This document shows positions 1-64,000 of a stretch of DNA of 64,000 nucleotides, one piece after another. The position numbers were made by a program, and so were the translations under genes. The number at the start of each line of letters is the position of its first letter. Position 1 is the first letter of the stretch. The DNA lies in assembly GCF_000830005.1 (NCBI RefSeq), contig NZ_CP010407.1, positions 372,001-436,000 on the forward strand. The letters are read 5' to 3'. Below the pieces are notes generated by a model. The model was given only the letters and a program-made list of their open reading frames with translations. It searched no databases and was not told the origin of the DNA. The DNA comes from Streptomyces vietnamensis (GTDB lineage Bacteria > Actinomycetota > Actinomycetes > Streptomycetales > Streptomycetaceae).

Positions 1-234
1 CTCCGGCAGATAGCCGTCGGGCGGCTTGTCGGCGTCGCCGTGGCCGCGCTGGGTGGGGGCGTACGCGTGCAGGCCCGGGGGCATGCGGCGCAGCAGCGGC
101 TCGAACGTCCACCAGGAGTCCAGGTAGCCGTGCACCAGGACGAGCGGTGTGCCCCCCGGCCGGCCCGTTTCCGCGTACGGAAGCGTGGGGCGCCCCTCCC
201 CCAGGACGGCGCTGTGCACGGCGACGGCGGCCAT
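1..234 (-). CDS. alpha/beta hydrolase, N-terminal part (cut by window edge)
   Basis: The first 78 codons of a gene that runs off the left edge. The ATG at 234 follows a purine-rich stretch (GGAGGAGGAGAGGTGAGGAG on the minus strand) that can serve as ribosome binding site. The protein begins MAAVAVHSAVLGEG and then shows LVLVHGYLDSWWTFEPLL, the beta-strand plus HG oxyanion-hole motif of alpha/beta hydrolases, followed by an Arg-Gly-His-Gly segment (QRGHGDADKP) typical of esterases and epoxide-hydrolase-like members. The nucleophile elbow and catalytic His lie outside the window, so neither activity nor substrate can be judged. It lies about 80 bp downstream of the ECF41 sigma gene on the same strand and could be co-transcribed with it. 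Confidence 0.8.
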   Translation of the reverse strand, partial: MAAVAVHSAVLGEGRPTLPYAETGRPGGTPLVLVHGYLDSWWTFEPLLRRMPPGLHAYAPTQRGHGDADKPPDGYLPE

Positions 235-316
235 CGCGGCCCTCCTCACCTCTCCTCCTCCAGGATAGGAAGGAGGGGGGTGGGGGGACAGTCGGGGCGT
301 TTCCGGGGGGCGGGGT

Positions 317-1183
317 TCAGCGGCTCAGCGTGGTCTCCCGGTCCAGGTGCGACAGCTTCTCCGGGTTGCGCACGGCGTACAGACCGGTGATGAGGCCCTC
401 GTCGATCCGCAGTGCCAGGACCGTGTCGATCTCGCCGTCCCGTCGGACGATCAGCGCCGGGTCGCCGTTGACCCGTGCGGGCTGGAGCACCGTCGTGGCC
501 GCGAGCCGGCCCAGGAGGCCCGCCACCTGTTCGGCCCCTACGACGGGCTCGAGTGCGGCCCGTACGACTCCGCCGCCGTCGGTCAGCAGGACGACGTCCG
601 GCGCGAGGACGTCGAGCAGGCGTTGCAGGTCGCCCGTCTCGACCGCCCGGCGGAACGCCTCGACGGTGCGGCGGGTCTCCGCGGCGGAGGCGACCCCACG
701 GGGCCGGCGCGCGGCGACGTGGGCGCGTGCCCGGTGGGCGATCTGGCGGACCGCGGCCGGGGTCTTGCCGACGGCTTCGGCGATCTCGTCGTACGCCAGG
801 TCGAACACCTCGCGCAGGACGAACACCGCCCGCTCGGTCGGGGTGAGGGTCTCCAGGACGAGGAGCATCGCCATCGACACGCTGTCGGCCAGCTCGGCGT
901 CCTCGGCCACGTCGGGCGCGGTCAGCAGCGGCTCGGGCAGCCAGGGGCCGAGGTAGGACTCCTTGCGGCGGCCGAGGGTGCGCAGATGGGTGAGCGCCTG
1001 GCGCGTGGTGATCCGGACGAGGTACGCGCGCCGGTCCCGCACGGTGCCGAGGTCGACACCCACCCATTTCAGCCAGGTCTCCTGCAGGACGTCCTCCGCG
1101 TCGGCGGCCGAGCCGAGCATCTCGTAGGCGACGGTGAACAGCAGTCTGCGGTGGGCGACGAACGCCTCGGTGACGTCATTCAT
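317..1183 (-). CDS. ECF41-family RNA polymerase sigma factor with fused SnoaL-like domain
   Basis: A 288-residue extracytoplasmic-function sigma factor of the SigJ/ECF41 kind. Region 2 opens with VAYEMLGSAADAEDVLQETWLKW and region 4 contains LTPTERAVFVLREVFDLAYDEIA. The C-terminal SnoaL/NTF2-like extension carries the three ECF41 landmarks as WLPEP, DGGGV and NPEKL (family forms WLPEP, DGGGR, NPDKL). In this family the fused domain tunes sigma activity in place of a separate anti-sigma factor. I chose the ATG at 1183 because an exact ECF41 promoter (1192-1218) ends just upstream; the in-frame ATG at 1219 would lie at or before its -35 element. The divergent neighbour is a carboxymuconolactone-decarboxylase-family gene, the known partner type of ECF41 factors. 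Confidence 0.93.
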   Translation of the reverse strand: MNDVTEAFVAHRRLLFTVAYEMLGSAADAEDVLQETWLKWVGVDLGTVRDRRAYLVRITTRQALTHLRTLGRRKESYLGPWLPEPLLTAPDVAEDAELADSVSMAMLLVLETLTPTERAVFVLREVFDLAYDEIAEAVGKTPAAVRQIAHRARAHVAARRPRGVASAAETRRTVEAFRRAVETGDLQRLLDVLAPDVVLLTDGGGVVRAALEPVVGAEQVAGLLGRLAATTVLQPARVNGDPALIVRRDGEIDTVLALRIDEGLITGLYAVRNPEKLSHLDRETTLSR

Positions 1184-1191
1184 GCTCCCCA

Positions 1192-1218
1192 GACGCCGGC
1201 CGTCGTCGTTCTGTGACA
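1192..1218 (-). promoter_or_regulatory. ECF41 autoregulatory promoter
   Basis: On the minus strand TGTCACA (1218-1212), then 16 bp, then CGTC (1195-1192). This equals the described ECF41 consensus TGTCACA-N16/17-CGTC. Transcription would start about 1-3 bases before the sigma-factor ATG at 1183, giving a leaderless or nearly leaderless mRNA. Confidence 0.8.
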
Positions 1219-1252
1219 TCGGCGGCCGGTGACTCACGCCACAGCGCCGTGT

Positions 1253-1279
1253 CGTCACAGGGGGCGGGGCGCCGGCGTC
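1253..1279 (+). promoter_or_regulatory. ECF41-dependent promoter of the CMD gene
   Basis: CGTCACA (1253-1259), a 16-bp spacer and CGTC (1276-1279), one base off the ECF41 consensus. It points toward the carboxymuconolactone-decarboxylase-family gene at 1331, leaving a leader of about 45 nt. Same geometry as the promoter of the sigma gene 35 bp away on the other strand. Confidence 0.72.
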
Positions 1280-1330
1280 TTGTGTTCACCCCGTGCGACA
1301 GCGCACGACATCACGAATGAGGACGGCGTC

Positions 1331-1810
1331 ATGGAACCCCGTTTCAACCTGTTCGACAGCCCGACCGCCGCGAAGGTCGCCAAGCGGTTCTACAACACCT
1401 CGCTGGTCCTGGAGGAGTCGACCCTGCCGAGGTCCCTGCGGGAGCTGGTGCAGCTGCGGGTCAGCCAGATCAACGGCTGCGGCTTCTGCGTGGACGCCCA
1501 TGCCAAGGAGGCCGCGGCCGAGGGCGAGACCGCGGTCCGGCTCAGCCTGGTCGCCACCTGGCGGCACAGCACCGTGTTCACCGAGGCCGAGCGGGCCGCG
1601 CTGGCGCTCGCCGAGGAGGGCACCCGGCTCGGCGACCGGGGCGTGTCCGACGAGACCTGGGCCGAGGTGCGCAAGCACTACGACGACGACCAGATCGGTG
1701 CCCTGGTCTGCGTCGTCTCCCTGATCAACGCGGCCACCCGGATGAACGTGATCGTGCACAACCCGGGCGGCTCGTACGAGCCCGGGTTGTTCGCCCGTAC
1801 GGCCGGCTGA
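1331..1810 (+). CDS. carboxymuconolactone decarboxylase / AhpD-like protein
   Basis: A 159-residue member of the CMD/AhpD family. It contains the redox motif C50-G-F-C53 followed by H57 (NGCGFCVDAHAKE), the arrangement of AhpD-type alkylhydroperoxidases. Such proteins act as thiol-dependent peroxidases or small reductases; the substrate of ECF41-linked members is not established. The ATG at 1331 has GAGG about 8 bases upstream; an open frame continues further upstream but lacks family similarity. The gene is divergent from the ECF41 sigma gene and has an ECF41-type promoter, so it is probably the main target of that sigma factor (the so-called COE partner). Confidence 0.92.
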   Translation: MEPRFNLFDSPTAAKVAKRFYNTSLVLEESTLPRSLRELVQLRVSQINGCGFCVDAHAKEAAAEGETAVRLSLVATWRHSTVFTEAERAALALAEEGTRLGDRGVSDETWAEVRKHYDDDQIGALVCVVSLINAATRMNVIVHNPGGSYEPGLFARTAG

Positions 1811-1826
1811 CCGGCGCCACGCACGC

Positions 1827-1864
1827 GGGCCCGTCCCGGGGTCGTTCGATCCCGGGGCGGGCCC
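1827..1864. terminator. bidirectional hairpin terminator between convergent genes
   Basis: A 14-bp stem with one mismatch: GGGCCCGTCCCGGG (1827-1840), a 10-nt loop, and CCCGGGGCGGGCCC (1851-1864). It sits in the short gap between the convergent CMD-family gene and the HAD hydrolase gene. There is no T tract, which is usual for actinobacterial terminators. Confidence 0.65.
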
Positions 1865-1884
1865 TCCGCGTCGGGCGTTCCGTG

Positions 1885-2577
1885 TCAGCCCTGTTCCTGC
1901 GGCTCTCCGCTCCGGGCGGCCGCCCGGTCCCGGACGTGGCGGCGCAGGCCGTCGAGGGACACGTCCTCCAGGCTGTCCGCGAAGATCCGGTCCGGGCCCG
2001 GGGGCACCGGCAGCATGGAGGGGACGACCAGGACGGTGCAGCCGGCCGCGTCGGCCGAGGCGGCTCCGTCCGGCGAGTCCTCGACGGCCACGCACGCCGC
2101 GGCCGGTACGCCGAGCCGCCGGGCGGCCGTGCGGTACGGGTCGGGGTGCGGCTTGGTGCGTGCGGTGTCGTCGGCGGAGACCGTGAAGGCGAACGGAACG
2201 TGCGCGAGCGCGCCGCCGACGACCGAGTCGACCACCGAGCGGGGTGACGCGCTGACCAGCGCGAACGGCAGTCCTGCCCGGGCCAGTTCGGTCAGGAGCC
2301 GGTCCGCTCCCGGGCGCATCGGCGCGCCCTCGTCGACGCGCCTCTGGAAGGCGGTGGTCAGCGCCGTCGCGATGCCCTCCGGGTCGGACGCGCCGGTGGC
2401 CCGTACGAGGTGGGCGGCGGTGTCCTCGACGGCGCGGCCGACGACCTCGGGGGCGTCGGTGTCGGTGAGCCGGTGTCCGAGGCGGGCGGCGACCTCCTCC
2501 GTGGCCTGCCACCAGAGGACCTCGGTGTCGACGAGGGTGCCGTCCATGTCGAAGAGGACGGCGGCGAGTCCGCTCAC
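1885..2577 (-). CDS. HAD-superfamily phosphatase (beta-phosphoglucomutase-like)
   Basis: A 230-residue haloacid-dehalogenase-type hydrolase. Motif I is FDMDGTLVDTE with nucleophile Asp10 and acid Asp12; motif II is LVSASPRS; the motif III Lys is in TKPHPDPY; motif IV is AVEDSPDG. The helical cap between motifs I and II puts it in the phosphoglycolate phosphatase/beta-phosphoglucomutase subgroup rather than the phosphonatase (PhnX) type. The start is the GTG at 2577, which overlaps the stop of the ABC ATPase gene (GTGA), so it is the translationally coupled last gene of the transporter operon. Presumably it dephosphorylates a product derived from the imported compound; the substrate is unknown. 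Confidence 0.88.
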   Translation of the reverse strand: MSGLAAVLFDMDGTLVDTEVLWWQATEEVAARLGHRLTDTDAPEVVGRAVEDTAAHLVRATGASDPEGIATALTTAFQRRVDEGAPMRPGADRLLTELARAGLPFALVSASPRSVVDSVVGGALAHVPFAFTVSADDTARTKPHPDPYRTAARRLGVPAAACVAVEDSPDGAASADAAGCTVLVVPSMLPVPPGPDRIFADSLEDVSLDGLRRHVRDRAAARSGEPQEQG

Positions 2578-3659
2578 CGCTCCGCCTTCGGTACGACGAG
2601 GACGGGGTGCGGGGCGAGGCCGACGGTGGCGCGGGCCCCCGGCGTGAGTTCGCCCGCGTCGCGGGACGGGAGGTCCGCCTTGACCGTCGTACCGCGGTGG
2701 TCGAGGTGGACGCGGGTGACGGAGCCGAAGAAGGAGGTGGAGACGATGACGGCCTCGCCCTCGGTGTCGGCGGTCACGGTGACGTTCTCGGGGCGGACGA
2801 GCACCTCGACGTCGCGGGTGTCGGGGACGTCCCCGTCGACGGGGAGGCGGCTGCCCGCCGCTTCCACCAGGCCGGAGTCCGTGAGCCGGCCCGGCAGGCG
2901 GTTCATGGTGCCGACGAACTCGGCGACGAAGGCGGTCGCGGGCCGGCGGTACAGCTCGGCGGGGGCCGCGCACTGCTCCAGCCTGCCGGCGTTGAGGACG
3001 GCGACGCGGTCCGCCATGGACAGCGCCTCCTCCTGGTCGTGGGTGACGAACACGGTGGTGATGCCGAGGGAGAGCTGGAGCCGGCGGATCTCCTCGCGCA
3101 GGCTCAGCCGGACCTTGGCGTCGAGCGCGGAGAGCGGCTCGTCGAGGAGCAGGACGCGGGGGCGCAGGGCGAGGGCACGGGCCAGGGCGACGCGCTGCTG
3201 CTGGCCGCCGGACATCTGGTGCGGGTAGCGGTCGCCGTGCTCGGGCAGGCCGACGAGGTCGAGGAGTTCGGCGGCGCGGGCGTGGCGCTCGGCGGCCCCG
3301 GTCTTGCGGACGCGGAGGCCGAAGGCGACGTTGTCGCGGGCGGTGAGGTTGGGGAAGAGGCTGTACGACTGGAAGACCATGCCGGCGTCGCGGCGGTTGG
3401 CCGGGACGTGGGTGATGTCGGCCCCGTCCACGAGGACCTCGCCGGAGTCGGGGCGTTCGAAGCCGGCGAGTACCCGCAGCGCGGTGGTCTTGCCGCAGCC
3501 CGACGGGCCGAGGAGCGCGAGGAGTTCGCCCGGCTCGACGGTCAGGTCGAGGCCGTCGAGGGCGGTGGTGGTGCCGAACGCGCGGCGCAGGCCGCGGAAT
3601 TCGACGCGGGCCCCGGTGGCGGCGGTGGACTCCGTCCGTTCCGCTGTGGCAGAGGTCAT
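2574..3659 (-). CDS. ABC importer ATP-binding protein (Fe3+/polyamine/phosphonate type)
   Basis: A 361-residue ATPase of the PotA/FbpC class. Walker A is GPSGCGKTT (51-59), the signature is MSGGQQQRVALARAL, Walker B is VLLLDEPLSALD, and the H-loop is VFVTHDQEEAL. A C-terminal TOBE-like domain of about 110 residues follows (EVLVRPENVTV), as in transporters of iron, polyamines and 2-aminoethylphosphonate. It lies 3 bp after the second permease gene and shares 4 bp with the HAD gene. It powers uptake together with the two permeases and the lipoprotein encoded upstream. Confidence 0.92.
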   Translation of the reverse strand: MTSATAERTESTAATGARVEFRGLRRAFGTTTALDGLDLTVEPGELLALLGPSGCGKTTALRVLAGFERPDSGEVLVDGADITHVPANRRDAGMVFQSYSLFPNLTARDNVAFGLRVRKTGAAERHARAAELLDLVGLPEHGDRYPHQMSGGQQQRVALARALALRPRVLLLDEPLSALDAKVRLSLREEIRRLQLSLGITTVFVTHDQEEALSMADRVAVLNAGRLEQCAAPAELYRRPATAFVAEFVGTMNRLPGRLTDSGLVEAAGSRLPVDGDVPDTRDVEVLVRPENVTVTADTEGEAVIVSTSFFGSVTRVHLDHRGTTVKADLPSRDAGELTPGARATVGLAPHPVLVVPKAER

Positions 3660-3662
3660 GGG

Positions 3663-4586
3663 TCAGGACTCCTTGCGGGAGGTGCGGGGGGCTCCGGGCG
3701 TGCCGGTCTGCGCCGTTCCGGCCCGGGACAGGACGAGGAGCAGCAGCCAGGTGATGACGAGGCTCAGGAGGGAGACGGCCACCGACATGCGGGCCTGGGC
3801 GCCGGAGATGGAGACGATCCACACGGCGAAGGGCCGGAAGCCGAGGATCGAGGCGATGGAGAACTCGCCGAGGACCAGGGCCAGGGTGAGGAAGGCGGCG
3901 CCGGCGAGCGAGGACCGCAGGTTGGGCAGGATCACCCGGAGCATGACGTACGGCCAGGACGCCCCGCAGTTGCGGGCGGCCTCGACGAGGGTGGGGACGT
4001 CGATCGCGCGCAGTCCCGCGTCGAGGGAGCGGTAGACGAACGGCAGGGCCATGACGGTGTAGGCGAGGACCAGGACGAAGGGGAAGTCCTCGTTCTGGAC
4101 GGCGAGGAACGTCTGGTAGAGCGGGGTTCGCGACAGGTGGTCCGGGCCCCAGCGCAGTACGGTGCTGATGCCGGTGACGAGCGCGATCGGCGGCACCACG
4201 AGCGGCAGCATGCACATCACCTCGACGACCGGCCGCAGGCGCGGCGCGCCGAGCCGGACCGCGACCAGGGCGGGCACGGCGAGGAGCAGGGAGAGCGCGA
4301 TGGTGGCGGCGGCGAGGCCGAGGGACAGCAGCAGGCTCTGGGTGAATCCGTCGGCGGAGAGCAGTGCGGTGTACGCCTCGAAGGAGACGCCCTGGCCGGG
4401 GGTGTGCACGGTGAAGACGAACGAGGCGATCAGCGGGACGAGGAAGTAGGCGCCGCCGAGGCCGAGGACGAGGCCGCGCCACACGCGGGGGCGCCGCCGG
4501 GTCCGTACGGGGGTGGTGGGCCGGGCCGCCGCCCGCGCCCCGGACTCCGGGGTGACGTCCGGGGCGGTGGGGGTCATCGCAGCCAT
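3663..4586 (-). CDS. ABC importer permease 2
   Basis: A 307-residue integral membrane protein with about six hydrophobic segments. It has a binding-protein-dependent permease EAA loop, here EAARNCGASWPYVMLRVILPNL, which docks on the ATPase. The chosen ATG at 4586 has GGAG six bases upstream; a second ATG at 4577 overlaps the stop of the first permease gene (ATGA). Either start makes the two permeases translationally coupled. A related permease immediately upstream implies a heterodimeric channel, as in PotBC or the 2-aminoethylphosphonate system. Confidence 0.9.
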   Translation of the reverse strand: MAAMTPTAPDVTPESGARAAARPTTPVRTRRRPRVWRGLVLGLGGAYFLVPLIASFVFTVHTPGQGVSFEAYTALLSADGFTQSLLLSLGLAAATIALSLLLAVPALVAVRLGAPRLRPVVEVMCMLPLVVPPIALVTGISTVLRWGPDHLSRTPLYQTFLAVQNEDFPFVLVLAYTVMALPFVYRSLDAGLRAIDVPTLVEAARNCGASWPYVMLRVILPNLRSSLAGAAFLTLALVLGEFSIASILGFRPFAVWIVSISGAQARMSVAVSLLSLVITWLLLLVLSRAGTAQTGTPGAPRTSRKES

Positions 4587-5467
4587 CGGGCGCTCCTGCG
4601 CTGGAGGGGGAGGTAGATCGCCATGACCAGGCCGGCGATCAGGATCATGTCGAGGCCGAGGGCGAGGGCGACGTTCTCCTGGCCGACCATGACGTTGCCG
4701 GAGAGCGCGTCCGCGATCTTCAGGGTGACCAGGGGTACGGAGCCGCCGACGAGGGCCGCGGCGGTCGCGTGGGCGGCGAAGGCGCTGCCGAAGAGCAGCA
4801 CGAACCCGCCGAGCAGCGAGGGCGCGAGGACCGGGATGCCGACGTGGCGCCAGTACTGCCATCCGCCGGCGCCCGCGTTCTGCGCGGCCTCCCGCCACTG
4901 GGGGCGCAGGCCGTCGAGGGCAGGCAGGATCACCAGGACCATGAGGGGGATGAGGAAGTACAGGTAGACGACGGCGAGGCCGCCGAAGGAGTACAGGTTC
5001 CAGCCGAGGCTCGTGAGGTCGGCGAGCTGGGTGACCACTCCGGAGATGCCGACGGTCGCGATGAACGCGAACGCGAGGGGGACGCCGCCGAAGTTGGCGA
5101 GGACGCCGGAGGCGGTGAGGACGGCGCTGCGCAGGGCCTGGGACCGGGAGGTGACGACGGCCTGGGCGATGAGGACGCCGAGGACGGAGCCGATCAGGGC
5201 GGTGAGCGCGGAGAGTTGCACGCTGCCGAGGAGGGAGCCGAGGTAGGGGCCCTGGAGCGAGCGGCTCAGGTGCTCGCCGGTGAGGGCGGTGGCGCCGGTG
5301 GCCGGATCGGTGCGGGTGACGGCGCCGAACAGGAGGGCGCCGAGGGGCAGTCCGAAGGCGAGGGCCGTGAAGGCGATCAGGGGGAGGGCGGCGAGCCAGG
5401 TGCGCGGGCCGCGCCGCCGGCGGCGGGTGCCGCCGGCGGTTCCCTCGGTGGGGGTGGCTGAGGACAT
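4574..5467 (-). CDS. ABC importer permease 1
   Basis: A 297-residue membrane permease starting MSSATPTEG with a basic cytoplasmic N-terminus (TRRRRRGPRTW), then about six membrane segments and the EAA loop EAAQNAGAGGWQYWRHVGIPVL. The ATG at 5467 shares one base with the stop codon of the substrate-binding protein gene (TGATG), and its own stop overlaps the start region of permease 2. With its partner it forms the channel of the importer. Annotated relatives are usually called 2-aminoethylphosphonate or Fe3+/spermidine permeases; the sequence alone does not fix the substrate. Confidence 0.9.
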   Translation of the reverse strand: MSSATPTEGTAGGTRRRRRGPRTWLAALPLIAFTALAFGLPLGALLFGAVTRTDPATGATALTGEHLSRSLQGPYLGSLLGSVQLSALTALIGSVLGVLIAQAVVTSRSQALRSAVLTASGVLANFGGVPLAFAFIATVGISGVVTQLADLTSLGWNLYSFGGLAVVYLYFLIPLMVLVILPALDGLRPQWREAAQNAGAGGWQYWRHVGIPVLAPSLLGGFVLLFGSAFAAHATAAALVGGSVPLVTLKIADALSGNVMVGQENVALALGLDMILIAGLVMAIYLPLQRRSARWLR

Positions 5468-6612
5468 CAGGAGAGGGCCTTGTCCCACTTCTCGGCGAGG
5501 GTGGCCTTGGCCTTGTCGAGCTCGGCGGAGGCCGGGAAGGCGGGGGTGCCGTCGACCTTGGGGAGCTTGGCCACGAAGGTCTTGTCGGCGGTGCCGTCGG
5601 CGGTCATGGCCGGCAGCAGGACGGGGCGGGCGTATCCCTTGAGCCAGAGGTTCTGGCCCTCGGTGCTGTAGAGGAACTCCATCCACAGGCGGGCGGCCGC
5701 GGGGTGCGGGGCGTCCTTGCTGACGGCCTGGGAGTAGAACTGCGCGTACACGCCGTCGGTGGGGACGGCGACCTGCCAGTCGACGCCCTTGCCCTTGAAC
5801 TGGTCGGCGTAGCCGGCGTTGAGGTAGTCCCAGTCGATGCTGATGGGCGTCTCGCCCTTCTCGACCGTGGCCGGGGTGGACTCGACGGGGATGAAGTTGC
5901 CGCTCTTGCGCAGCGTGCCGAAGAAGTCGATGCCGGGCTGGATGTCGGCGAAGGAGCCCTTGTTGGCGAGGGCGGCCGCGTACACGCCGCCGAAGGCGGA
6001 GCCGGACTTGGTCGGGTTGCCGTTGAGGGCGACCTTGCCCTTGTACTCGGGCTTGAGGAGGTCGGCGAAGGTCTTCGGGCAGTTCGGGATCCGCTTGGCG
6101 TCGCAGCCGATGGAGACGTAGCCGCCGTAGTCGTTGTACCAGCGGCCGTCGGCGTCCTTCTGCGCGTCGGGGATCTTGCCCCAGGCCTCGACCTTGTACG
6201 GGGCGAACAGGCCCTCCTCGGCGCCGCTGCGGGCGAAGGCGATGCCCAGGTCCAGGACGTCGGGGGCGCGCTTCTGGCCCTTGCGGGACTTGACGGCGGC
6301 GATCTCGTCGGCGCTGGAGGCGTCGGGGTTCTCGCTCTCGACCTTGATGCCGTACTTGGTCTCGAACGCCTTGATCAGTTCACCGTAGTTGGCCCAGTCC
6401 GGCGGAAGGGCGATGACGTGCAGCGCGCCCTCCTGCTTCGCCGCCTTGACGAGGGCGTCCATGCCGCCGAAGTCCTTGGCCGAGGCGGCGGTGGCCGACT
6501 TCGCACCCTTGCCGTCGGTGCCGGCCGCGCCCTCGGGAGCGGCGCCACAGGCGGTGAGGGTGGTCAGGACGACGGCGCCGAGCAGGGCTGCGGCGACGGG
6601 GGTTCTGCGCAC
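5467..6612 (-). CDS. ABC importer substrate-binding lipoprotein
   Basis: A 381-residue extracytoplasmic binding protein. The N-terminus MRRTPVAAALLGAVVL leads to a lipobox LTAC with Cys22 as the lipidation site. The mature part resembles the family 1 binding proteins for iron, polyamines, thiamine and 2-aminoethylphosphonate (for example IDWDYLNAGYADQF and the C-terminal EFLYSTEGQNLWLKGYARPV). The start is GTG at 6612, five bases after GGGAG. It is the first gene of a five-gene operon (binding protein, two permeases, ATPase, HAD phosphatase) divergent from a HutC-type regulator. Regulator plus phosphatase favour a phosphonate or phosphorylated substrate, but that is inference. Confidence 0.9.
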   Translation of the reverse strand: MRRTPVAAALLGAVVLTTLTACGAAPEGAAGTDGKGAKSATAASAKDFGGMDALVKAAKQEGALHVIALPPDWANYGELIKAFETKYGIKVESENPDASSADEIAAVKSRKGQKRAPDVLDLGIAFARSGAEEGLFAPYKVEAWGKIPDAQKDADGRWYNDYGGYVSIGCDAKRIPNCPKTFADLLKPEYKGKVALNGNPTKSGSAFGGVYAAALANKGSFADIQPGIDFFGTLRKSGNFIPVESTPATVEKGETPISIDWDYLNAGYADQFKGKGVDWQVAVPTDGVYAQFYSQAVSKDAPHPAAARLWMEFLYSTEGQNLWLKGYARPVLLPAMTADGTADKTFVAKLPKVDGTPAFPASAELDKAKATLAEKWDKALS

Positions 6613-6640
6613 GGGGTTCTCCCAGAAGCAAGTGACGGAA

Positions 6641-6654
6641 CTTGTCTGAACAAG
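6641..6654. promoter_or_regulatory. candidate operator of the HutC-type regulator
   Basis: CTTGT-CTGA-ACAAG, a perfect 5-bp inverted repeat about 30 bp upstream of the importer operon start and on the regulator side of it. Dimeric GntR/HutC proteins bind such short dyads, and it is the clearest dyad I see in this 266-bp intergenic region. Confidence 0.4.
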
Positions 6655-6878
6655 ACGCCCCTAGTTCGCCCGTGCCTCCTGTCCAGAAAGTGAACGGAAC
6701 ATGGCGAGATCCAGACGCCTCCCGGAAGAGCCGGTTGTGGTGAAACACGGGTGAATCCCATGGCGTTGAGATGAATCGACGGGTCCGCCCGGCGCCGGAT
6801 CGCCGGGTTAGGGTGGACACCGGAACAGCACACCCCGTGACCGGGTGCGCACAGCGAAGTACGAAATGGGGGGCAACT

Positions 6879-7628
6879 GTGACGGCGCTCTACGTGGAGA
6901 TCGCGGAGGAACTCCGCCGCTCGATCCTCAGCGGCGAGTACCCCGTCGGCGCCCGCCTGCCGTCCGAGAGCGACCTCGCCGACCGCTGGTCCGCGTCACG
7001 CGGCACGGTGCGCCAGGCCGTCGCCCTGCTCACCTCGGAGGGGATCATCGGCTCGCGCCAGGGCGCCCGCCGGATCGTGCTCCGCAGGGAGCGCCGGCAC
7101 AGCTTCGCCGAACTCCACAGCTTCGCCCAGTGGGCGCGGACCATGGGCTACCGGTCGGCCAGCCGCTTCCTCCATCGCGAGCGCCGCGCGGCCACGCCCG
7201 AGGAGGCGCGCCGCCTGGCCCTCCCGGAAGGGGCCGGGGTCCTCGACGTCCTGCGCCTGCGCTCCCTGGACGACGAACCAGTGATGCTGGAGCGCACGGC
7301 GTACGCGGAGTGGGTCGCGCCCACCGTCGAGTCCCTGCCCGTCGACTGCCCCTCGATCATGGACAGCATGGCCGAGGACGCGGGGATCGTCGCCCACTAC
7401 GGCGAGCACCTCATCGACGCGGTGCCCGCCGGCAGCGACGACGCCCGTCTGCTCCGGGTCCGCCGGGGCAGCCCGCTCCTCCGGCAGCGGCACCTGACGA
7501 GCAACCAGGACGGCCGCCCCATCGAGTGGACCGAGGACCGCTACCGCGCGGGGAGCGTCACCTTCAACGTGAGCAACTCGGTGGGCACGGCCCCGCTGGT
7601 CCGGGACCCCGGCTCGCTGCTGATGTGA
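6879..7628 (+). CDS. GntR-family (HutC subfamily) transcriptional regulator
   Basis: A 249-residue regulator. The N-terminal winged helix contains EELRRSILSGEYPVGARLPS and SRGTVRQAVALLTSEG, the GntR signature. The C-terminal portion is a UTRA ligand domain (LERTAYAEWVAPTV, then RGSPLLRQRHLTSNQDGRPIEWTEDRYRAG). The GTG at 6879 has a GGGGGG run five bases upstream; an open frame extends upstream but lacks family similarity. It is divergent from the importer operon and most likely represses it until the imported ligand or a metabolite binds UTRA, as PhnF- and HutC-type regulators do. Confidence 0.92.
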   Translation: MTALYVEIAEELRRSILSGEYPVGARLPSESDLADRWSASRGTVRQAVALLTSEGIIGSRQGARRIVLRRERRHSFAELHSFAQWARTMGYRSASRFLHRERRAATPEEARRLALPEGAGVLDVLRLRSLDDEPVMLERTAYAEWVAPTVESLPVDCPSIMDSMAEDAGIVAHYGEHLIDAVPAGSDDARLLRVRRGSPLLRQRHLTSNQDGRPIEWTEDRYRAGSVTFNVSNSVGTAPLVRDPGSLLM

Positions 7629-7757
7629 GGACCGCCGAGGGCGCGCGGACGGTCACGGGCGGGACCGAAGAGCCCACCGTTTCCCAGGAGTCAACCAACA
7701 CTTCACGGCGGCCATATGACGGTGCGTCACAACGGGTCGCCACGTACACTCGCCGGC

Positions 7758-8141
7758 ATGGCATCCCGCATCAGTGAGCTGATCCTCGACTGCGCCGACC
7801 CCGAGCGGCTCGCCGCGTTCTGGAGCGAGGTCCTCGACTACGTCGAGGTCGGCCGCGAGGACGACGGCAGCATCGAGATCGGGCCGGCCGGCATCGGGTT
7901 CGGCGGCGCACAGCCCACGCTGATCCTCAGCCCCAGCAACGAGCCGCGGACGGGCAAGCTCCGGCTGCACATCGATGTCAACGCCACCGACCGCGACCAG
8001 GACGCCGAGCTGGAACGGTTGCTCGCGCTCGGCGCCAGGCCCGTCGACGTCGGCCAGACCGGCGAGGAGAACTGGCACGTACTCGCCGATCCGGAAGGCA
8101 ACGAGTTCTGTCTCCTGCACCAGAGGCTCAAGCCCCTCTGA
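7758..8141 (+). CDS. VOC-family (glyoxalase/bleomycin-resistance-like) protein
   Basis: A 127-residue single-module vicinal-oxygen-chelate protein. It begins MASRISELILDCADPERLAAFW, shows the central KLRLHIDVNATDRD strand, and ends VLADPEGNEFCLL, the characteristic C-terminal VOC signature. Metal ligand candidates are His in LHIDV and the late Glu in GNEFCLL. Many Streptomyces paralogues have no assigned substrate. The ATG at 7758 is the first codon with family similarity. It stands alone between the GntR regulator and a NUDIX-like gene. Confidence 0.85.
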   Translation: MASRISELILDCADPERLAAFWSEVLDYVEVGREDDGSIEIGPAGIGFGGAQPTLILSPSNEPRTGKLRLHIDVNATDRDQDAELERLLALGARPVDVGQTGEENWHVLADPEGNEFCLLHQRLKPL

Positions 8142-8244
8142 CCGCCCCACGGGCGCCGAACGACAGCACTCCCGTACGAACTCCCACCCGGCCGGCGGAC
8201 ACGCGGCCTGGGCCGAAGCTCCGCCCGGAAAGTATGATCAAGCG

Positions 8245-8781
8245 ATGTCCGACATGACTGAGACCACGCCCGGCTGGCTGACCACGGACGAACTGGACAC
8301 GGCCAGGTCCCGGATGCCGATCCTGTACGTCGAGGCCGTCCCCGTGCGCGTGGACGACAGCGGCGAAGTCACCAGCATCGGGCTGCTCCTGCGGATCGGC
8401 TCCGAGGGAACGATCAGCCGCACCCTGGTGTCCGGCCGCGTCATGCACCACGAGCGCGTCCGTGACGCCCTGCTGCGCCACCTGGAGAAGGACCTCGGGC
8501 CGGTGGCCCTGCCCCGCGTCCCCGCCTCCCTGCAGCCCTTCACCGTCGCCGAGTACTTCCCCACGGCCGGCATCACCCCCTTCCACGACCCGCGTCAGCA
8601 CGCCGTGTCCCTCGCGTACGTCGTCCCGGTCACCGGCGACTGCCGCCCGCGGCAGGACGCGCTCGACCTGGTCTGGTTCAGCCCGCAGGAAGCGGCCTCC
8701 CCGGCCGTGCAGAACGAGATGCCCGGCGGCCAGGGAACACTCCTCAAGCAGGCCCTCGCCCACGTCGGACACACCTACTGA
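8245..8781 (+). CDS. NUDIX-like DUF4916 protein
   Basis: A 178-residue protein beginning MSDMTETTPGWLTTDEL. It resembles the actinobacterial DUF4916 family, annotated as NUDIX-hydrolase-like. The NUDIX-box region lacks the classic GX5EX7REUXEEXGU pattern; the nearest equivalent is SGRVMHHERVRDALLRHLEKDLG, so catalytic competence is doubtful. Start ATG at 8245. It is followed by an independently promoted HEAT/MerR pair. Function is unknown. Confidence 0.7.
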   Translation: MSDMTETTPGWLTTDELDTARSRMPILYVEAVPVRVDDSGEVTSIGLLLRIGSEGTISRTLVSGRVMHHERVRDALLRHLEKDLGPVALPRVPASLQPFTVAEYFPTAGITPFHDPRQHAVSLAYVVPVTGDCRPRQDALDLVWFSPQEAASPAVQNEMPGGQGTLLKQALAHVGHTY

Positions 8782-8815
8782 GCCCCCGCCCCGCAGGGCT
8801 CCCGCGCGATTCGGC

Positions 8816-8846
8816 TTGACCTTGACACGGTGACAAGGTCTTCGCT
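8816..8846 (+). promoter_or_regulatory. MerR-type promoter with long spacer and dyad
   Basis: TTGACC (8816-8821) and a weak -10 (TTCGCT, 8841-8846) separated by 19 bp. Over the spacer lies a 21-bp dyad with arms ACCTTG (8819-8824) and CAAGGT (8834-8839), plus inner CAC/GTG matches. The over-long spacer with a centred palindrome is the hallmark of MerR-activated promoters. It drives the HEAT gene and the MerR-HEAT gene, which is therefore probably autoregulated. Confidence 0.72.
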
Positions 8847-8867
8847 GTGCCCGAGGAGGTGGTCCCG

Positions 8868-9536
8868 ATGACCATGACGAACGAGGGTACGAAGATGACG
8901 CGGGCCCTGCGGGGGCTCGAGAGCGACAGCTCGTCGGTGCGGCTGCGGGCCGCGCTCGCGGTGGGCACGGCCCCGGACCCGCGCTGCGTCGACACGCTCG
9001 TCGGACGCTGCGCGATCGAGCCCGATTTCCAGGTCCGCGAGATGCTCACCTGGGCGCTCACCCGCCACGCGTCGGCGCTGACGCTCCCCCGGCTCCTGGG
9101 CGAGCTCCGCTCGGAGCTCGCCCAGGCCCGGAGCCAGGCCCTGCACACCCTGTCCAAGATCGGGGACGGGCGGGCCTGGCCGGCGATCACGCGGGAGCTC
9201 ATGACCGACGCAGACGACGAGGTGGCGCGCAGCGCCTGGCGGGCGGCGGTGGTGCTCGTCCCCGAGGGCGAGGAGTCCGGCCTGGCCCGGGTCCTCGCTA
9301 CCCAGCTCGGGCGAGGCGGGCGCGAGACGCGGCTGAGCCTCAGTCGTGCGCTGATCGCGCTCGGCGAGGCGATGACGCCGGCCCTGCGGGCGGCGATGTC
9401 GGATCCCCGCCCGCACGTACGACAGCACGCGATCGCCACGGAGAAGCTGGCGCGCGACCCGGACGCCGGATTCGACTTCGCCGTCGAGGAGGCGAAGCGG
9501 ATCGTGGCCCTCGGCACGAACGGCCAGGAGGAGTGA
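8868..9536 (+). CDS. HEAT-repeat protein
   Basis: A 222-residue protein made largely of HEAT-like helical repeats (for example SSVRLRAALAVGTAPDPRCV, QVREMLTWALTRHASA, DEVARSAWRAAVVLV, PHVRQHAIATEKLA). It is probably a cytoplasmic scaffold or binding module without catalytic residues. The ATG at 8868 follows a strong GAGGAGGT (8853-8860) with 7-nt spacing, which decides against the in-frame GTG at 8847. It sits directly behind a MerR-type promoter and 6 bp ahead of a MerR regulator that itself carries HEAT repeats. The pair may work as a sensor-effector unit; ligand and role are unknown. Confidence 0.8.
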   Translation: MTMTNEGTKMTRALRGLESDSSSVRLRAALAVGTAPDPRCVDTLVGRCAIEPDFQVREMLTWALTRHASALTLPRLLGELRSELAQARSQALHTLSKIGDGRAWPAITRELMTDADDEVARSAWRAAVVLVPEGEESGLARVLATQLGRGGRETRLSLSRALIALGEAMTPALRAAMSDPRPHVRQHAIATEKLARDPDAGFDFAVEEAKRIVALGTNGQEE

Positions 9537-9542
9537 CAGACG

Positions 9543-10568
9543 GTGTTGATCGGTGAGGTGGCGCGGTACTCCGGGGTCAGCGCCCGCATGCTCCGGCATT
9601 ACGAGGCGCTCGGCCTGGTGCGTCCTACGGGGCGTACCGGCGCCGGCTACCGGGAGTACGCGGACGAGGACATCCGGCGCATCTTCCACGTCGAGAGCCT
9701 GCGGTCCCTGGGTCTTTCCCTGCGCGAGGTCGGGCGCGCGCTCGACGCTCCCGGCTTCGCGCCCTCGGAACTCGTCGAGGACCTCATCCGCCAGTCGCAG
9801 GGCCGCATCGCGGCCGAGACGGAGCTGCTCACCCGGCTGCGCCGGATCGGTTCGGCGGAGCCCGCCGGCTGGCAGGACGTCCTCCAGATCGTCGCCCTCC
9901 TCCAGGCGCTGGGCTCGCACAGCCCCGGGACGCGGCAGCGCGCGGCCCTGTCCTCGGCGTCATCGGCCGAAGAGGCCCCGGTGCCGGTGGAGGCGCTGGT
10001 CGAGGCGGTACTGGGCGAGGCGGACCCGATCGTCGAGGGCGCCCTCCGCTGGGCCCTGGCGCGCTCGGGCGACGGCGGGCTGCCGCTCCTCGCGCGCGGC
10101 CTCGGCTCACCGGTGGCCGAGGTGCGCAGGCGTGCCGTCCGGTCCGTCGCCGAGCTCCCGGGCGGCGAGGCGACCGCCCTGCTGCGGGAGGCCCTCGCGG
10201 ACTCCGACGTCGCGGTGCGGAGGTGTGCCGCCCTGGAGCTGGGGGCACGCGGCGTGGCCGACGCGGTCCCGACGCTCGTCGACATGGTCGTCGAGGAGGT
10301 GAACGACGTCGACGCGGCCGACGCGCTGAGCACGCTGGCGGGCCGTCCCGCGCTCGCGGACCGGATCACCGGCCTGCTCGTCGAGCGCCTCGCCCACTCC
10401 GCCGCGCAGCCGTCCGCGCGCCGGCGCCTCGCGCAGGCCCTCGCGGACATCCCGGGAACGACGGCGTCGGACGCGCTCACGGAGCTGTCCCACGACGAGG
10501 ACCGCGCCGTCGCGCTGACCGCCACGTACGTCCTGGGGATGCGCGAGGCGCGCGCTGACGGACCCTAG
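9543..10568 (+). CDS. MerR-family regulator fused to HEAT repeats
   Basis: A 341-residue protein. The N-terminal MerR helix-turn-helix reads LIGEVARYSGVSARMLRHYE, then YREYADEDIRRIFHV and a dimerisation helix to about residue 120. The remainder is HEAT-like repeats (PIVEGALRWALARSGD, AEVRRRAVRSVAEL, VAVRRCAALELGARG). No Cys-rich metal site or drug-binding fold is evident, so the effector may be a protein or the neighbouring HEAT protein. The start is GTG at 9543 with GGAGGAG about 9 bases upstream, inside the end of the preceding gene. The stop is 13 bp from the convergent folA. Confidence 0.88.
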   Translation: MLIGEVARYSGVSARMLRHYEALGLVRPTGRTGAGYREYADEDIRRIFHVESLRSLGLSLREVGRALDAPGFAPSELVEDLIRQSQGRIAAETELLTRLRRIGSAEPAGWQDVLQIVALLQALGSHSPGTRQRAALSSASSAEEAPVPVEALVEAVLGEADPIVEGALRWALARSGDGGLPLLARGLGSPVAEVRRRAVRSVAELPGGEATALLREALADSDVAVRRCAALELGARGVADAVPTLVDMVVEEVNDVDAADALSTLAGRPALADRITGLLVERLAHSAAQPSARRRLAQALADIPGTTASDALTELSHDEDRAVALTATYVLGMREARADGP

Positions 10569-10581
10569 GGCGTGCCTTCGG

Positions 10582-11145
10582 TTACGGCCGGGCGTACCGG
10601 CGGATGCGGTAGCGCAGGCCGGTCGTGGAGTCCTGCCAGCCGGTGTCCTCCGCGATCCGCCAGTCGGCGTCGAGGGAGGGGGCGTAGGTGTCGCCGACGA
10701 TCGGGGTGTCGACCTCCGTCACCGAGAGTGTCCGGGCGTGCGGCAGGGTGGCGCGGTAGATCTCGCCCCCGCCCATCACCCAGGCGAGGGCCTCGTCGGC
10801 CGGTTCCGGCGCCCCGGTCGCCGGGTCACCGGCCGCATCGGTCGATCCCGCCGCCAGGGCGAGGGCCGCTTCGACGGATCCCGCGCGCTCCGCGCCCTCG
10901 GCCGTCCACTGCGCGTCCCGGGTCACCACGATGTTGCGGCGGCCCACCAGGGGACGGAAGCGTGCGGGCAGCGAGTCCCAGGTCTTGCGGCCCATGATCA
11001 CGGGGTGGCCGAGGGTGGTCGCCTTGAAGTGCGCCATGTCCTCGGGGAGGCGCCACGGGATCGTGTTGTCCACGCCGATCACGCCGTCGGGGGTCTGCGC
11101 CCAGATGAGCCCGATGTTCGCAGCGCTGTTCGTACGGTCGCTCAT
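10582..11145 (-). CDS. folA: dihydrofolate reductase
   Basis: A 187-residue DHFR. Recognisable elements are [31 protein letters not shown] (Asp/Glu of the active site in PEDM), [21 protein letters not shown] and [14 protein letters not shown]. It reduces dihydrofolate with NADPH to regenerate tetrahydrofolate, consumed by the thymidylate synthase encoded just upstream. The ATG at 11145 overlaps the thyA stop (ATGA). An insertion of about 25 residues rich in Ala/Asp/Pro lies before the WVMGGG strand and makes it slightly longer than usual (about 160-170). Confidence 0.96.
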
Positions 11146-11939
11146 ACCGCGACCGGAGCCTTGATGGCCGGGTGGTGCTGGTAGCCCACGATCTCCACGT
11201 CGGAGTAGGCGTAGTCGAACAGCGAGTCGGCCTTGTGCAGCTTCAGCTCGGGGAACGCGTACGGGGTGCGGGTGAGCTGCTCGGTCACCTGCTCCACGTG
11301 GTTGTCGTAGATGTGGCAGTCGCCGCCGGTCCAGATGAAGTCGCCCGGTTCGAGGCCGGTCTGCTGGGCCACCATGTGGGTGAGCAGGGCGTAGCTGGCG
11401 ATGTTGAACGGGACGCCGAGGAACAGGTCCGCGCTGCGCTGGTACAGCTGGCAGGAGAGCTTGCCGTCGGCGACGTAGAACTGGAAGAAGGCGTGGCACG
11501 GGGCGAGTGCCATCCGGTCCAGCTCGGCGACGTTCCAGGCGGACACGATCATCCGGCGGGAGTCCGGGTCGCGGCGCAGCGTGTCGAGGAGCTGGCTGAT
11601 CTGGTCGATGTGCCGGCCGTCGGGCGTGGGCCAGGAGCGCCACTGCACGCCGTAGACGGGGCCGAGCTCGCCCGCGTCGTCGGCCCACTCGTCCCAGATG
11701 GAGACGCCGTTCTCCTGGAGCCAGCCGACGTTCGAGTCGCCGCGCAGGAACCACAGCAGCTCGTACACGATGGACTTGAGGTGCACCTTCTTGGTGGTGA
11801 CCAGCGGGAAGCCCTGCGAGAGGTCGTAGCGGAGCTGGTGCCCGAAGATGCTCCGGGTGCCTGTGCCCGTCCGGTCGGCCTTCGCCGTTCCCGAGGTGAG
11901 CACCGTCTTCAACAGGTCTTCGTACTGGGTATCCGCCAC
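11142..11939 (-). CDS. thyA: thymidylate synthase
   Basis: A 265-residue ThyA, the usual length of the family. It converts dUMP and methylene-tetrahydrofolate to dTMP and dihydrofolate. Motifs include [20 protein letters not shown], the catalytic Cys in [12 protein letters not shown] (near residue 147), [20 protein letters not shown] and the C-terminal IKAPVAV. The start is GTG at 11939 (V-A-D-T-Q-Y-E-D). No good ribosome binding site is visible. The reading frame is open upstream without a stop for more than 600 bp and includes the C-terminal remnant of a nitrilase (12009-12233), so an N-terminally extended product cannot be excluded from sequence alone. Confidence 0.95.
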
Positions 11940-12008
11940 GGTCGCCGAGTCTACCGCCGGGCACGGTGCACCCTCGACAGGCGGGTGGGTCCATCCCCTG
12001 GTCACCGT

Positions 12009-12233
12009 CGTGCGGGCGGTTTCGTCGACGTGGAGGGTGAAGACGTCGGGGCGGGCGTGGTGGCCGGTGGTGTCGAGGTCGAAGCGGGCGCGGGCGAGCC
12101 CGTCGAGGTCGAGCTCGGCGGTCAGGATCCCCTCGCCGTCGCGCAGCGGCCCGGCGAGGACCTCGCCCAGCGGGGAGACGATGACGGAGCCGCCGCCGAT
12201 CGGCAAGCAGGCCGCGACGAAGGTGGGCCCGGC
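12009..12233 (-). pseudogene. C-terminal remnant of a nitrilase (carbon-nitrogen hydrolase)
   Basis: About 75 codons on the minus strand read as the end of a nitrilase: [18 protein letters not shown], then [20 protein letters not shown] and [15 protein letters not shown]. The catalytic Glu-Lys-Cys part is missing: at about 12233 the similarity stops and a serine hydrolase gene begins on the other strand 41 bp further on. The remnant has lost its stop codon and continues in frame into thyA. It looks like the scar of a deletion or rearrangement that replaced the rest of the nitrilase. Confidence 0.75.
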
Positions 12234-12273
12234 AGCGCGCGACAGATGTCGGCGCAGGCCTTTGAATGGAGAG

Positions 12274-13821
12274 GTGAGCACCGTTCGATGGCTTGCCGCG
12301 GCAGGACTCACCGCACTGTTGGGCGCTACGGCGCCCGGGCCCACGCCGCCGCCGGCCCAGCCCCCGCCCCAACTCGACGACGCGGACGTGCAACGCGCCG
12401 TCGACCGGCTCGACGGAGTCGTCAAGGACGCCATGAAACGCACCGGGGTGCCGGGCGTGGCCGTCGCCGTCGTCCACGACGGCAAGGTCATCCACCTGAA
12501 GGGGTACGGCGTACGCAAGGCCGGCGAGAGTGCGGCCGTCGACGCCGACACCGTCTTCCAGCTCGCCTCCGTCTCCAAACCGATCGCGTCCACCGTCGTC
12601 TCCGGAGCGGTCGGCACCGAGGGCTGGACGCAGCCGGTGGCCCCTCATGTGCCGGGCTTCGCCCTCAAGGACCCGTGGGTCACCTCCCACGTGACGGTCG
12701 CCGACCTGTTCTCGCACCGCAGCGGACTGCCCGATCACGCCGGGGACCTGCTCGAAGACCTCGGCTACGACCGGCCGTACATCCTGTCCCACCTGCGCTA
12801 CGAGCCCCTCACCCCGTTCCGCGCGAGCTACGCCTACACCAACTTCGGGCTCACGGCCGCCGCGCAGGCGGTCGCCGACGAGAAGGGCGTGCCGTGGGAG
12901 AAGCTCTCCGCCGACACGCTCTACAAGCCGGCCGGCATGAACTCCACCAGCTCGCGCTTCGAGGACTTCGAGAAGGCCTCCGACCGGGCCTGGGGTCACG
13001 TGAAGGTCGACGGCGCCTGGAAGCCGGAGTTCGTCCGGGACCCGGACGCGCAGTCCCCCGCCGGCGGCGTCAGTTCCAGCGCCCGTGACATGGCGACCTG
13101 GCTGAAGCTCCAGCTCGGCAACGGCAAGCTCGACGGCCGGCAGATCATCGGCGCCGACGCCCTGGAGCGCACCCACTGGCCCGAGTCGGTCGCCAGCCCG
13201 CCGCACGCACCGGCCGGCCGGACCGGCTTCTACGGGCTTGGCTGGAACGTGAGTTACGACGACGAGGGCCGGCTCAGGCTCTCGCACACGGGAGCGTTCG
13301 CCCAGGGTGCGCACACCAACGTGACGATGCTGCCCGGCGAGCAGCTCGGCATCGTCGTCCTCACCAACACCTCTCCGGTCGGCGTCGCCGACGCCGTCGC
13401 CCTCGACTTCTTCGACATCGCGCAGACCGGCGAGATCAGCCGCGACTGGATCCCGCTCGTGGACGCGCTGTACCAGCAGCAGGCGGACGAGGGCCGGTCG
13501 AAGACCGACTACGCCCACCCGCCGTCCGGCGCCACGCCGGCCAAGTCCGCCGACACGTACGCCGGCACGTACGAGAGCCCCTACTACGGGCGCGCGCGGG
13601 TCGTCGCCGGTGCGGACGGCACCCTGACGCTCGAGCTGGGCCCGAAGCCGCAGAGGTACCGGCTCACGCACTACGACGGCGACACGTTCAGCTTCCCGAC
13701 CGCCGGCGAGAACGCCGTGGGCCTCACCGGGGTCACCTTCACCCCGGACGGAAAGTCGTTCACCGTCGAGTACTTGAACACGGAGGGCCTGGGGACGTTC
13801 ACCCGCGTCGAAGGCGGATGA
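12274..13821 (+). CDS. serine hydrolase, beta-lactamase/DD-peptidase fold
   Basis: A 515-residue exported enzyme of the class C beta-lactamase/AmpH/D-aminopeptidase superfamily. A short signal-like N-terminus ([21 protein letters not shown]) is followed by a Pro-rich linker and the serine hydrolase domain: SVSK (Ser-x-x-Lys, in [13 protein letters not shown]), Tyr-x-Asn in YAYTNFG, and LSHTG as third motif. A C-terminal beta domain of about 90 residues ([20 protein letters not shown] onward) matches the lipocalin-like tail often found in these proteins. The start is GTG at 12274, with GGAGAG unusually close. The substrate (peptide, ester or beta-lactam) cannot be told. Confidence 0.87.
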
Positions 13822-13876
13822 GGGCGACTTCCGGGTGGCGTGGAATGCAGGGGCACGCGCGTGAGTTGATCACGTC

Positions 13877-14335
13877 ATGACTCAAGGTCCCGCGCCCCGG
13901 CCCCTGTCCGACGACGCCCTCTCCGCGCTGCTGAGCACGCAGCGGTTCGGCACCCTCGCCACCAACAAGAGCAGCGGTCATCCCCATCTGACCACCATGC
14001 TCTACAGCTGGGACCCGGAGGCGCGCATCGTGCGGTTCTCCACCACCGCCGACCGCGTCAAGGTGAAGCAACTCCGGCGTGACCCGCGCGCGGCCGTCCA
14101 CGTGCCGGGCGGCGACGTGTGGTCGTTCGCCGTGGCCGAGGGCGAGGCCGAGGTCTCCGAGATCACGACGACGCCCGGGGACGCGACCGGGCGGGAGCTG
14201 CTCGCGATGATTCCGGAGGCCGCGAGGCCCGAGGACGAGAGCGCGTTCCTGGAGCAGCAGGTCGCCGAGCGGCGCGTGGTCATCCGGCTGAAGGTCTCGC
14301 GCCTGTACGGGACGGCGCTCGACATCGACGGCTGA
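13877..14335 (+). CDS. PPOX-class F420/FMN-dependent oxidoreductase
   Basis: A 152-residue split-barrel flavin/F420-binding protein. It shows RFGTLATNKSSGHPHLTTMLYSWD, RIVRFSTTADRVKVKQLRRDPRAAVHV and a C-terminal RLYGTALDIDG, the pattern of the pyridoxamine-phosphate-oxidase-like F420-dependent family of actinobacteria. The physiological substrate is unknown. Start ATG at 13877. The last 28 bases of the gene belong to a 31-bp unit that is repeated twice more after the stop codon. Confidence 0.87.
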   Translation: MTQGPAPRPLSDDALSALLSTQRFGTLATNKSSGHPHLTTMLYSWDPEARIVRFSTTADRVKVKQLRRDPRAAVHVPGGDVWSFAVAEGEAEVSEITTTPGDATGRELLAMIPEAARPEDESAFLEQQVAERRVVIRLKVSRLYGTALDIDG

Positions 14336-14400
14336 GGCCGGGAAGGCCCTCGACATCGCGGACTGGGCACGGGACGGCCCTCGACGTCGACGGCTGACGC
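14308..14400. repeat. 31-bp tandem triplication of a gene end
   Basis: Three head-to-tail copies with exact 31-bp period: 14308-14338, 14339-14369 and 14370-14400. Each starts CGGGA(C/A)GGC(G/C)CTCGAC. Copy 1 is the 3' end of the PPOX gene including its TGA. Copy 3 differs from copy 1 at only 2 of the first 28 bases and repeats the TGA; copy 2 is more diverged. The period is not a multiple of three, so the copies could not extend the protein. Confidence 0.8.
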
Positions 14401-14407
14401 GAGCGGA

Positions 14408-16036
14408 TCAGGTCCGGTCCTTCGTCCCCGACGCCCACGGCCAGACGGCCTCCCGGCCCGCCTCGATGAGTCCGACCGTGCGGAACGCCGCGTCCGTGAG
14501 GCCACCGAAGGTGTGCCGGTAGCGGCCTGTGGAACCGTGGGCGGGCTCGTATCCCGCCAGGTTCCAGGTGTAGACCGGGATGCGGGCCGGGACCGTGTCG
14601 GCCGGCACGGCGGGCTCGTACGGGGCGGTCTGCTCGTCGGTGACGATCAGGATCCGGTCGTGGGCCCGGTAGTGCTTCCGTACGGCCTTCGCCGTGTAGG
14701 TGCCTCCCATGTCGCGGAAGCGTTTCAGCACGTCGAGCACCGGCTCACCCGGGGTGAACGGCACCACCGCGCTGCCCCAGCCGAACTCCACCAGATCCGC
14801 CTGCTCGGCTCGCATGGCCAGCGCGGTGCCGAACACGGCGGCCGCGTCCGCCCGCGTCAGCTTGGACCGCTCCGAGACGGTGTCCCAGAACATGGAGCCG
14901 GACCGGTCCACCAGGATCAGGGTCCGGCCGGGCAGGGCCGGCACGTTGGCCAGGGAGTGGCCCAGGGCCCGTTCCAGCGGGGCCGCCCAGCGCGGTGACG
15001 GCGCGTGCTGGTGGGCGGCCAGGTAGCGGAAGGGGAACTGCCGGGCCCTGGCGACCTCGGAGGCGTCCGAGAGCCGGGCGGCGACCCGGGCCGCGACCTC
15101 GTCCGAGACGCCCGCCTCGTCGAAGTTCCGCAGGTTCCTGAGGAGCGCCATCGGCCCCATCGTGGGGATCACGGCCTCCCAGACGGCGGCGTCCATCGGT
15201 CCGTGGAGCCAGCCCGCCAGGGCCTCCCACGTCATGCCCGCCGCCGCGAGGCGCTCGGAGCCGCCCGGCCCGGTCACCAGGGCCCGCCGCTCGTCCGGCG
15301 CCGACTCCATCAGCGTCCGGTGGGCGGTCAGCAGGTGGTCGGAGACCGGCGGGACCGCCTGCTCCGGGTGGTGGCGGCGGTCCAGGGCGTACCGGAAGAG
15401 CGCGCCCTGCCAGGGCTTGTCCGGGTCGGGGGTGGCGTGCACGAGGTTGAGCACGTCGCCGAAGCGGAAGGCCTTGGAGGCGGTGTCGTACTTGAGCAGG
15501 GACCGGGACGTGTACAGGCGGCGTACGCCGTCGGCGACGCCCCGCTTCACGGGCTGCGGCACGTTCCGCCCGTACGCCGAGATCCAGTGGGCGAGCAGCT
15601 CGCCGGGCTCGTCGGCACGCTGGAGCACCGAGTCGATCACGGACCGGTTGGACGGGCCTCCGGTCGCCCCGGCCTCGAGCCGGGCCCGGACGTACGCGGC
15701 GGCGCCCACGAGGGACGCCGTGCGCAGGTTGCCCTCGCCGCGCAGCCAGCGCAGCAGACCGGCCGTCCACTCCGGCTCCTGAACCGCGAGTTCGCCGACG
15801 AGCCGGGTGTAGCGCTCGTCGCGCTCCTCGCCGCTCTCGTAGAAGGTCTGCTGCGAGACGAAGTTGCCGACGGCGAGGAGGAAGAGCTCGTCGCGGGGCT
15901 CCCGGACGAAGGCCGGACCGCCCGCGTGGGTGCGGGGGCCCGGCCCGTAGAGCCTGTGGTGGGGCCGCGGTGGTGACGGAGGCATGGAGCGGGCGGTCGC
16001 CAGGATGTGCGGGGCCACGAGCATGTCGGACCACAT
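14408..16036 (-). CDS. TROVE-domain protein (Ro60/Rsr homologue)
   Basis: A 542-residue TROVE plus vWA protein. The HEAT-like RNA-binding ring starts near residue 45 (REPRDELFLLAVGNFVSQQTFYES) and includes LRWLRGEGNLRTASLVGAA and ELLAHWISAYGR. The C-terminal von Willebrand A domain has an intact MIDAS: D-R-S-G-S near residue 380 (LILVDRSGSMF), a Thr in GGTYTAK and Asp in LIVTDEQT. Bacterial Ro proteins bind Y RNA and misfolded RNA and can gate polynucleotide phosphorylase. The N-terminal 40 residues look atypical for the family. Start ATG at 16036 (alternative 16024); no good ribosome binding site is visible. No RtcB or RtcA gene is nearby. Confidence 0.88.
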   Translation of the reverse strand: MWSDMLVAPHILATARSMPPSPPRPHHRLYGPGPRTHAGGPAFVREPRDELFLLAVGNFVSQQTFYESGEERDERYTRLVGELAVQEPEWTAGLLRWLRGEGNLRTASLVGAAAYVRARLEAGATGGPSNRSVIDSVLQRADEPGELLAHWISAYGRNVPQPVKRGVADGVRRLYTSRSLLKYDTASKAFRFGDVLNLVHATPDPDKPWQGALFRYALDRRHHPEQAVPPVSDHLLTAHRTLMESAPDERRALVTGPGGSERLAAAGMTWEALAGWLHGPMDAAVWEAVIPTMGPMALLRNLRNFDEAGVSDEVAARVAARLSDASEVARARQFPFRYLAAHQHAPSPRWAAPLERALGHSLANVPALPGRTLILVDRSGSMFWDTVSERSKLTRADAAAVFGTALAMRAEQADLVEFGWGSAVVPFTPGEPVLDVLKRFRDMGGTYTAKAVRKHYRAHDRILIVTDEQTAPYEPAVPADTVPARIPVYTWNLAGYEPAHGSTGRYRHTFGGLTDAAFRTVGLIEAGREAVWPWASGTKDRT

Positions 16037-16258
16037 CTTGGAGACGCGCGGGGTGTGACGAGGCAGTGAATCCCCCCGGATTCAAAGGGTTCGGGCCCCG
16101 GGCGCGATGTCCGGCGGGGCGAAGACGCCCGCGTCCTCCGAGATCAGAGATGGCGGCGGCGTCACTTGTGTTTTCGGAAGGAAGTAGCCGCAGCCGAGCG
16201 CATCGGAGGCGCGGTCGCTCCGCCAACGTACAAGATCCGCCGCGCCGCACACCACCGA
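16037..16258. other. 222-bp intergenic region upstream of the TROVE gene; possible structured RNA
   Basis: No plausible gene. It contains an inverted repeat GAATCC-CCCC-GGATTC (16068-16083) just before the TROVE start and a bulged hairpin of GCGGGGC (16124-16130) with GCCCGC (16137-16142). Y RNA genes often lie next to bacterial Ro genes, so this is the natural place to look for one, but I could not fold a convincing Y RNA or tRNA-like domain by eye. Confidence 0.35.
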
Positions 16259-17839
16259 TTAACGCGGGTCCTGGCTCCGTAGTCCGCTCGCCTCCGGCAG
16301 CCGGCCGGGGCCCGTCCGACCCTGATCCGCCGGACGGGCCCTCAGGGCGAGGCCGAGCAGCAGCACCGCGTACGCGCTCAGTACGCCGACTCCGGCCCAC
16401 CAGGGAAGGGGGAAGTAGCCGGTGGAGGGCGCGTAGTGGGCGAGCACCTGCGGATGGGCGACGAGGGACTGCTGCGTGGCGAAGCCGGCGGCCGGGGTGA
16501 CACGCAGGAGCCACTGCGAAGGGCCGTCGGCGAGCAGCGGGAAGGAGGTCACCACGTAGGGGAGGGCGATGGCCAGAACGGCGACGGGGATCGCGGCCCG
16601 GGCGCGGCGCAGCAGGGCGCCGAGCGCGAGGGCGAGCACGGCGGCGAGGGCGAGCGCGGCGGCCGTGCCGACGACGATCCGTGTCCCGGTGAGCGCGGAC
16701 ACCCCCGGGACGGGGATGCCGTTCCCCTTCAGGATCGTCACGCCGACGGGTATCACGATGCCGATGGCGAGGAGACCTGTCACGAACGTGACGGCCCCGA
16801 CGACGATCGCCTTCGCCGCGAGCTCCGCGCGGGTGACCGGCGCGCCGCCCGTGGCTTCGCGGCGGTACGCGGTGGTGGCGAACCGTACCGCGACCACGAG
16901 CACGATGAGCAGGGCGAGGGCCAGGCCGCCGAGGGTGCGTTCCACGGGCCGGGCGCCGTCCTCGGCGCCCGCCGGACCGATGTCGCCGGATCCGGTGACG
17001 GTGACCGTCCCGTTCTTCTCCACCGCGCCGGAGGCCTGGACCTGCTTCTCCCAGTCGGTCCGGTTCGCCTCTCCGACGGTGTCGCTCCGCCAGCCCGCGG
17101 CGGCGGCCGTGCCCTTGAGGCCGACGTGGTCGAAGACGCCGGCGGCCTGGGTCCAGCGCACCTGTTCCGTGGCGCCGCCGAGGCCGACGCGCCGCAGGGT
17201 CAGGTCGCCGGGAGAGGTGGCGAAGAGGCCGACCTGCACGGTGCCGGTCAGCCCCGTCAGGCGTGCCGTGCCGACCTTCGTCCACCGCGCGCCGTCGGCG
17301 GACTCGTGGCCGGTGACGGTGTCTCCCGACCGGGTCAGCCGCAGCCAGCGCGGGGTCCGGGCCGAGACCTCGCCGCCGTTGCCGCCGCTTCCGGCGATGT
17401 CGTGGAGGTAGTCGTACTGCATGCGCACGCCGTGGCCGCCGGTGACCATCAGCGCCGCGTACGAGGAGCCCTGGCGGACCCCGTCCTTGATGATGATCCC
17501 GGCCTTCGCCCAGGGCACGAGGCCGGGGACGATCTGGTCGTGGTGGGGCGGCGGGTAGGTGATCGTGCCCGACATGGACGTCATGCGGACCGTGATGCTG
17601 CCGTTCTCGCCCAGTTCCTGGTGCAGGTAGGAGAACTGGTCGTTGACGAGGGAGCCGTCCGGCCCGGTCGGATCGGCGGGGCACGGGCCGTCGCAGGACG
17701 CGTGGTTGCCCGACGCGTAGAGCAGGCCGAGGGCGATGACGGCCAGCATCGCCGCCGCCATGGCGATCAGCCGGCCCGGGCGGCGGAAGGCGGTCCACTC
17801 CCGGCGGACCGCGTGGAGTACTGCGTGGGTCGAAGACAT
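16259..17839 (-). CDS. ABC-2-type permease with large extracytoplasmic domain (no ATPase partner nearby)
   Basis: About 526 residues. One membrane helix near the N-terminus (LIAMAAAMLAVIALGLLYAS) is followed by about 240 extracytoplasmic residues that include a beta-sandwich-like stretch (RTPRWLRLTRSGDTVTGHES, VQVGLFATSPGDLTL) resembling DUF1349/concanavalin folds. The C-terminal half has five or six helices (LALALLIVLVVAV, AIVVGAVTFVTGLLAIGIV, LALAAVLALALGALL) typical of ABC-2 permease subunits. ATG at 17839 or GTG at 17845. No ATP-binding gene is adjacent; a two-component system is divergent from it and might control it. The transported molecule is unknown. Confidence 0.75.
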   Translation of the reverse strand: MSSTHAVLHAVRREWTAFRRPGRLIAMAAAMLAVIALGLLYASGNHASCDGPCPADPTGPDGSLVNDQFSYLHQELGENGSITVRMTSMSGTITYPPPHHDQIVPGLVPWAKAGIIIKDGVRQGSSYAALMVTGGHGVRMQYDYLHDIAGSGGNGGEVSARTPRWLRLTRSGDTVTGHESADGARWTKVGTARLTGLTGTVQVGLFATSPGDLTLRRVGLGGATEQVRWTQAAGVFDHVGLKGTAAAAGWRSDTVGEANRTDWEKQVQASGAVEKNGTVTVTGSGDIGPAGAEDGARPVERTLGGLALALLIVLVVAVRFATTAYRREATGGAPVTRAELAAKAIVVGAVTFVTGLLAIGIVIPVGVTILKGNGIPVPGVSALTGTRIVVGTAAALALAAVLALALGALLRRARAAIPVAVLAIALPYVVTSFPLLADGPSQWLLRVTPAAGFATQQSLVAHPQVLAHYAPSTGYFPLPWWAGVGVLSAYAVLLLGLALRARPADQGRTGPGRLPEASGLRSQDPR

Positions 17840-17951
17840 GACCACGGTTGTACGCAGGACACCATGACGTGGCCCGAACCGTGCCTGTCACTTCGCTGTT
17901 AGGTGCGGCGGGGCATGCTGGGTCCGGTCGGACACGCGCGGGAAGGGGAGC

Positions 17952-19142
17952 ATGGGCATGCTGCGGGGCGGAACTGTCGGACGGCGCTTCACGATCCTGT
18001 ACGCCGCGGGGTTCCTCGGCTCCGGGATCGTGCTGCTCGCCCTGACCTACCTGATGTCCGGTGCCCGGCTGTCCGCGCCCGCGCCCGGAATCACCCCCGC
18101 GCCCGCCCCCAGCGGCTCGTCCGAACTCGTCGCCGCCCAGCAGCAGATCCGGGATCTGCAGAGGCAACTCGCGGACGTGCACGGGCAGCAGGAGCACCGG
18201 CTCGCCCTCGCCTCGCTCATCGCGCTGGTGGTGACGGCGGGCCTCTCGCTCCTCCTCGGCCGCCTCCTGGCCCGTCGGGTCCTGCGCCCGCTGCGGCTCA
18301 TCACCGCGGCGACGCGGCGGATCTCCGCGGAGAACCTGCACGAGCGGCTCGCCGTGACCGGCCCCGCCGACGAGGTCAAGGAGCTCGCCGACACCGTCGA
18401 CGGCCTCCTCGAACGTCTTGAGGCCTCCTTCGTCGCGCAGCGCCGCTTCGTCGGCAACGCCTCGCACGAGCTGCGTACGCCGCTGGCGACGATTCGGGCG
18501 TCGCTGGACGTGGCCGTCGCCAAACCGGAGCCCTCGGCGCAGGCCCTCGCGCTCGCCGGCCGGGTGCGGACCGAACTGGACCGCGTGGACCACCTGCTCG
18601 ACGGTTTCCTCGTCCTCGCCCGCGCGCAGCACGGTGACCTCTCCGACCGGACCCTCGTGTCACTGGGCGAGCTGGCCCGGGAGGCGCTGGGCGACCGGGC
18701 CCCCGACCTCGCCGTGAAGTCCCTGGCCCTCGACACCGAGATGGGGCCGGCGTCCTGGACGCGGGGCAGCGCGGTGCTGCTGTCCCGGATGGTGCGGAAC
18801 GTCGTCGACAACGCGATCGTGCACAACCAGGAGAACGGCTGGATCCGGGTCGCCACCGACGGCGACGGATCCGAGGCGCGTCTGGTCGTCGAGACCGGCG
18901 GGGCCGTCCTGGACCAGGACCAGGTGGACCGGCTCGGGCAGCCGTTCGAGCGGCTCGGCGTCGCCCGTACGGGACCGGAGGGGAGTTCGGGCCTGGGCCT
19001 GTCGATCGTGGCCGCGATCGTCGCCGCGCACGGCGGCCGACTCGTCCTCCTGGCCCGTCCGGAGGGTGGTCTGCGGGTCGCGGTGACGCTGCCGGCGGCG
19101 GCCCCGGAAGCCGAGGCGCTGCAGGCGGGGGTACGGGCATGA
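17952..19142 (+). CDS. two-component sensor histidine kinase
   Basis: A 396-residue membrane kinase. Two transmembrane segments (about residues 12-35 and 80-100) flank a short extracytoplasmic loop of about 45 residues rich in Ala/Pro/Gln. A HAMP region follows, then the H-box SHELRTPLATIR with phospho-His near residue 172, N-box NVVDNAIVHN and G-box GLGLSIVAAIVAAHGG. Start ATG at 17952 behind GGGAAGGGGAG. Its stop overlaps the response regulator start (ATGA), so the two are co-translated. The divergent ABC-2 permease is a plausible target, inferred from position only. Confidence 0.93.
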   Translation: MGMLRGGTVGRRFTILYAAGFLGSGIVLLALTYLMSGARLSAPAPGITPAPAPSGSSELVAAQQQIRDLQRQLADVHGQQEHRLALASLIALVVTAGLSLLLGRLLARRVLRPLRLITAATRRISAENLHERLAVTGPADEVKELADTVDGLLERLEASFVAQRRFVGNASHELRTPLATIRASLDVAVAKPEPSAQALALAGRVRTELDRVDHLLDGFLVLARAQHGDLSDRTLVSLGELAREALGDRAPDLAVKSLALDTEMGPASWTRGSAVLLSRMVRNVVDNAIVHNQENGWIRVATDGDGSEARLVVETGGAVLDQDQVDRLGQPFERLGVARTGPEGSSGLGLSIVAAIVAAHGGRLVLLARPEGGLRVAVTLPAAAPEAEALQAGVRA

Positions 19143-19810
19143 GGATCCTGGTCGTGGAGGACGCGCGGTCGCTCGCCGAGGTCGTCGCCGAGGGACTGCG
19201 GGATCAGGGGATGGCCGTCGACCTCGCGCACGACGGCCTGGAGGCCGCCGCGAAGCTCGATGTGAACGCGTACGAGGTGGTGGTCCTCGACCGGGATCTG
19301 CCCGGCATCCACGGCGACGTGCTCTGCCAGATGATCACCGGGCGGGACGACCGTCCGATGGTCCTGATGCTGACCGCGGCCGGGGCGCCCGGCGACCGGG
19401 TCAGCGGGCTCACCCTCGGAGCCGACGACTACCTCGCCAAGCCCTTCCACTTCCCCGAACTCGTCCTGCGCGTCCGGGGCCTGGCCCGCCGCAGGCCGTC
19501 GGCCCGGGCCCGTACGCTGCGCGCCGCCGGTCTCGAACTCGACCCGGTACGTCGTACGGCTCTCCGGGACGGCCGTCCGCTCGCCCTGTCCGTCAAGGAG
19601 TTCGCCGTCCTGGAGGCGCTCCTGCGCGCGAGTCCCGGGTTCCTGAGCGCCGAGGAGCTGCTCGAGCAGGTGTGGGACGAGAACGCCGATCCGTTCACCA
19701 ACACCGTGACGGTCACGATCGGCCGCTTGCGCCGCAAGCTGGGCGGCCCGCCGGTCATCACGACGACACCCGGGGTGGGCTACCGCATCGCGGACGCTCC
19801 GGACGGCTGA
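19139..19810 (+). CDS. OmpR/PhoB-type response regulator
   Basis: A 223-residue regulator. The receiver domain has acidic residues in VVEDARS, phospho-acceptor Asp near position 51 in VVVLDRDLPG, Thr in MLTAAG and Lys in YLAKPF. The C-terminal winged helix (LDPVRRTALRDGRPLALSVKEFAVLEALL, then NTVTVTIGRLRRKLGGPPVI) identifies the OmpR class. It is the partner of the kinase encoded upstream, whose stop codon it overlaps. Targets are unknown. Confidence 0.94.
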   Translation: MRILVVEDARSLAEVVAEGLRDQGMAVDLAHDGLEAAAKLDVNAYEVVVLDRDLPGIHGDVLCQMITGRDDRPMVLMLTAAGAPGDRVSGLTLGADDYLAKPFHFPELVLRVRGLARRRPSARARTLRAAGLELDPVRRTALRDGRPLALSVKEFAVLEALLRASPGFLSAEELLEQVWDENADPFTNTVTVTIGRLRRKLGGPPVITTTPGVGYRIADAPDG

Positions 19811-19866
19811 CGGGGCGCCGGCGTCGTCAGACCGTCGGCCCCGGCAGAGGCCCGCTCGGGCGAATC

Positions 19867-20367
19867 TCAGTCGTCGCTCGCCGTCAGGGTGAGGGCGAGT
19901 CGCTCCAACAGGTCGGCGAGGTGCGCCTGTTCGTCCCCGCCGAGGCCGGCGAGCAGTCGGCGCTGGTTGTCCAGGTGGACGGCGATGAGCTCGTCGGTCA
20001 GGGCGACGCCTTCGGGGGTGAGGCTGATGAGGCGGCCGCGCGAGTCGGTCTCGTCGACGGTCCTGGCGACCAGGCCGCGGGCTTCGAGCCGGTCGACGCG
20101 TTTGGTGATCGCGCCGGTGGTGACGAGGACGGTACGGCTGAGCTCGCCCGCGGACAGGGCGTAGGGCTCGCCCGCCCGTCGCAGCGCGGCGAGCAGGTCG
20201 AAGTCCCCGCTTCCCAGGCCCGCGGCGGCGAAGGGCGGGCGCAGTCGCTGGTCGAGCGTGTGGGTGAGCCGGAAGAGCCGGCCGATCACGAGCATCGGCG
20301 ACGCGTCCAGATCGGGCCGCTCTCGTTTCCACTGGTCGACGATGGCTGCGATGGCGTCGGGCTGCAT
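19867..20367 (-). CDS. MarR-family repressor
   Basis: A 166-residue winged-helix regulator. The core includes GSGDFDLLAALRRAGEPYALSAGEL, then VTTGAITKRVDRLEARGLV and the wing RTVDETDSRGRLISLTPEG. It is divergent from an MFS efflux gene, with two abutting 18-bp palindromes in the 39-bp gap. By the usual MarR logic it represses both genes until a toxic ligand binds. The ATG at 20367 has GAAGAG just upstream. Confidence 0.93.
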   Translation of the reverse strand: MQPDAIAAIVDQWKRERPDLDASPMLVIGRLFRLTHTLDQRLRPPFAAAGLGSGDFDLLAALRRAGEPYALSAGELSRTVLVTTGAITKRVDRLEARGLVARTVDETDSRGRLISLTPEGVALTDELIAVHLDNQRRLLAGLGGDEQAHLADLLERLALTLTASDD

Positions 20368-20377
20368 CTCTTCACTC

Positions 20378-20416
20378 TATCTTCCACGGATGATAAATTA
20401 TCTTCCGTGGAAGATA
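20378..20416. promoter_or_regulatory. twin MarR operators and divergent promoters
   Basis: O1 is TATCTTCCACGGATGATA (20378-20395) and O2 is TATCTTCCGTGGAAGATA (20399-20416); O2 has perfect 8-bp arms and O1 has one arm mismatch. The centres are 21 bp apart, about two helical turns. TAAATT (20395-20400) can be the -10 of the MFS gene, placing transcription start near 20407, which is the GTG start codon itself. Repressor on O2 would cover the start codon. Confidence 0.75.
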
Positions 20417-21678
20417 CCCGTGTCGCCGAGGCCGCCCCGCCGGCCGTCCACCCCTCCGCCGCCGAAGTCCCCGCCCGCCGCCGCCTCATCGCCTCAAGCC
20501 TGGCCACCTCGATCGGCGACGGCATCTACGTGCCGCTGACCATGCTGTTCATCCATGGACTCACGGGTCTGTCCCTCACGTCGATCGGCACGGGACTCAC
20601 GGTCGCCGGGCTCAGCGCGCTCGCCTTCATGCCCGCCGCGGGCATCCTCATCGACCGCTTCGGCGGCCGCCGCGTCCTCATCGGTGTCCTCGCGCTGCGC
20701 GCGATCGGCTTCGCCACGTACCCGTTCGCCGACTCCTACCCCGCCTTCCTGACGATCGCCCTGGTGGTGGCGGTGGGGATGTGGGCGTCCTCGCCGAGCC
20801 AGCAGTCGCTCATCGGCGACCTCGCCCGAGGCGCCGAGCGGGACCGGCTCCTGGCGTGGGACCGCAGCCTGCGCAACGCCGGCATGGGATGCGGCAGCCT
20901 GGCCGCGGCCGGCATGCTCGCGTGGAACGGAACCACCGGCTTCATCGTCGCCGCCGAGTCCCTGGCCGCCGTCTTCGCCGTCGCGGCCGTCCTGGTGGCC
21001 CGGATACCCCAGCCGGTCCGCACCGTCACCAAGCGGCCGGACACCCGCGGCGGATACCGCCAGGTGCTCGCCGACCGCCCCTACCTCCTCATCACGACGG
21101 CCAACTTCCTCATCGCCTTCGGCTACACCGCCCAGGCCATGGCCCTGCCGGTCTTCCTCACCCGCGACGTCGCCCTGCCCGACGCCCTGGCCGGGGCCGT
21201 CTTCGCGGTCAACACCGTGCTGGTCGCCGCCCTCGGCGTCCCCGCCGCCCGGCTCACCTCGCGCGGCAGACGCACCCGTACGGCCGCACTGGGCGCGGCC
21301 ACCTTCGCGCTCTCGTTCGCCGCCTTCGCCGCCCTCCCCCGGCTGGTCTCCGGCGCGGACGCCCTCGTCGCCGTCCTGGCGGTCGCCGCGCTCTACACCG
21401 CCGGCGAACTCGTCCACTCCGCGCCCGCGCAGAGCCTGTCCGTCCAAGCCGCCCCCGACCACCTGCGGGGCCGCTACCTGTCGGTCCACCAGCTGTCCTG
21501 GTCGGTCTGCCGCACCATCGCGCCACTGCTCCTGGGATTCCTGCTCGACGCGGGACCGTGGCACCTGTGGACGGTGCTCGCCCTCCTGGTCCTGACCGGC
21601 GCGGCGATCCTCCTGTGCGCCGAACGGTCGCTCCCGGCCCACGCGAACCTCCCCGGCACTCGTACGTCGACGATGTGA
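20407..21678 (+). CDS. MFS efflux transporter
   Basis: A 423-residue major-facilitator protein with about 12 hydrophobic segments and the loop 2-3 motif GILIDRFGGRRVLIG. Similar to actinobacterial drug-efflux or uncharacterised MFS exporters. The start is the GTG at 20407 (V-E-D-T-R), inside operator O2 and about at the predicted transcription start, so the mRNA is probably leaderless; no ribosome binding site precedes it and no better start exists. It is controlled by the divergent MarR repressor. The substrate is unknown. Confidence 0.9.
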   Translation: MEDTRVAEAAPPAVHPSAAEVPARRRLIASSLATSIGDGIYVPLTMLFIHGLTGLSLTSIGTGLTVAGLSALAFMPAAGILIDRFGGRRVLIGVLALRAIGFATYPFADSYPAFLTIALVVAVGMWASSPSQQSLIGDLARGAERDRLLAWDRSLRNAGMGCGSLAAAGMLAWNGTTGFIVAAESLAAVFAVAAVLVARIPQPVRTVTKRPDTRGGYRQVLADRPYLLITTANFLIAFGYTAQAMALPVFLTRDVALPDALAGAVFAVNTVLVAALGVPAARLTSRGRRTRTAALGAATFALSFAAFAALPRLVSGADALVAVLAVAALYTAGELVHSAPAQSLSVQAAPDHLRGRYLSVHQLSWSVCRTIAPLLLGFLLDAGPWHLWTVLALLVLTGAAILLCAERSLPAHANLPGTRTSTM

Positions 21679-21995
21679 GGGGGACTCACCAACCGTCCTT
21701 CCTACGGGTGAGCGGGCCCTTTCGGCACCGCGCTGCCCACGCACTCGTACGGGTGAACCTGACGCTTCCGTCGTAGTCGCCGGTCCGCCCCTCCCCGAGC
21801 ACGACAGACCTGACCTGACCTGCTGTCATGCCGCCATGCATCCCATGCGGAGGTCGGCTGTTCCGCATGACGACAGGGAAGGACGCGTACACGTGGTGGA
21901 GCCCTCTGGACTCCGGCACGGCCCTTGTACCGACGGTCCGTCCAGGGGAAGGATCGACCGGATACATGACGTCCGAGCCATGAAGGAGGCACCCC
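21679..21995. other. 317-bp intergenic region before the S51 peptidase gene
   Basis: No coding sequence with family similarity on either strand. Its right end holds the AAGGAGG ribosome binding site of the peptidase gene. I see no strong hairpin terminator, repeat or promoter hexamer pair I would defend. Confidence 0.5.
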
Positions 21996-22703
21996 GTGGC
22001 TGCCGTTCCCGAGCGTCGGCTGGCTCTTCTCGGTGGCGGTTTCTCCACCGACGACGGTCTGCTGGACGACTGGGTGCTCGGTCAGGTGCGCGCCGCACGG
22101 CCCAGGGTCTGCTTCGTCCCCACGGCCAGCGGTGACGCCCCCGGCTACGTCGAGCAGTTCCTCGCCGCGTACCGGTCGCGCAGTTGTGAAGCCAGCGTCC
22201 TCCCTCTGTTCCGGCGCGAGCTCGATGACGACGCCCTGCGCGCGTTCCTGCTGTCTCAGGACGTCGTGTACGTGGGCGGGGGCAATACCGCGAACCTGCT
22301 GGCGGTGTGGCGGGCGCACGGCGTGGACCGCCTGCTGCGCGAGGCCTACGAGCGGGGGACTCTGCTGTGCGGGATCAGCGCCGGCGCCAACTGCTGGGCC
22401 GAGGGCTCGCACACCGACTCCTTCGGGCCGCTCACTCATCTGTCCGACGGCCTTGGCCTGCTGCCCGGCTCGGTCTGTCCCCACTACGACAGTGAGCCGG
22501 GACGGCGGGCCTCCTATCGGGCGGCCGTGGCGGCCGGCTCGCTCGCCGCCGGCTGGGCGGTGGAGGACGGCGTCGGCGCCCTCTTCACCGGCGGTCTGCT
22601 GACGGACGCCGTGAGCCGCACCCCTCGGGCCCGGCTGTTCCGGGTGGAGCCGGACGAGGACGGCGGAGTCAGCGAACGGGCCCTGGCCTGTCGGCCCCTC
22701 TGA
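21996..22703 (+). CDS. peptidase S51 family (dipeptidase E / cyanophycinase-like)
   Basis: A 235-residue class-I-glutamine-amidotransferase-like peptidase. The nucleophile Ser is in GISAGANCW, preceded by VVYVGGGNTANLL, the two S51 hallmarks; a candidate His is in CPHYDSEPGRR. Enzymes of this family cleave Asp-X dipeptides (PepE) or related acidic peptides. The start is GTG at 21996 behind AAGGAGG. It appears monocistronic, and its stop lies 18 bp from the convergent small membrane protein gene. Confidence 0.9.
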   Translation: MAAVPERRLALLGGGFSTDDGLLDDWVLGQVRAARPRVCFVPTASGDAPGYVEQFLAAYRSRSCEASVLPLFRRELDDDALRAFLLSQDVVYVGGGNTANLLAVWRAHGVDRLLREAYERGTLLCGISAGANCWAEGSHTDSFGPLTHLSDGLGLLPGSVCPHYDSEPGRRASYRAAVAAGSLAAGWAVEDGVGALFTGGLLTDAVSRTPRARLFRVEPDEDGGVSERALACRPL

Positions 22704-22721
22704 GCCGGTGATGCGCCGGAC

Positions 22722-23327
22722 TCACTCGCAGCGGTACGTGAACGTGCCCTCGGCCGTGCGGGTGGTGGGGGACGTGACCACGAGGCGCGCCACGGCATGG
22801 TGGGTGCCTCGGCCCTGGAAGGTCCACAGGAGGTGGAGTCGGGCCTCCTTCTGGTCGCGGGTCACCGTCTCGCGCAGGGGCGCGGAGCGGGTGCCGTCGC
22901 TGCGTTCCCAGTGGTACGTGAGGGTGCCGGGGCGGCCGTCGGTGCGTACGACGCCCACCACGTTCGCCGTGGCGTCGCAGCCGAGCGGCGCTTCGGGGGC
23001 GGTGACCGCGATGTCCTGGACCGAGACCCGGGGGCCGTACTCGCGCCACGCGAGCCAGGCCAGGACGAGGAGCAGGATCACGGCGGCCGGCACGTACCGG
23101 AGCGGCCTGCGGGAGCGGGGCCGACGGGGTGGCGGGGCGCCGGGGAGGGTGCCGTGCCAGATCTGGACCGCCGTCGGGGTGTTCGCGGCGCGTCGGGCGG
23201 CGGCCGCGGTCACCCCCGGGCCGAAGCGCAGGACTTCGCCCTCCACGCGGTCGGGCGTCGGGTCCGGCGTGGGGCCCTCGAACCAGTGGCTGCCCAGTTC
23301 GGTGGCGCTGTAGTCGTCGTCGTTCAC
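22722..23327 (-). CDS. single-pass membrane protein coupled to a Ser/Thr kinase
   Basis: A 201-residue protein of unknown family. Residues about 1-75 are hydrophilic and probably cytoplasmic; one transmembrane helix follows (YVPAAVILLLVLAWLAW, near residue 85). The extracellular part of about 100 residues looks like an Ig-type beta domain with two Cys (APLGCDATANVV and the final FTYRCE). That outer domain resembles the sensor-like tail of the kinase encoded just upstream. The start is GTG at 23327, overlapping the kinase stop (GTGA), so it is translationally coupled and may pair with or be phosphorylated by the kinase. Confidence 0.7.
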   Translation of the reverse strand: MNDDDYSATELGSHWFEGPTPDPTPDRVEGEVLRFGPGVTAAAARRAANTPTAVQIWHGTLPGAPPPRRPRSRRPLRYVPAAVILLLVLAWLAWREYGPRVSVQDIAVTAPEAPLGCDATANVVGVVRTDGRPGTLTYHWERSDGTRSAPLRETVTRDQKEARLHLLWTFQGRGTHHAVARLVVTSPTTRTAEGTFTYRCE

Positions 23328-24967
23328 GTGATCACACACCGCCTGATGAAGATCTGCTGGAGGGAACCGCCGTTCGCGGCGGCCGGGTCCGTGGTCGCGC
23401 GCACTCCCCAGTAGCAGCCGCCGCCCTGGACCGTGTGCGGGAGCGTCAGGGTGTAGTGGTCCGCTCCTTCGCGCCGCAGGGTCTCGGAGCCGTCCGGTGT
23501 GCCCGGCGAGCCCTTCTCGTCGCTGGTGAACCACTCGACGAGGAGTGTCAGCGGCCCCGTTCCGTCCGTCGTGATCTCGACGGTGGCCTCGGCGTCCGTC
23601 GGCCCGGTCTGGCGCAGGCTCGTGACGGAGACGTCCGTGACCGAGACGGGCGGCGTCGTCGGGGGCGTGGTCGGCGGGGTGGTGGGGGGAGTCGTGGGCG
23701 GGGACGTCGGCTCGGTCGTGGTGGGTGTGGGTGGCGGTGTCGTGGTGGGTGGTGCGGTGGTGGGTGCGGCCGTCGTGGCGCTCGGCGGCGGGGCTTCGGG
23801 GGTGTCCGGTGAGGCGGAGGGCTCCTGGGTCGTCGGGGGCGACGTCGGGGATGCGCTCGGAGTCGGGGTCGAAGTCAGTGGGCTCGCGCTCGGTGACGTG
23901 TTCGTCGTCGCGAAGGCCTGCGCGGCCTCGTCCCCGTCCGCCTCTCCCCCGGCCCGTGCGGCGAGGGCGAGCAGCAGCGCCAGGAGGAGCGCGGCCGCGC
24001 CCGCCGGCAGTCCCTGGGGGAGCCTCCGGCGGAGGCGCCGCGCGGGCGGTTCGGGCAGGGTCGTCGTGGCGAGTGCGGTCGTGCCCTGGGCCGTACCGCC
24101 GGAGGAGGGGAAGAGCAGCGGCAGCAGGGCGGCGAGGGCCGCGAGGCGGCCCCTTCCCCGCTCCTCCCAGTCCGGTCCGTACGCGGCCGTGGCGACCGAC
24201 TCCAGTTCGCTGACGAACGCGTCGGCGTTCTCCGGCCGCTCGTGCGGGGCCTTGGCGAGGCCCCGGCGGATGAGCGGGCGCAGCGGCTCCGGCGCCTGTC
24301 CGTCGGGGACGGGCGCCTCCAGGTGCTGGAGGGCGAGTTCGGCGAAGTTGTCCCCCGCGAAGGGCTTGCGGCCGGTCAGGCACTCGAAGAAGGTCGCGGT
24401 CGCCGCGTAGACGTCGGCCGCGGGCGAGGCGGGGGCGCCGTTCCACTGCTCGGGCGCCATGTAGGCGGGCGTTCCGGCGATGCCGGGTCTGCTGTCGCGT
24501 CCGGCCGCGATCCCGAAGTCGACGAGCTTGGACGATCCGTCGGCGGCGACGAGGACGTTCTCGGGCTTGTAGTCGCGGTGGACGACGCCCGCCCGGTGGG
24601 CGGCGGCGAGGCCGAGGAGCGAGCCCTTGAGGGCCGCGAGGGCGGCCTCGGGGCCGGTCGAGCCCTCCCGGGCGAGGAGGGCGCGCAGGGCGACGCCGTC
24701 CACCAGCTCCATGACGATGGCCGCTCCCCGCGGCGCCTCGACGTACTCGTGGAGCCCGACGACGTACGGGCTGTCGAGAGCGCCGAGGAGCCGGGCCTCG
24801 GAGCGGAACCCGCGGACGAACGACTCGTCGGAACGCAGCCGCTCGCTCAGGTACTTCACGGCCACCGGCACGCCGGTCGCGTCGTGGACGGCCAGCGCCA
24901 CGCGTCCGCTGCCGCCCGCGCCCAGCTCCCGGGACTCCGTGTATCCCGGGACGACCCATGCGCTCAT
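23324..24967 (-). CDS. membrane Ser/Thr protein kinase (PASTA-less, STPK)
   Basis: A 547-residue Hanks-type kinase. The catalytic domain (about 1-260) has GAGGSGRVAL, the ATP-anchoring Lys in VAVKYLSERL, catalytic loop VHRDYKPENVLV (near 131) and a DFG as LVDFGIA. A cytoplasmic linker leads to one transmembrane helix (ALLLALLLALAAR, near 325-340), then about 75 Ser/Thr/Pro-rich residues with TPPT repeats and a C-terminal beta domain of about 110 residues with two Cys. The ATG at 24967 follows a G-rich ribosome binding site. The next gene overlaps its stop and encodes a similar extracellular domain. The Thr/Pro stalk may be O-glycosylated or span the wall. Confidence 0.92.
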   Translation of the reverse strand: MSAWVVPGYTESRELGAGGSGRVALAVHDATGVPVAVKYLSERLRSDESFVRGFRSEARLLGALDSPYVVGLHEYVEAPRGAAIVMELVDGVALRALLAREGSTGPEAALAALKGSLLGLAAAHRAGVVHRDYKPENVLVAADGSSKLVDFGIAAGRDSRPGIAGTPAYMAPEQWNGAPASPAADVYAATATFFECLTGRKPFAGDNFAELALQHLEAPVPDGQAPEPLRPLIRRGLAKAPHERPENADAFVSELESVATAAYGPDWEERGRGRLAALAALLPLLFPSSGGTAQGTTALATTTLPEPPARRLRRRLPQGLPAGAAALLLALLLALAARAGGEADGDEAAQAFATTNTSPSASPLTSTPTPSASPTSPPTTQEPSASPDTPEAPPPSATTAAPTTAPPTTTPPPTPTTTEPTSPPTTPPTTPPTTPPTTPPVSVTDVSVTSLRQTGPTDAEATVEITTDGTGPLTLLVEWFTSDEKGSPGTPDGSETLRREGADHYTLTLPHTVQGGGCYWGVRATTDPAAANGGSLQQIFIRRCVIT

Positions 24968-25062
24968 CCCCGTTCCCCCCTCGGCGCCGTGGCAGCCCTC
25001 CTCCACAGGGACAGATTCTCGCCACGGCCGGTTCCCGGCGATAGGGGGAAAGAGGAAAAAGG

Positions 25063-25094
25063 GGACGGCCCCCCACATTCGTGGAGGGCCGTCC
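25063..25094 (-). terminator. intrinsic terminator of the subtilase gene
   Basis: GGACGGCCCCCCAC (25063-25076), loop ATTC, GTGGAGGGCCGTCC (25081-25094): a 14-bp stem with one mismatch. Read on the minus strand it is followed by CCTTTTTCC, a true T tract. It lies 25 bp after the protease stop and before the kinase gene, insulating the two. Confidence 0.88.
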
Positions 25095-25119
25095 GGTGTG
25101 CGGTGCAGCTCACAGCGCC

Positions 25120-26319
25120 TTACGGCGTCACCTTCAGCAGCTTGTTCGCCGTGCCGGAGGAGGGGTTCTTGATGGCGTCGGGCGTGGCCGCCCCGGTCAG
25201 TGCGGCGGCCGTGTCGGCGGGCGTCGCCGACGGGTGGGCCGCCAGGTAGAGGGCGGCGGCGCCCGTCACGTGCGGTGTGGCCATGGACGTGCCGGAGATC
25301 GTCTTGGTGCCGGTGTCGCTGTCGTTCCAGTCCGACGTGATGTCCGAGCCGGGGGCGTACAGGTCCACCACCGCACCGAAGTTGGAGAAGTCCGACTGCT
25401 CGTCGTCCTTGGTGCTGGAGGCCACGGTGAGGGCCTCGGGCACCCGGGCCGGCGAGCCCTGGCCCGCGTCGGAGGACTCGTTGCCCGCCGCGACCGCGAA
25501 GGTCACGCCGGAGGCGATGGCGCGCTGGACCGCGGCGTCGAGCGCCTCGTCGGCGCCGCCGTCGAGGCTCATGTTCGCGACGGAGGGGCCTGAGTGGTTC
25601 TTCGTCACCCAGTCGATGCCCGCCACGACCTGCTCGGTGGTGCCGGAGCCGTTGTCGTCGAGGACCCGCACGGCGACGATCTTCGCCTTCTTGGCGACGC
25701 CGTGGGAGGTGCCGGCGATGGTGCCCGCGACGTGGGTGCCGTGGCCGTTGCCGTCGTCGGCCGAGTCGTCGTTGTCCACGGCGTCGAAGCCGTGGGTGGC
25801 CCGGCCGCCGAAGTCCTGGTGCGTGATCCGGACGCCGGTGTCGATGACGTACGCGGTGACGCCCTCTCCCCCGCCGTCGGGATAGGTGTACTTGTCGTCT
25901 CCGGCCGTCTCGGTCTGGTCGATCCGGTCCAGGCCCCAGGACGGGGGCTTCTCCTGCGTCTCCTTGATGCTGAAGCGCTTGTTCTGGACGACCGTGTCGA
26001 CGGCGGGGTCGGCGGCGAGCCGCTTGGCCTCCTCGACGGTCAGGCCCGATGCCGAGAAGCCGTTGACCTTCGAGCCGTAGGAGCGCTGGAGGGTGCCGCC
26101 GTACTTCTTCGCGAGCTCCGCCTTGTTCGCGGATGCGTCGAGGATGACGACGAAGCTGCCGGCGACGGCGCCCGGGGCGCCGAGTCCGTGCACGGTGCCC
26201 TCGGCCGGGGCGGCCGCCCCGGCGAGATTGCCCGCGAGCAGCGCCGCGGTGGCGGCGCCTGCTACTCCTGCGGCTATGGCCGCGTTGCGAAGTCCGCGGG
26301 ATCGCTTGTGAGTTGCCAT
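25120..26319 (-). CDS. secreted subtilisin-like serine protease (S8)
   Basis: A 399-residue preproprotease. A signal peptide (RNAAIAAGVAGAATAALLAG) is followed by an inhibitor I9 propeptide (SFVVILDASANKAELAKKYG to about residue 110). The catalytic domain has Asp in YVIDTGVRI (near 160), His in GNGHGTHVAGTIAG (near 193), Asn in AAGNESSDAG and Ser in GTSMATPHVTGAAALY (near 345). It degrades extracellular protein after autoprocessing. Start ATG at 26319 behind GAGGAGAG. A 220-bp upstream gap must hold its promoter; I did not find a confident -35/-10 pair there. Confidence 0.96.
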   Translation of the reverse strand: MATHKRSRGLRNAAIAAGVAGAATAALLAGNLAGAAAPAEGTVHGLGAPGAVAGSFVVILDASANKAELAKKYGGTLQRSYGSKVNGFSASGLTVEEAKRLAADPAVDTVVQNKRFSIKETQEKPPSWGLDRIDQTETAGDDKYTYPDGGGEGVTAYVIDTGVRITHQDFGGRATHGFDAVDNDDSADDGNGHGTHVAGTIAGTSHGVAKKAKIVAVRVLDDNGSGTTEQVVAGIDWVTKNHSGPSVANMSLDGGADEALDAAVQRAIASGVTFAVAAGNESSDAGQGSPARVPEALTVASSTKDDEQSDFSNFGAVVDLYAPGSDITSDWNDSDTGTKTISGTSMATPHVTGAAALYLAAHPSATPADTAAALTGAATPDAIKNPSSGTANKLLKVTP

Positions 26320-26539
26320 GAAAAGGGATCTCTCCTCGTGTTGACGTGTGGGGCGTCAAACGTTCGAGAGAACCCTGTGCGGATTGGCAGGAGCAAATCA
26401 AGTGCGAACCAGGGGTAAGGGGTTCTTCAACAAGGTTTCTGAATAAGCCCTCCGCATCGCCTCCACGACGCACACGTCCCGTCGCCAACTCCTCCGTGAA
26501 ACGGGCACGTTCAGCGCCGCCCCCGGGGCGGACGGGGAG

Positions 26540-27685
26540 TCAGTGACGCAAGCGGGTGTTGAGGCGGGCGGCCCGGCGGGTCAGGTGGTCGCGTTCCAGG
26601 GTGTCGGTCGCCTTCTTCGCCGCCTCGGCGTACAACCGCGCCGCCGTCGCGAGATCGCCGGCGCGTTCATGGAGGTACGCCGCCACCGCCGTGTACCGGG
26701 GCAGGGAGTCGTCGAGCTCCGCGAGCGCCGCCAGGCCGGCGCGCGGTCCGTCGGCCTCGCCGACGGCGACCGCGCGGTTGAGCCGGACGACCGGACTGTC
26801 CGTCAGGCGCGTGAGCTCGTCGTACCACTCGACGATCTGCACCCAGTCGGTCTCCTCTGCCGTGGGGGCGTCGGCGTGGAGCGCCGCCACGGCGGCCTGC
26901 GCCTGGAACTCGCCGAGGCGGTCGCGGGCGAGGGCCGCCTGCAGGATCTCGACGCCCTCGGCGATCGCCCGGGTGTCCCACCGGCCGCGGTCCTGCTCCG
27001 CGAGCGGCACCAGGCTGCCGTCGGGCGCGGTCCGGGCGGCGCGCCGGGCGTGGTGGAGCAGCATGAGGGCGAGGAGCCCCGCCACCTCGGGGTGGTCGAT
27101 GGCGGCCGCGAGCTGCCGGGTGAGCCGGATGGCCTCGGCGGAGAGGTCGACGTCTCCGGAGTAGCCCTCGTTGAAGACCAGGTAGAGGACGCGGAGCACG
27201 GTGGCGACGTCGCCAGGGCGGTCGAAACGTACGCCGGAGACCGTGCGCTTGGCCCGGCTGATCCGCTGCGCCATGGTCGCCTCGGGCACCAGGTAGGCCT
27301 GGGCGATCTGGCGGGTGGTCAGGCCGCCGACGGCGCGCAGCGTGAGCGCGACCGCCGACGAGGGCGTCAGGGACGGATGGGCGCAGAGGAAGTACAGCTG
27401 GAGCGTGTCGTCCACCGCGGGCGCGGGCCCGGGCGCGGGTTCCTCGTCGACGAGGTCCTCGCGCCGGCGCCGGGCGGTGTCCGCGCGGGCCGCGTCCAGG
27501 AACTTGCGCCAGGCGACGGTGACCAGCCAGCCCTTCGCGTCCCGCGGAGGATCGGTCGGCCAGACGCGGACGGCCTCCACCAGGGCGTCCTGCACGGCGT
27601 CCTCGGCCGCCGCGAAGTCGGCTCCGCGGCGGACGAGGACGGTGAGGACGCTCGGCGTGAGGCTTCGGAGCAGGGCCTCGTCCAT
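26540..27685 (-). CDS. ECF42-family sigma factor with TPR-like C-terminal extension
   Basis: A 381-residue sigma factor. Sigma regions 2 and 4 are in ADFAAAEDAVQDALVEAVRVWP and LTTRQIAQAYLVPEATMAQRISRAK. The long C-terminal part (EVAGLLALMLLHHARRAAR, then RLTDSPVVRLNRAVAVGEADGP) is the TPR-like domain diagnostic of ECF42, where it controls activity without an anti-sigma factor. The ATG at 27685 is chosen; a GTG at 27697 overlaps the preceding stop (GTGA) and is possible. It directly follows a YCII/DGPF gene, the known partner of ECF42 factors. Confidence 0.93.
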   Translation of the reverse strand: MDEALLRSLTPSVLTVLVRRGADFAAAEDAVQDALVEAVRVWPTDPPRDAKGWLVTVAWRKFLDAARADTARRRREDLVDEEPAPGPAPAVDDTLQLYFLCAHPSLTPSSAVALTLRAVGGLTTRQIAQAYLVPEATMAQRISRAKRTVSGVRFDRPGDVATVLRVLYLVFNEGYSGDVDLSAEAIRLTRQLAAAIDHPEVAGLLALMLLHHARRAARTAPDGSLVPLAEQDRGRWDTRAIAEGVEILQAALARDRLGEFQAQAAVAALHADAPTAEETDWVQIVEWYDELTRLTDSPVVRLNRAVAVGEADGPRAGLAALAELDDSLPRYTAVAAYLHERAGDLATAARLYAEAAKKATDTLERDHLTRRAARLNTRLRH

Positions 27686-27693
27686 GGGTGTGG

Positions 27694-28101
27694 TCACTCC
27701 GTGATGACGGGCGGCGCGGCCATGAGCGGGCGCAGTTCGAGCCACTCGTGGATCGGCTTCCCGCCGGCCCCGGGGGCGGCCGAGAGCTCCCCGGCGAGCT
27801 CCAGAGCGCGCTCGTAGTTGTCGACGTCGATCACCATCCAGCCGGCGATGAGGTCCTTGGTCTCGGCGAACGGGCCGTCGGTGACCGGCGGGCGGCCCTC
27901 GCCGTCGTAGCGGACCCAGACCCCCTCGGGGGCGAGCCCCTGGGCGTCGACGAACTCGCCGGTCTTCTCCAGCTTGGCGGCGAAGTCGTGCATGTACTGC
28001 ACGTGGGCCGAGATCTCCTCGGGCGTCCACTGGTCCATGGGCACGAAGCCCTCCGGGCACGGGGCGCCACGGTAGTGCTTCAGCATCAGGTACTTGGCCA
28101 T
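27694..28101 (-). CDS. YCII-related (DGPF-domain) protein
   Basis: A 135-residue protein with the core VTDGPFAETKDLIAGWMVIDVDN and the C-terminal EWLELRPLM. YCII/DGPF proteins are small dimeric alpha-beta barrels, linked genetically to ECF42 sigma factors and thought to be their targets; no reaction is established. Start ATG at 28101 behind GAGGAGAAC. It overlaps or nearly abuts the sigma gene, so the two are one operon. Upstream lies a tandem-repeat tract (28198-28323). Confidence 0.9.
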   Translation of the reverse strand: MAKYLMLKHYRGAPCPEGFVPMDQWTPEEISAHVQYMHDFAAKLEKTGEFVDAQGLAPEGVWVRYDGEGRPPVTDGPFAETKDLIAGWMVIDVDNYERALELAGELSAAPGAGGKPIHEWLELRPLMAAPPVITE

Positions 28102-28197
28102 GATGTTCTCCTCGGTCCTTGTGCGGCCCATTCTGGTCGCTCTCACGCCGGGGACGGAGCAGGCCACGGGTTCTCGACATCGCCGCCGGATTTTTTT

Positions 28198-28323
28198 CCG
28201 GCTTTCTCGACGGGTCCCGTGCCGGCTTCCTCGGCCTGCCCCGTGTGCCGGCTTCCTCGGCGTGCCCCCTGCCGGCTTCCTCGACACGCGCCCCGTCTGT
28301 CCGCCTCCTCAACGCGCTCCGTC
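28198..28323. repeat. five-copy 24/26-bp tandem repeat
   Basis: Five degenerate head-to-tail units beginning CCGGCTTCCTCG: 28198-28221, 28222-28247, 28248-28271, 28272-28297 and 28298-28323, alternating 24 and 26 bp. A run of seven T (28191-28197) precedes it, rare in this GC-rich DNA. The last unit runs into the 3' end of the LacI gene. The first four units are intergenic, upstream of the YCII-ECF42 operon. Confidence 0.75.
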
Positions 28324-29316
28324 CGTCGACTCCCGGACCGTGAGCCGTACGGGAACGGTGACCGACGTCGGCGTGGGTTCGCCGCGCAGGCGGCGGATCA
28401 GCAGGTCGGCCATCTGCATGCCGGACTCGCGGGCGCCGAGGCTGAGCGTGGTGACGGGCAGACCCCCGAAGTCGCTGTACGGGCCCGCCGCCGCGGAGGA
28501 GAGGAGGAGGTCGCCGGGGATGCTCAGGCCCAGGCGTCGGCAGGCGCTGATGACGGCCAGGCCGTAGGTCTCGTTGATGCAGTGGACGGCGTCCGGGCGC
28601 TCGTCCGCCGACAGGAGCCGGTCCGCCGCGTCGGCCGCGGTGTCGCCTCCCTTCGGGGCCTCGACGACGGGCCGCACGCCGTGCTCGGCGCACCACTGGC
28701 GGTAGAGCTCCTGACAGTCGACGGTGTAGCTGTCGGTGGGGGCCCCGCTGAGCAGGGCGATGCGGCGGGCGCCCTGTGCGTGCAGGTGGTCCAGGACCGC
28801 CCGCATGCCCGTCTCCCGGTCGGAGTTGACCCACGGGAAGTCGGAGTCGTCGAGCGGGCGTCCGGAAGTGACGGCGTCGAGCCCTCGGCGTCGGCAGTCG
28901 GCCAGGAGCGGGTCGTCACGCTGGGGGTCGACGACGAGGACGCCGTCCATGGGGACGCGGCTCCAGGTGCCCAGGCCCTCCCCGACGGGTACGACGACGA
29001 GCGCGTGCCCGTACTCGACGGCCTTCAGCGTCGCTCCGGCGATCGCCTCGGTGTAGAAGGGGCCGTACGTCGCCTCCCACGGCTCGCTGGCCATGTGGCG
29101 GATGACGACGCCGATGACGCCGACGCGGCCGGTGACGAGGCCGCGCGCGATGGGGTCGGGGCTGTAGCCGAGCCGGGCGGCGATCTCCTGGACCCGCCTG
29201 CGGGTCTCCTGGGCCACCTCGCCCTTGCCGTTGAGGGCGTGGGAGACGGTGGTCATCGAGACGCCTGCCGCCTCGGCGATCTCCCGGATGCCCGGACCCT
29301 TCTTCCTCCGGCTCAT
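28309..29316 (-). CDS. LacI-family repressor
   Basis: A 335-residue LacI/GalR regulator. The DNA-binding headpiece is IREIAEAAGVSMTTVSHALNGKG with hinge RLGYSPDPIARGL; the periplasmic-binding-like core follows (IGVVIRHMASEPWEATYGPF, DAVHCINETYGLAVISACRRLG). It is divergent from an amino-acid-type ABC operon, and two palindromes of LacI type lie between them. The effector may be the transported compound. The gene end overlaps the last unit of a tandem repeat, which may have altered the C-terminus (VRESTDGAR). Confidence 0.93.
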   Translation of the reverse strand: MSRRKKGPGIREIAEAAGVSMTTVSHALNGKGEVAQETRRRVQEIAARLGYSPDPIARGLVTGRVGVIGVVIRHMASEPWEATYGPFYTEAIAGATLKAVEYGHALVVVPVGEGLGTWSRVPMDGVLVVDPQRDDPLLADCRRRGLDAVTSGRPLDDSDFPWVNSDRETGMRAVLDHLHAQGARRIALLSGAPTDSYTVDCQELYRQWCAEHGVRPVVEAPKGGDTAADAADRLLSADERPDAVHCINETYGLAVISACRRLGLSIPGDLLLSSAAAGPYSDFGGLPVTTLSLGARESGMQMADLLIRRLRGEPTPTSVTVPVRLTVRESTDGAR

Positions 29317-29328
29317 TCGACTCCCCCA

Positions 29329-29386
29329 TTGACACTCCGAAAACGTTTTGGAACCATCCTAGCGCACCGACCCAAAACGATTTGGG
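29329..29386. promoter_or_regulatory. LacI operators O1 and O2 with divergent promoters
   Basis: O1 is the perfect palindrome AAAACGTTTT (29340-29349); O2 is CCCAAAACGATTTGGG (29371-29386), 14 of 16 bases symmetric. A consensus TTGACA (29329-29334) with AACCAT 17 bp on (29352-29357) points to the ABC operon, and O1 fills its spacer. On the minus strand TAGGAT (29361-29356) can be the -10 of the repressor gene, with O2 over its -35. One repressor could thus shut both directions. Confidence 0.75.
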
Positions 29387-29430
29387 TCCTGCTTGTGGGG
29401 ATTCCTGCCACCATCTCCTTCGGAGTGCAC

Positions 29431-30321
29431 ATGCACCGCATCACCAGATCCACCACCCTCGCCCTGTGCGGAGTGCTGCTCGCCGCCACGACGGCCTGCG
29501 GATCGAACGACGCTCCCGGTTCCGCCTCCAAGAACGGCTCCGCGTACGGAGACTGCGAGGTGTCCGGGAAGCGCGGCGAGTTCAAGCTCACCCCGGCGAC
29601 GGCCGGCGCCCTCACCGTCGAGACCAACCTGCCCGCGCCGGGCTGGTGGAACGGCGACACGCCGCAGACCGTCAAGAGCGGCTACGAGTACTGCATGGCC
29701 GCCAACATCGCCCACCGCGCGGGCCTGGACCGGGTGAACGTGAAGAACGTGTCGTTCGACGCGCTGGTCGCCGGCAAGACCAAGGACTTCGACCTGGCCC
29801 TCCTGGAGATCACGATCACCGAGGAGCGCAAGAAGGTCGTCGACTTCTCCCCGCCGTACTTCTCCGCCGACCAGGGCGTGTTGGTCAAGGCGGGATCGAA
29901 GGTCGACGCCCGCAGCATCCGCGACGCCCGCATAGGCGTCTCCCTGGGCACCACCGGCGCGCTGTTCGTCCAGGAGCAGTTGAAGCCGTCCCACCCGGCC
30001 AAGGTGTTCCAGAGCAACCAGGACATGGTCGCCGCCCTCGCCGCCGGCCAGGTCGACGCCGTCGTCGCCGACGCCTCCATCCTGCTGGCCCAGGCCAAGC
30101 AGACCGGCGGCGTGCTGAAGGTCGTCGGCCAGTACGACACCGGCGAGACCTACGGCGCCCTCTACCCGAAGGGCTCCGCGAACCGGGCGACGCTGGACCG
30201 GATCATCCGGCAGATGGCCGCCGACGGCACCCTCGACCGTCTCGCCAGGACCCACCTCGCCGAGGCCTTCGGCACCGACCCGACCAAGGTTCCGCACTTC
30301 ACCCTCGGGGCCGCGTCGTGA
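29431..30321 (+). CDS. amino-acid-type ABC substrate-binding lipoprotein
   Basis: A 296-residue family 3 binding protein. A lipoprotein signal ends in TTAC with Cys23 as the likely lipidation site. The body has LTVETNLPAPGWWNGDTP, DLALLEITITEERKKVVDFSPPYF and VDAVVADASILLAQAKQ, the pattern of polar amino acid receptors. The ATG at 29431 has GGAG five bases upstream. First gene of a LacI-controlled operon with permease, ATPase and a glutamine amidotransferase-like enzyme, joined by stop-start overlaps. The ligand is unknown; the last gene hints at a glutamyl compound. Confidence 0.9.
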   Translation: MHRITRSTTLALCGVLLAATTACGSNDAPGSASKNGSAYGDCEVSGKRGEFKLTPATAGALTVETNLPAPGWWNGDTPQTVKSGYEYCMAANIAHRAGLDRVNVKNVSFDALVAGKTKDFDLALLEITITEERKKVVDFSPPYFSADQGVLVKAGSKVDARSIRDARIGVSLGTTGALFVQEQLKPSHPAKVFQSNQDMVAALAAGQVDAVVADASILLAQAKQTGGVLKVVGQYDTGETYGALYPKGSANRATLDRIIRQMAADGTLDRLARTHLAEAFGTDPTKVPHFTLGAAS

Positions 30322-31409
30322 TCGACACGCACGCCCCCCGTACGGTCGCGGCCAAGGGCGCGCCCGGCCGGCCTCCCGCGCCCTCGTGGCCCCTCGCGGT
30401 CGCCGCGCTCCTCGCCGCGACCGCGACGACCGCGCTGACCTGGCTCTGTCTGTACGGAGCCGGGCCGGCGGTCGACGGACCGTGGACCGCGCTGCTGTGG
30501 ACGGCGGCGGCCGCCGTCCTCGCGGTGTTCTCCCCCGCCGTTCTGGCCGCCGTCCGCGCCCGCCGGGCCGGCCTCGCCCAGGGGGCCGGCGACCTGGTGA
30601 CCGCCCGCCGGCTGTCCGCCGGCTCCCGCGCCTCGGCACGGCTGACCGCCGGACTGTGCCTCGCCGTCCTCGTCCTCGCGGGCACGCTCACGTTCGTGAC
30701 GGCGAACGACGCGGCCGTGCAGAAGACGTTCCTGCAGACCGCCCTGATGTCGCAGAGCGCCGCCGAGATCACCCGTGCCTTCGGCACCAACGTCATCATC
30801 TTCATGGCCACGCAGGCGCTCGTCATGGTCCTCGGGCTCGTCCTCGCCCTGGCCCGGATCGCCCCCGGCGCGGCGGGACGCCCCCTGCGCTGGCTCGCCG
30901 TCGCCTACATCGACATGTTCCGCGCCATGCCCGCGATCATCGTCATCTACCTCGTCGGCTTCGGTCTGCCGCTGACCGGTTTCCCCGGCCTGGCCGGCCT
31001 CAGCCCCACCAGCTACGCGGTCCTGGCCCTGACCCTCACCTACGGCGCGTACACCGCCGAGGTGTACCGGGCCGGCATCGAGGGCGTCCACCGCAGCCAG
31101 GTCGCGGCCGCCCGCTCGCTCGGCTTCGGCTACGCCCGGACCATGCGGTACGTGGTCCTCCCCCAGGCCGGACGCCGCATCGTGCCGCCGATGCTCAACA
31201 ACTTCATCGGCCTGCAGAAGGACACCGCCCTCGTCGGCGTCATCGGCACCATCGACGTCTTCACCCAGGCCAAGATCTACTCGGCGAACCAGTTCAACCT
31301 CTCCGCCGTGACCGTGGTCGCCGCCCTGTTCATCGTCATCACCATCCCGCAGGCCCGCCTCGCCGACTACCTCGTCGCCCGCGACCAGCGCCGCGCGCAA
31401 GGAGCCTGA
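30318..31409 (+). CDS. amino-acid ABC transporter permease
   Basis: A 363-residue membrane protein, longer than the usual 220-280. An N-terminal extension of about 120 residues carries two or three extra hydrophobic segments (PLAVAALLAATATTALTWLCL, ALLWTAAAAVLAVFSPAVLA) and basic stretches; the HisM/GlnP core follows with MFRAMPAIIVIYLVGFGLPL, AYTAEVYRAGIEGVHRSQ and the EAA-type loop AAARSLGFGYARTMRYVVLP. The start is GTG at 30318, overlapping the preceding stop (GTGA). It is the only permease in the operon, so it probably homodimerises. Confidence 0.9.
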   Translation: MIDTHAPRTVAAKGAPGRPPAPSWPLAVAALLAATATTALTWLCLYGAGPAVDGPWTALLWTAAAAVLAVFSPAVLAAVRARRAGLAQGAGDLVTARRLSAGSRASARLTAGLCLAVLVLAGTLTFVTANDAAVQKTFLQTALMSQSAAEITRAFGTNVIIFMATQALVMVLGLVLALARIAPGAAGRPLRWLAVAYIDMFRAMPAIIVIYLVGFGLPLTGFPGLAGLSPTSYAVLALTLTYGAYTAEVYRAGIEGVHRSQVAAARSLGFGYARTMRYVVLPQAGRRIVPPMLNNFIGLQKDTALVGVIGTIDVFTQAKIYSANQFNLSAVTVVAALFIVITIPQARLADYLVARDQRRAQGA

Positions 31410-31410
31410 C

Positions 31411-32154
31411 ATGGCGTTCATCGACATCACCGGCGTCCGCAAGAGCTACGGCGAGCACGAGGTCCTCAAGGGCGTCGACCTCTCCGTGGACCAGCACGAG
31501 GTCGTCTGCCTCATCGGTGCCTCGGGAAGCGGCAAGTCCACCCTGCTGCGCTGCGTCAACGCCCTCGAGGACATCAGTGCCGGCAGCATCAGCATCGACG
31601 GCGACGTCGTCTCCGGGCCCGGTGTCGACGTCGACGCGCTCCGCCGCGACGTCGGCATGGTCTTCCAGAGCTACAACCTCTTCCCCCACATGAGCGTCCT
31701 GCGCAACATCACGCTCGGCCCCGTCGAACTCGCGGGCCGGTCCCGGGAGGAGGCCGAGCAGCACGCGCTGGAGCTGCTCGACCGGATCGGACTCGCGGCG
31801 AAGGCCGGCAGCTATCCGGACGGCCTGTCCGGCGGGCAGCAGCAGCGCGTCGCCATCGTCCGCGCGATGGCCATGCGGCCCCGCGTCCTGCTCCTCGACG
31901 AGATCACCGCCGCCCTCGACCCCGAACTCGTCGCCGAAGTCCTCGGCATCGTCCGCGATCTGGCCGCCGACGGCATGACGATGCTGCTCGCCACCCACGA
32001 GATGGCCTTCGCCCGGGAGGTGTCGAGCAAGGTGTGCTTCCTCCACCAGGGCGTCCTGCTCGAACAGGGCCCACCCGAACAGATCTTCACCGACCCCCGC
32101 GAGGAACGCACCCGCGCCTTCCTCTCCAGCGTCATCGAGGCAGGCCGCCTGTGA
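31411..32154 (+). CDS. amino-acid ABC transporter ATP-binding protein
   Basis: A 247-residue GlnQ-type ATPase: Walker A GASGSGKST (36-44), Q-loop MVFQSYNLFPHM, signature LSGGQQQRVAIVRAM, Walker B VLLLDEITAALDPE, H-loop LLATHEMAFA. The Asp-Glu of Walker B is followed by ITAALD rather than the usual PTSALD. The ATG at 31411 comes one base after the permease stop with AAGGAG upstream. It energises the importer. Confidence 0.95.
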   Translation: MAFIDITGVRKSYGEHEVLKGVDLSVDQHEVVCLIGASGSGKSTLLRCVNALEDISAGSISIDGDVVSGPGVDVDALRRDVGMVFQSYNLFPHMSVLRNITLGPVELAGRSREEAEQHALELLDRIGLAAKAGSYPDGLSGGQQQRVAIVRAMAMRPRVLLLDEITAALDPELVAEVLGIVRDLAADGMTMLLATHEMAFAREVSSKVCFLHQGVLLEQGPPEQIFTDPREERTRAFLSSVIEAGRL

Positions 32155-32951
32155 CCCACGAACCCCGGCCGGACGCCCCCCTCGTCCTGGTCGTCCAGCA
32201 CGAGTCGGAATGCCCCGCGGGACTGTGGGGGACGTGGCTGACCGAAACGGGCCTCCGCCTGCACACCGTCCACCCCTATCTCGACGGGCCCCTTCCCGGC
32301 TCCCTCGCCCCGTACGACGGTCTCCTCGTGCTCGGCGGTTCTCCTGGCCCTCTGGAGGACGACCGCCATCCCTGGCTGCCGGCGGCGCGCGCCCTGCTGC
32401 GCGAGGGCGTCGAGCGTGAGACCCCCACGTTCGGGATATGCCTGGGTGCCGAACTGATGGCCGCCGAACTCGGCGGGGCCGTCGAGCGCCGCGCCACCCC
32501 ACAGGTCGGCGTCCACGACCTCGCGCTCCTGCCCGCGGCGGCCGACGACCCCGTCTTCTCCACGCTGAGCGCCGGCCCGCCCGCCGTCCTGTGGCACCAG
32601 GAGGAGATGACCGTCCTGCCGCCCGGCGCCGTGCACCTCATCGGCGGCACCGACGCGCCCCACCAGGCGTTCCGGCTCGGCCGCCGGGCCTGGGGCACCC
32701 AGTTCCACCCCGAGGCGACCCCGGCGATCGTCTCCCTGTGGAGCCGCGACAGCGCCATGCTGCGCCGCAGCGGCCTCGGCCCGGCCGCGATCGCCGAGCA
32801 GCTCCAGGCGCGCCACGCGGACGCCGCCCGCGCCTGGCGGACCGTCGCCCACCGCTGGGCCGCCCTCGTCCACGACGCGCACGCCCGACGATATGCAGCG
32901 GGCTCCGCCGATCCCGTACGCGAGGAGCTCCTCGTCCGCGACACGGACTGA
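32151..32951 (+). CDS. class I glutamine amidotransferase-like protein
   Basis: A 266-residue triad amidotransferase of the GMP-synthase/gamma-glutamyl-hydrolase fold. The nucleophile Cys is in FGICLGAELMA and the His-Glu pair in TQFHPEAT; all three catalytic residues are present. There is no attached synthase domain, as in PuuD-like or toxin-processing members that hydrolyse gamma-glutamyl bonds. The start is GTG at 32151, overlapping the ATPase stop (GTGA), so it is tightly coupled to uptake. Inference: the importer brings in a gamma-glutamyl or glutamine-like compound that this enzyme cleaves. Confidence 0.87.
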   Translation: MTHEPRPDAPLVLVVQHESECPAGLWGTWLTETGLRLHTVHPYLDGPLPGSLAPYDGLLVLGGSPGPLEDDRHPWLPAARALLREGVERETPTFGICLGAELMAAELGGAVERRATPQVGVHDLALLPAAADDPVFSTLSAGPPAVLWHQEEMTVLPPGAVHLIGGTDAPHQAFRLGRRAWGTQFHPEATPAIVSLWSRDSAMLRRSGLGPAAIAEQLQARHADAARAWRTVAHRWAALVHDAHARRYAAGSADPVREELLVRDTD

Positions 32952-33078
32952 CATCCGCGCGAGGCGGCCGAGGCACACCCGCGACGCCGGCACGGGCCGG
33001 GCCGAACGGAACAGGGCGGCCATCGCGGGAACACCCCGGTGGCCGCCCTGCCCTGGAGCCTGGGCGGACGCGGTGGTC

Positions 33079-35058
33079 TCACCGCTGCGCCAGGCTCGCC
33101 GTCGCCGGTGGGGTCGGTGCTCCGCCGCGGGGCACGGGGACAGGCGGGCGAGGGTGCGGCATCGGCGCTCCGGCCGCGGTCGCGGCGAGGTCCAGGGCGG
33201 TGAGGAGGAGACGCAGGGCCCGGTGGGCCTGCGGGGCGTCGAGCCGGGCTTCGAGGTCCGCCAGGGCGCGGCAGGCGCGGTGCCGGGCGCGGCCGGTGCG
33301 CCCGGCCCGGTGGTCGGCGAAGGCGCGGGCGTAGTGGGCGAGGGCCGTGGCCCAGACGTCGTTCGCGCAGTCCGCCTGGGCGAGGGCGCGGCGGGCGGTG
33401 CGGGCCGCCGCCGCGGGGGCGCGGTGGGCCTGGACGACGGCCAGGGCGGCCAGACTGACGGCGGGTGACGGACCTCCGGGGGCGCCGCCAGGTGTCGTGT
33501 CCGCCGCCTGACGGTAGTACGCGGCGGCCGATTCGGGGTCCTGGCGCTGCCACGCCAGGGTGCCGTGCACATGGGCGATGCGGCCGAGGAGGGCGTCGTC
33601 GCCGGCGAGGACGGCCGCCGGCCAGGCGAGGGACAGCAGGTGGTGCGCCGTGCCGGGCTCCCGTGCCGCGCCGAGCCAGGCGGCGAGCCATCGGCCCTGC
33701 GCCAGGAGCGGGCTGTCGGCGGGCAGCCGGGGCAGCAGTGCGCGCAGGTGGTCGCTGCCCTCTCGGGCGTGGTCGTGGACCGCCCACCAGAACCAGAGGT
33801 GCAGCACGGTCTCCAGGGCCGTCTCGGCGTGACCGGTCCCGTCCCCGGCGCGGTGCACGAGGGCCATCAGGTCGTCGTGTTCGTCCTGGACGGTCTGGAG
33901 CGCCTGGCGCTGGAGGCCGGTGTTCCACAGGGTCTCGGCGACGGCCGCCGCGCGGCGGAAGTGGACGGCGTGCCGGTCCCGCGTGACCGGCCGTTCGCCC
34001 GCCGCCGCGAGCCGTTCCGCACCGAAGTCGCGGGCGGCCCGGGCCATGCGGTAGCGGGACGGGCACACCGCGCCCGCTTCCCCGAGGACCTGGAGCACGC
34101 CCGTGGCGCTCAGCGTCGCCAGGGCGGGAGGCACCTCGTGGGGTGCGAGGTCGGAGCCCGAGCACACGAACACCGCCGCCGCCTCCGTGAAGGGCCCGGC
34201 GAAGACACTGAGTCGGCGCCAGACCCTGCGCTCCGCCGGTTCGCACAGGGCGTGGACGGCCCCGATGGAGGTGCGCAGCGTGCGGTGCCGCAGGAGGAGC
34301 GGGTCCGGGTCGGCCAGCCGGCACTGGCCGGATTCGAGGTGGGCGGCGAGCTCCGCCATCGTCCACTCCCCCAGTCGGCCCGCGGCCAGTTCGAGGGCCA
34401 GGGGAACGCCCTCCAGGAGGCGGCACACCCGGGCCACGGCCGCCGGATCGGGCTCTTCGCCCCATCCGCGCTCCCGCGCCCGGGAGACCAGGAGTTCCGC
34501 GGCGGGGGACGGTCCCGCCTGGCCCGGTGGCGCCTCCACCGGCAGGGGCCCCAGCCTGATCGTCCGCTCGTCGCCGAGCCCGAGCGGCCGCCGCGCGGTC
34601 ACCAGAACCCGTACCGCCGACCGGTCCATCAGCAGCGTCTGGACGAGGCCGATGCATTCGGTGTGCACGGGATCGACATCGTCCAGGAAGAGCAGCACCT
34701 CATCGGCCGGGAGGGCGGGAGCGGGCGCGGCGAGGTCCGTGTGCGCCGGATCCCAGGACAGGCCGGCGCCGTGCAGGGCCCTGACGACCCGCGCCGTCAA
34801 CGCCCGGCGCCCCACGGGGATCCCGTCGTGCCACCGCACCCGGACCACCGTCCGTCCGAGGCCGTCGAGGGGGGCCGTGACGGCGGCCAGGGCCAGTCGG
34901 CTCTTCCCCGTTCCGGCCGCTCCGGTCACGGTGACCAGCCGGTGGCCGGCCACGGCGTCCCGGAGCGCGGCGAGCTCCCCGTCACGTCCGACCAGGGCGT
35001 GACCGTCCCGGAAGCAGTCCACGAACCGGGCATCGTGTCCCTCGTCCCGATTCCACAT
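33079..35058 (-). CDS. AfsR/NB-ARC-like ATPase without a DNA-binding domain
   Basis: A 659-residue STAND-type ATPase. An N-terminal P-loop GAAGTGKSRLAL follows HALVGRDGELAALRDAV; Walker B is VLLFLDDVD, sensor region VRVLVTARRPLGLGD, then LLEGVPLALELAAGRLGEWT and a winged-helix-like part (AERRVWRRLSVFAGPF). The C-terminal 300 residues are TPR-like and Ala-rich. Unlike AfsR or LuxR-type STAND regulators I see no SARP, LuxR or other HTH at either end. ATG at 35058 chosen; GTG at 35067 or TTG at 35109 are possible. It is divergent from the terpene synthase and is its obvious regulator candidate. Confidence 0.82.
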   Translation of the reverse strand: MWNRDEGHDARFVDCFRDGHALVGRDGELAALRDAVAGHRLVTVTGAAGTGKSRLALAAVTAPLDGLGRTVVRVRWHDGIPVGRRALTARVVRALHGAGLSWDPAHTDLAAPAPALPADEVLLFLDDVDPVHTECIGLVQTLLMDRSAVRVLVTARRPLGLGDERTIRLGPLPVEAPPGQAGPSPAAELLVSRARERGWGEEPDPAAVARVCRLLEGVPLALELAAGRLGEWTMAELAAHLESGQCRLADPDPLLLRHRTLRTSIGAVHALCEPAERRVWRRLSVFAGPFTEAAAVFVCSGSDLAPHEVPPALATLSATGVLQVLGEAGAVCPSRYRMARAARDFGAERLAAAGERPVTRDRHAVHFRRAAAVAETLWNTGLQRQALQTVQDEHDDLMALVHRAGDGTGHAETALETVLHLWFWWAVHDHAREGSDHLRALLPRLPADSPLLAQGRWLAAWLGAAREPGTAHHLLSLAWPAAVLAGDDALLGRIAHVHGTLAWQRQDPESAAAYYRQAADTTPGGAPGGPSPAVSLAALAVVQAHRAPAAAARTARRALAQADCANDVWATALAHYARAFADHRAGRTGRARHRACRALADLEARLDAPQAHRALRLLLTALDLAATAAGAPMPHPRPPVPVPRGGAPTPPATASLAQR

Positions 35059-35534
35059 CTCCGGCACCGTGCACCATCCAGATCTTCGCTCTCGCCATCG
35101 ACCCACCAAGATCGGGAGTCGATACAGAACCCGCAGGTCCCGGATGCAGAACCGTCACTGCACCGGGCGTCACGGCAACCCCAACGCGCCGCCCCGTCCA
35201 TGGGTGGCGCGGACGGGGGACGAACCACCCGCCGCAACGAACGATGGAACGCGTGACCGACCAGGACGCCACGGCCGGTCGGGGCCGGAAAGTCACGGCC
35301 GGCCGGCACCGGAAAACCGCGCTCGAACCGGGTCGCAGCCCCCCGGCGCCGCAGGCCGCAGCCATCCGGTGCCGCAGGCCGCAGCCGCCTGGTACTGATC
35401 GATCCGGACGTAACGATTCCGTTGGCTTGAAAGTAATCTCCTTGACGTTCCTGGCAGTTGATGATCAATTCAAGTAATCTTCGACCGCGCCGGGGGCGTC
35501 ACGGGATGACCCGGGCTCAGAACCTGGGGGGCCA
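35059..35534. other. 476-bp divergent intergenic region, terpene synthase / STAND ATPase
   Basis: No plausible gene. It contains a near-exact pair of GCCGCAGGCCGCAGCC repeats around 35345-35390 and, close to the terpene synthase, two direct repeats AAGTAATCT (35431-35439 and 35472-35480) with 41-bp spacing, four helical turns, in an unusually AT-rich patch. TTGACG (35442-35447) between them is a candidate -35. Direct repeats near a -35 are how SARP/AfsR-type activators bind. Confidence 0.5.
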
Positions 35535-36488
35535 GTGTCCAACGCGACCACGCTCGACCTGCCGTTTCCGCCTCGCAGCAACCCGAACCAGGCATCCGTC
35601 GCGCCGCTCCACCGGGACTGGCTCCTCCGCCACGAGGGACTCGCCGCCACCATCGCCCTGCCGGCGTACGACAAGTGGGACGTGCCCCGTCTCGCCGCGT
35701 TCACCAGCCCGGACTCCCCCACCGAAGAGCTCGCCCTCGCCGCGGACCTGCTCAGCTTCTACTTCCTCTTCGACGACCGGTTCGACTCGGACCTCGGCCG
35801 GTCCCCGGCGCAAGTGGCGGATATATGCACCCGCCTGACGGACCTTCTGCACGGGGGCGGCCCCGCGCCCGGCGACCGCACCCCCGTCGAGCAGGCCTTC
35901 GCCGACCTCTGGGAGCGCAGCGCGCGCGGCATGTCGGCCCGATGGCGGGCCCGGTCCACCTACCACTGGGAGTGGTACTTCGCGTGCCACCCCGCCGAGG
36001 CCGCCGGCCGGCTCTCCGGCCGCCTCCCGGACCGGGAGGGCTATCTGGCGCTCCGCCGGGGCACGGCCGCCATGGAGACCCTCTTCGACATGGTCGAGCG
36101 GCTCAACCGCTTCGAGCTGCCGCAGGAAGTGCTGCACCATCCGGCCTTCCGCCGGATGCGCCAACTGGCCGCCGACATACCCTCGTTCACCAACGACGTG
36201 CACTCGTACGCCCAGGAGCTCGCCCGCGGCGACGTGGCCAACCTGGTGATGATCGTCCGCGAAGAACGCGGCGGGTCCCCCGAGGAGGCGGCCGTCCAGG
36301 TGATGCGTGAGGCCCAGACGATGGTGGACCGCTTCGTGGAGCTGTCGTCCGAGGTCCCCGAGATCTGCGACCTCCTCGGTCTCGCCCCGGCCGCCCGGGA
36401 GGCGGCCAGCCGGTACGTCGACGGCCTCGCCGCCTGGATCGCCGGCTACCACCGCTGGGAGATCGACACGGGCCGCTACGACCACTGA
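35535..36488 (+). CDS. class I terpene synthase (sesquiterpene cyclase)
   Basis: A 317-residue bacterial terpene cyclase. The Asp-rich motif is D80-D-R-F-D84 within FLFDDRFDSD; the NSE triad is in NDVHSYAQE (N220, S224, E228); the diphosphate sensor Arg may be in the AAMETLFDMVERLNRF segment; the C-terminal Arg-Tyr pair is in TGRYDH. The length suits a C15 farnesyl diphosphate cyclase. I cannot predict the product (it is not obviously a geosmin, isozizaene or pentalenene synthase). The start is GTG at 35535 behind GGGGGG. No P450 or prenyltransferase is adjacent, so it may be a single-gene terpene locus. Confidence 0.93.
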   Translation: MSNATTLDLPFPPRSNPNQASVAPLHRDWLLRHEGLAATIALPAYDKWDVPRLAAFTSPDSPTEELALAADLLSFYFLFDDRFDSDLGRSPAQVADICTRLTDLLHGGGPAPGDRTPVEQAFADLWERSARGMSARWRARSTYHWEWYFACHPAEAAGRLSGRLPDREGYLALRRGTAAMETLFDMVERLNRFELPQEVLHHPAFRRMRQLAADIPSFTNDVHSYAQELARGDVANLVMIVREERGGSPEEAAVQVMREAQTMVDRFVELSSEVPEICDLLGLAPAAREAASRYVDGLAAWIAGYHRWEIDTGRYDH

Positions 36489-36504
36489 TCCGCGTGCAGC
36501 AGCC

Positions 36505-36521
36505 GGCGGGTTCGGCCCGCC
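36505..36521. terminator. hairpin between convergent terpene synthase and oxidoreductase genes
   Basis: GGCGGG (36505-36510), loop TTCGG, CCCGCC (36516-36521). A short GC-rich stem in the 64-bp gap between converging genes. Confidence 0.5.
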
Positions 36522-36552
36522 CGTCGCGCGCAGGCGGCGCACCCGCACGCCC

Positions 36553-37476
36553 TCAGGGGATCAGTACGACCTTGCCGAGGTTGCTGCGGGACTCGACGAT
36601 CTCGTGGGCGCGCGCCGCCTCGGCGAGCGGGATCGTGGCGGAGACGCGGGGGCGGAGCGTGTGGTCGCGGTGGAGTTCCCACAGTTCGTCGAGCCAGCGC
36701 GCGTACACCTCGGGCTCGCCCCGGGCGATGGCCGCCATCTGGAAGCCGATGACGGAGGCGCCCCGGACCAGCAGTTCGTACGCGTCGATCGTGCCGCCGC
36801 CCGAACTGAAGGCGACCAGGCGGCCGCCGGGGGCGAGGGCGCGCACCGCGGGCCCGAGGAGTTCTCCGCCGACCCCGTCGACGACGATGTCGACCGGTTC
36901 GCCCCAGGACTCGTCCCCGTAGAGCACGACCTCGTCGGCACCGAGGGCGCGTACGAACTCCGCCTTGTCCGCGCTGCTGACGGCCGCGACAACGCGGGAG
37001 GCCCCGCCCGCCCTGGCGTACTGGAGGGCGAGGGTGCCGACCGCGCTGGCCGCCGCGGTGACCATGACGGCGTCGCCGGGGCGGGGGCGTCCGGCCTCGT
37101 AGGCACCGCGCGCCACCAGGCCGCTGCGGACCAGGGCCACGGCGTCGACGGCGGTCGCCCGGTCGGGGATGCGGGAGGCCATCGTCTGGTGGACGAGGGC
37201 CAGTTCGGCGTACGCGTGGGAGAAGCAGAGGCCGGTGACGCGGTCGCCCACGGAGAAGCCGGTGACGTCCGTGCCGACGACGGCGACGGTGCCCGCCACC
37301 TCGCCGCCGAGCGGCATCGGCTCGACGCCCTCGCGCACCTTCCGTACGGCGGGCAGGGTGACGCCGACCGCTTCGCTGCGGACCAGCAGCTCACCCGGAC
37401 CGGGCTGCGGCTCGGGGACCTCCTCGACGAAGAGGACCTCAGGGCCGCCGTTGACCTCGTAGCGGACACGACGCAT
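36553..37476 (-). CDS. zinc-binding-dehydrogenase-family quinone oxidoreductase
   Basis: A 307-residue MDR-superfamily NADPH-dependent oxidoreductase. GroES-like domain: VRYEVNGGPEVLFVEEVPEP, LGGEVAGTVAVVG; Rossmann part: DAVMVTAAASAVGTLALQYARAGG and LAPGGRLVAFSSGGG. The catalytic zinc Cys/His ligands are lacking, as in QOR-type enzymes. The ATG at 37476 has an excellent GGAGGT seven bases upstream. It is divergent from a MarR repressor with two dyads between, so it is probably an inducible detoxification reductase. Confidence 0.9.
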   Translation of the reverse strand: MRRVRYEVNGGPEVLFVEEVPEPQPGPGELLVRSEAVGVTLPAVRKVREGVEPMPLGGEVAGTVAVVGTDVTGFSVGDRVTGLCFSHAYAELALVHQTMASRIPDRATAVDAVALVRSGLVARGAYEAGRPRPGDAVMVTAAASAVGTLALQYARAGGASRVVAAVSSADKAEFVRALGADEVVLYGDESWGEPVDIVVDGVGGELLGPAVRALAPGGRLVAFSSGGGTIDAYELLVRGASVIGFQMAAIARGEPEVYARWLDELWELHRDHTLRPRVSATIPLAEAARAHEIVESRSNLGKVVLIP

Positions 37477-37518
37477 GGACACCTCCGGATGCAGTACGGA
37501 CACGGAATCGATGAATCA

Positions 37519-37569
37519 TTGGGAGTCCCAACGAATAACACCGTAGAGGCAGATCGTTGGGAAGTCCAA
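37519..37569. promoter_or_regulatory. paired MarR operators
   Basis: TTGGGAGTCCCAA (37519-37531) is a perfect 13-bp palindrome; TTGGGAAGTCCAA (37557-37569) is a related site. With flanks the two are inverted copies matching at 16 of 18 bases (CATTGGG...CAACGA against TCGTTGGG...CAATG). Their centres are 38 bp apart in the gap between the oxidoreductase and the MarR gene. Confidence 0.72.
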
Positions 37570-37592
37570 TGAATTCGGGATAGTCTGCGTCC

Positions 37593-38036
37593 ATGACCCC
37601 CACCGAAGGCCCGCACGCCCTGACACACATCCAGTCCCTGCCGAGCTGGCTGGTCGGCCGCGTGGCGGCGCGCGGCCGGGGCCTGGTCGCCGAGGCGATC
37701 GCCGAGGAAGGGCTGAAACTCCCGCAGCACGCCGTGCTCGCGGCGGTGTCCGAGTACGGCCCGGTCGCCCAGGCCGATCTGGTGCGCCGACTGGGCTTCG
37801 ACGCGAAGGACGTGGTCCTCCTGCTCAACCAGCTGGAGGAGGCCGGCCTTGCGCTACGGGAACCCGATCCGCGGGACCGCCGCAAGAACGCGGTGACGGT
37901 GACGCCGGCGGGCGCACGCACACTGGAGCGGTGCGCGGAGCTGACCGAACGGGCCAACTCCGCACTCCTCGCACCGCTCAGCGCGGCGGAGGCCCGGCAG
38001 CTGATGGAGCTCCTGACCCGGGTGCACGAGGCCTAG
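37593..38036 (+). CDS. MarR-family repressor
   Basis: A 147-residue winged-helix protein: LPQHAVLAAVSEYGPVAQADLVRRLGFDAKDVVLLLNQLEEAGL, then wing REPDPRDRRKNAVTVTPAG. Start ATG at 37593. Its gene is divergent from a quinone oxidoreductase, and the twin dyads between are its likely binding sites. No Cys is placed as in redox-sensing OhrR, so it may respond to an aromatic or electrophilic ligand. Confidence 0.93.
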   Translation: MTPTEGPHALTHIQSLPSWLVGRVAARGRGLVAEAIAEEGLKLPQHAVLAAVSEYGPVAQADLVRRLGFDAKDVVLLLNQLEEAGLALREPDPRDRRKNAVTVTPAGARTLERCAELTERANSALLAPLSAAEARQLMELLTRVHEA

Positions 38037-38079
38037 CACCGCCCCGGGGGCCATCCGACCCCGATCCGCCGGACAGGCC

Positions 38080-38652
38080 CTACGCGAGGCCGGCGTCGAT
38101 GATGTGCTCGGCGAGGTCCCGGGCCGCGGCGGCGGGCTCGACGCCGGGGCGGGTCGCGCCGACGGCGAGGAGGCCGTCGACGAGGATCAGCATCTGGTCG
38201 GCGGCGAAGCCGGGCCGCGCGTGCCCGAGGGCGAGGAACTCGTCCGTGAACAGGCCGTGGAGGGTGCGCCGGTACGCCCTGGTGACCTCGTGGCCGGGGT
38301 GCTCCGGGTCCGTGAGCGCGAGGTCGGCGGCGAGGTACCGGCACCCGTGGAAGTCCGGGTCGGCGGCGATGAGGCCGAGCCGGTCGACGACGGCGAGGAG
38401 CCGGGCCCGGGGATCCTCCCCCGCCGCGTCCATGGTGGAGCGGTATCGCTCCACGTCCTCGGCGGTGCTGCGGCGCAGCACCTCGGCGATGAGGCCGTCC
38501 TTGCCGCCGAAGTGCTCGTACAGCGAACGGCGGGCGACACCGGCCCCCTTGAGCAGGGCGTCCACGCCGACGCCGACGCCCTGACTGTAGGTCAACTCCT
38601 GGGCGGCGAGCAGGAGTCGCTCGCGGGGGCCCGGCTTCACGGAAGTGCTCAT
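38080..38652 (-). CDS. TetR-family repressor
   Basis: A 190-residue regulator. The HTH is in LLAAQELTYSQGVGVGVDALLKGAGVARRSLYEHFGGKDGL; the C-terminal helical domain (DFHGCRYLAADLALTDPEHPGH) resembles TetR_C domains of the YcdC/LmrA-like kind. ATG at 38652 chosen (an ATG at 38670 also exists). Divergent from a two-gene unit (truncated NTF2-like ORF and alcohol dehydrogenase); the intergenic region has TetR-type palindromes. Confidence 0.92.
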   Translation of the reverse strand: MSTSVKPGPRERLLLAAQELTYSQGVGVGVDALLKGAGVARRSLYEHFGGKDGLIAEVLRRSTAEDVERYRSTMDAAGEDPRARLLAVVDRLGLIAADPDFHGCRYLAADLALTDPEHPGHEVTRAYRRTLHGLFTDEFLALGHARPGFAADQMLILVDGLLAVGATRPGVEPAAAARDLAEHIIDAGLA

Positions 38653-38679
38653 GCCGCGATTCTGCAGCACTTGACACGG

Positions 38680-38724
38680 TAGATCAACCGGTCTATCTAT
38701 CTACCTCATAGACCGAACGGTCTA
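38680..38724. promoter_or_regulatory. TetR operator pair
   Basis: TAGACCGAACGGTCTA (38709-38724) is a palindrome with perfect 7-bp arms around AA. TAGATCAACCGGTCTA (38680-38695) is a second, weaker copy 29 bp away. The sequence T-A-G-A-C-C-G is typical of TetR operators in this group. Both lie between the TetR gene and the dehydrogenase unit. Confidence 0.78.
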
Positions 38725-38744
38725 TCTCTTCCGAGGAGGCGCCA

Positions 38745-38852
38745 ATGTCCGTACGCACCACCTCCGAAGTCATCGACCGTTTCAACCGCGCGTTCACCGA
38801 CCGCGAGGCCGGCCTCCTGTCCGCCGAGGCCGCCGAGGCCGCCGACGCGTGA
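38745..38852 (+). pseudogene. truncated NTF2/SnoaL-like gene (35 codons)
   Basis: A good ribosome binding site (GAGGAGG) leads into ATG at 38745 and MSVRTTSEVIDRFNRAFTDR, the start of the NTF2-like (SnoaL-type) proteins often paired with TetR regulators and alcohol dehydrogenases. After about 25 residues the frame runs into an Ala/Glu-rich tail (SAEAAEAADA) and stops; the remaining 100 or so residues of the domain are missing. The most likely history is an internal deletion. The translated leader may still couple to the dehydrogenase gene 50 bp downstream. Confidence 0.6.
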
Positions 38853-38902
38853 TGCCCGGCGGAACGGCCCACCCCACCCACCTCTGACGAAGGGCACGAC
38901 CG

Positions 38903-39913
38903 ATGCGGAGCTACCACCTGTCCCACAGCGGGGCCGGACTGCCCGGCCTCACCGTCCGCGAGCACGACGTCCCCACGCCCGGCCCCGGCCAGGCCCTGGT
39001 GGCCGTGCGCGCGACGTCCCTCAGCTTCCGCGAGCTCAGCGTGCTCGACGGGACCTATGTCCTCCCGGTGAAGCCGGACGTCGTCCCCGTCTCCGACGGG
39101 GCCGGTGAAGTCGTCGAGGTCGGCCCGGGCGTCGACTCGGTACGCGTCGGGGACCGCGTCGCCGCCACGCTCTTCCCGTCCTGGCAGGACGGCCCGTTCA
39201 CCGTCGAGCACGTCGCGCAGCGCGGCGGCTCGCTGGACGGCATGCTCACCGAGTACGCCGTGGCCGACGCGGACTCGCTCGTGACCGTACCCGCGCACCT
39301 CACGTACGCGGAGGCCGCCACCCTCCCCTGTGTCGCGGTGACGGCGTGGAACGCGCTGACCGGCGACGGAACCGGGGTCCGCCCCGGCGACACCGTGGTC
39401 GTGCAGGGCTCCGGCGGCGTCTCCCTCTTCGCGCTCCAGTTCGCGAAGGCGCTCGGCGCGCGCGTGATCGCCACGACCAGCAGCCCCGCCAAGGCGGCGC
39501 GCCTGCGCGAGCTCGGCGCCGACGCCGTCGTCGACTACGCGGCCACCCCCGACTGGGCCGGCGAGGTCCGCGCCCTCACCGACGGCCGGGGTGCCGACCG
39601 TGTCGTCGACGTCGCCGGACTCCTCCACGAGTCCGTCCGCGCCATCACCCTGGGCGGCACCGTCGTGTGCGTCGGCTTCACCGGCAGGACCGCCCCGCCG
39701 CTCGACCCGCACGCCCTCTTCGCCTCCGGTGCCACGATCCGCAGCGTGGCGGTCGGCAGCCGCGCCCAGTTCACCGCGATGAACGCCTTCGTCGAGGAGC
39801 ACGGACTGCGGCCCGTCGTCGACCGCGTCTTCCCCTTCGACCGGGCCGTCGACGCCTACCGCCACTACGCCGCCGGAACCTCCTTCGGCAAAGTGGTCAT
39901 CGACCACTCCTGA
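38903..39913 (+). CDS. zinc-type alcohol dehydrogenase family / NAD(P)-dependent oxidoreductase
   Basis: A 336-residue MDR enzyme. It has LTVREHDVPTPGPGQALVAV, VPVSDGAGEVVEVGPGVDSVRVGDRV, and a Rossmann fold GDTVVVQGSGGVSLFALQFAKALG. The structural and catalytic zinc ligands of classical ADH are absent or reduced, as in the NAD(P)-dependent subgroup of quinone and enoyl reductases. Start ATG at 38903. Presumably co-transcribed with the truncated NTF2-like gene under the divergent TetR repressor. Its stop is 4 bp from the convergent membrane protein gene. Confidence 0.9.
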   Translation: MRSYHLSHSGAGLPGLTVREHDVPTPGPGQALVAVRATSLSFRELSVLDGTYVLPVKPDVVPVSDGAGEVVEVGPGVDSVRVGDRVAATLFPSWQDGPFTVEHVAQRGGSLDGMLTEYAVADADSLVTVPAHLTYAEAATLPCVAVTAWNALTGDGTGVRPGDTVVVQGSGGVSLFALQFAKALGARVIATTSSPAKAARLRELGADAVVDYAATPDWAGEVRALTDGRGADRVVDVAGLLHESVRAITLGGTVVCVGFTGRTAPPLDPHALFASGATIRSVAVGSRAQFTAMNAFVEEHGLRPVVDRVFPFDRAVDAYRHYAAGTSFGKVVIDHS

Positions 39914-39917
39914 CCGC

Positions 39918-40709
39918 TCATTGCTCCCAGTACTGGGCGAGGGCCCCCTCCCGGTACGGAGCCGGGCTCACGCTCAGGTCGCCGGCGAAGGGGCGGTCGA
40001 GGACGAAGACAAGGAGCAGGCTGAAGCCGATGAGGGCGGCGACCGAGGCGACGAAGAGGAGCTGGATCCGGAGCTTGCGCATGCCGTAGAGGAAGGTGAG
40101 CGGGACGAGGACGATCGCGCCGCCGAAGGCCAGAACCTGGAGCAGGGGCGGCAGTTCCTGCTCGGCCATGTTCAGGCGGGCGCGGCGCTGGGCGGCCACG
40201 TCGTTGAGGTGGGTGACGGCCTCCTCGTAGAAGACCTCTTCGCGCGGGGACTTCGGGTCGTACGCCTGGAGGACGTCGAAGGCGGACCTGAGGTGCCCCT
40301 CGGTGGCCCCGTAGCTCGGCTGTCCGGCGCGCATGCGGGGCCACTGGTCCTCGACGACCGCGTGGACGTAGCCGCTGAGCGCCGTGTCGAGGTCGGAGCG
40401 GACGGCCGGCGGGAAGGCGGCGGCGTCGCGGGCGATGAGCGCGGCGTCGGTGGCCTCGCTGGCGACGATCGTCTGCGTGCTGTCCAGCTGGGTCCAGAGG
40501 GTGACGATGACGAACGCGAGGATGATCCCGTAGATCGCGCCGAACATCCCCAGCGTCACCCCGACCATGTCGTTGTGCTCCCCCCGGGCCAGCGACGGGT
40601 ACCTGCGGCGGAGCAGCACACTGCCGGCGACGGCGAGGAGGACGGTCCCGCCGACGGTGACGACGGCCAGGGTGAAGGTGCTGAAGTGATTGAGGAGCCA
40701 GAGCGACAT
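39918..40709 (-). CDS. DUF4239 (bestrophin-like) membrane protein
   Basis: A 263-residue protein. It has two N-terminal helices (FTLAVVTVGGTVLLAVAG, VTLGMFGAIYGIILAFVIVTLW), a soluble middle of about 110 residues with VASEATDAALIARDAAAFP, and two C-terminal helices (VLAFGGAIVLVPLTFLYG, LLFVASVAALIGFSLLLVFV). This is the DUF4239 family, distantly compared to bestrophin channels; function unknown. Start ATG at 40709. It is not clearly part of the neighbouring NRPS cluster. Confidence 0.85.
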   Translation of the reverse strand: MSLWLLNHFSTFTLAVVTVGGTVLLAVAGSVLLRRRYPSLARGEHNDMVGVTLGMFGAIYGIILAFVIVTLWTQLDSTQTIVASEATDAALIARDAAAFPPAVRSDLDTALSGYVHAVVEDQWPRMRAGQPSYGATEGHLRSAFDVLQAYDPKSPREEVFYEEAVTHLNDVAAQRRARLNMAEQELPPLLQVLAFGGAIVLVPLTFLYGMRKLRIQLLFVASVAALIGFSLLLVFVLDRPFAGDLSVSPAPYREGALAQYWEQ

Positions 40710-40839
40710 GTGCGGGGAGTCTAGGTGCGCCGCGCGGCCGTTCCGGCCCCGTGGCGGCGATCACGGTGAATGATCACTCGCTCGTGTCGGCGATGGAACA
40801 CGCTGCCGCCACGTCGTGCCCGTGACCTCCACCCGGTCG

Positions 40840-40888
40840 GCGCCGCCCCGGGGCGGCGCGTCCGGCCCCGGGGACTTCCCGGGGCCGG
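40840..40888 (-). terminator. double GC hairpin at the 3' end of the NRPS cluster
   Basis: A perfect 20-bp palindrome GCGCCGCCCCGGGGCGGCGC (40840-40859) is followed by an 11-bp perfect stem CCGGCCCCGGG / CCCGGGGCCGG (40862-40872 and 40878-40888) with a 5-nt loop. It lies about 70 bp after the phosphopantetheinyl transferase stop on the minus strand and probably ends the cluster transcript. The 250-bp gap holds no gene. Confidence 0.7.
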
Positions 40889-40959
40889 CGTCGCCGCGTC
40901 GGAGTATCTCCCCGCCGCGGCCGAGGAGGAGCCCCGCACCGGAGGAGGCGGCACGCTCC

Positions 40960-41700
40960 TCACCGGCGGAGCGCCACGGCGGCGTGGTGGCCGGCGGGGA
41001 CGGAGACGTCGGCGAGGAGCCATCCGGGCGGTGCCGAGGGGAGCGGGCCGGCGCCCACGTACTCGGCGGACGGATCGGCGCCCAGGCCCGTGCCGATCCC
41101 TTTCAGATAGGCCTCCTTCCTCGTCCACACCCTGGCGAACGCCGCGGGACGGAGGGCCGGGGCGAGGGCGGCGAGCTCCGCCGACTCGGCCGGGTGGAGG
41201 ACCTCCGACGCCTCCGCGACCGTGTGCGGCGCCGGCACCCGCTCGATGTCCACGCCGACGGGGGTGGACGCCACGGCGATCAGACTCAGTCCCTCGCAGT
41301 GGGAGAGCGAGAAGTGCAGCCGCCCGTCGGGCAGTACGGGGCGCCCGTGCGGCTCGCCGCAGCACGGGCACGGCGCCCGGGCCACCGACACGGTGCGGGG
41401 CGCGACGCCCAGGTGGGCGCCGAGCAGACGGCGCAGCCCGACGTGCGCGCACAGGTAGGTGGCGCGGTCGCCGGAGCGGCGGAACTCCTCGGCGCGGGCC
41501 AGTTCCTCGGTGGCCAGGACGAGGGGCGCGTACCGGGTGACGGTGTCCTGGTGGGCTTCGGTGGCCACCAGCCACAGCTGCGGGCGGACCGGGCGCAGCC
41601 CGGGCAGGCGCGGCAGGGCGGCGGTCAGGGGCGGGAGTGACGCGGGGATCAGCGGGCCGGCCGGAGGAGCCTCCGGCGGCGGGGCAACCAGCGGGATCAT
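40960..41700 (-). CDS. Sfp-type 4'-phosphopantetheinyl transferase
   Basis: A 246-residue PPTase. It shows the P-loop-like LHFSLSHCEGLSLIAVA, the magnesium motif GVDIERV (near 147) and the WTRKEAYLKGIG motif. Broad-range Sfp enzymes transfer phosphopantetheine from CoA to the Ser of carrier domains (GGHSL), so it likely activates the six T domains of this cluster. The ATG at 41700 has GAGG five bases upstream and lies 7 bp after the exporter stop. Last gene of the minus-strand cluster. Confidence 0.93.
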   Translation of the reverse strand: MIPLVAPPPEAPPAGPLIPASLPPLTAALPRLPGLRPVRPQLWLVATEAHQDTVTRYAPLVLATEELARAEEFRRSGDRATYLCAHVGLRRLLGAHLGVAPRTVSVARAPCPCCGEPHGRPVLPDGRLHFSLSHCEGLSLIAVASTPVGVDIERVPAPHTVAEASEVLHPAESAELAALAPALRPAAFARVWTRKEAYLKGIGTGLGADPSAEYVGAGPLPSAPPGWLLADVSVPAGHHAAVALRR

Positions 41701-41707
41701 GTCTGCC

Positions 41708-43000
41708 TCACACGGACGTGGCGGTGGGCTCCGGTGCGGTACGGGTACGGGCGTCGGCGCGCGGCGTGGCGGTGGCCGCCCCACCGCGCAGGGCGACGGC
41801 CGCGGCGACCGGGGAGAGGAGGGCGAGGCCCGCGCACAGCAGCCAGGTCCCGGTCACCCCGAGGGAGAGCGAGACGGGGCTGAACACCGCCAGGGACAGC
41901 GGCGCCGCGCCGATGCCGGAGAGCGCGAAGGTGGACATCGCGGCGCCCATCCGCCCCTCGGGAACGGCCTGTTGGTAGGCGGTGACCAGGGCGGGACCGT
42001 TGAGGCCGGAGAGCAGGCCGACGACGCCGGCCGTGGCGGCCAGGACGACGGCCGAGGGGACGAGGGCCATGGCGGCCATGCCGGCCGCGAGACCGACACC
42101 GGTCACCACGAGCTTGGTGTGCGCCGGGATGCGGTGGGCGAGGGCCGCGCCCAGGGCGGCGGAGGCCAGCGCACCGGCGCCGAAGACGGACAGGACCATG
42201 GCGACGGCGCCGACGCCCCAGCCCTCGTCGGCGGCCCGCAGGGGCAGGGCGACCTCGGCCGGCCACAGGAACGCCAGGTCCATGCAGAAGCAGGCGACGA
42301 ACATCCACCGCAGGCGCGGGTGCGCGGCGAGGAGACGGAAGCCGTCGCCGGAGCGGCGCAGCAGCGAGGGCCCCTGCGGAGCCCGCTCGGGCCTGGTCAT
42401 ACCGTGGGTGACGTGGGCGGCGCAGGCCAGCCAGACGGCGCAGCCGACGGCCGCTGCCGTCATGGCCACGGGCAGGCCGCCGACGACCACCAGCCAGGCG
42501 CCGAGGGGCGAGCCCGCGATGGGGGCGAGGCGCAGCACCATGGAGAAGAGGGAGTTGGCGCGGCCGAGCTGCTCCTGGGGGGCGAGGCGGGGCAGCAGGA
42601 CCCCGGAGGCGGGGCCGGTGAGGCCGAGCAGGACGCCGTCGACGAGGGCGACGGCGATCAGCGGCCACAGGGACTCGGTGGTGGCGGTCACCGCCACTCC
42701 GGCCGCGAGGACGAGGACGCGGACGCTCGTCGCGCGGAGCAGAACGGCGCGGGGGCCGAGCGCGTCGGCGAGCGCTCCTCCGAAGAGGAGGAGCAGGGCG
42801 CGCGGCAGGGTGGCGGAGAGGGTGACGTACGTGACGGCTTCGCGGCCGCCGAGCTGGACGGCCGTCCAGCTCATGGCGATCAGGAGGGCGAAGCTGCCCG
42901 CCTGGACGGCGGCCTGGCCGATGACGAGACTGCTGACGCGACGCCAGTCGACGGCGGACGCTTCGCCTGCCGGTGCGCCGGCTGCGGGGGTCGTTCCCAT
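41708..43000 (-). CDS. MFS exporter in the NRPS cluster (EntS-like)
   Basis: A 430-residue MFS protein with 12 predicted helices, from SLVIGQAAVQAGSFALLIAMSW to GTWLLCAGLALLSPVAAAVAL. The loop GGALADALGPRAVLLRA and the second-half PIAGSPLGAWLVVVGGLP resemble the EntS/YfiS-type exporters often found with peptide and siderophore genes. Start ATG at 43000, about 48 bp after the small unknown gene. Probably exports the peptide product and gives self-protection. Confidence 0.88.
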   Translation of the reverse strand: MGTTPAAGAPAGEASAVDWRRVSSLVIGQAAVQAGSFALLIAMSWTAVQLGGREAVTYVTLSATLPRALLLLFGGALADALGPRAVLLRATSVRVLVLAAGVAVTATTESLWPLIAVALVDGVLLGLTGPASGVLLPRLAPQEQLGRANSLFSMVLRLAPIAGSPLGAWLVVVGGLPVAMTAAAVGCAVWLACAAHVTHGMTRPERAPQGPSLLRRSGDGFRLLAAHPRLRWMFVACFCMDLAFLWPAEVALPLRAADEGWGVGAVAMVLSVFGAGALASAALGAALAHRIPAHTKLVVTGVGLAAGMAAMALVPSAVVLAATAGVVGLLSGLNGPALVTAYQQAVPEGRMGAAMSTFALSGIGAAPLSLAVFSPVSLSLGVTGTWLLCAGLALLSPVAAAVALRGGAATATPRADARTRTAPEPTATSV

Positions 43001-43048
43001 GGGGTCGGCTTTCTGTGGTCGATGCGGAGGAAGGTGCGGTGGCCGTGG

Positions 43049-43402
43049 TCAGAGGGATGTGCGGACGTGGACCCGGACGCCGGCCGCGTCGCCCCTGAGG
43101 GTGGCGGCGACGGCCAGGGCCACGGCGCGGTCGGCGGCCCGGCGCACGGCGCGGCGGCGGCGCGTGCCGAAGGCGCTGGGCCGGGAGGTGACCTGGGCGG
43201 GCGGCCGGGGCGTACGCAGTTCGACGCGGCCGCCGAGGTAGCCCCGGCCCGCCTCGGCGAGGACGCGCTGCGCGGTGTGCCGGGCCGTGGTGCCGAGGCC
43301 GGTGCCGTCGCGGGAGACCGTCACGGTGATGCCGGGGGCCTCCCGGACGGAGAAGCAGGCGCGGACGGCGTGGTCGGCGGCGCGCCGCCGGTGCGCGGTC
43401 AC
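43049..43402 (-). CDS. unknown small Arg-rich protein in the NRPS cluster
   Basis: A 117-residue protein I do not recognise. It contains ITVTVSRDGTGLGTTARHTA, GGRVELRTPRPPAQV and a C-terminal AVALAVAATLRGDAAGVRVHV; about one residue in six is Arg. No signal peptide, membrane helix or metal motif. The start is GTG at 43402, overlapping the stop of the FMN enzyme gene (GTGA), so it is translated together with it and may be a partner subunit. A downstream start cannot be excluded. Confidence 0.6.
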   Translation of the reverse strand: MTAHRRRAADHAVRACFSVREAPGITVTVSRDGTGLGTTARHTAQRVLAEAGRGYLGGRVELRTPRPPAQVTSRPSAFGTRRRRAVRRAADRAVALAVAATLRGDAAGVRVHVRTSL

Positions 43403-44685
43403 GGCGTCGCCCCCGTCAGGTCGGCGGTGCGCTCGGGGTGCGACGGGTGGCCGTCCGGCCACCACAGGTCCTCGGGGTCCAGGGCGGTGACGCCGTACTT
43501 GCCCAACGCGCTGATCAGCAGCCGCAGTTCGAGGGCGATGCTGTCGACGAGGCGCTCCAGGCCGTGCTCCGGGTCCTCGTCGACGGCCACGAGGGCCGCT
43601 CGGCCGAGACCGACGGCGGTGGCCCCCAGGGCGAGGGCGCGGACGGCGCGGCCGCCCTCCCACATGCCGCCGGAGGCGAGGAGGCAGCCGTCGGGGCGGC
43701 CGATGCGGCGCAGGCACGCGGCGAGGGGCAGGCCGACGTGGTCGAGGAAGACGCCCGGCGCCCAGCCGGTGCCGCCTTCGGCTCCGTCGACGGTGACGGC
43801 GTCCGCTCCGGCGGACCAGGCGGTGCGGGCGGCGTGGGCGATGTCGCGGCCCGGGTGGAACTTCACCCAGGTACGGGCCTTGGGGAAGTTGTTCCGCATG
43901 AAGCGCAGCTGCTGACGGAGGATCTCGTCGGTGAAGGTCCCGGGGGTGGCGCAGCGCAGCTGGCGCTCGCCGTCCGGGTCGAGGACCTTGCGGACCGTGA
44001 AACGGCGGGCGAGCTGCTCCGCCTCGGCGCGGTCGACGACGGTCATGCCGCCGAGACCGGGCTTGGCGCCCTGACCTGTCTTCAGCTCGAAGGCGAGCCG
44101 CCCGCTCTCCAGGAGGGGCCGGAAGGCGGGGTCGCTGTAGAGGAGGTTCCAGACCTCGGAGTCGGCGTCCTCGGTGGACTGCTGGACGACGACGCCGCCG
44201 GCTCCGTCGGGTGCGGCGTCGAGGTAGGCCTCGACGCGGGCGAGGAGTGCGGAGCGGGTGGCGTCGCCGGCGCGGCGGTAGCCGTGCACGGGGATCATGT
44301 TCTCCCCGATGACCATGGGGATGCCGAGCCGGGCCGCCTGCCGGCCGGCGTGGACGGCGAGGTCGCCGCTGCCGGCGCGGGTGGAGCCGAAGGCGGACAG
44401 GTAGAGGGGCAGCCGGGAGGTGAAGCCGCCGATGCGGGAGCCGAGTTCGACGTCGGTGAACTCCGGCTCGCGGGCGAGGTCGATGAGCTTCTCCAGGCGC
44501 TGGGGCATGAAGACGGGCGGGACGATGCGCGCCCGGTCGAGCTCGTCGGCGGCGGGGGTCCCCGTACGCGGTCCGTACAGCTGTGTGCCGTACGTGGTGG
44601 GGTCGGGGAAGACCTCGGCGGTGCCGTTGCGGGCGCGGGCGCGTATCGCCCGCTCGGGGAAGCCGGGGGCGCCGAGGGCGGTCAC
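43399..44685 (-). CDS. FMN-binding glutamate-synthase-like enzyme (GltB central/FMN domain only)
   Basis: A 428-residue TIM-barrel flavoprotein related to the FMN domain of glutamate synthase. Key parts: FELKTGQGAKPGLGG, VKFHPGRDIAHAARTAW and VTVDGAEGGTGWAPGVFLDHVG, then CLLASGGMWEGGRAVRALALGATAVGLGRAAL. The N-terminal Ntn amidotransferase domain, the C-terminal GXGXG domain and the Cys cluster for a 3Fe-4S centre are missing. Homologues include stand-alone GltB-like proteins and N-methylglutamate synthase subunits. The start is GTG at 44685, overlapping the AsnRS-like stop. In this cluster it may aminate, reduce or oxidise a glutamate- or methylaspartate-derived intermediate; the reaction is not established. 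Confidence 0.82.
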   Translation of the reverse strand: MTALGAPGFPERAIRARARNGTAEVFPDPTTYGTQLYGPRTGTPAADELDRARIVPPVFMPQRLEKLIDLAREPEFTDVELGSRIGGFTSRLPLYLSAFGSTRAGSGDLAVHAGRQAARLGIPMVIGENMIPVHGYRRAGDATRSALLARVEAYLDAAPDGAGGVVVQQSTEDADSEVWNLLYSDPAFRPLLESGRLAFELKTGQGAKPGLGGMTVVDRAEAEQLARRFTVRKVLDPDGERQLRCATPGTFTDEILRQQLRFMRNNFPKARTWVKFHPGRDIAHAARTAWSAGADAVTVDGAEGGTGWAPGVFLDHVGLPLAACLRRIGRPDGCLLASGGMWEGGRAVRALALGATAVGLGRAALVAVDEDPEHGLERLVDSIALELRLLISALGKYGVTALDPEDLWWPDGHPSHPERTADLTGATP

Positions 44686-45686
44686 GGGGCCACCACCCCG
44701 GGGAGCTTCGGGTAGGCGCTGACCTGCCACAGGGCGTCGAGGCCGGTGAGGAAGCGGACGAGGCGCTGCAGACCCATGCCGAACCCGGCGCTGGCCGGCA
44801 TGCCCTCACGGGCCTCCTTGAGGTACCAGGCGTACTTGGCGGGGTTCTCGCCGCTCTCCCGCATGCGGGTGACGATGGTGGCGTAGTCGGCCTCGCGCTC
44901 GCTCCCGGAGACGAGCTCGCCGTATCCGTGCGGGGCGATGAGGTCGAAGTTGCGCAGGACGCCGGGGCGTTCGGGGTCCTCCCGGTCGTAGAAGCCGCGG
45001 GAGCCCTTGGGGTAGTCGTTGACGAAGAAGGGACGGTCGCTCTCCAGGGAGAGGATCCGTTCGCCGGCCCAGTCGATCTCGCCGTCGGGGTTCTGCGGGT
45101 GACCGGCGGCGAGGAGCCGGGCCACGGCGTCGTCGTGGGTGCGGACGTCGTACTTGCCGGCACGGACGTCGGCGAAGTCGCCCTCGATCCGGCCGAGTTC
45201 GGTCAGGATCTCGGGGACGGCCGTCCACACGTGCTCGGTGACGTGCGTCAGCAGTCCTGCGGCGATCTCCTGGGCGTCCTCGCGGCTCCCGTCGGCGATC
45301 TCCACGTCGATCTGGTGGAACTCGACGAGGTGACGGCCGGTGCCGGCGGTCTCCTCGGGCTCGACGCGCACGTTGGGGGCGACGTAGAAGAGCCGGGGGA
45401 AGCCGCGGAGGGACGCCTGCTTGTAGAGGATGGCGCTGGTCATCAGCTTGTACGGGTGGCCGTAGTAGTCGACGTCGAGGGCCTTGGCGCCGCGGCCGCC
45501 CGGGTCGGTGACGGGTCCGACGAGCGGGGGCAGCAGCTCGGTGAAGCCCTCGCCGCGCAGGAACGCACGGGCGGCGTGGAGGGCCTCCTGCTGGACGAGC
45601 ATCGCGGCGCGCAGCCGGGGCGAGCGGAGGTGTTCGCCCAGCGGGGGCGGGGTGGCCGGGGCACCGGTGGGGTGGGCGTTGTCCAT
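44682..45686 (-). CDS. AsnRS/AspRS catalytic-domain paralogue (asparagine-synthetase-like)
   Basis: A 334-residue class II aminoacyl-tRNA-synthetase fold without the N-terminal OB anticodon-binding domain. Motif 2 is VRVEPEET-GTGRHLVEFHQID (usual FRxE is VRVE here); motif 3 is GFGMGLQRLVRFLTGL; the Asp/Asn pocket region is like AsnRS. The best-known analogue is the archaeal asparagine synthetase descended from AspRS/AsnRS, which amidates aspartate with ATP. Between the glutamate mutase genes and the GltB-like gene it could adenylate and amidate 3-methylaspartate; that is inference. The ATG at 45686 follows a 20-bp tandem repeat. Confidence 0.85.
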   Translation of the reverse strand: MDNAHPTGAPATPPPLGEHLRSPRLRAAMLVQQEALHAARAFLRGEGFTELLPPLVGPVTDPGGRGAKALDVDYYGHPYKLMTSAILYKQASLRGFPRLFYVAPNVRVEPEETAGTGRHLVEFHQIDVEIADGSREDAQEIAAGLLTHVTEHVWTAVPEILTELGRIEGDFADVRAGKYDVRTHDDAVARLLAAGHPQNPDGEIDWAGERILSLESDRPFFVNDYPKGSRGFYDREDPERPGVLRNFDLIAPHGYGELVSGSEREADYATIVTRMRESGENPAKYAWYLKEAREGMPASAGFGMGLQRLVRFLTGLDALWQVSAYPKLPGVVAP

Positions 45687-45700
45687 GACGGGGCTCCTGT

Positions 45701-45790
45701 TCGGGGCGGCGTGGGTGTTGTCGGGGCGTCTTGGGTGCGTTCGGGGCGGCGTGGGCGTCCTCGGGGTGGCGTGGGCGCGTTCGGGGGCGG
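45701..45790. repeat. 20-bp tandem repeat, 4.5 copies
   Basis: Units of exactly 20 bp at 45701-45720, 45721-45740, 45741-45760 and 45761-45780 with a half copy to 45790, each starting TCGGGG and centred on GCGTGGG. It fills nearly all of the 105-bp gap between the mutase epsilon gene stop and the AsnRS-like start, that is, the leader of the latter on the minus strand. Confidence 0.85.
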
Positions 45791-45791
45791 C

Positions 45792-47129
45792 TCAGACGGT
45801 GAGCGGGGTGGCCTGCGGGCGGTCGTGGCCTTCGCCGCTGTCGCGGTGGCTGTCCCTGTCGCGGTGCCGGGGGCTGTCGTACCGGTCGGCGACGTGGTGG
45901 AGGGCGGCGAGCAGGCCGGCCGAGGTGAGGGGGGCCGCGTCGGCCGCCGCGTCCGGGCGGATCGGCATCGCGCCGGTCCGGGCCCAGCGGAGCCGGCCCC
46001 CGGGGTCGACGAACCCGAGGGAGCGGCCGGCGTTGTCGGGATGGAGGCAGAAGGGAACGTCGAGCAGCCCTCGTTCGAAGGCGGCCGGCAGGGCCCGGGA
46101 CAGGTCGGGGTGGAGGCCGAGGACGGTCTCGACGAGGGTGCGGGCCTCCTCGTACACCTCACCGCCTCCTTCGGCCGCAGGATCCGGGGCCGGGGGTCCG
46201 GCGAGCGCGGCGGCCGCGGCGGCGGTCTCCAGGGCGCGGACGTTCTCCTCGACGGTCGGGAGGCGATGGGCCTCGGCGGTGGTCTTGACGATGAGGCGGC
46301 CCGCGCCGGAGCGCACGGCGAGGCGGGCGGAGGCCTCCAGGAGGCGGGTGGCGCCCTGTTCGGTGCGCGGATAGACGCCCATGTAGGTGTAGAGGACGAC
46401 GTGGTGGTCGATGCCGTCGGGCAGGAATTCGGCAGCGAGCCGGTGCAGGGCGCGCAGGGCCTCCTCGTCCTGGGCCGGGTCGGTCTGCTGGGCATAGCTG
46501 AGCGAGACGCTGCGCAGCCCGAACTGCATGAAGAACAGGCACTCCAGGACGCTCGTGGCCACCAGGAGGCCGGGCGGGCAGAGCTGCCCGAGCAGGCAGC
46601 CGCCGAAGCTCTCCAGATGGGGTACGGCTCCGGGGCGCGCCCCGGTGGCGAGGAGTTCGCAGGCGCGGGCCCAGGCGGTGACGGACTCCCGCAGGGGGGT
46701 GCGGCCGTAGGGCAGGCAGTACGAGACGGGGCCGCCTTCGGTGGCGTCGAGGCCGGCCGCGGTGAGTGCCCGGACGATGGCCAGGGGGCGGGCGGAGCCG
46801 TGCCTGACCTGTACGGGGAAGTCCGCGTCGAACAGCCCGTCGAGGACGGCCCGGGTGGTGGCCGGGGAGTGCGCGGCGATCGGGTAGCCGTTGAGGCGGC
46901 TCCCCTCGGCGACGGCGGCGCGGGCGGCGGCGAGGTCGCCGACGCGGGTGTAGCTGTCGACGGTCAGGGTGCCCGCGGTGTGGGCGGTGGCGGCCCTGGT
47001 CCGGGCGAGCCCGGCCCGCATGCGGCCGGGGTCGCCGAAGCCCATGCGGGGCTGGACGACGAGCCGGCCGGCGGCCGCGGACGCGGCGACGAAACGGCCG
47101 AAGTCGGGGGCGGGGGCCGGGGCGGTCAA
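45792..47129 (-). CDS. glmE: methylaspartate (glutamate) mutase, epsilon subunit
   Basis: A 445-residue TIM-barrel subunit of B12-dependent glutamate mutase, which interconverts L-glutamate and (2S,3S)-3-methylaspartate. Family stretches include VVQPRMGFGDPGRMRAGL, GYPIAAHSPATTRAVLDGL, VRHGSARPLAIVRAL, EGGPVSYCLPYGRTPLRES, LESFGGCLLGQLCPPGLLVA and LSYAQQTDPAQDEEAL. The start is an unusual TTG at 47129: it has an ideal AAGGAGG six bases upstream and its TTGA overlaps the sigma-subunit stop. The C-terminal 45 residues are low-complexity (His/Arg/Asp) and unlike the family. Similar subunits supply 3-methylaspartate in friulimicin, skyllamycin and vicenistatin pathways. Confidence 0.93.
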   Translation of the reverse strand: MTAPAPAPDFGRFVAASAAAGRLVVQPRMGFGDPGRMRAGLARTRAATAHTAGTLTVDSYTRVGDLAAARAAVAEGSRLNGYPIAAHSPATTRAVLDGLFDADFPVQVRHGSARPLAIVRALTAAGLDATEGGPVSYCLPYGRTPLRESVTAWARACELLATGARPGAVPHLESFGGCLLGQLCPPGLLVATSVLECLFFMQFGLRSVSLSYAQQTDPAQDEEALRALHRLAAEFLPDGIDHHVVLYTYMGVYPRTEQGATRLLEASARLAVRSGAGRLIVKTTAEAHRLPTVEENVRALETAAAAAALAGPPAPDPAAEGGGEVYEEARTLVETVLGLHPDLSRALPAAFERGLLDVPFCLHPDNAGRSLGFVDPGGRLRWARTGAMPIRPDAAADAAPLTSAGLLAALHHVADRYDSPRHRDRDSHRDSGEGHDRPQATPLTV

Positions 47130-47536
47130 GCCGGCACCTCCTTGCGGGCGCGTGCGGCGAGGAACTCGCGCAGGGCGTCCAGGTCCTCGCCGAGCACGGC
47201 GTCGCAGCCGGCCTCGGTCAGCCGCGCCACGTCCGCCTCCTGGCGGTGTCCGGCGACGCCGAGCTTGCCGCCGAGCACCACGGGGAGGCCGGCCAGGGCG
47301 GGTTCCGCGCGCAGTCGGCGGACGGCGGCGAGTCCGTCGCGGTAGCCGTGCCCGTTGACACTGCTGAGCACCACCGCGTCGGGCGCGTGCCGCAGACAGC
47401 CGGCGAGCAGCAGCTCGGCAGGGGCGCAGGGACCGAGCCCGACGACCTGGTGGCCCTGTTCCTGGAGGAAGAGACGGAGGTACACGAGATTCCATGTGTG
47501 GGAATCCGATGCGGTTCCGCTCAGGAGTATCTTCAT
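47126..47536 (-). CDS. glmS: methylaspartate (glutamate) mutase, cobalamin-binding S subunit
   Basis: A 136-residue B12-binding Rossmann protein. It begins MKILLSGTASDSHTWNLVYL with the lower axial His13 in D-S-H; the family motif DxHxxG reads DxHxxN here, as in several cluster-borne versions. SSVNGHGYRD and VVLGGKLG supply the Ser and Gly-Gly parts of the nucleotide-tail pocket. It forms the holoenzyme with the epsilon subunit. Start ATG at 47536. A hairpin terminator (47630-47664) separates it from the MbtH/NRPS genes, so the mutase operon may have its own promoter; AT-rich AAAATTAT lies about 10 bp before the ATG. Confidence 0.92.
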   Translation of the reverse strand: MKILLSGTASDSHTWNLVYLRLFLQEQGHQVVGLGPCAPAELLLAGCLRHAPDAVVLSSVNGHGYRDGLAAVRRLRAEPALAGLPVVLGGKLGVAGHRQEADVARLTEAGCDAVLGEDLDALREFLAARARKEVPA

Positions 47537-47629
47537 GGGTCGAGGATAATTTTCCGGGGATTCCGGAAGGGGAAGTACGACCGGCAGCAAGGACCGGCAC
47601 TTTCGTTCTGGGATTTCCCCACGGGAAAA

Positions 47630-47664
47630 GCGCCGTGCCCCGCATCGGCTGCGGGGCACGGCGC
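47630..47664 (-). terminator. strong intrinsic terminator between NRPS/MbtH and mutase genes
   Basis: A perfect 14-bp stem: GCGCCGTGCCCCGC (47630-47643), 7-nt loop, GCGGGGCACGGCGC (47651-47664). On the minus strand it is followed by TTTTCCC. It would stop transcripts coming from the NRPS genes and MbtH before the glutamate mutase operon. Confidence 0.85.
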
Positions 47665-47684
47665 TTCGGTCGAGGGCGCGTCAA

Positions 47685-47759
47685 GCCTTATGTGTTCGGG
47701 CCTTATGTGTTCGGACCTTACGCGTTCGGGCCTTATGTGTTCGGACCGTACGTGTTCAG
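47685..47759. repeat. 15-bp tandem repeat, five copies
   Basis: Units of exactly 15 bp at 47685, 47700, 47715, 47730 and 47745, consensus (G/A)CCTTATGTGTTCGG. The stop codon of the MbtH-like gene (47756-47758) lies inside the last unit, so the repeat is its 3' untranslated region and ends 20 bp before the terminator stem. The period is a multiple of three and the plus strand would read Pro-Tyr-Val-Phe-Gly repeats, but nothing indicates translation. Confidence 0.88.
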
Positions 47760-47971
47760 GCGTACTGGGCGACGAGGCTGCGCGGGCGGATGTCGGTCCA
47801 GTGGGCGGTGATGTACTCCAGGGCTTCGGCGCGGTTCCCGGCGCCCCAGACGCTGGTCCAGCCAGCCGGGATGTCCGCGAAGGCGGGCCACAGGGAGTGC
47901 TGGCCCTCGTCGTTCACGACGACGTGGAAGGTGCCCTCGGCGTTGTCGAACGGGTTGACGGACTCGCTCAT
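47756..47971 (-). CDS. MbtH-like protein
   Basis: A 71-residue MbtH-family chaperone of NRPS adenylation domains. Signature: [37 protein letters not shown] and [10 protein letters not shown]. Such proteins bind A domains and promote folding and activity. The ATG at 47971 overlaps the stop of the large NRPS gene (ATGA), so it is produced in proportion to it. Likely partners are the A domains of that protein and of the A-T didomain. The stop codon falls in a 15-bp tandem repeat. Confidence 0.96.
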
Positions 47972-50900
47972 GACTGGCTCCTCGTTTCTTCCTTCTGAAG
48001 TGCGGAGAGTTTCTCCGCGACAATTCTTCCGATTGTTTCGAGAGGTTCCGGTTCGGCCATCTGGAGATGGCCGCACTCGACGGTGTGATTGTCGATGACG
48101 CCCTCGGTGAAGGGAATCCAGGTGGCGGCGAGGGCGCCTTCCCGCTCCCCCGGCCGGCGGGCGGTGAAGAACACCGTGTCGGTGTCGGCGACGCCGGGCA
48201 CGTGCCGTGCCATGAGTGCGGCGTGGGTCTCGGAGGCGCGGAGCACGGCCCGGAGTTCGGCGTCGGAGAACCCGGCGAGGACGGGGTCCTCGCGGCGGAT
48301 CTCCGCCATCGCCGTGGCGAGGTCCCGCGCTTTCTCGGCCCTCGCCTCGGGCGGGAGCACGGAGACGCTGCCGGGTCCGGTCTGGTGGACGTCCATCAGC
48401 GCGAGCAGTTCGACCCGCTCGCCCGCCTCGCGGAGCCGTACGGCCATGGTGTGGGCGACGAGGCCGCCGTACGACCAGCCGAGCAGCCGGTACGGGCCCC
48501 AGGGCTGTACCCGCCTGATCTGCTCCAGGTAGTCGTCGGCCATCTGCTCGACGCTGCGCGGCCGGTGGCCGGGCTCGCTCAGCGCGCGGGCCTGCAGCGC
48601 GTACAGCGGCTGGTCGTCGCCCAGGTGGCGGGCGAGGCCCGCGTAGGCCCAGCCGACGCCGGTGCCGGGGTGGACGCAGAACAGCGGGCGGCGGGTGCCA
48701 CGGGTGCTGAGCGGGAGCAGGACGCCCAGGGCGGCGGCCGTGCCGTCGTCCTCGGGCGAGCCGAGCAGTCCGGCGGGGGTGGGCAGGCGGAACAGGTCGC
48801 GGACGGTGCGCTCGATGCCGAGGACGGAACGGACGCGGTTGACAAGGCGGACGCCGAGCAGCGAATGGCCGCCCAGGGTGAAGAAGTTGTCGTCGATGCC
48901 GACGCGGGGCACGTCGAGGATCTCGGCGAACAGCGCGCACAGCACCTCCTCGCGGGCGTTGCGGGGCTGCCGTCCGCCCTCGGCGGAGGCGGGGCGGTGC
49001 GGGGCGGGGAGCGCCGTGCGGTCGGGTTTGCCGTTGACGGTGAGCGGCAGGGCGTCGAGGACGACGACGGCGGAGGGCACGAGGTGCTCGGGGAGCGCGG
49101 TCCGTGCCTCGGCGAGCAGCTCGGCGATCAGTCGGGCCCCGGTGACCGCCGTGTCCTTGCGGGGGACGACGTAGCCGACGAGGGTCTTGTCGCCGGGCCG
49201 GTCCTCGCGGACCACGACGAGCGCCTGGCCGACCGAGGGATGCGCGGCGAGGGTCCGCTCGACCTCGCCGGGTTCGATCCGTACGCCGCGCAGCTTGATC
49301 TGGCCGTCCGCCCGTCCGAGGAACCGGAGTTCACCGGCGGGGGTCCACAGCACGCGGTCGCCCGTGCGGTACATGCGGCTGCCGTCCCGTTCGAACGGGT
49401 CGGGGACGAACCGCTCGGCGGTCAGCCCGGCCCGGCCGACGTATCCGCGGGCCACGTGCGCGCCGGCGATGTACAGCTCGCCGGGGACGTCCGGCGGGAC
49501 GGGTCGCAGCGCGTCGTCGAGGACGTGGCTGCGGGTGTTGTCCATCGGGCGGCCGAGGTGGAGTCCGGCGCCCCGCAGGGCGCGTTCGCCGGTGCCGAAC
49601 CACTGGTTGTGGGAGGCGAAGGTGGTCTCGGTGGGGCCGTAGGAGTGGACCAGGACGGTGTCGGGGCAGTGGGTGAGGACGCGCTGGACGGCGGCGGGGT
49701 TGGCGACGTCGCCGCCGGTCCACACCTCGCGCAGGAGTCTCAGGGTGTCCAGGCCCTCGTCGGCCATGACGTGGAAGAGGCCGACGGTGAAGTAGGCGGT
49801 GGTGACGCCGTGTTCGCGGACGGCGCGGGCGGTCTCGGCGAGGTCCGTGCCGTCGCCGCGGGTGAGGACGAGGCTGCCGCCGTTGAGGAGCGGCACCCAG
49901 ATCTCGAAGACGGAGGCGTCGAACCCGGTCGCCGAGTGGACCAGCATCCGGTGCGGTCCCCCGGCACGGACGTCGCGGTCGCGGGCGAGCTCCACCACGT
50001 TGCGGTGGGTGACGCCGACGCCCTTCGGGCGGCCCGTCGACCCGGACGTGAACATCACGTACATCAGGTCGTCCCCGGTGGCGGGAACGTCCTCGGCGAG
50101 GGGCTCCCCGGCGTCGGGCGCGTCCACGAGCAGGAGCGCCGGGACGACCACGACGGAAGCGTGGTCCTCGTCGGTCGCCACCAGCTGGACCTCGGCGTGG
50201 TCCTCGTCGGTCGCCAACCCGCGCACCCCGGCATGGTCCGCGTCGGCCGCCAACCCGCGCACCCCGGCATGGTCCGCGTCGGCCGCCAACCCGCGCACCC
50301 CGGCGTGGTCCTCGTCGGTCGCCACCAGCCGGACCCCGGCGTCCTCCAGCATCAGCCGGATCCTCGCCTCGGGAAGCCGCGGGTCCAGGGGCAGGTAGGC
50401 GGCGCCGCATTTGAGGACCGCGAGGGCCGTCACCACCAGGGACACGCCGCGTTCGAGGAGGACGCCGACGGTGTCGCCGCGGCGCACGCCGGCGGTCCGG
50501 AGACGGGCGGCCAGCGCGCCGGCGCGGGCGTCGAGTCCTCCGTAGCCGACGGTCTCCCCGTCGGTGATCAACGCGGGCGCGTCGGGGGTGCGCGCGGCCC
50601 GGCGGGCGATCAGCTCGTGGATCGTCTCCGGGGCGCCGGGGACCACGGCCGCGGTGTCGTTGTACTCGCTGACGAGGCGGAACCGGTCGGCGGCGGTGAA
50701 CAGGTCCACGTCCCCGATCCGTACGCCGGGGTCGGCGGCCGCTGCCCGCAGGGTCCGCTCCAGGTGGGCGGCGAGCAGCGCGGCGGTGGGGGCGTCGAAC
50801 AGGTCCGTGGCGTACTCCAGGCCGCCCGCGAGCCCGATCGGCCGCCCTTCGGCGTCCCGCCGCTCCTCCATCGCGAAGGTCAGGTCGAACTTGGTGGAGA

Positions 50901-53900
50901 CGGTGTCCAGGAGCGCCGGCCCGCCCTCCTGGAAGAGGCCCTTCGCGCCGGCGGCGTCGCCCGTGTAGTCGTGGTGGAGCTGGACGACGATCTGGGCCAA
51001 CGGGTGGTGGGCGGTGGTGCGGAGCGGGTTGAGGTGCTCGACGACCCGGTCGAAGGGGAGCTCCTGGTGCCCGTAGGCGGCGAGGTCGGTCTGCCGGACC
51101 CGGTCGAGGAGTTCGGTGAAGGTGGGGTCGCCGGAGGTGTCGGTGCGCAGCACGAGGGTGTTGACGAAGAAGCCGACCAGGTCGCCGAGGGATTCGTCGT
51201 CGCGTCCTGCGGTCATGGTGGCGAGCGGCAGGTCGGTGCCCGCGCCGTGCCGGGTGAGGACGGCGGCCAGGGCGGCCTGGAGGACCATGAACAGGGTGGC
51301 GCCGCTGCGCCGTGCCACGGCTTCGAGGGCCTGGTGGGTGGCGGCGTCGACGGTGACGGGGGCGCGTCCGCCGCGGTGGGTGGCCTCGGCGGGGCGGGGG
51401 CGGGCGGAGGGGAGCTCGAACACGGCGGGGGCGTCGGCGAGGGTCCTCTCCCAGAACTCCAGGTGGGCGGCGGCGGCCGGGCCGTCGATCAGGTCGCGCT
51501 GCCAGAGGGTGTAGTCGGCGTACTGGACGGGCAGTGGCCGCCAGGTGGGGTCCCGGTCCTCGGTGCGGGCCCGGTAGGCGGTGCCGAGGTCTGCGAGGAG
51601 GGGGCCGGTGGACCAGCCGTCGGCGGCGATGTGGTGGACGAGCAGGACGAGGACCTGTCCGCCGCCGTCGTCGGGGGTGACGAGGGTGGCCCGCAGGGGC
51701 GTCTCCTCGGCCAGGTCGAAGACGTGTCCGGCGGCTTCGGCGACGGTGGCCTGGAGCCGCCCGGCGGGTACGGACCGCACGTCGAGCGGGGGCCGGACGG
51801 CGGGCAGGATCTCCTGGTGGGGTTCGCCGTCGACGCTCCGGTAGCGGGTGCGCAGCACCTCGTGCCGGTCGGAGAGGTCGGTGAGGGCCTCGGCGAGGGC
51901 GACGGCGTCGAGGGGTTCCGCCGGCCTGAGGACGAGGGGGATGTTGTACGAGGCGCTGGGCCCTTCGAGCGTGTCGATGAACCACAGCCTGCGCTGGGCG
52001 TACGACAGGGGGATGCGTGCGGGCCGGTCCGCGCGCGGCACCGGGCGGGGGCGTACCGGCTCCGGGACGCCGCCCGTCTCCGGCGTGGTGGACCGGTCGG
52101 CGATGCGGCGTGCGAGGGCGTCCGGGGTGGGCGCGAGGAGCAGGTCGCGGACCTGGACGTCGGCGCCGAGGCGGGCGCGGATCCGGTTGGCGAGGCGTAC
52201 GCCGCTCATGGAGTGGCCGCCGATGGTGAAGAAGCCTTCGTGGGGGCCGACCTGGTCGAGGCCGAGTACTTCCGCGAAGAGTTCCCGCAGGGTGTCGGTG
52301 TGCGGGGCGGGCGGCTCCGCACGCGTGGGTGCGGTCGCCTCGGCGGCGCGCGCGGCGGTGCGGGCGCGCCGTTCGTCCAGGGCGTGCCGGGTCGCGGGGT
52401 CGACGAGGCCGTTGTCCCGGATCCGGGCCTCGGGGTGCTCGGCGGCGGCGCGCAGGGCGCGCTCCAGGGCGGCGAGCAGGATGCGGGCGGTGTCCTCGTC
52501 GAGTACGTCGCGCGCGTACTCCAGGCCGAGCCGGAGTCCGGCGGGGGCGCCGTCGGCGTCCCGGAGTTCCTCGAAGGCGGCGGTGAGGTCGAACTTGGTG
52601 GTGGCCGGTCCTTCGCCGGCGAAGCGGCCCGGGATGGCGCCGAGGTGGAAGGGCCCGCCGTCGGGGCCGGTGGTCCGCAGGGTGAGCATCACCTGGAAGA
52701 GCGGGTGGACGCCGGGTGTGCGGGGCGGGTTGAGGTGTTCCACGAGGAGGTCGAAGGGGAGCCGCTGGTGGGCGAAGGCGGCGAGGTCGGTGTCGCGGAC
52801 CCGGTGCAGGAGGTCGGTGAAGGCGGGGTCGCCGCTGGTGTCGGTGGGCAGGACGAGGGTGTTGACGAAGAAGCCGACGAGCTCGTCGAGGGCCTCGTCG
52901 TCGCGTCCGGCGACGGGGGTGCCGAGGACGGTGTGCTCTCCGGCGCCGGCGGCGCGCAGGGCGAGGCCGAGGGCGGCCTGCGCCACCATGAGCAGGCTGG
53001 CGTCGTGCTCCTCGGCGAGGCGGACGAGCCGTGCGTGGACGGCCGGTTCGACGGCGGCGGTCACCAGGCCGCCGTCGTGGGCGCGGACGGCGGTCCTGGG
53101 CCGGTCGAGGGGCAGGTCGGTGGCGGCGGGCAGGCCGTCCAGGGCCGTACGCCAGTGGGCGAGGCCCCGGGCCACGAGGGAGTCGGGGTCGTCGGCTTCG
53201 CCGAGGAGGTCGTTCTGCCAGAGGGTGTAGTCGGCGTACTGGACGGGCAGCGGCTCGCGTTCGGGCGCGCGGCCCTCGGCGCGCGCGGCGTAGGCGTGGG
53301 CGAGGTCGGTCATCAGCGGTTCGAGGGACCAGCCGTCGCCGGCGACGTGGTGGAGCAGGACGGCCAGGGTGGCGCCGGGGCCGTCGTCCGGCAGGAACAG
53401 GGCGACGCGCAGCGGGAGTTCGCGGGACAGGTCGAAGGTCTCGGCGGTGAACCGGGCGACCCGCTCGGCGCGTTCCCCCGCCGGGCACTCGACGGTGCGC
53501 AGCCGTACGGCGGTGGGGGCGAGGACGTGCTGGTACGGCTCGTCGTCGGGGGCCGGGAACACAGTGCGCAGCACCTCGTGCCGTTCGGCGAGGTCGGCCA
53601 CCGCGGCGGCGAGGGCGGCCCGGTCGGGGGCCGTCTCCAGGTCGAGGACGATCGGCATGTTGTAGGCGGCGGACGGGCCGTCGAGCTGGCCGACCAGCCA
53701 CAGCCGGCGCTGGGCGTGGGAGAGCGGGACGCGGTCCTCGGCGGGCAGGGGTTCCTCGTGGACGACGGGCAGGCGCGGGTCGGCCGTGCGCAGCGCCTTG
53801 CGGTTGATCTTGCCGGAGCTGGTACGGGGCAGGGCGACGACGATCGAGACCGCGGGCACGGCGGCGGCGGGCATGCGCGCGCGTACCCGGTCGCGCAGCT

Positions 53901-55221
53901 CCTCCGCGCCCGTGCCGCCCTCCGTCACCACGAAGGCGACGAGCCGCTTGACGCCGTCGCCGTCCTGCTGCGCGACGACGGCGGCCTCCCGGACCGCGGC
54001 GTGGCCGGCGAGGACGGAGTCGACGGCGGCGGGGTCGATGCGCTGGCCGCCGATCTTCACCTCGTCGTCGAGGCGGCCGTGGTACAGGATCTGCCGGTCC
54101 TCGCCGATGGTGACGAGATCGCCGGTGCGGTAGGCGCGCTCGCCGTCGAGCTCGGTGAAGCGGCGGGCGTTCAGTTCGGGCCGGTGGAGGTAGCCGCGGG
54201 TCAGGCCGCCGCCGAGCAGCCACAGTTCGCCGTCGACGACGGCGGCGCGGACGCCGGGCAGCGGCCGGCCGATGGGGATGGGTCCGGCGTCGTGGCGGCT
54301 GAGGTCGGCCACGGTGGCGACGACGGTGGTCTCGGTGGGGCCGTAGCCGTTGAGGAGGCGGATCCGGTCGCCGACCAGGCCCCGCCACTGGGCGACGCGC
54401 TCGGGCAGGGCGGCCTCGCCGTAGATCATCACGGTGCGCAGGCCCTCGGGGAGGGCGACGGAGCCGGTGGTGAGGACGTAGACGAGCTCGTGCCAGTAGG
54501 CGGCGGGCAGGTCGAGGTAGGTGACGCCGTGCCGGGCACAGCCCGCGAGGAGTTCGGCCACGTCGAGCATGTCGTCGGTGCGCAGGACGAGGGTGCCGCC
54601 GGCGCCGAGGGTCGTGAAGATCTCCTGGATGCTGGCGTCGAAGTGCAGCGGGCTGAACTGGAGGACGGCGTCGTCGGGCCCGATGCCGTAGGCGGGGGTG
54701 GCACCGGCGATGAAGTGCGCGAGCGAGTCGTGGGCGACGACCACGCCGTTGGGGGTGCCGGTGGAACCGGAGGTGTAGATGACGTAGGCCGCGCCCTCTC
54801 CGGCGCCGGGGCCTCCGAGGACGAGCTCGCCGTGCCGGGCGACCTCCGCCGGGCCGGGCGCCAGGTCGCCGCAGGCGTCTTTCAGGATCGCCTCGTTGCG
54901 GGCGTCGGGGGCCTGGACGTCGAGGGGCAGGTAGGCGGCGCCGGTGCAGAGAACGGCGAGCAGACCGACGATGGCGTCGATGCCGCGCGGCCGGTGGAGG
55001 GCGACGAGCCGGCCGGGCCCCGCGCCCTGCGCGGCGAGCTCCCCGGCCCGGTCCCGTACGGCGGCGTCCAGCTCGGCGTAGGTGAGGCGGGCGTCGGCGT
55101 GGACCAGGGCGGGGGCGTCGGGGCGGGTACGCGTCTGGTGGGCGATCAGGTCGAGCACGGGCGGCGCGGGGGCGGGAGAGGGTCCGCCGTCGAGCAGGTC
55201 TTCCGTTCTGCTGGGGGGCAT
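47968..55221 (-). CDS. NRPS: A-C-T-C-A-T-TE
   Basis: A 2417-residue synthetase. A1 (about 25-490; [33 protein letters not shown]) is followed after about 25 residues by C1 (497-930, [11 protein letters not shown]) with no carrier between; T1 [11 protein letters not shown] near 1000; C2 (1069-1510, [11 protein letters not shown]); A2 (1517-2070, [20 protein letters not shown]); T2 [11 protein letters not shown] near 2114; type I thioesterase (2150-2410) with Ser in GWSYGG near 2248 and a late His in ECGHLQM. My hand-aligned specificity codes are D-A-Q-D-M-Y-G-V-V (A1) and D-A-F-Y-W-G-S-F-A (A2); I cannot assign either. A2 carries five 12-residue repeats (1628-1687). No epimerase or methyltransferase. 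ATG at 55221 behind GGAGGA. The TE releases the peptide by hydrolysis or cyclisation. Confidence 0.93.
50159..50338. repeat. 36-bp tandem repeat (five copies) inside the A2 domain
   Basis: Five exact-period 36-bp units: 50159-50194, 50195-50230, 50231-50266, 50267-50302 and 50303-50338. On the coding (minus) strand each encodes 12 residues of the type [12 protein letters not shown]. The 60-residue insertion lies between core motifs A2 and A3 of the second adenylation domain. Units 3 and 4 are identical and the outer ones differ at a few bases, so the array is young. Copy changes would keep the frame. Confidence 0.9.
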
Positions 55222-55481
55222 GCTGAGTTCCTCCGGTAAAGGGCCGAGAGACCGGGGCGAACGGTTCCTCTCGCCTCCGTGCCCTTCACGCTAGGCGCGC
55301 GGCCCTGCCGCTCGGGGCAGTCGGCCCGGCAGCTCCGATCGGCAGATGGCGTACGGCCGGAGCTGCCGGTGGGTACGACACCGACCCCGGTACCGGTCCG
55401 TGTGGGGCCGCGCCAGGCCCCGCGCGACGCCGCGCCTGGCTGGGCGTCGCCCCACTGCCGTGTGGGCCCGCACCCGCTGCC

Positions 55482-55522
55482 GTGTGGGCAATCGTCCCGC
55501 AGGGCGGGACGGGTGGGCACAC
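55482..55522. repeat. palindromic intergenic element, copy 1
   Basis: GTGTG...CGTCCCGC, AGG, GCGGGACG...GGCACAC: 19-bp arms matching at 14 positions. The motif (GTG)GGGCA...CGTCCCGC...GGGTGGGCAC is of the kind scattered between genes in Streptomyces chromosomes. A second copy is at 55641-55684. Confidence 0.6.
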
Positions 55523-55640
55523 GGGACGGCGCCCCCAGCCGGGCCCAGGCGTTCCGCGCCTGGACCCGCACCACCGCCGCGGCGCGCTCCCGGTGCGGGT
55601 TCAGGCGCGGAAGCCTCTGGCACCGGCAGGGCGCGGGTCC

Positions 55641-55684
55641 GTTGTGCCCACCCGTTCCGCCCCAGCGGAACGACTGCCCACAAC
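55641..55684. repeat. palindromic intergenic element, copy 2
   Basis: GTTGTG...CGTTCCGC, CCCA, GCGGAACG...CCACAAC: 20-bp arms matching at 16 positions. Related to the element at 55482-55522 (same CCCAC and CG(T)TCCGC blocks). A partial third copy begins near 55757 (GCATGCCCACAACG). Confidence 0.6.
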
Positions 55685-55816
55685 GAGGGCGACGAGGGCA
55701 CCGCCCCGGGCGGGCGCCGCCCACAACGGGGGTGGCGGCGCCCCGGCGGAACGCATGCCCACAACGGGGTGGGCTGAGGCGCCGCCCCAGGCGGGCGCCG
55801 CCCACAACGAGGGCCC

Positions 55817-58800
55817 TCAGTTGGGGCGGCGGGCTCCCGCCGCCGTGCGGCGGCGCAGTGCCGGGGCGGCGGCCGGGCGGGAGGCCGGCGCGTTCGGGTC
55901 GGCGGCGGGCTCGGCCAGACGGCGGGCGAGGGAAGCCGCCGTCGGGTTGCGGAAGACGTCCCGCAGGGTGAGGTCCTGGCCGAACTCGGCGCGGATCCGG
56001 TTGAGGAGCCTGACCGCGAGCAGGGAGTGCCCGCCCGACTTGAAGAAGTTGTCGTCCCGGCCGATCGGACGTCCGCCGAGGACGTCCCGGAAGACCCCGA
56101 GGAGGCGTTCCTCCCGGCCGTCCGGGCCCACCTCCGTCACCGCCTCGACGGGCGCGTCGGCGTGAGCGCCGGGCGCGGGCAGCCGGGTCACCAGGACGAC
56201 GCGGGCGGGGGTCAGGTACTCGGGCAGCCGCTCGGCGGCCCAGCCGCGCAGCGTCGCCTCGTCGGCGCCGCCGGGGACGCGGGTGACGTACGCGTACAGG
56301 CGGTCGTCGCGGACGGCCACGGCCGTTCCCGTCACGTCGGGGTGCCGGCCGAGCACGTCCTCGACATGGCCCGGCTCGACCGGGTAGCCGCCCACGGTGA
56401 GCACGGCCACGGGCCGCAGGGACCCGTCCGCCTCGGCGAAGGCCCGCCGGCCGGTGGTGCGCAGGCCGCCGCCCGGGGTCCGCTCGTGGACCTCGCCGGG
56501 CACCCGTACCGGCGCGGGGCGTCCCCGTTCGTCCAGGACCACGGCCTTGTCGGCGGGGGCCGCCGGGCCGTACGACGGGCCGGAGAGCGCGGTGCCGGGG
56601 TCGGCGGCGAACGCGTCGAGGGTCTCGGTCAGCCGCCGGGCCAGGAGAGCGGCGGTGTCCGCGTCGTAGAGCGCGGTGGCGTACTCCAGGGCGCCCCGCA
56701 GGCCGGCCGGTCCGCCGTCGGCGTCGACCAGCTCGGTCAGCGCGAAGGTGAGGTCGGACTTGGCGCCCACCGCGCTGAACGCGACCGGTTCGCCGTCGAG
56801 GACGGACGGGGTCCCGGCCCCGCTCGCCGCCGCGTGCACCTGCAGCATCACCTGGACGAGCGGGGCGTGCGCGGCGGAGCGGTGCGGGCTGAGGTGCTCG
56901 ACGAGCCGGTCGAAGGGGAGGTCCTGGTGGCTGTACGCGGCGAGTCCGGACTCGCGGACCCGGCGGACCAGTTCGGTGAAGTCGGGGTCGCCGGAGGTGT
57001 CGGTGCGCAGCACCAGCGTGTTGACGAAGAAGCCGACGAGCGGGTGCAGGGCGTCGTCGGCGCGGCCGGCGACGGTGGTGCCGACCGCCAGGTCGGTGCC
57101 CGCGCCGTGCCGGGTGAGGAGGGCGGCGAGGGCGGCCTGTACGACCATGAAGAGGGTGGCGCCGTTGCTCCGGGCGACGCGCAGCAGGGCCCGGTGGGTG
57201 ACGGCGCTCACCTCGAAGGCGGTGAGGGCGCCGGCGCCGTCGGTCTCGGCGGGGCGCGGCCGGTCGGTGGGCAGGGCGAGGAGCGGCGGCAGCCCGTCCA
57301 GGGCCTCGCGCCAGTGGGCCAGTTGTTCGCCCGCGACGCCGTGCTCGCCGTCGAGGAGCTCGTGCTGCCAGAGGGTGTAGTCGGTGTACTGGACGGGCAG
57401 CGGCTCCCAGTCGGGGGCCCGGCCCCCGGCGCGAGCCCGGTAGGCGGTGTCCAGGTCGGCGAGCAGGCAGCCCGTCGACCAGCCGTCGCCGGCGATGTGG
57501 TGGACGAGGAGCACCATGGTCTGGCCGCCGTCGCCGTCCGTCACGAGCGAGGCCCGGAAGGGGATCTCGGTGGCCAGGTCGAAGACGTGTCCGGCGGCCG
57601 CGTCGACGGCCGCGCGCAGTGCGTCCGGGCCGTCGGCGCCGATCTCCTGGAGCACGGGCGTCGCGCCGGCGAGCACCTGCTGGTACGGCTCCCCGCCCGC
57701 CGTCGGGTAGACGGTGCGCAGCACCTCGTGTCGGCCGGCGACGTCCGCGAGGGCGGCGGCGAGCGTGGCCGGGTCGACGGGGCGGTGCAGCCGGGTCACC
57801 ACGGGAATGTTGTAGGTGGCGCTGGGGCCTTCGAGCCGGCCCAGGAACCAGAGGCGGAGCTGAGCGGCCGACAGCGGGACGCGTGCGGGCCGCAGCGCGT
57901 CGGGGACGGGTCGCAGCGGGGGGCGGGCGGGGCCGTCGTCCCGCTCGTCGAGGCGGCGGAGGAGCTGCCGGGGGGTCGGAGCGAGGAAGACGTCGCGGAT
58001 CGCGGCCTGGAGGCCGAGGGCGCCCCGGATGCGGTTGGTGAGCTTGCCGGCGAGCAGGGAGTGTCCGCCGAGCTTGAAGAAGTTGTCCCCGGGGCGTACG
58101 TCGTCCCGGTCGAGGATCTCCGCGAACAGGCCGCGGATGATCTCCTCTCGGGGATCCGCCGCGGAACCCGTCCTGGTTCCCCGTCCGTCGCCGGATGTCC
58201 TCCGTTCGGCGAGGGCGCGGGCGAGGGCGTCGTGCCGGCGGTCGAGCCCCCGGCGCTCCTCGACGGTGAGCAGGTCGACCTCGCTCAGCGGCGTGTCGCC
58301 GGACCGCTCGGCGAGGGCCGTCAGGGCGCGCTGGAACAGCGCGAGCAGGATCCGTGCGGTGTCCTCGTCGTACAGGTCCGTCGCGTACTGCAGCCCGAGG
58401 AGCACTCCCCCGGGTTCGCCGTCGGTGTCGTGCGTCTCGACGCAGTGGAAGGAGAGGTCGAACTTGGCTCCGGCGAGGTCGGCGCCGTCCGCCTCGCCGG
58501 AGATGCCGCCGAGGCGGACGGTCGTGTCCTGTGCGGTCTGCGCGCTGACCATCACCTGGAAGAAGGGGTGGCGGCCGAGGGAGCGTTCGGGGTTGAGGTC
58601 CTCGACGAGGAGGTCGAACGGCAGGTCGTCGTGGGCGAAGGCCGCCAGGTCCCCGTCCCGTACGCGCCGCACGAGCTCGGCGAGGGTGGGGTCCCCGGTC
58701 ATGTCGGTGCGCAGGGCCAGGGTGTTCACGAAGAAGCCGACGAGCGCGTGCAGGTCCTCCTCGGGCCGGCCCGCCACCGCCGTGCCGACGACCACGTCCT

Positions 58801-61288
58801 CGCCTGCGCCGGCCGCCCGGAGGGCGAGGGACAGCGCGGTCCGGACGACCATGAAGAAGGTGGCGCGGCTGCTGCGGGCGACACCGGCGAGCGCCTTGTG
58901 GACCAGGGCGTCCACCTCGGCCGTCACCACGGCCCCCCGGTGGCTGGGTTCCGTGAGCCGGGGCCGGTCGGCGGGCAGCCGGGTCTCGGCCGGGATGCCG
59001 TCCAGGGCCTTGCGCCAGTACGCCAACTGGTCGTCGCGGACGCCGTGTTCGCCGTCGAGGAGCTCGCGCTGCCAGAGGGCGTAGTCGGTGTACTGGACGG
59101 GCAGCAGCTCCCACTCGGGGGCACGGCCCTCGGCGCGGGCCCGGTAGGCGCGGTCGAGGTCGGCGAGCAGGGAGCCCACCGACCAGCCGTCCGTCGCGAT
59201 GTGATGCACCGAGAGGACGAGGACCGCCGTTCCGTCCGCCACCTGGAACAGCCGTACGCGGAGGGGCAGTTCGCTCGTCACGTCCAGCGGGATCCTGGCG
59301 AAGTCGGTCGCCCGCGCCTGCGCTTCCTCAGGCGCGGCGCACTCCTCGACCTCGACCCGCGGCTCCGGCACGTCGAGGACGCACTGGTACGGCTCTCCGT
59401 CCCGTACCGGATAGACCGTCCGCAGCACCTCGTGACGGTGCATCACGTCCCGTACGGCCGCCTCCAGGACGACCGCGTCGGGCTGGGCCTCCAGCTGGAG
59501 CACCATGGGCGCGTTGTACGCCGGGGAGGAGCCTTCGAGCCGGTTGAGGAACCACAGCCGGCGCTGGGCGTACGACAGGGGGACGGGGTCGGGGCGGTGC
59601 TCGTCCGGCACGGGGCGCAGGGCCGGGCGGCGGGGGCCGGTGCCCCGCTCGCCGAGGCGGCGAAGGAGCTGCCGGGGGGTCGGGGCGAGGAAGACGTCGC
59701 GGATCGCGGCCTGGAGGCCCAGAGCCCCTCGGATGCGGTTGGTGAGTTTGCCGGCGAGCAGGGAGTGTCCGCCGAGCTTGAAGAAGTTGTCCCCGGGGCG
59801 TACGTCGTCCCGGTCGAGGATCTCCGCGAACAGGCCGTTCAGGATCTCCTCGCGGGGGTCCCGGACGGAGCGGGTCCCGGTCCGCTCGCTCTCGCCCGCG
59901 GTGCGGGGCCGTGGCTCCTCGGCGAGGGCCCGGTGGCGGCGGTCGAGGGCGTCGCGCTCGCCGTCCGTGAGGAGCCGGACGCGGCTGAGAGGGGTGCTGT
60001 CCCGCTCTTCCGCGAAGGCCGTCAGCGCGCGCCGGAAGAGCGTGAGGAGGATCCGTGCGGTGTCCTCGTCGTACAGGTCCGTCGCGTACTGCAGTCCGAG
60101 GAGCACCCCGCCGCCGTCGGCCCTCTCCTGGCAGTGGAAGCTCAGGTCGAACTTGGCGGTGGCCAGGTCCGCGTCGTCGAGGACGGCGGGGACGGTCCCG
60201 AGCCGGACGGTCGCGTCCTCCCGCCGGGTCTGCGCGCTCAGCATGACCTGGAAGAACGGGTGGCGGCCTAGGGAGCGTTCGGGGTTGAGGTCCTCGACCA
60301 GGAGGTCGAACGGCAGGTCCTCGTGGGCGAACGCGACCAGGTCCGTCTCGCGGACGCGGTCCACGAGCGCCCCGAGGCCGGGGTCCCCGGAGAGGTCCGT
60401 GCGCAGGGCCAGGGTGTTCACGAAGAACCCGACGAGCTCGTGCAGGTCCTCCTCGGGCCGGCCCGCCACCGCCGTGCCGACCACGATGTCGTCCCCCGCG
60501 CCCGCCGCCCGCAGGGCGAGGGCCAGGGCGGCGCGGGCCACCATGAAGAACGTGCCCCGCCGGGCGCGTGCGACGGCGGTGAGGGCCCGGTGGGTTCCGG
60601 CGTCCAGCTCGGCCGTGACCATCGCGCCCCGATGGCTGGGCTCCGTCGGCCGGGGTCGGTCGGCGGGCAGTCGCGTCTCGGCCGGGATGCCGTCCAGGGC
60701 CTTGCGCCAGTGGGCGAGTTGTTCGTGCGCGGTGCTGTCGGGGTCCTCGGGGTCTCCGAGCATGTCCCGCTGCCACAGCGCGTAGTCCGCGTACTGGACG
60801 GGCAGCGGCTCCCAGCCGGGGGCGCGGCCCTCGCCGCGGGCGCGGTAGGCGGTGTCGAGGTCGGCGAGCAGGCAGCCCACCGACCAGCCGTCCGTCGCGA
60901 TGTGGTGCACGAGGAGGACGAGAACGGCCGTTCCGTCCGTCACCCTGAACAGCCTCACCTGGAGGGGGAGTTCGCGCGTCACGTCCACGGGGAGCCGGGC
61001 GAACGCCGTCGCCCGGGCCTCCACGTCCTCGCCCGCCGCGCACTCCTCCACCTCGAAGCGCACGTCGACGTCGTCGAGGATCTGCTGGTACGGCTCCTCG
61101 TCCCGGGCCGGGTAGACGGTACGGAGCACCTCGTGCCGCTCCACCACGTCCCGTACCGCCGCTTCGAGCACCGCCGGGTCGGGCATCGATCCCAGCCGGA
61201 GCACCACGGGGGCGTTGTAGGCCGAGGAGGCACCCTCGAGCCGGTTCAGGAACCACAGCCGACGCTGGGCGTAGGACAGGGGGATCAC
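55817..61288 (-). CDS. NRPS without intact adenylation domains: C-T-C-T-C-(A remnant)-T
   Basis: A 1823-residue protein. C1 (1-450, LVHHIATDGWS near 131), T1 ([13 protein letters not shown] near 499), C2 (570-1000, SVHHIATDGWS), T2 (near 1078), C3 (1136-1560, LVHHIAGDGWS), a degenerate adenylation C-terminal piece (about 1570-1710: RTTGRRAFAEADGSL, VGGYPVEPGHVEDVL), T3 (DNFFKSGGHSLLA near 1754). All three C domains have HHxxxDG and all carriers the Ser, so condensation should work, but there is no core A3 P-loop, no A5 and no A10 Lys anywhere. The carriers must be loaded by A domains of other proteins. Modules 1 and 2 are near-identical over the T region. The start is GTG at 61288 behind GAGGAG. 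Confidence 0.92.
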   Translation of the reverse strand: MIPLSYAQRRLWFLNRLEGASSAYNAPVVLRLGSMPDPAVLEAAVRDVVERHEVLRTVYPARDEEPYQQILDDVDVRFEVEECAAGEDVEARATAFARLPVDVTRELPLQVRLFRVTDGTAVLVLLVHHIATDGWSVGCLLADLDTAYRARGEGRAPGWEPLPVQYADYALWQRDMLGDPEDPDSTAHEQLAHWRKALDGIPAETRLPADRPRPTEPSHRGAMVTAELDAGTHRALTAVARARRGTFFMVARAALALALRAAGAGDDIVVGTAVAGRPEEDLHELVGFFVNTLALRTDLSGDPGLGALVDRVRETDLVAFAHEDLPFDLLVEDLNPERSLGRHPFFQVMLSAQTRREDATVRLGTVPAVLDDADLATAKFDLSFHCQERADGGGVLLGLQYATDLYDEDTARILLTLFRRALTAFAEERDSTPLSRVRLLTDGERDALDRRHRALAEEPRPRTAGESERTGTRSVRDPREEILNGLFAEILDRDDVRPGDNFFKLGGHSLLAGKLTNRIRGALGLQAAIRDVFLAPTPRQLLRRLGERGTGPRRPALRPVPDEHRPDPVPLSYAQRRLWFLNRLEGSSPAYNAPMVLQLEAQPDAVVLEAAVRDVMHRHEVLRTVYPVRDGEPYQCVLDVPEPRVEVEECAAPEEAQARATDFARIPLDVTSELPLRVRLFQVADGTAVLVLSVHHIATDGWSVGSLLADLDRAYRARAEGRAPEWELLPVQYTDYALWQRELLDGEHGVRDDQLAYWRKALDGIPAETRLPADRPRLTEPSHRGAVVTAEVDALVHKALAGVARSSRATFFMVVRTALSLALRAAGAGEDVVVGTAVAGRPEEDLHALVGFFVNTLALRTDMTGDPTLAELVRRVRDGDLAAFAHDDLPFDLLVEDLNPERSLGRHPFFQVMVSAQTAQDTTVRLGGISGEADGADLAGAKFDLSFHCVETHDTDGEPGGVLLGLQYATDLYDEDTARILLALFQRALTALAERSGDTPLSEVDLLTVEERRGLDRRHDALARALAERRTSGDGRGTRTGSAADPREEIIRGLFAEILDRDDVRPGDNFFKLGGHSLLAGKLTNRIRGALGLQAAIRDVFLAPTPRQLLRRLDERDDGPARPPLRPVPDALRPARVPLSAAQLRLWFLGRLEGPSATYNIPVVTRLHRPVDPATLAAALADVAGRHEVLRTVYPTAGGEPYQQVLAGATPVLQEIGADGPDALRAAVDAAAGHVFDLATEIPFRASLVTDGDGGQTMVLLVHHIAGDGWSTGCLLADLDTAYRARAGGRAPDWEPLPVQYTDYTLWQHELLDGEHGVAGEQLAHWREALDGLPPLLALPTDRPRPAETDGAGALTAFEVSAVTHRALLRVARSNGATLFMVVQAALAALLTRHGAGTDLAVGTTVAGRADDALHPLVGFFVNTLVLRTDTSGDPDFTELVRRVRESGLAAYSHQDLPFDRLVEHLSPHRSAAHAPLVQVMLQVHAAASGAGTPSVLDGEPVAFSAVGAKSDLTFALTELVDADGGPAGLRGALEYATALYDADTAALLARRLTETLDAFAADPGTALSGPSYGPAAPADKAVVLDERGRPAPVRVPGEVHERTPGGGLRTTGRRAFAEADGSLRPVAVLTVGGYPVEPGHVEDVLGRHPDVTGTAVAVRDDRLYAYVTRVPGGADEATLRGWAAERLPEYLTPARVVLVTRLPAPGAHADAPVEAVTEVGPDGREERLLGVFRDVLGGRPIGRDDNFFKSGGHSLLAVRLLNRIRAEFGQDLTLRDVFRNPTAASLARRLAEPAADPNAPASRPAAAPALRRRTAAGARRPN
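57961..58150. repeat. near-identical T-domain segment of modules 1 and 2 (copy in module 2)
   Basis: This 190-bp block is repeated at 59665-59854, offset exactly 1704 bp (568 codons, one C-T module). Long stretches are identical, far above the similarity of the C domains around them, indicating recent duplication or gene conversion. It encodes T domain plus the following linker. Confidence 0.8.
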
Positions 61289-61346
61289 GGTTGCTGCTCC
61301 TCGTGAGTGACGGGGCGGGCGGGTCGGGCGGCGACGGGGACTGCGG

Positions 61347-63320
61347 TCAGGCGTCCCGTGCGGCCAACAGCTCCTCGATGTGGGCGGCGAGGTCACGCAG
61401 TCGCGGGTGGGCGTAGACGGCCTTGACCGGGAGCGCCACGGACAGCTCGGCCCGCACGCGGGAGACGAGCTTGATGGCGAGCAGGGAGTGGCCGCCGAGC
61501 TTGAAGAAGTTGCCGTCCGGGCCGATCGACGCGGCGCCCAGGACCTGGGTCCACACACGGGCGATGAGCTCCTCCGCGCGGCCGTTCAGGCCGTCGGTGC
61601 CGGTGCCGGTGGTCGGGGGCTCCGCGTCCGCCGCCGGGGTTTCGAGCCGGGTGGGCAGTGCGGACCGGTCGAGCTTGCCGCTGGGCGTCGTGGCGAACCG
61701 GTCCACCGCGACGTACGCGCTCGGCACCATGTAGGCGGGCAGGCTCTCCGAGAGGGCGGCGCGCAGGGCGGTGGCGTCGCCGCCGCGGTGGTAGGCGATC
61801 AGGCAGGCGGTGCCGCCGGCGTCCTCGCCGAGGATCACGGCCGCCTCGGCGACGCCGTCCTCGCGGGTGAGGGCGGCCTCGATCTCCGGGAGTTCGATGC
61901 GGTGTCCGCGCAGCTTGACCTGGCCGTCGGCGCGGCCGAGGTAGACGAGCCGGCCGTCGGGGAGCAGCCGGCAGCGGTCGCCGGTGCGGTACATGCGCCC
62001 GCCGGGGGCGTCACCGGAGACGATGTCGGCGACGAAACGTTCCGCCGTGAGTCCGGGGCGGCGGCGGTAGCCGCGGCCCACGCGCGGGCCCGCGAGGTAC
62101 AGCTCGCCGGACTCCCCCGGCCCGACCGGAGCGAGCTTCTCGTCGAGCAGGCGCATCCGGAGGCCCGGCAGGACGGCGCCGATGTGCGGCTCCCCCGGCC
62201 AGTCGATCCAGCCGGCGGTGGCGTCGACGGTGCACTCGGTCGGACCGTACACGTTGAGCGCGCGCAGCAGGCCGGACCGGTGGGCGGCGGCCAGCCGGTC
62301 CCACAGCGCCGGACTGATCGCCTCGCCTCCGACGAGGAGGGTCAGCGGGCGCGGGCCGCCGTCCTCGGTGAGCAGGTCGAGGAGCGGGTCGGCGTGCGAG
62401 GGGGTGATGTCCAGATCGGTGAGGGCCTGCTCGTCGACGAAGGCGGCGAGCAGCGACGGGTCGCGGCGGGTCTCCTCGTCGATCATGACGAGGGTGTCGC
62501 CCCGGCAGAGCCGTGTCCACTGCTGCACGGAGGCGTCGAACGACGGGGAGGCGTTCCAGCCGACCCGGCGGCCCTCGCCCGTGGCGGCGCCCGCCTCCTC
62601 CAGTTCCTTCAGCAGCAGGGAGGCGGCGGCGCGGCCGATCTCGACGCCCTTGGGGCGGCCGGTGGAACCGGAGGTGTAGATGACGTAGGCGAGCGTGTCT
62701 CCGGTGACCGGAACGGGCGTGTACGGGGACGGGGCCGGGTCACCGCTCGGGGCGGCCGCCAGCTCGGCGAACGTCACGGCGCGGGCACCGGGGGCCGGGG
62801 AGCCGGCCGTACCACTCGTACCGTCCGTGCCGTCCGTGCCGTCCAGGACCACCAGGTCGGCGCCGGAGTCCTCGACGAGGTAGCGGCGGCGGTCGGCGGG
62901 CAGCGCCGGGTCGACCGGCAGGTAGGCGGCGCCGGCCGTGAGCGTGCCGATGATCGCGGTGACCAGGGCGGCGCCCCGGGGCAGGCAGAGCGCCACGACG
63001 CTCTCCGGGCCGACGCCGAGGGCACCGAGCCGGGCGGCGAACACGGCGGCCTCGGCGCGCAGCTCGTCGAAGGTGAGGCGGCGGTCACCGGCGACGACGG
63101 CGGTGCGGCCGCCGGGAGCGGTGGCGAACCGTGCCAGGAGGTCCGCCGCGCCGGTTCCGGCGGCGACGCAGGTGCCGCAGGAGCAGGCCTCCGAGACGGA
63201 GGGGGCCGATGAGGCCGGGGTGGCGGAGGAGGCCTGGGGGGCGAAGGGGGCCTGGGCGGCGGAGGGGGCCTGGGCGGCGGCCGGTACGACAGTGGAACGC
63301 TCGGGGAGGACGGCGGTCAT
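61347..63320 (-). CDS. stand-alone NRPS adenylation-thiolation didomain (A-T)
   Basis: A 657-residue A-T protein. A domain: [16 protein letters not shown], core A3 [15 protein letters not shown]5 [14 protein letters not shown]7-A8 [14 protein letters not shown] and [14 protein letters not shown]10 [12 protein letters not shown] domain [15 protein letters not shown] near residue 608. My hand alignment to GrsA gives D-A-Q-D-L-G-V-V-D, the code I know for glutamine (lichenysin/surfactin-type loading modules use Gln or Glu here). An N-terminal extension of about 50 residues is Ala/Ser/Gln-rich with CSCGTC. ATG at 63320, 8 bp after the dioxygenase stop. It may supply glutamine to the adenylation-less modules and be the platform for hydroxylation. 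Confidence 0.93.
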
Positions 63321-63328
63321 GGCGGGGC

Positions 63329-64000
63329 TCACCTTCCGTACAGGGTGGTGGAGGGGGCGGAGGTCGGGGAGCAGTCGGACAGCCGTACCGGCTCGCCCAT
63401 GGCGACGACGATCTTCCGGTCTCCGGTGTACGACTCCCGGCCGTGCGCGCAGAGGATGTTGTCGACGAGCATCAGGTCGCCGGCCTGCCAGCTCTCCCGC
63501 AGGGTGACCGCCTGGTACACGTCGTTGATCGCGTCCACCTCGGCGTCGGTGAGGACGGTGCCGTCGCCCAGGCGGGTGTCGAAGGGCAGGCCGTCCGCGC
63601 CGAACGTGTCGGTGAGGACCTCGCGGACGTCCTCGTCGAGGCTGCGGGCGTTCCAGAACGCGAAGTGGTTGAACCAGGAGCGTTCGCCGGTCACCGGGTG
63701 GGTGATGACGGCGGAACGGCGCTGGCGGGTGCGCAGGGTGTCCTCGTCGAGCCACTCGTAGCCGATCGCGTTCGCGTCGCAGTACTCCTCGGCGCCCGCG
63801 GGCTCGTCCGACGAGAAGGCCTTGCGCCAGGGCATGCCCGCCAGGTCGGAGTAGTTGCGCACGAGGAGCCAGCCGGCCTCGGCGAACCGCGCGACCAGGT
63901 CCTGCGGCAGCAGGGCGAGGGCCTTGCGCATGTCGCCGACGGTGGTCGCGCCACCGGTCTCGGGGGCGGTGACGCAGCCGAAGAGCAGGACGCCGGGGAA
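63329..64000 (-). CDS. TauD/TfdA-family Fe(II)/2-oxoglutarate dioxygenase, C-terminal part (cut by window edge)
   Basis: The last 223 codons of a non-heme iron oxygenase, open at the right edge: the frame continues upstream of the internal ATG at 63931 with [18 protein letters not shown], which is family sequence. Further landmarks: [20 protein letters not shown], the clade-specific [14 protein letters not shown], and the late iron-ligand His plus 2-oxoglutarate Arg region [16 protein letters not shown]. The first iron motif (HxD/E) is outside the window. It resembles SyrP/AsnO-like oxygenases that hydroxylate the beta carbon of free or carrier-bound amino acids. Immediately upstream of the A-T gene, its likely partner. 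Confidence 0.88.

Follow-up and report, generated by a model that had tools for sequence, protein, structure and literature searches.

A conserved nonribosomal peptide synthetase protein of three condensation-carrier units with a vestigial adenylation domain in Streptomyces vietnamensis, and a candidate glutamine loader encoded beside it

Organization of the Gene Cluster

The window analyzed here is the whole 64,000-nucleotide stretch G000:C1:372001-436000 of the Streptomyces vietnamensis genome, and the cluster that it contains was followed past the window edge in that genome. In order of transcription, the cluster starts with regulator-like genes (recognized by eye), a C-A-T-C-A-T-C-A-T synthetase (C, condensation; A, adenylation; T, carrier), a thioesterase, a SyrP-like TauD dioxygenase, and an A-T didomain. 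These are followed by a synthetase protein without a working A domain (here, the A-less protein), an A-C-T-C-A-T-TE synthetase, an MbtH-like protein, two glutamate mutase subunits, an AsnA-like protein, an FMN glutamate-synthase-like protein, an MFS transporter, and a phosphopantetheinyl transferase. The genes inside the window are:

40960..41784, minus strand, phosphopantetheinyl transferase (Pfam ACPS)
41708..43000, minus strand, MFS transporter (Pfam MFS_1)
43399..44730, minus strand, FMN glutamate-synthase-like protein (Pfam Glu_synthase 6.5e-19)
44682..45686, minus strand, asparagine-synthetase-A-like class II synthetase paralogue (NCBIfam NF005052, 408.4 bits, cut-off 368)
45792..47129, minus strand, glutamate mutase large subunit, MutE family (Pfam Met_asp_mut_E 3.4e-83; below the NCBIfam cut-off)
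47126..47542, minus strand, glutamate mutase small subunit, B12-binding (Pfam B12-binding 2.3e-11; below the NCBIfam cut-offs)
47756..47971, minus strand, MbtH-like protein, so named for its translated sequence
47968..55221, minus strand, synthetase A-C-T-C-A-T-TE, downstream partner (Pfam domains; same layout in relatives)
55817..61288, minus strand, A-less protein C-T-C-T-C-(A remnant)-T, 1823 aa (open frame, Pfam, relatives with the same layout)
61347..63320, minus strand, stand-alone A-T didomain, code DAQDLGVVDK, proposed off-line loader (Pfam; code by alignment)
63329..64000, minus strand, SyrP-like TauD dioxygenase running past the window (match G000:C1:435347-436483; Pfam TauD 2e-18 on the in-window part)

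Counting the upstream synthetase outside the window, the cluster encodes nine carriers and six A domains. An earlier reading of this DNA from its sequence alone had given the cluster three A domains, to which the synthetase beyond the window edge adds three. Three carriers sit in modules without an A domain, and a fourth, T4 of the downstream synthetase, presumably relies on the A domain (A1) at the N-terminus of its own protein.

The downstream synthetase begins A-C-T rather than C-A-T, and its second A domain carries in-frame repeats of ~12 residues ahead of the TSGSTG motif (~50150-50330). Between this gene and that of the A-less protein lie 595 bases (55222-55816) with four minus-strand copies of CGTTGTGGGC, whose plus-strand starts are at 55676, 55719, 55757, and 55800.

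Both the B12-binding and the catalytic subunit of glutamate mutase score above their Pfam cut-offs but below the NCBIfam equivalog cut-offs (40.5/110, 37.8/135.8, and 150.8/390.1 bits), and by these scores the enzyme is taken to be a divergent branch. On its own, the large subunit is found in 81/199 genomes; in all six genomes that belong to both samples and contain the A-less orthologue, the two lie on one contig within ~13 kb of each other. The dioxygenase belongs to the TauD family, as SyrP-type hydroxylases do, and its putative role as a hydroxylase of carrier-bound amino acids rests on its adjacency to the A-T gene.

The A-less Protein

The minus-strand frame 55817-61558 has no stop along its whole translated length, and GAGGAG directly before the GTG at 61288 supports a start there, which gives 1823 aa. 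The protein can be divided as follows:

59945..61288, minus strand, C1 domain, HHIATDG at 60887-60907 (Pfam stretch 90-538 of P0001; motif)
59660..59875, minus strand, T1 carrier, serine codon 59762-59764, FFK before LGGHS
58244..59590, minus strand, C2 domain, HHIATDG at 59186-59206, 76% identical to C1 (limits approximate)
57956..58171, minus strand, T2 carrier, serine codon 58058-58060, 93% identical to T1
56546..57886, minus strand, C3 domain, HHIAGDG at 57482-57502 (limits approximate)
56141..56542, minus strand, vestigial adenylation domain (Pfam AMP-binding_C, decay series, AlphaFold core pLDDT 75-90)
55922..56137, minus strand, T3 carrier, serine codon 56024-56026, FFK before SGGHS
55817..55921, minus strand, C-terminal tail with PALRRRT, a possible docking motif that also occurs in the upstream synthetase

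Pfam finds Condensation three times (2.8e-250), PP-binding three times (3.9e-41), and AMP-binding_C once (7.8e-10, 40 bits against a cut-off of 24.5), whereas the AMP-binding core matches at positions 321-378 of 384 only, with 11.4 bits against a cut-off of 29.9. The profile search thus detects no complete A domain, just a C-terminal part. The TSGSTG-type A3 is absent from the protein (P0005) by motif search, and A5 and the A10 lysine were not found by eye. The catalytic motifs of the C and T domains are all in place (HHIATDG, HHIATDG, and HHIAGDG, and three GGHS serines). This is, therefore, a nonribosomal peptide synthetase by its C and T domains, but one that departs from the canonical arrangement in which each elongation module has its own A domain, since none of the three modules contains an A core. 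The start, the domain order, the intact C and T motifs, and the missing A3, A5, and A10 had all been proposed in the sequence-only reading and stand. The A remnant noted there is also present; its extent is now placed at ~130 residues, which keep an A8-like GGYPVEP and the core of the C-terminal subdomain.

A frameshift or assembly error that deleted A domains from an ordinary gene, the artefact which that reading had flagged, can be rejected because relatives from many independent genomes share the layout. The C1 domain is 89-91% identical to C1 of two relatives (L004 and L006), whereas C1 and C2 of the same protein are only 76% identical, and the C duplication, therefore, predates that clade.

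Relatives and Distribution

A protein search scored 7982 candidates and gave 6106 matches, of which the best 120 were listed, including the window's own protein. Among these best 120 of 6106, 77 (own included) have the layout C-T-C-T-C-A_sub-T and 21 the two-unit layout C-T-C-A_sub-T, the remainder being proteins with larger remnants, split or partial proteins, and other synthetases. Between P0005 and P0110, a TSGSTG-type motif occurs only in P0051 and P0096. The C and T motifs are intact in 104 of 106 listed proteins, the exceptions being P0018 (one HHxxxDG short) and the partial P0062.

A genome scan retained 75 loci, and the A-less-protein cluster is represented by L003-L034, some of which are two pieces of a single genome, and by two broken assemblies (L037 and L038), which were omitted from the code, carrier, tail, and co-occurrence counts as their synthetase frames are broken throughout. 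When 295 Streptomyces genomes were searched with the remnant, a clear orthologue came up in 10 of them, counting the window's own (E <= 3.1e-26, the following match being at 3.8e-17); in an eleventh, an orthologue piece lies at a contig edge.

A-less C-T units also occur in other single proteins, namely, L039 (Kitasatospora mediocidica), P0121 (S. lydicus), and L035/P0051 (Allonocardiopsis); L039 further contains relatives of the mutase gene and of the AsnA-like and FMN genes. The view that three A-less modules in a row would be very unusual, therefore, needs adjusting: the layout is real, but it belongs to a conserved family and has counterparts in unrelated synthetases.

The Vestigial Adenylation Domain

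Relatives of the A-less protein preserve a graded series of A-domain decay. In P0107 (Actinokineospora), the A domain is almost full-length and shares 61.5% identity with the intact one of P0115, but it has lost TSGSTG, and N replaces its first code aspartate. P0122, L033, and P0096 are further gone, L020, P0033, L016, and L019 lack the middle, and the window's protein keeps only the end. With other remnants excluded from the intact set, the nearest intact A_sub on the tree is that of P0115 for 31 of 32 remnants. By BLAST, the remnants of P0107, P0096, P0122, and L033 match A domains of the upstream type, that of L020 matches A2 of the downstream synthetase, and P0033 is ambiguous. The third module once had its own A domain, probably of the upstream-synthetase type, and later lost it.

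The dN/dS of the remnant is 0.25-0.34 against 0.24-0.32 for C3 in three near pairs, 0.35 against 0.25 in a fourth, and 0.45-1.19 against 0.18-0.36 in the four other pairs. An AlphaFold model of module 3 has a mean pLDDT of 65, too weak for a fold search, with the remnant core E-H-E-E-H-E at 75-90. We read the remnant as a vestige that is still folded in some lineages. The notion that the A-less modules are passive or decaying and add nothing deserves almost no credence: one A domain has clearly decayed, and the remnant evolves faster than C3 in 5/8 pairs, but the C and T domains remain at a dN/dS of 0.09-0.49 in 8/8 pairs, and their motifs are kept across the family as described earlier.

A Glutamine-type A-T Didomain Accompanies the A-less Gene

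Specificity codes were extracted from an alignment for which the A-T sequence served as anchor. The A-T didomain gives DAQDLGVVDK (DAQDLGLVDK in some relatives), which reads as the classic glutamine code, and all 28 such A genes read DAQDLG[VL]VDK (29 rows, the window's own being entered twice). The code of downstream A1 varies between DAQDMYGVVK and DAQDIYAVVK, with DAEDVGTVVK in more distant relatives; hand reading and alignment differ at one position of this code. Downstream A2 reads DAFYWGSFAK, and the three upstream domains read DALLFVGIYK, DALQFGGGFK, and DALQFGGGFK.

The A-less gene is present in 27 loci among L003-L034, four of which start inside the gene at a contig end (L011, L019, L022, and L029). 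In all 23 loci that extend far enough, the glutamine A-T lies upstream of it, 22 times as an A-T frame and once (L015) with a frameshifted T. A conserved separate A domain, therefore, stands beside modules that have no working one, as expected of modules served in trans. Locus L015 looks like a natural fusion of glutamine A domain and A-less protein, an idea that was rejected because the carrier frameshift merges the frames.

SyrP-like genes also adjoin A-T genes with the code DIWQSTADDK in five other genomes (L121, L122, L123, L125, and L126), so the pairing of hydroxylase and A-T seems to recur as a cassette. Elsewhere in the S. vietnamensis genome, a second synthetase cluster (G000:C1:7160000-7219900; L145-L147) has one C-Ac-T module with an A_sub vestige only, a stand-alone A-T with the code DSKDFGLVDK, and two SyrP-like genes, and perhaps supplies that one module in trans in a similar way. 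The A-less carrier of this second cluster reads FFA, not FFK.

A Basic Residue Before the Carrier Serine

The position five residues before the phosphopantetheine serine (Ser-5), in the loop that precedes it, is K or R in 91/91 rows comprising the carrier of the glutamine A-T (Tgln, 28), T1 (25), T2 (13), and the last T (25), and in 0/84 rows of other carriers from the same clusters; these rows include two entries for the window's Tgln and two for each of its three upstream carriers. Across the listed A-less family, own included, the residue is basic in 105/105 first, 84/84 second, and 105/105 last carriers.

One should keep in mind what this residue does not mean. In the background, 15/201 carriers are basic at Ser-5, all with Arg; they come from five loci, and each belongs to an ordinary module that includes an A domain. 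In P0096, too, a carrier served by its own A domain reads FFR; a basic residue alone is, therefore, no proof of trans loading. It is also absent from the A-less carriers of unrelated synthetases (0/8: L039, L035/P0051, P0121, P0116, and the genome's second cluster), and it is thus not a general mark of A-less modules either. A module with an A fragment in L036 reads FFD at its carrier. The argument accordingly rests on the sharp split inside these clusters.

The FFK pattern was seen first and tested afterward. As a control, every alignment column was scored for each of the 112 ways in which two to five of the seven carrier classes can be grouped, and the sole perfect column belongs to the grouping of A-less carriers plus Tgln; four other groupings scored 0.92-0.94, and, the pattern having been noticed beforehand, the signature by itself is worth about 1-5 in 112. 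Kinship does not account for it: the window's Tgln shares 35-42% identity with T1-T3, whereas T1 and T5 share 55%. Alternatively, it could be the hydroxylase that reads this residue. For comparison, a capreomycin study models arginine contacts between a carrier and a trans-acting A domain (PMC12400406).

Order of the Assembly Line

The C-termini of the proteins were searched for the tail motif [LI][RK]RR[TS]. As first grouped, it was found in 20/24 rows under the upstream synthetase and 21/23 under the A-less protein, but four of the upstream rows were A-less proteins with larger remnants, one was a downstream protein cut at the locus end, and the upstream protein of L027 had been placed under "other." On recount, the tail is present in 17/20 upstream synthetases (misses: an N-run in L009, LTRRT in L024, and LRRRA in L031) and 25/27 A-less proteins (misses: L007 and L026), and in 99/107 listed A-less proteins with A permitted at the last place. 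It was found at the end of none of 27 glutamine A-T proteins and none of 13 other synthetase ends.

In the partial protein P0115 (Pseudonocardiaceae bacterium, metagenome assembly), an A-T unit with the upstream synthetase's code, DALQFGGGFK, runs straight on into C-T-C-T-C; the carrier served by that A domain reads FFD, and the two A-less ones read FFR. The tails and this fusion suggest that the upstream synthetase hands the chain to C1 and that the A-T stands off-line.

Proposed Mechanism and Alternatives

Our preferred reading, which we regard as probable but by no means assured, is that the A-less protein is a working elongation block whose carriers T1-T3 are all charged in trans by the neighboring glutamine A-T. 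The chain would pass from the three upstream C-A-T modules to the A-less protein, which would add three residues, and on to A-C-T-C-A-T-TE for two more and release, eight residues in total. The off-line A-T would recognize the basic residue (K/R) that its own carrier and T1-T3 have in common at Ser-5, and three consecutive glutamine-derived residues would be inserted as a result; the SyrP-like enzyme probably β-hydroxylates glutamine while it is carrier-bound. The product is predicted to be a peptide of about eight residues with three consecutive glutamine-derived, probably hydroxylated residues. Loading in trans by one or more other A domains of the cluster and a run of one residue had both been raised in the sequence-only reading. 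With the glutamine A-T as the best candidate, both fit the tails, the fusion, the Ser-5 signature, and the co-occurrence of the A-T with the A-less gene, and to that extent are partly supported.

The mutase and the AsnA-like protein may supply methylaspartate or methylasparagine. No A code in the cluster resembles the usual Asp/Asn code, and the usual Thr, Asp, and Ser codes are absent from it.

Because the glutamine A-T has its own T, a start-unit role is invited. It would then be the start module, and T1-T3 would be loaded by the N-terminal A1 of the downstream synthetase, which would adjoin T3. The A-T indeed has no C domain and is encoded immediately before C1, and A1 has no preceding C. 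We nevertheless hold this to be unlikely: T4, the cis carrier of A1, is basic at Ser-5 in 0/25 rows, the A1 code varies while the carrier signature is invariant, the A-T lacks the tail, and in P0115 another module sits directly before C-T-C-T.

Supply could also be mixed, with the A-T charging T1 and T2 and another A domain charging T3, whose module holds the A fossil. T3 differs after the serine (mostly VRL, against GKL/SKL in T1/T2), and the lost A domain of its module resembles those of the upstream synthetase, but T3 bears the same K/R in 25/25 rows and 105/105 proteins, which makes us doubt this arrangement quite strongly.

A third route would have the A-T and the hydroxylase make hydroxyglutamine on the A-T's own carrier, from which a SyrC-like aminoacyl shuttle would move it to T1-T3, the basic residue being the contact for the shuttle or hydroxylase. 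The SyrP-like gene adjoins the A-T, and SyrB1/SyrC offers a precedent (PMC8949500). No shuttle-like gene was found among the cluster genes scanned, and the nearby thioesterase has the serine nucleophile motif (GHSMG) in 13/13 cases; we think this route very unlikely, though less so than the passive-module notion dismissed earlier.

Direct charging of T1-T3 by the glutamine A-T lends itself to a more general model, which we offer tentatively and as somewhat short of an even chance. One off-line glutamine A-T with its hydroxylase would serve any carrier that is basic at Ser-5, the number of C-T units (two and three are seen) would alone set the length of the oligo-(hydroxy)glutamine, and redundant cis A domains would decay. 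If this is true, the cluster is a natural case in which bare C-T units, all supplied by a single loader, are duplicated to alter the length of a peptide, and a one-residue candidate recognition rule becomes available for synthetase engineering, where A-domain swapping is the usual difficulty. The series from near full-length pseudo-domain to short remnant would show a module becoming trans-served, and software that counts one residue per A domain would presumably miscount the product.

Comparison with Known Systems

Literature searches, which for the most part did not reach subscription-only papers, returned no recognized description of the A-less family or its product. Within the literature searched, four features appear to be new: a proposed loader that is separate from the A-less protein it would serve as a whole, the variation in unit number, the carrier signature, and the decay series. 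Trans loading of an A-less module, and one A domain serving three residues, are already in print, and the present system would be a shared-loader variant of what is known for shorter runs.

Two reported compounds were considered. Bonsecamin, as far as the accessible text describes it (PMC8400726), involves one A-less termination module and has no visible relation to this cluster. Lipopeptin, from Streptomyces, contains methylasparagine and β-hydroxyglutamine, the building blocks suggested by the cluster's tailoring genes, and shows that the two can co-occur in one Streptomyces peptide; it has one hydroxyglutamine along with Thr, Asp, and Ser residues (PMC10172682, from the portion available). 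Lipopeptin itself was rejected as the product on A-domain codes.

In the available part of PMC8949500, a stand-alone A-T complements a module without a working A domain in syringomycin (SyrB1-SyrE) and in ramoplanin/enduracidin; there the module is served singly, whereas here there are three in one protein. In the capreomycin system, mass spectrometry has shown a trans-iterative A domain at work: CmnA-A1 serves the carrier of its own module and, in addition, the A-less CmnI, and an N-terminal extension of the carrier is given a role in recognition (PMC12400406). That case concerns one A-less module and Dap, and this one concerns three modules and a candidate residue at Ser-5. The lugdunin synthetase of Staphylococcus lugdunensis is described as having one A domain that serves three residues (PMC8163882). 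The present cluster may differ in its layout, with the candidate loader encoded as a two-domain protein of its own and the A-less run as another.
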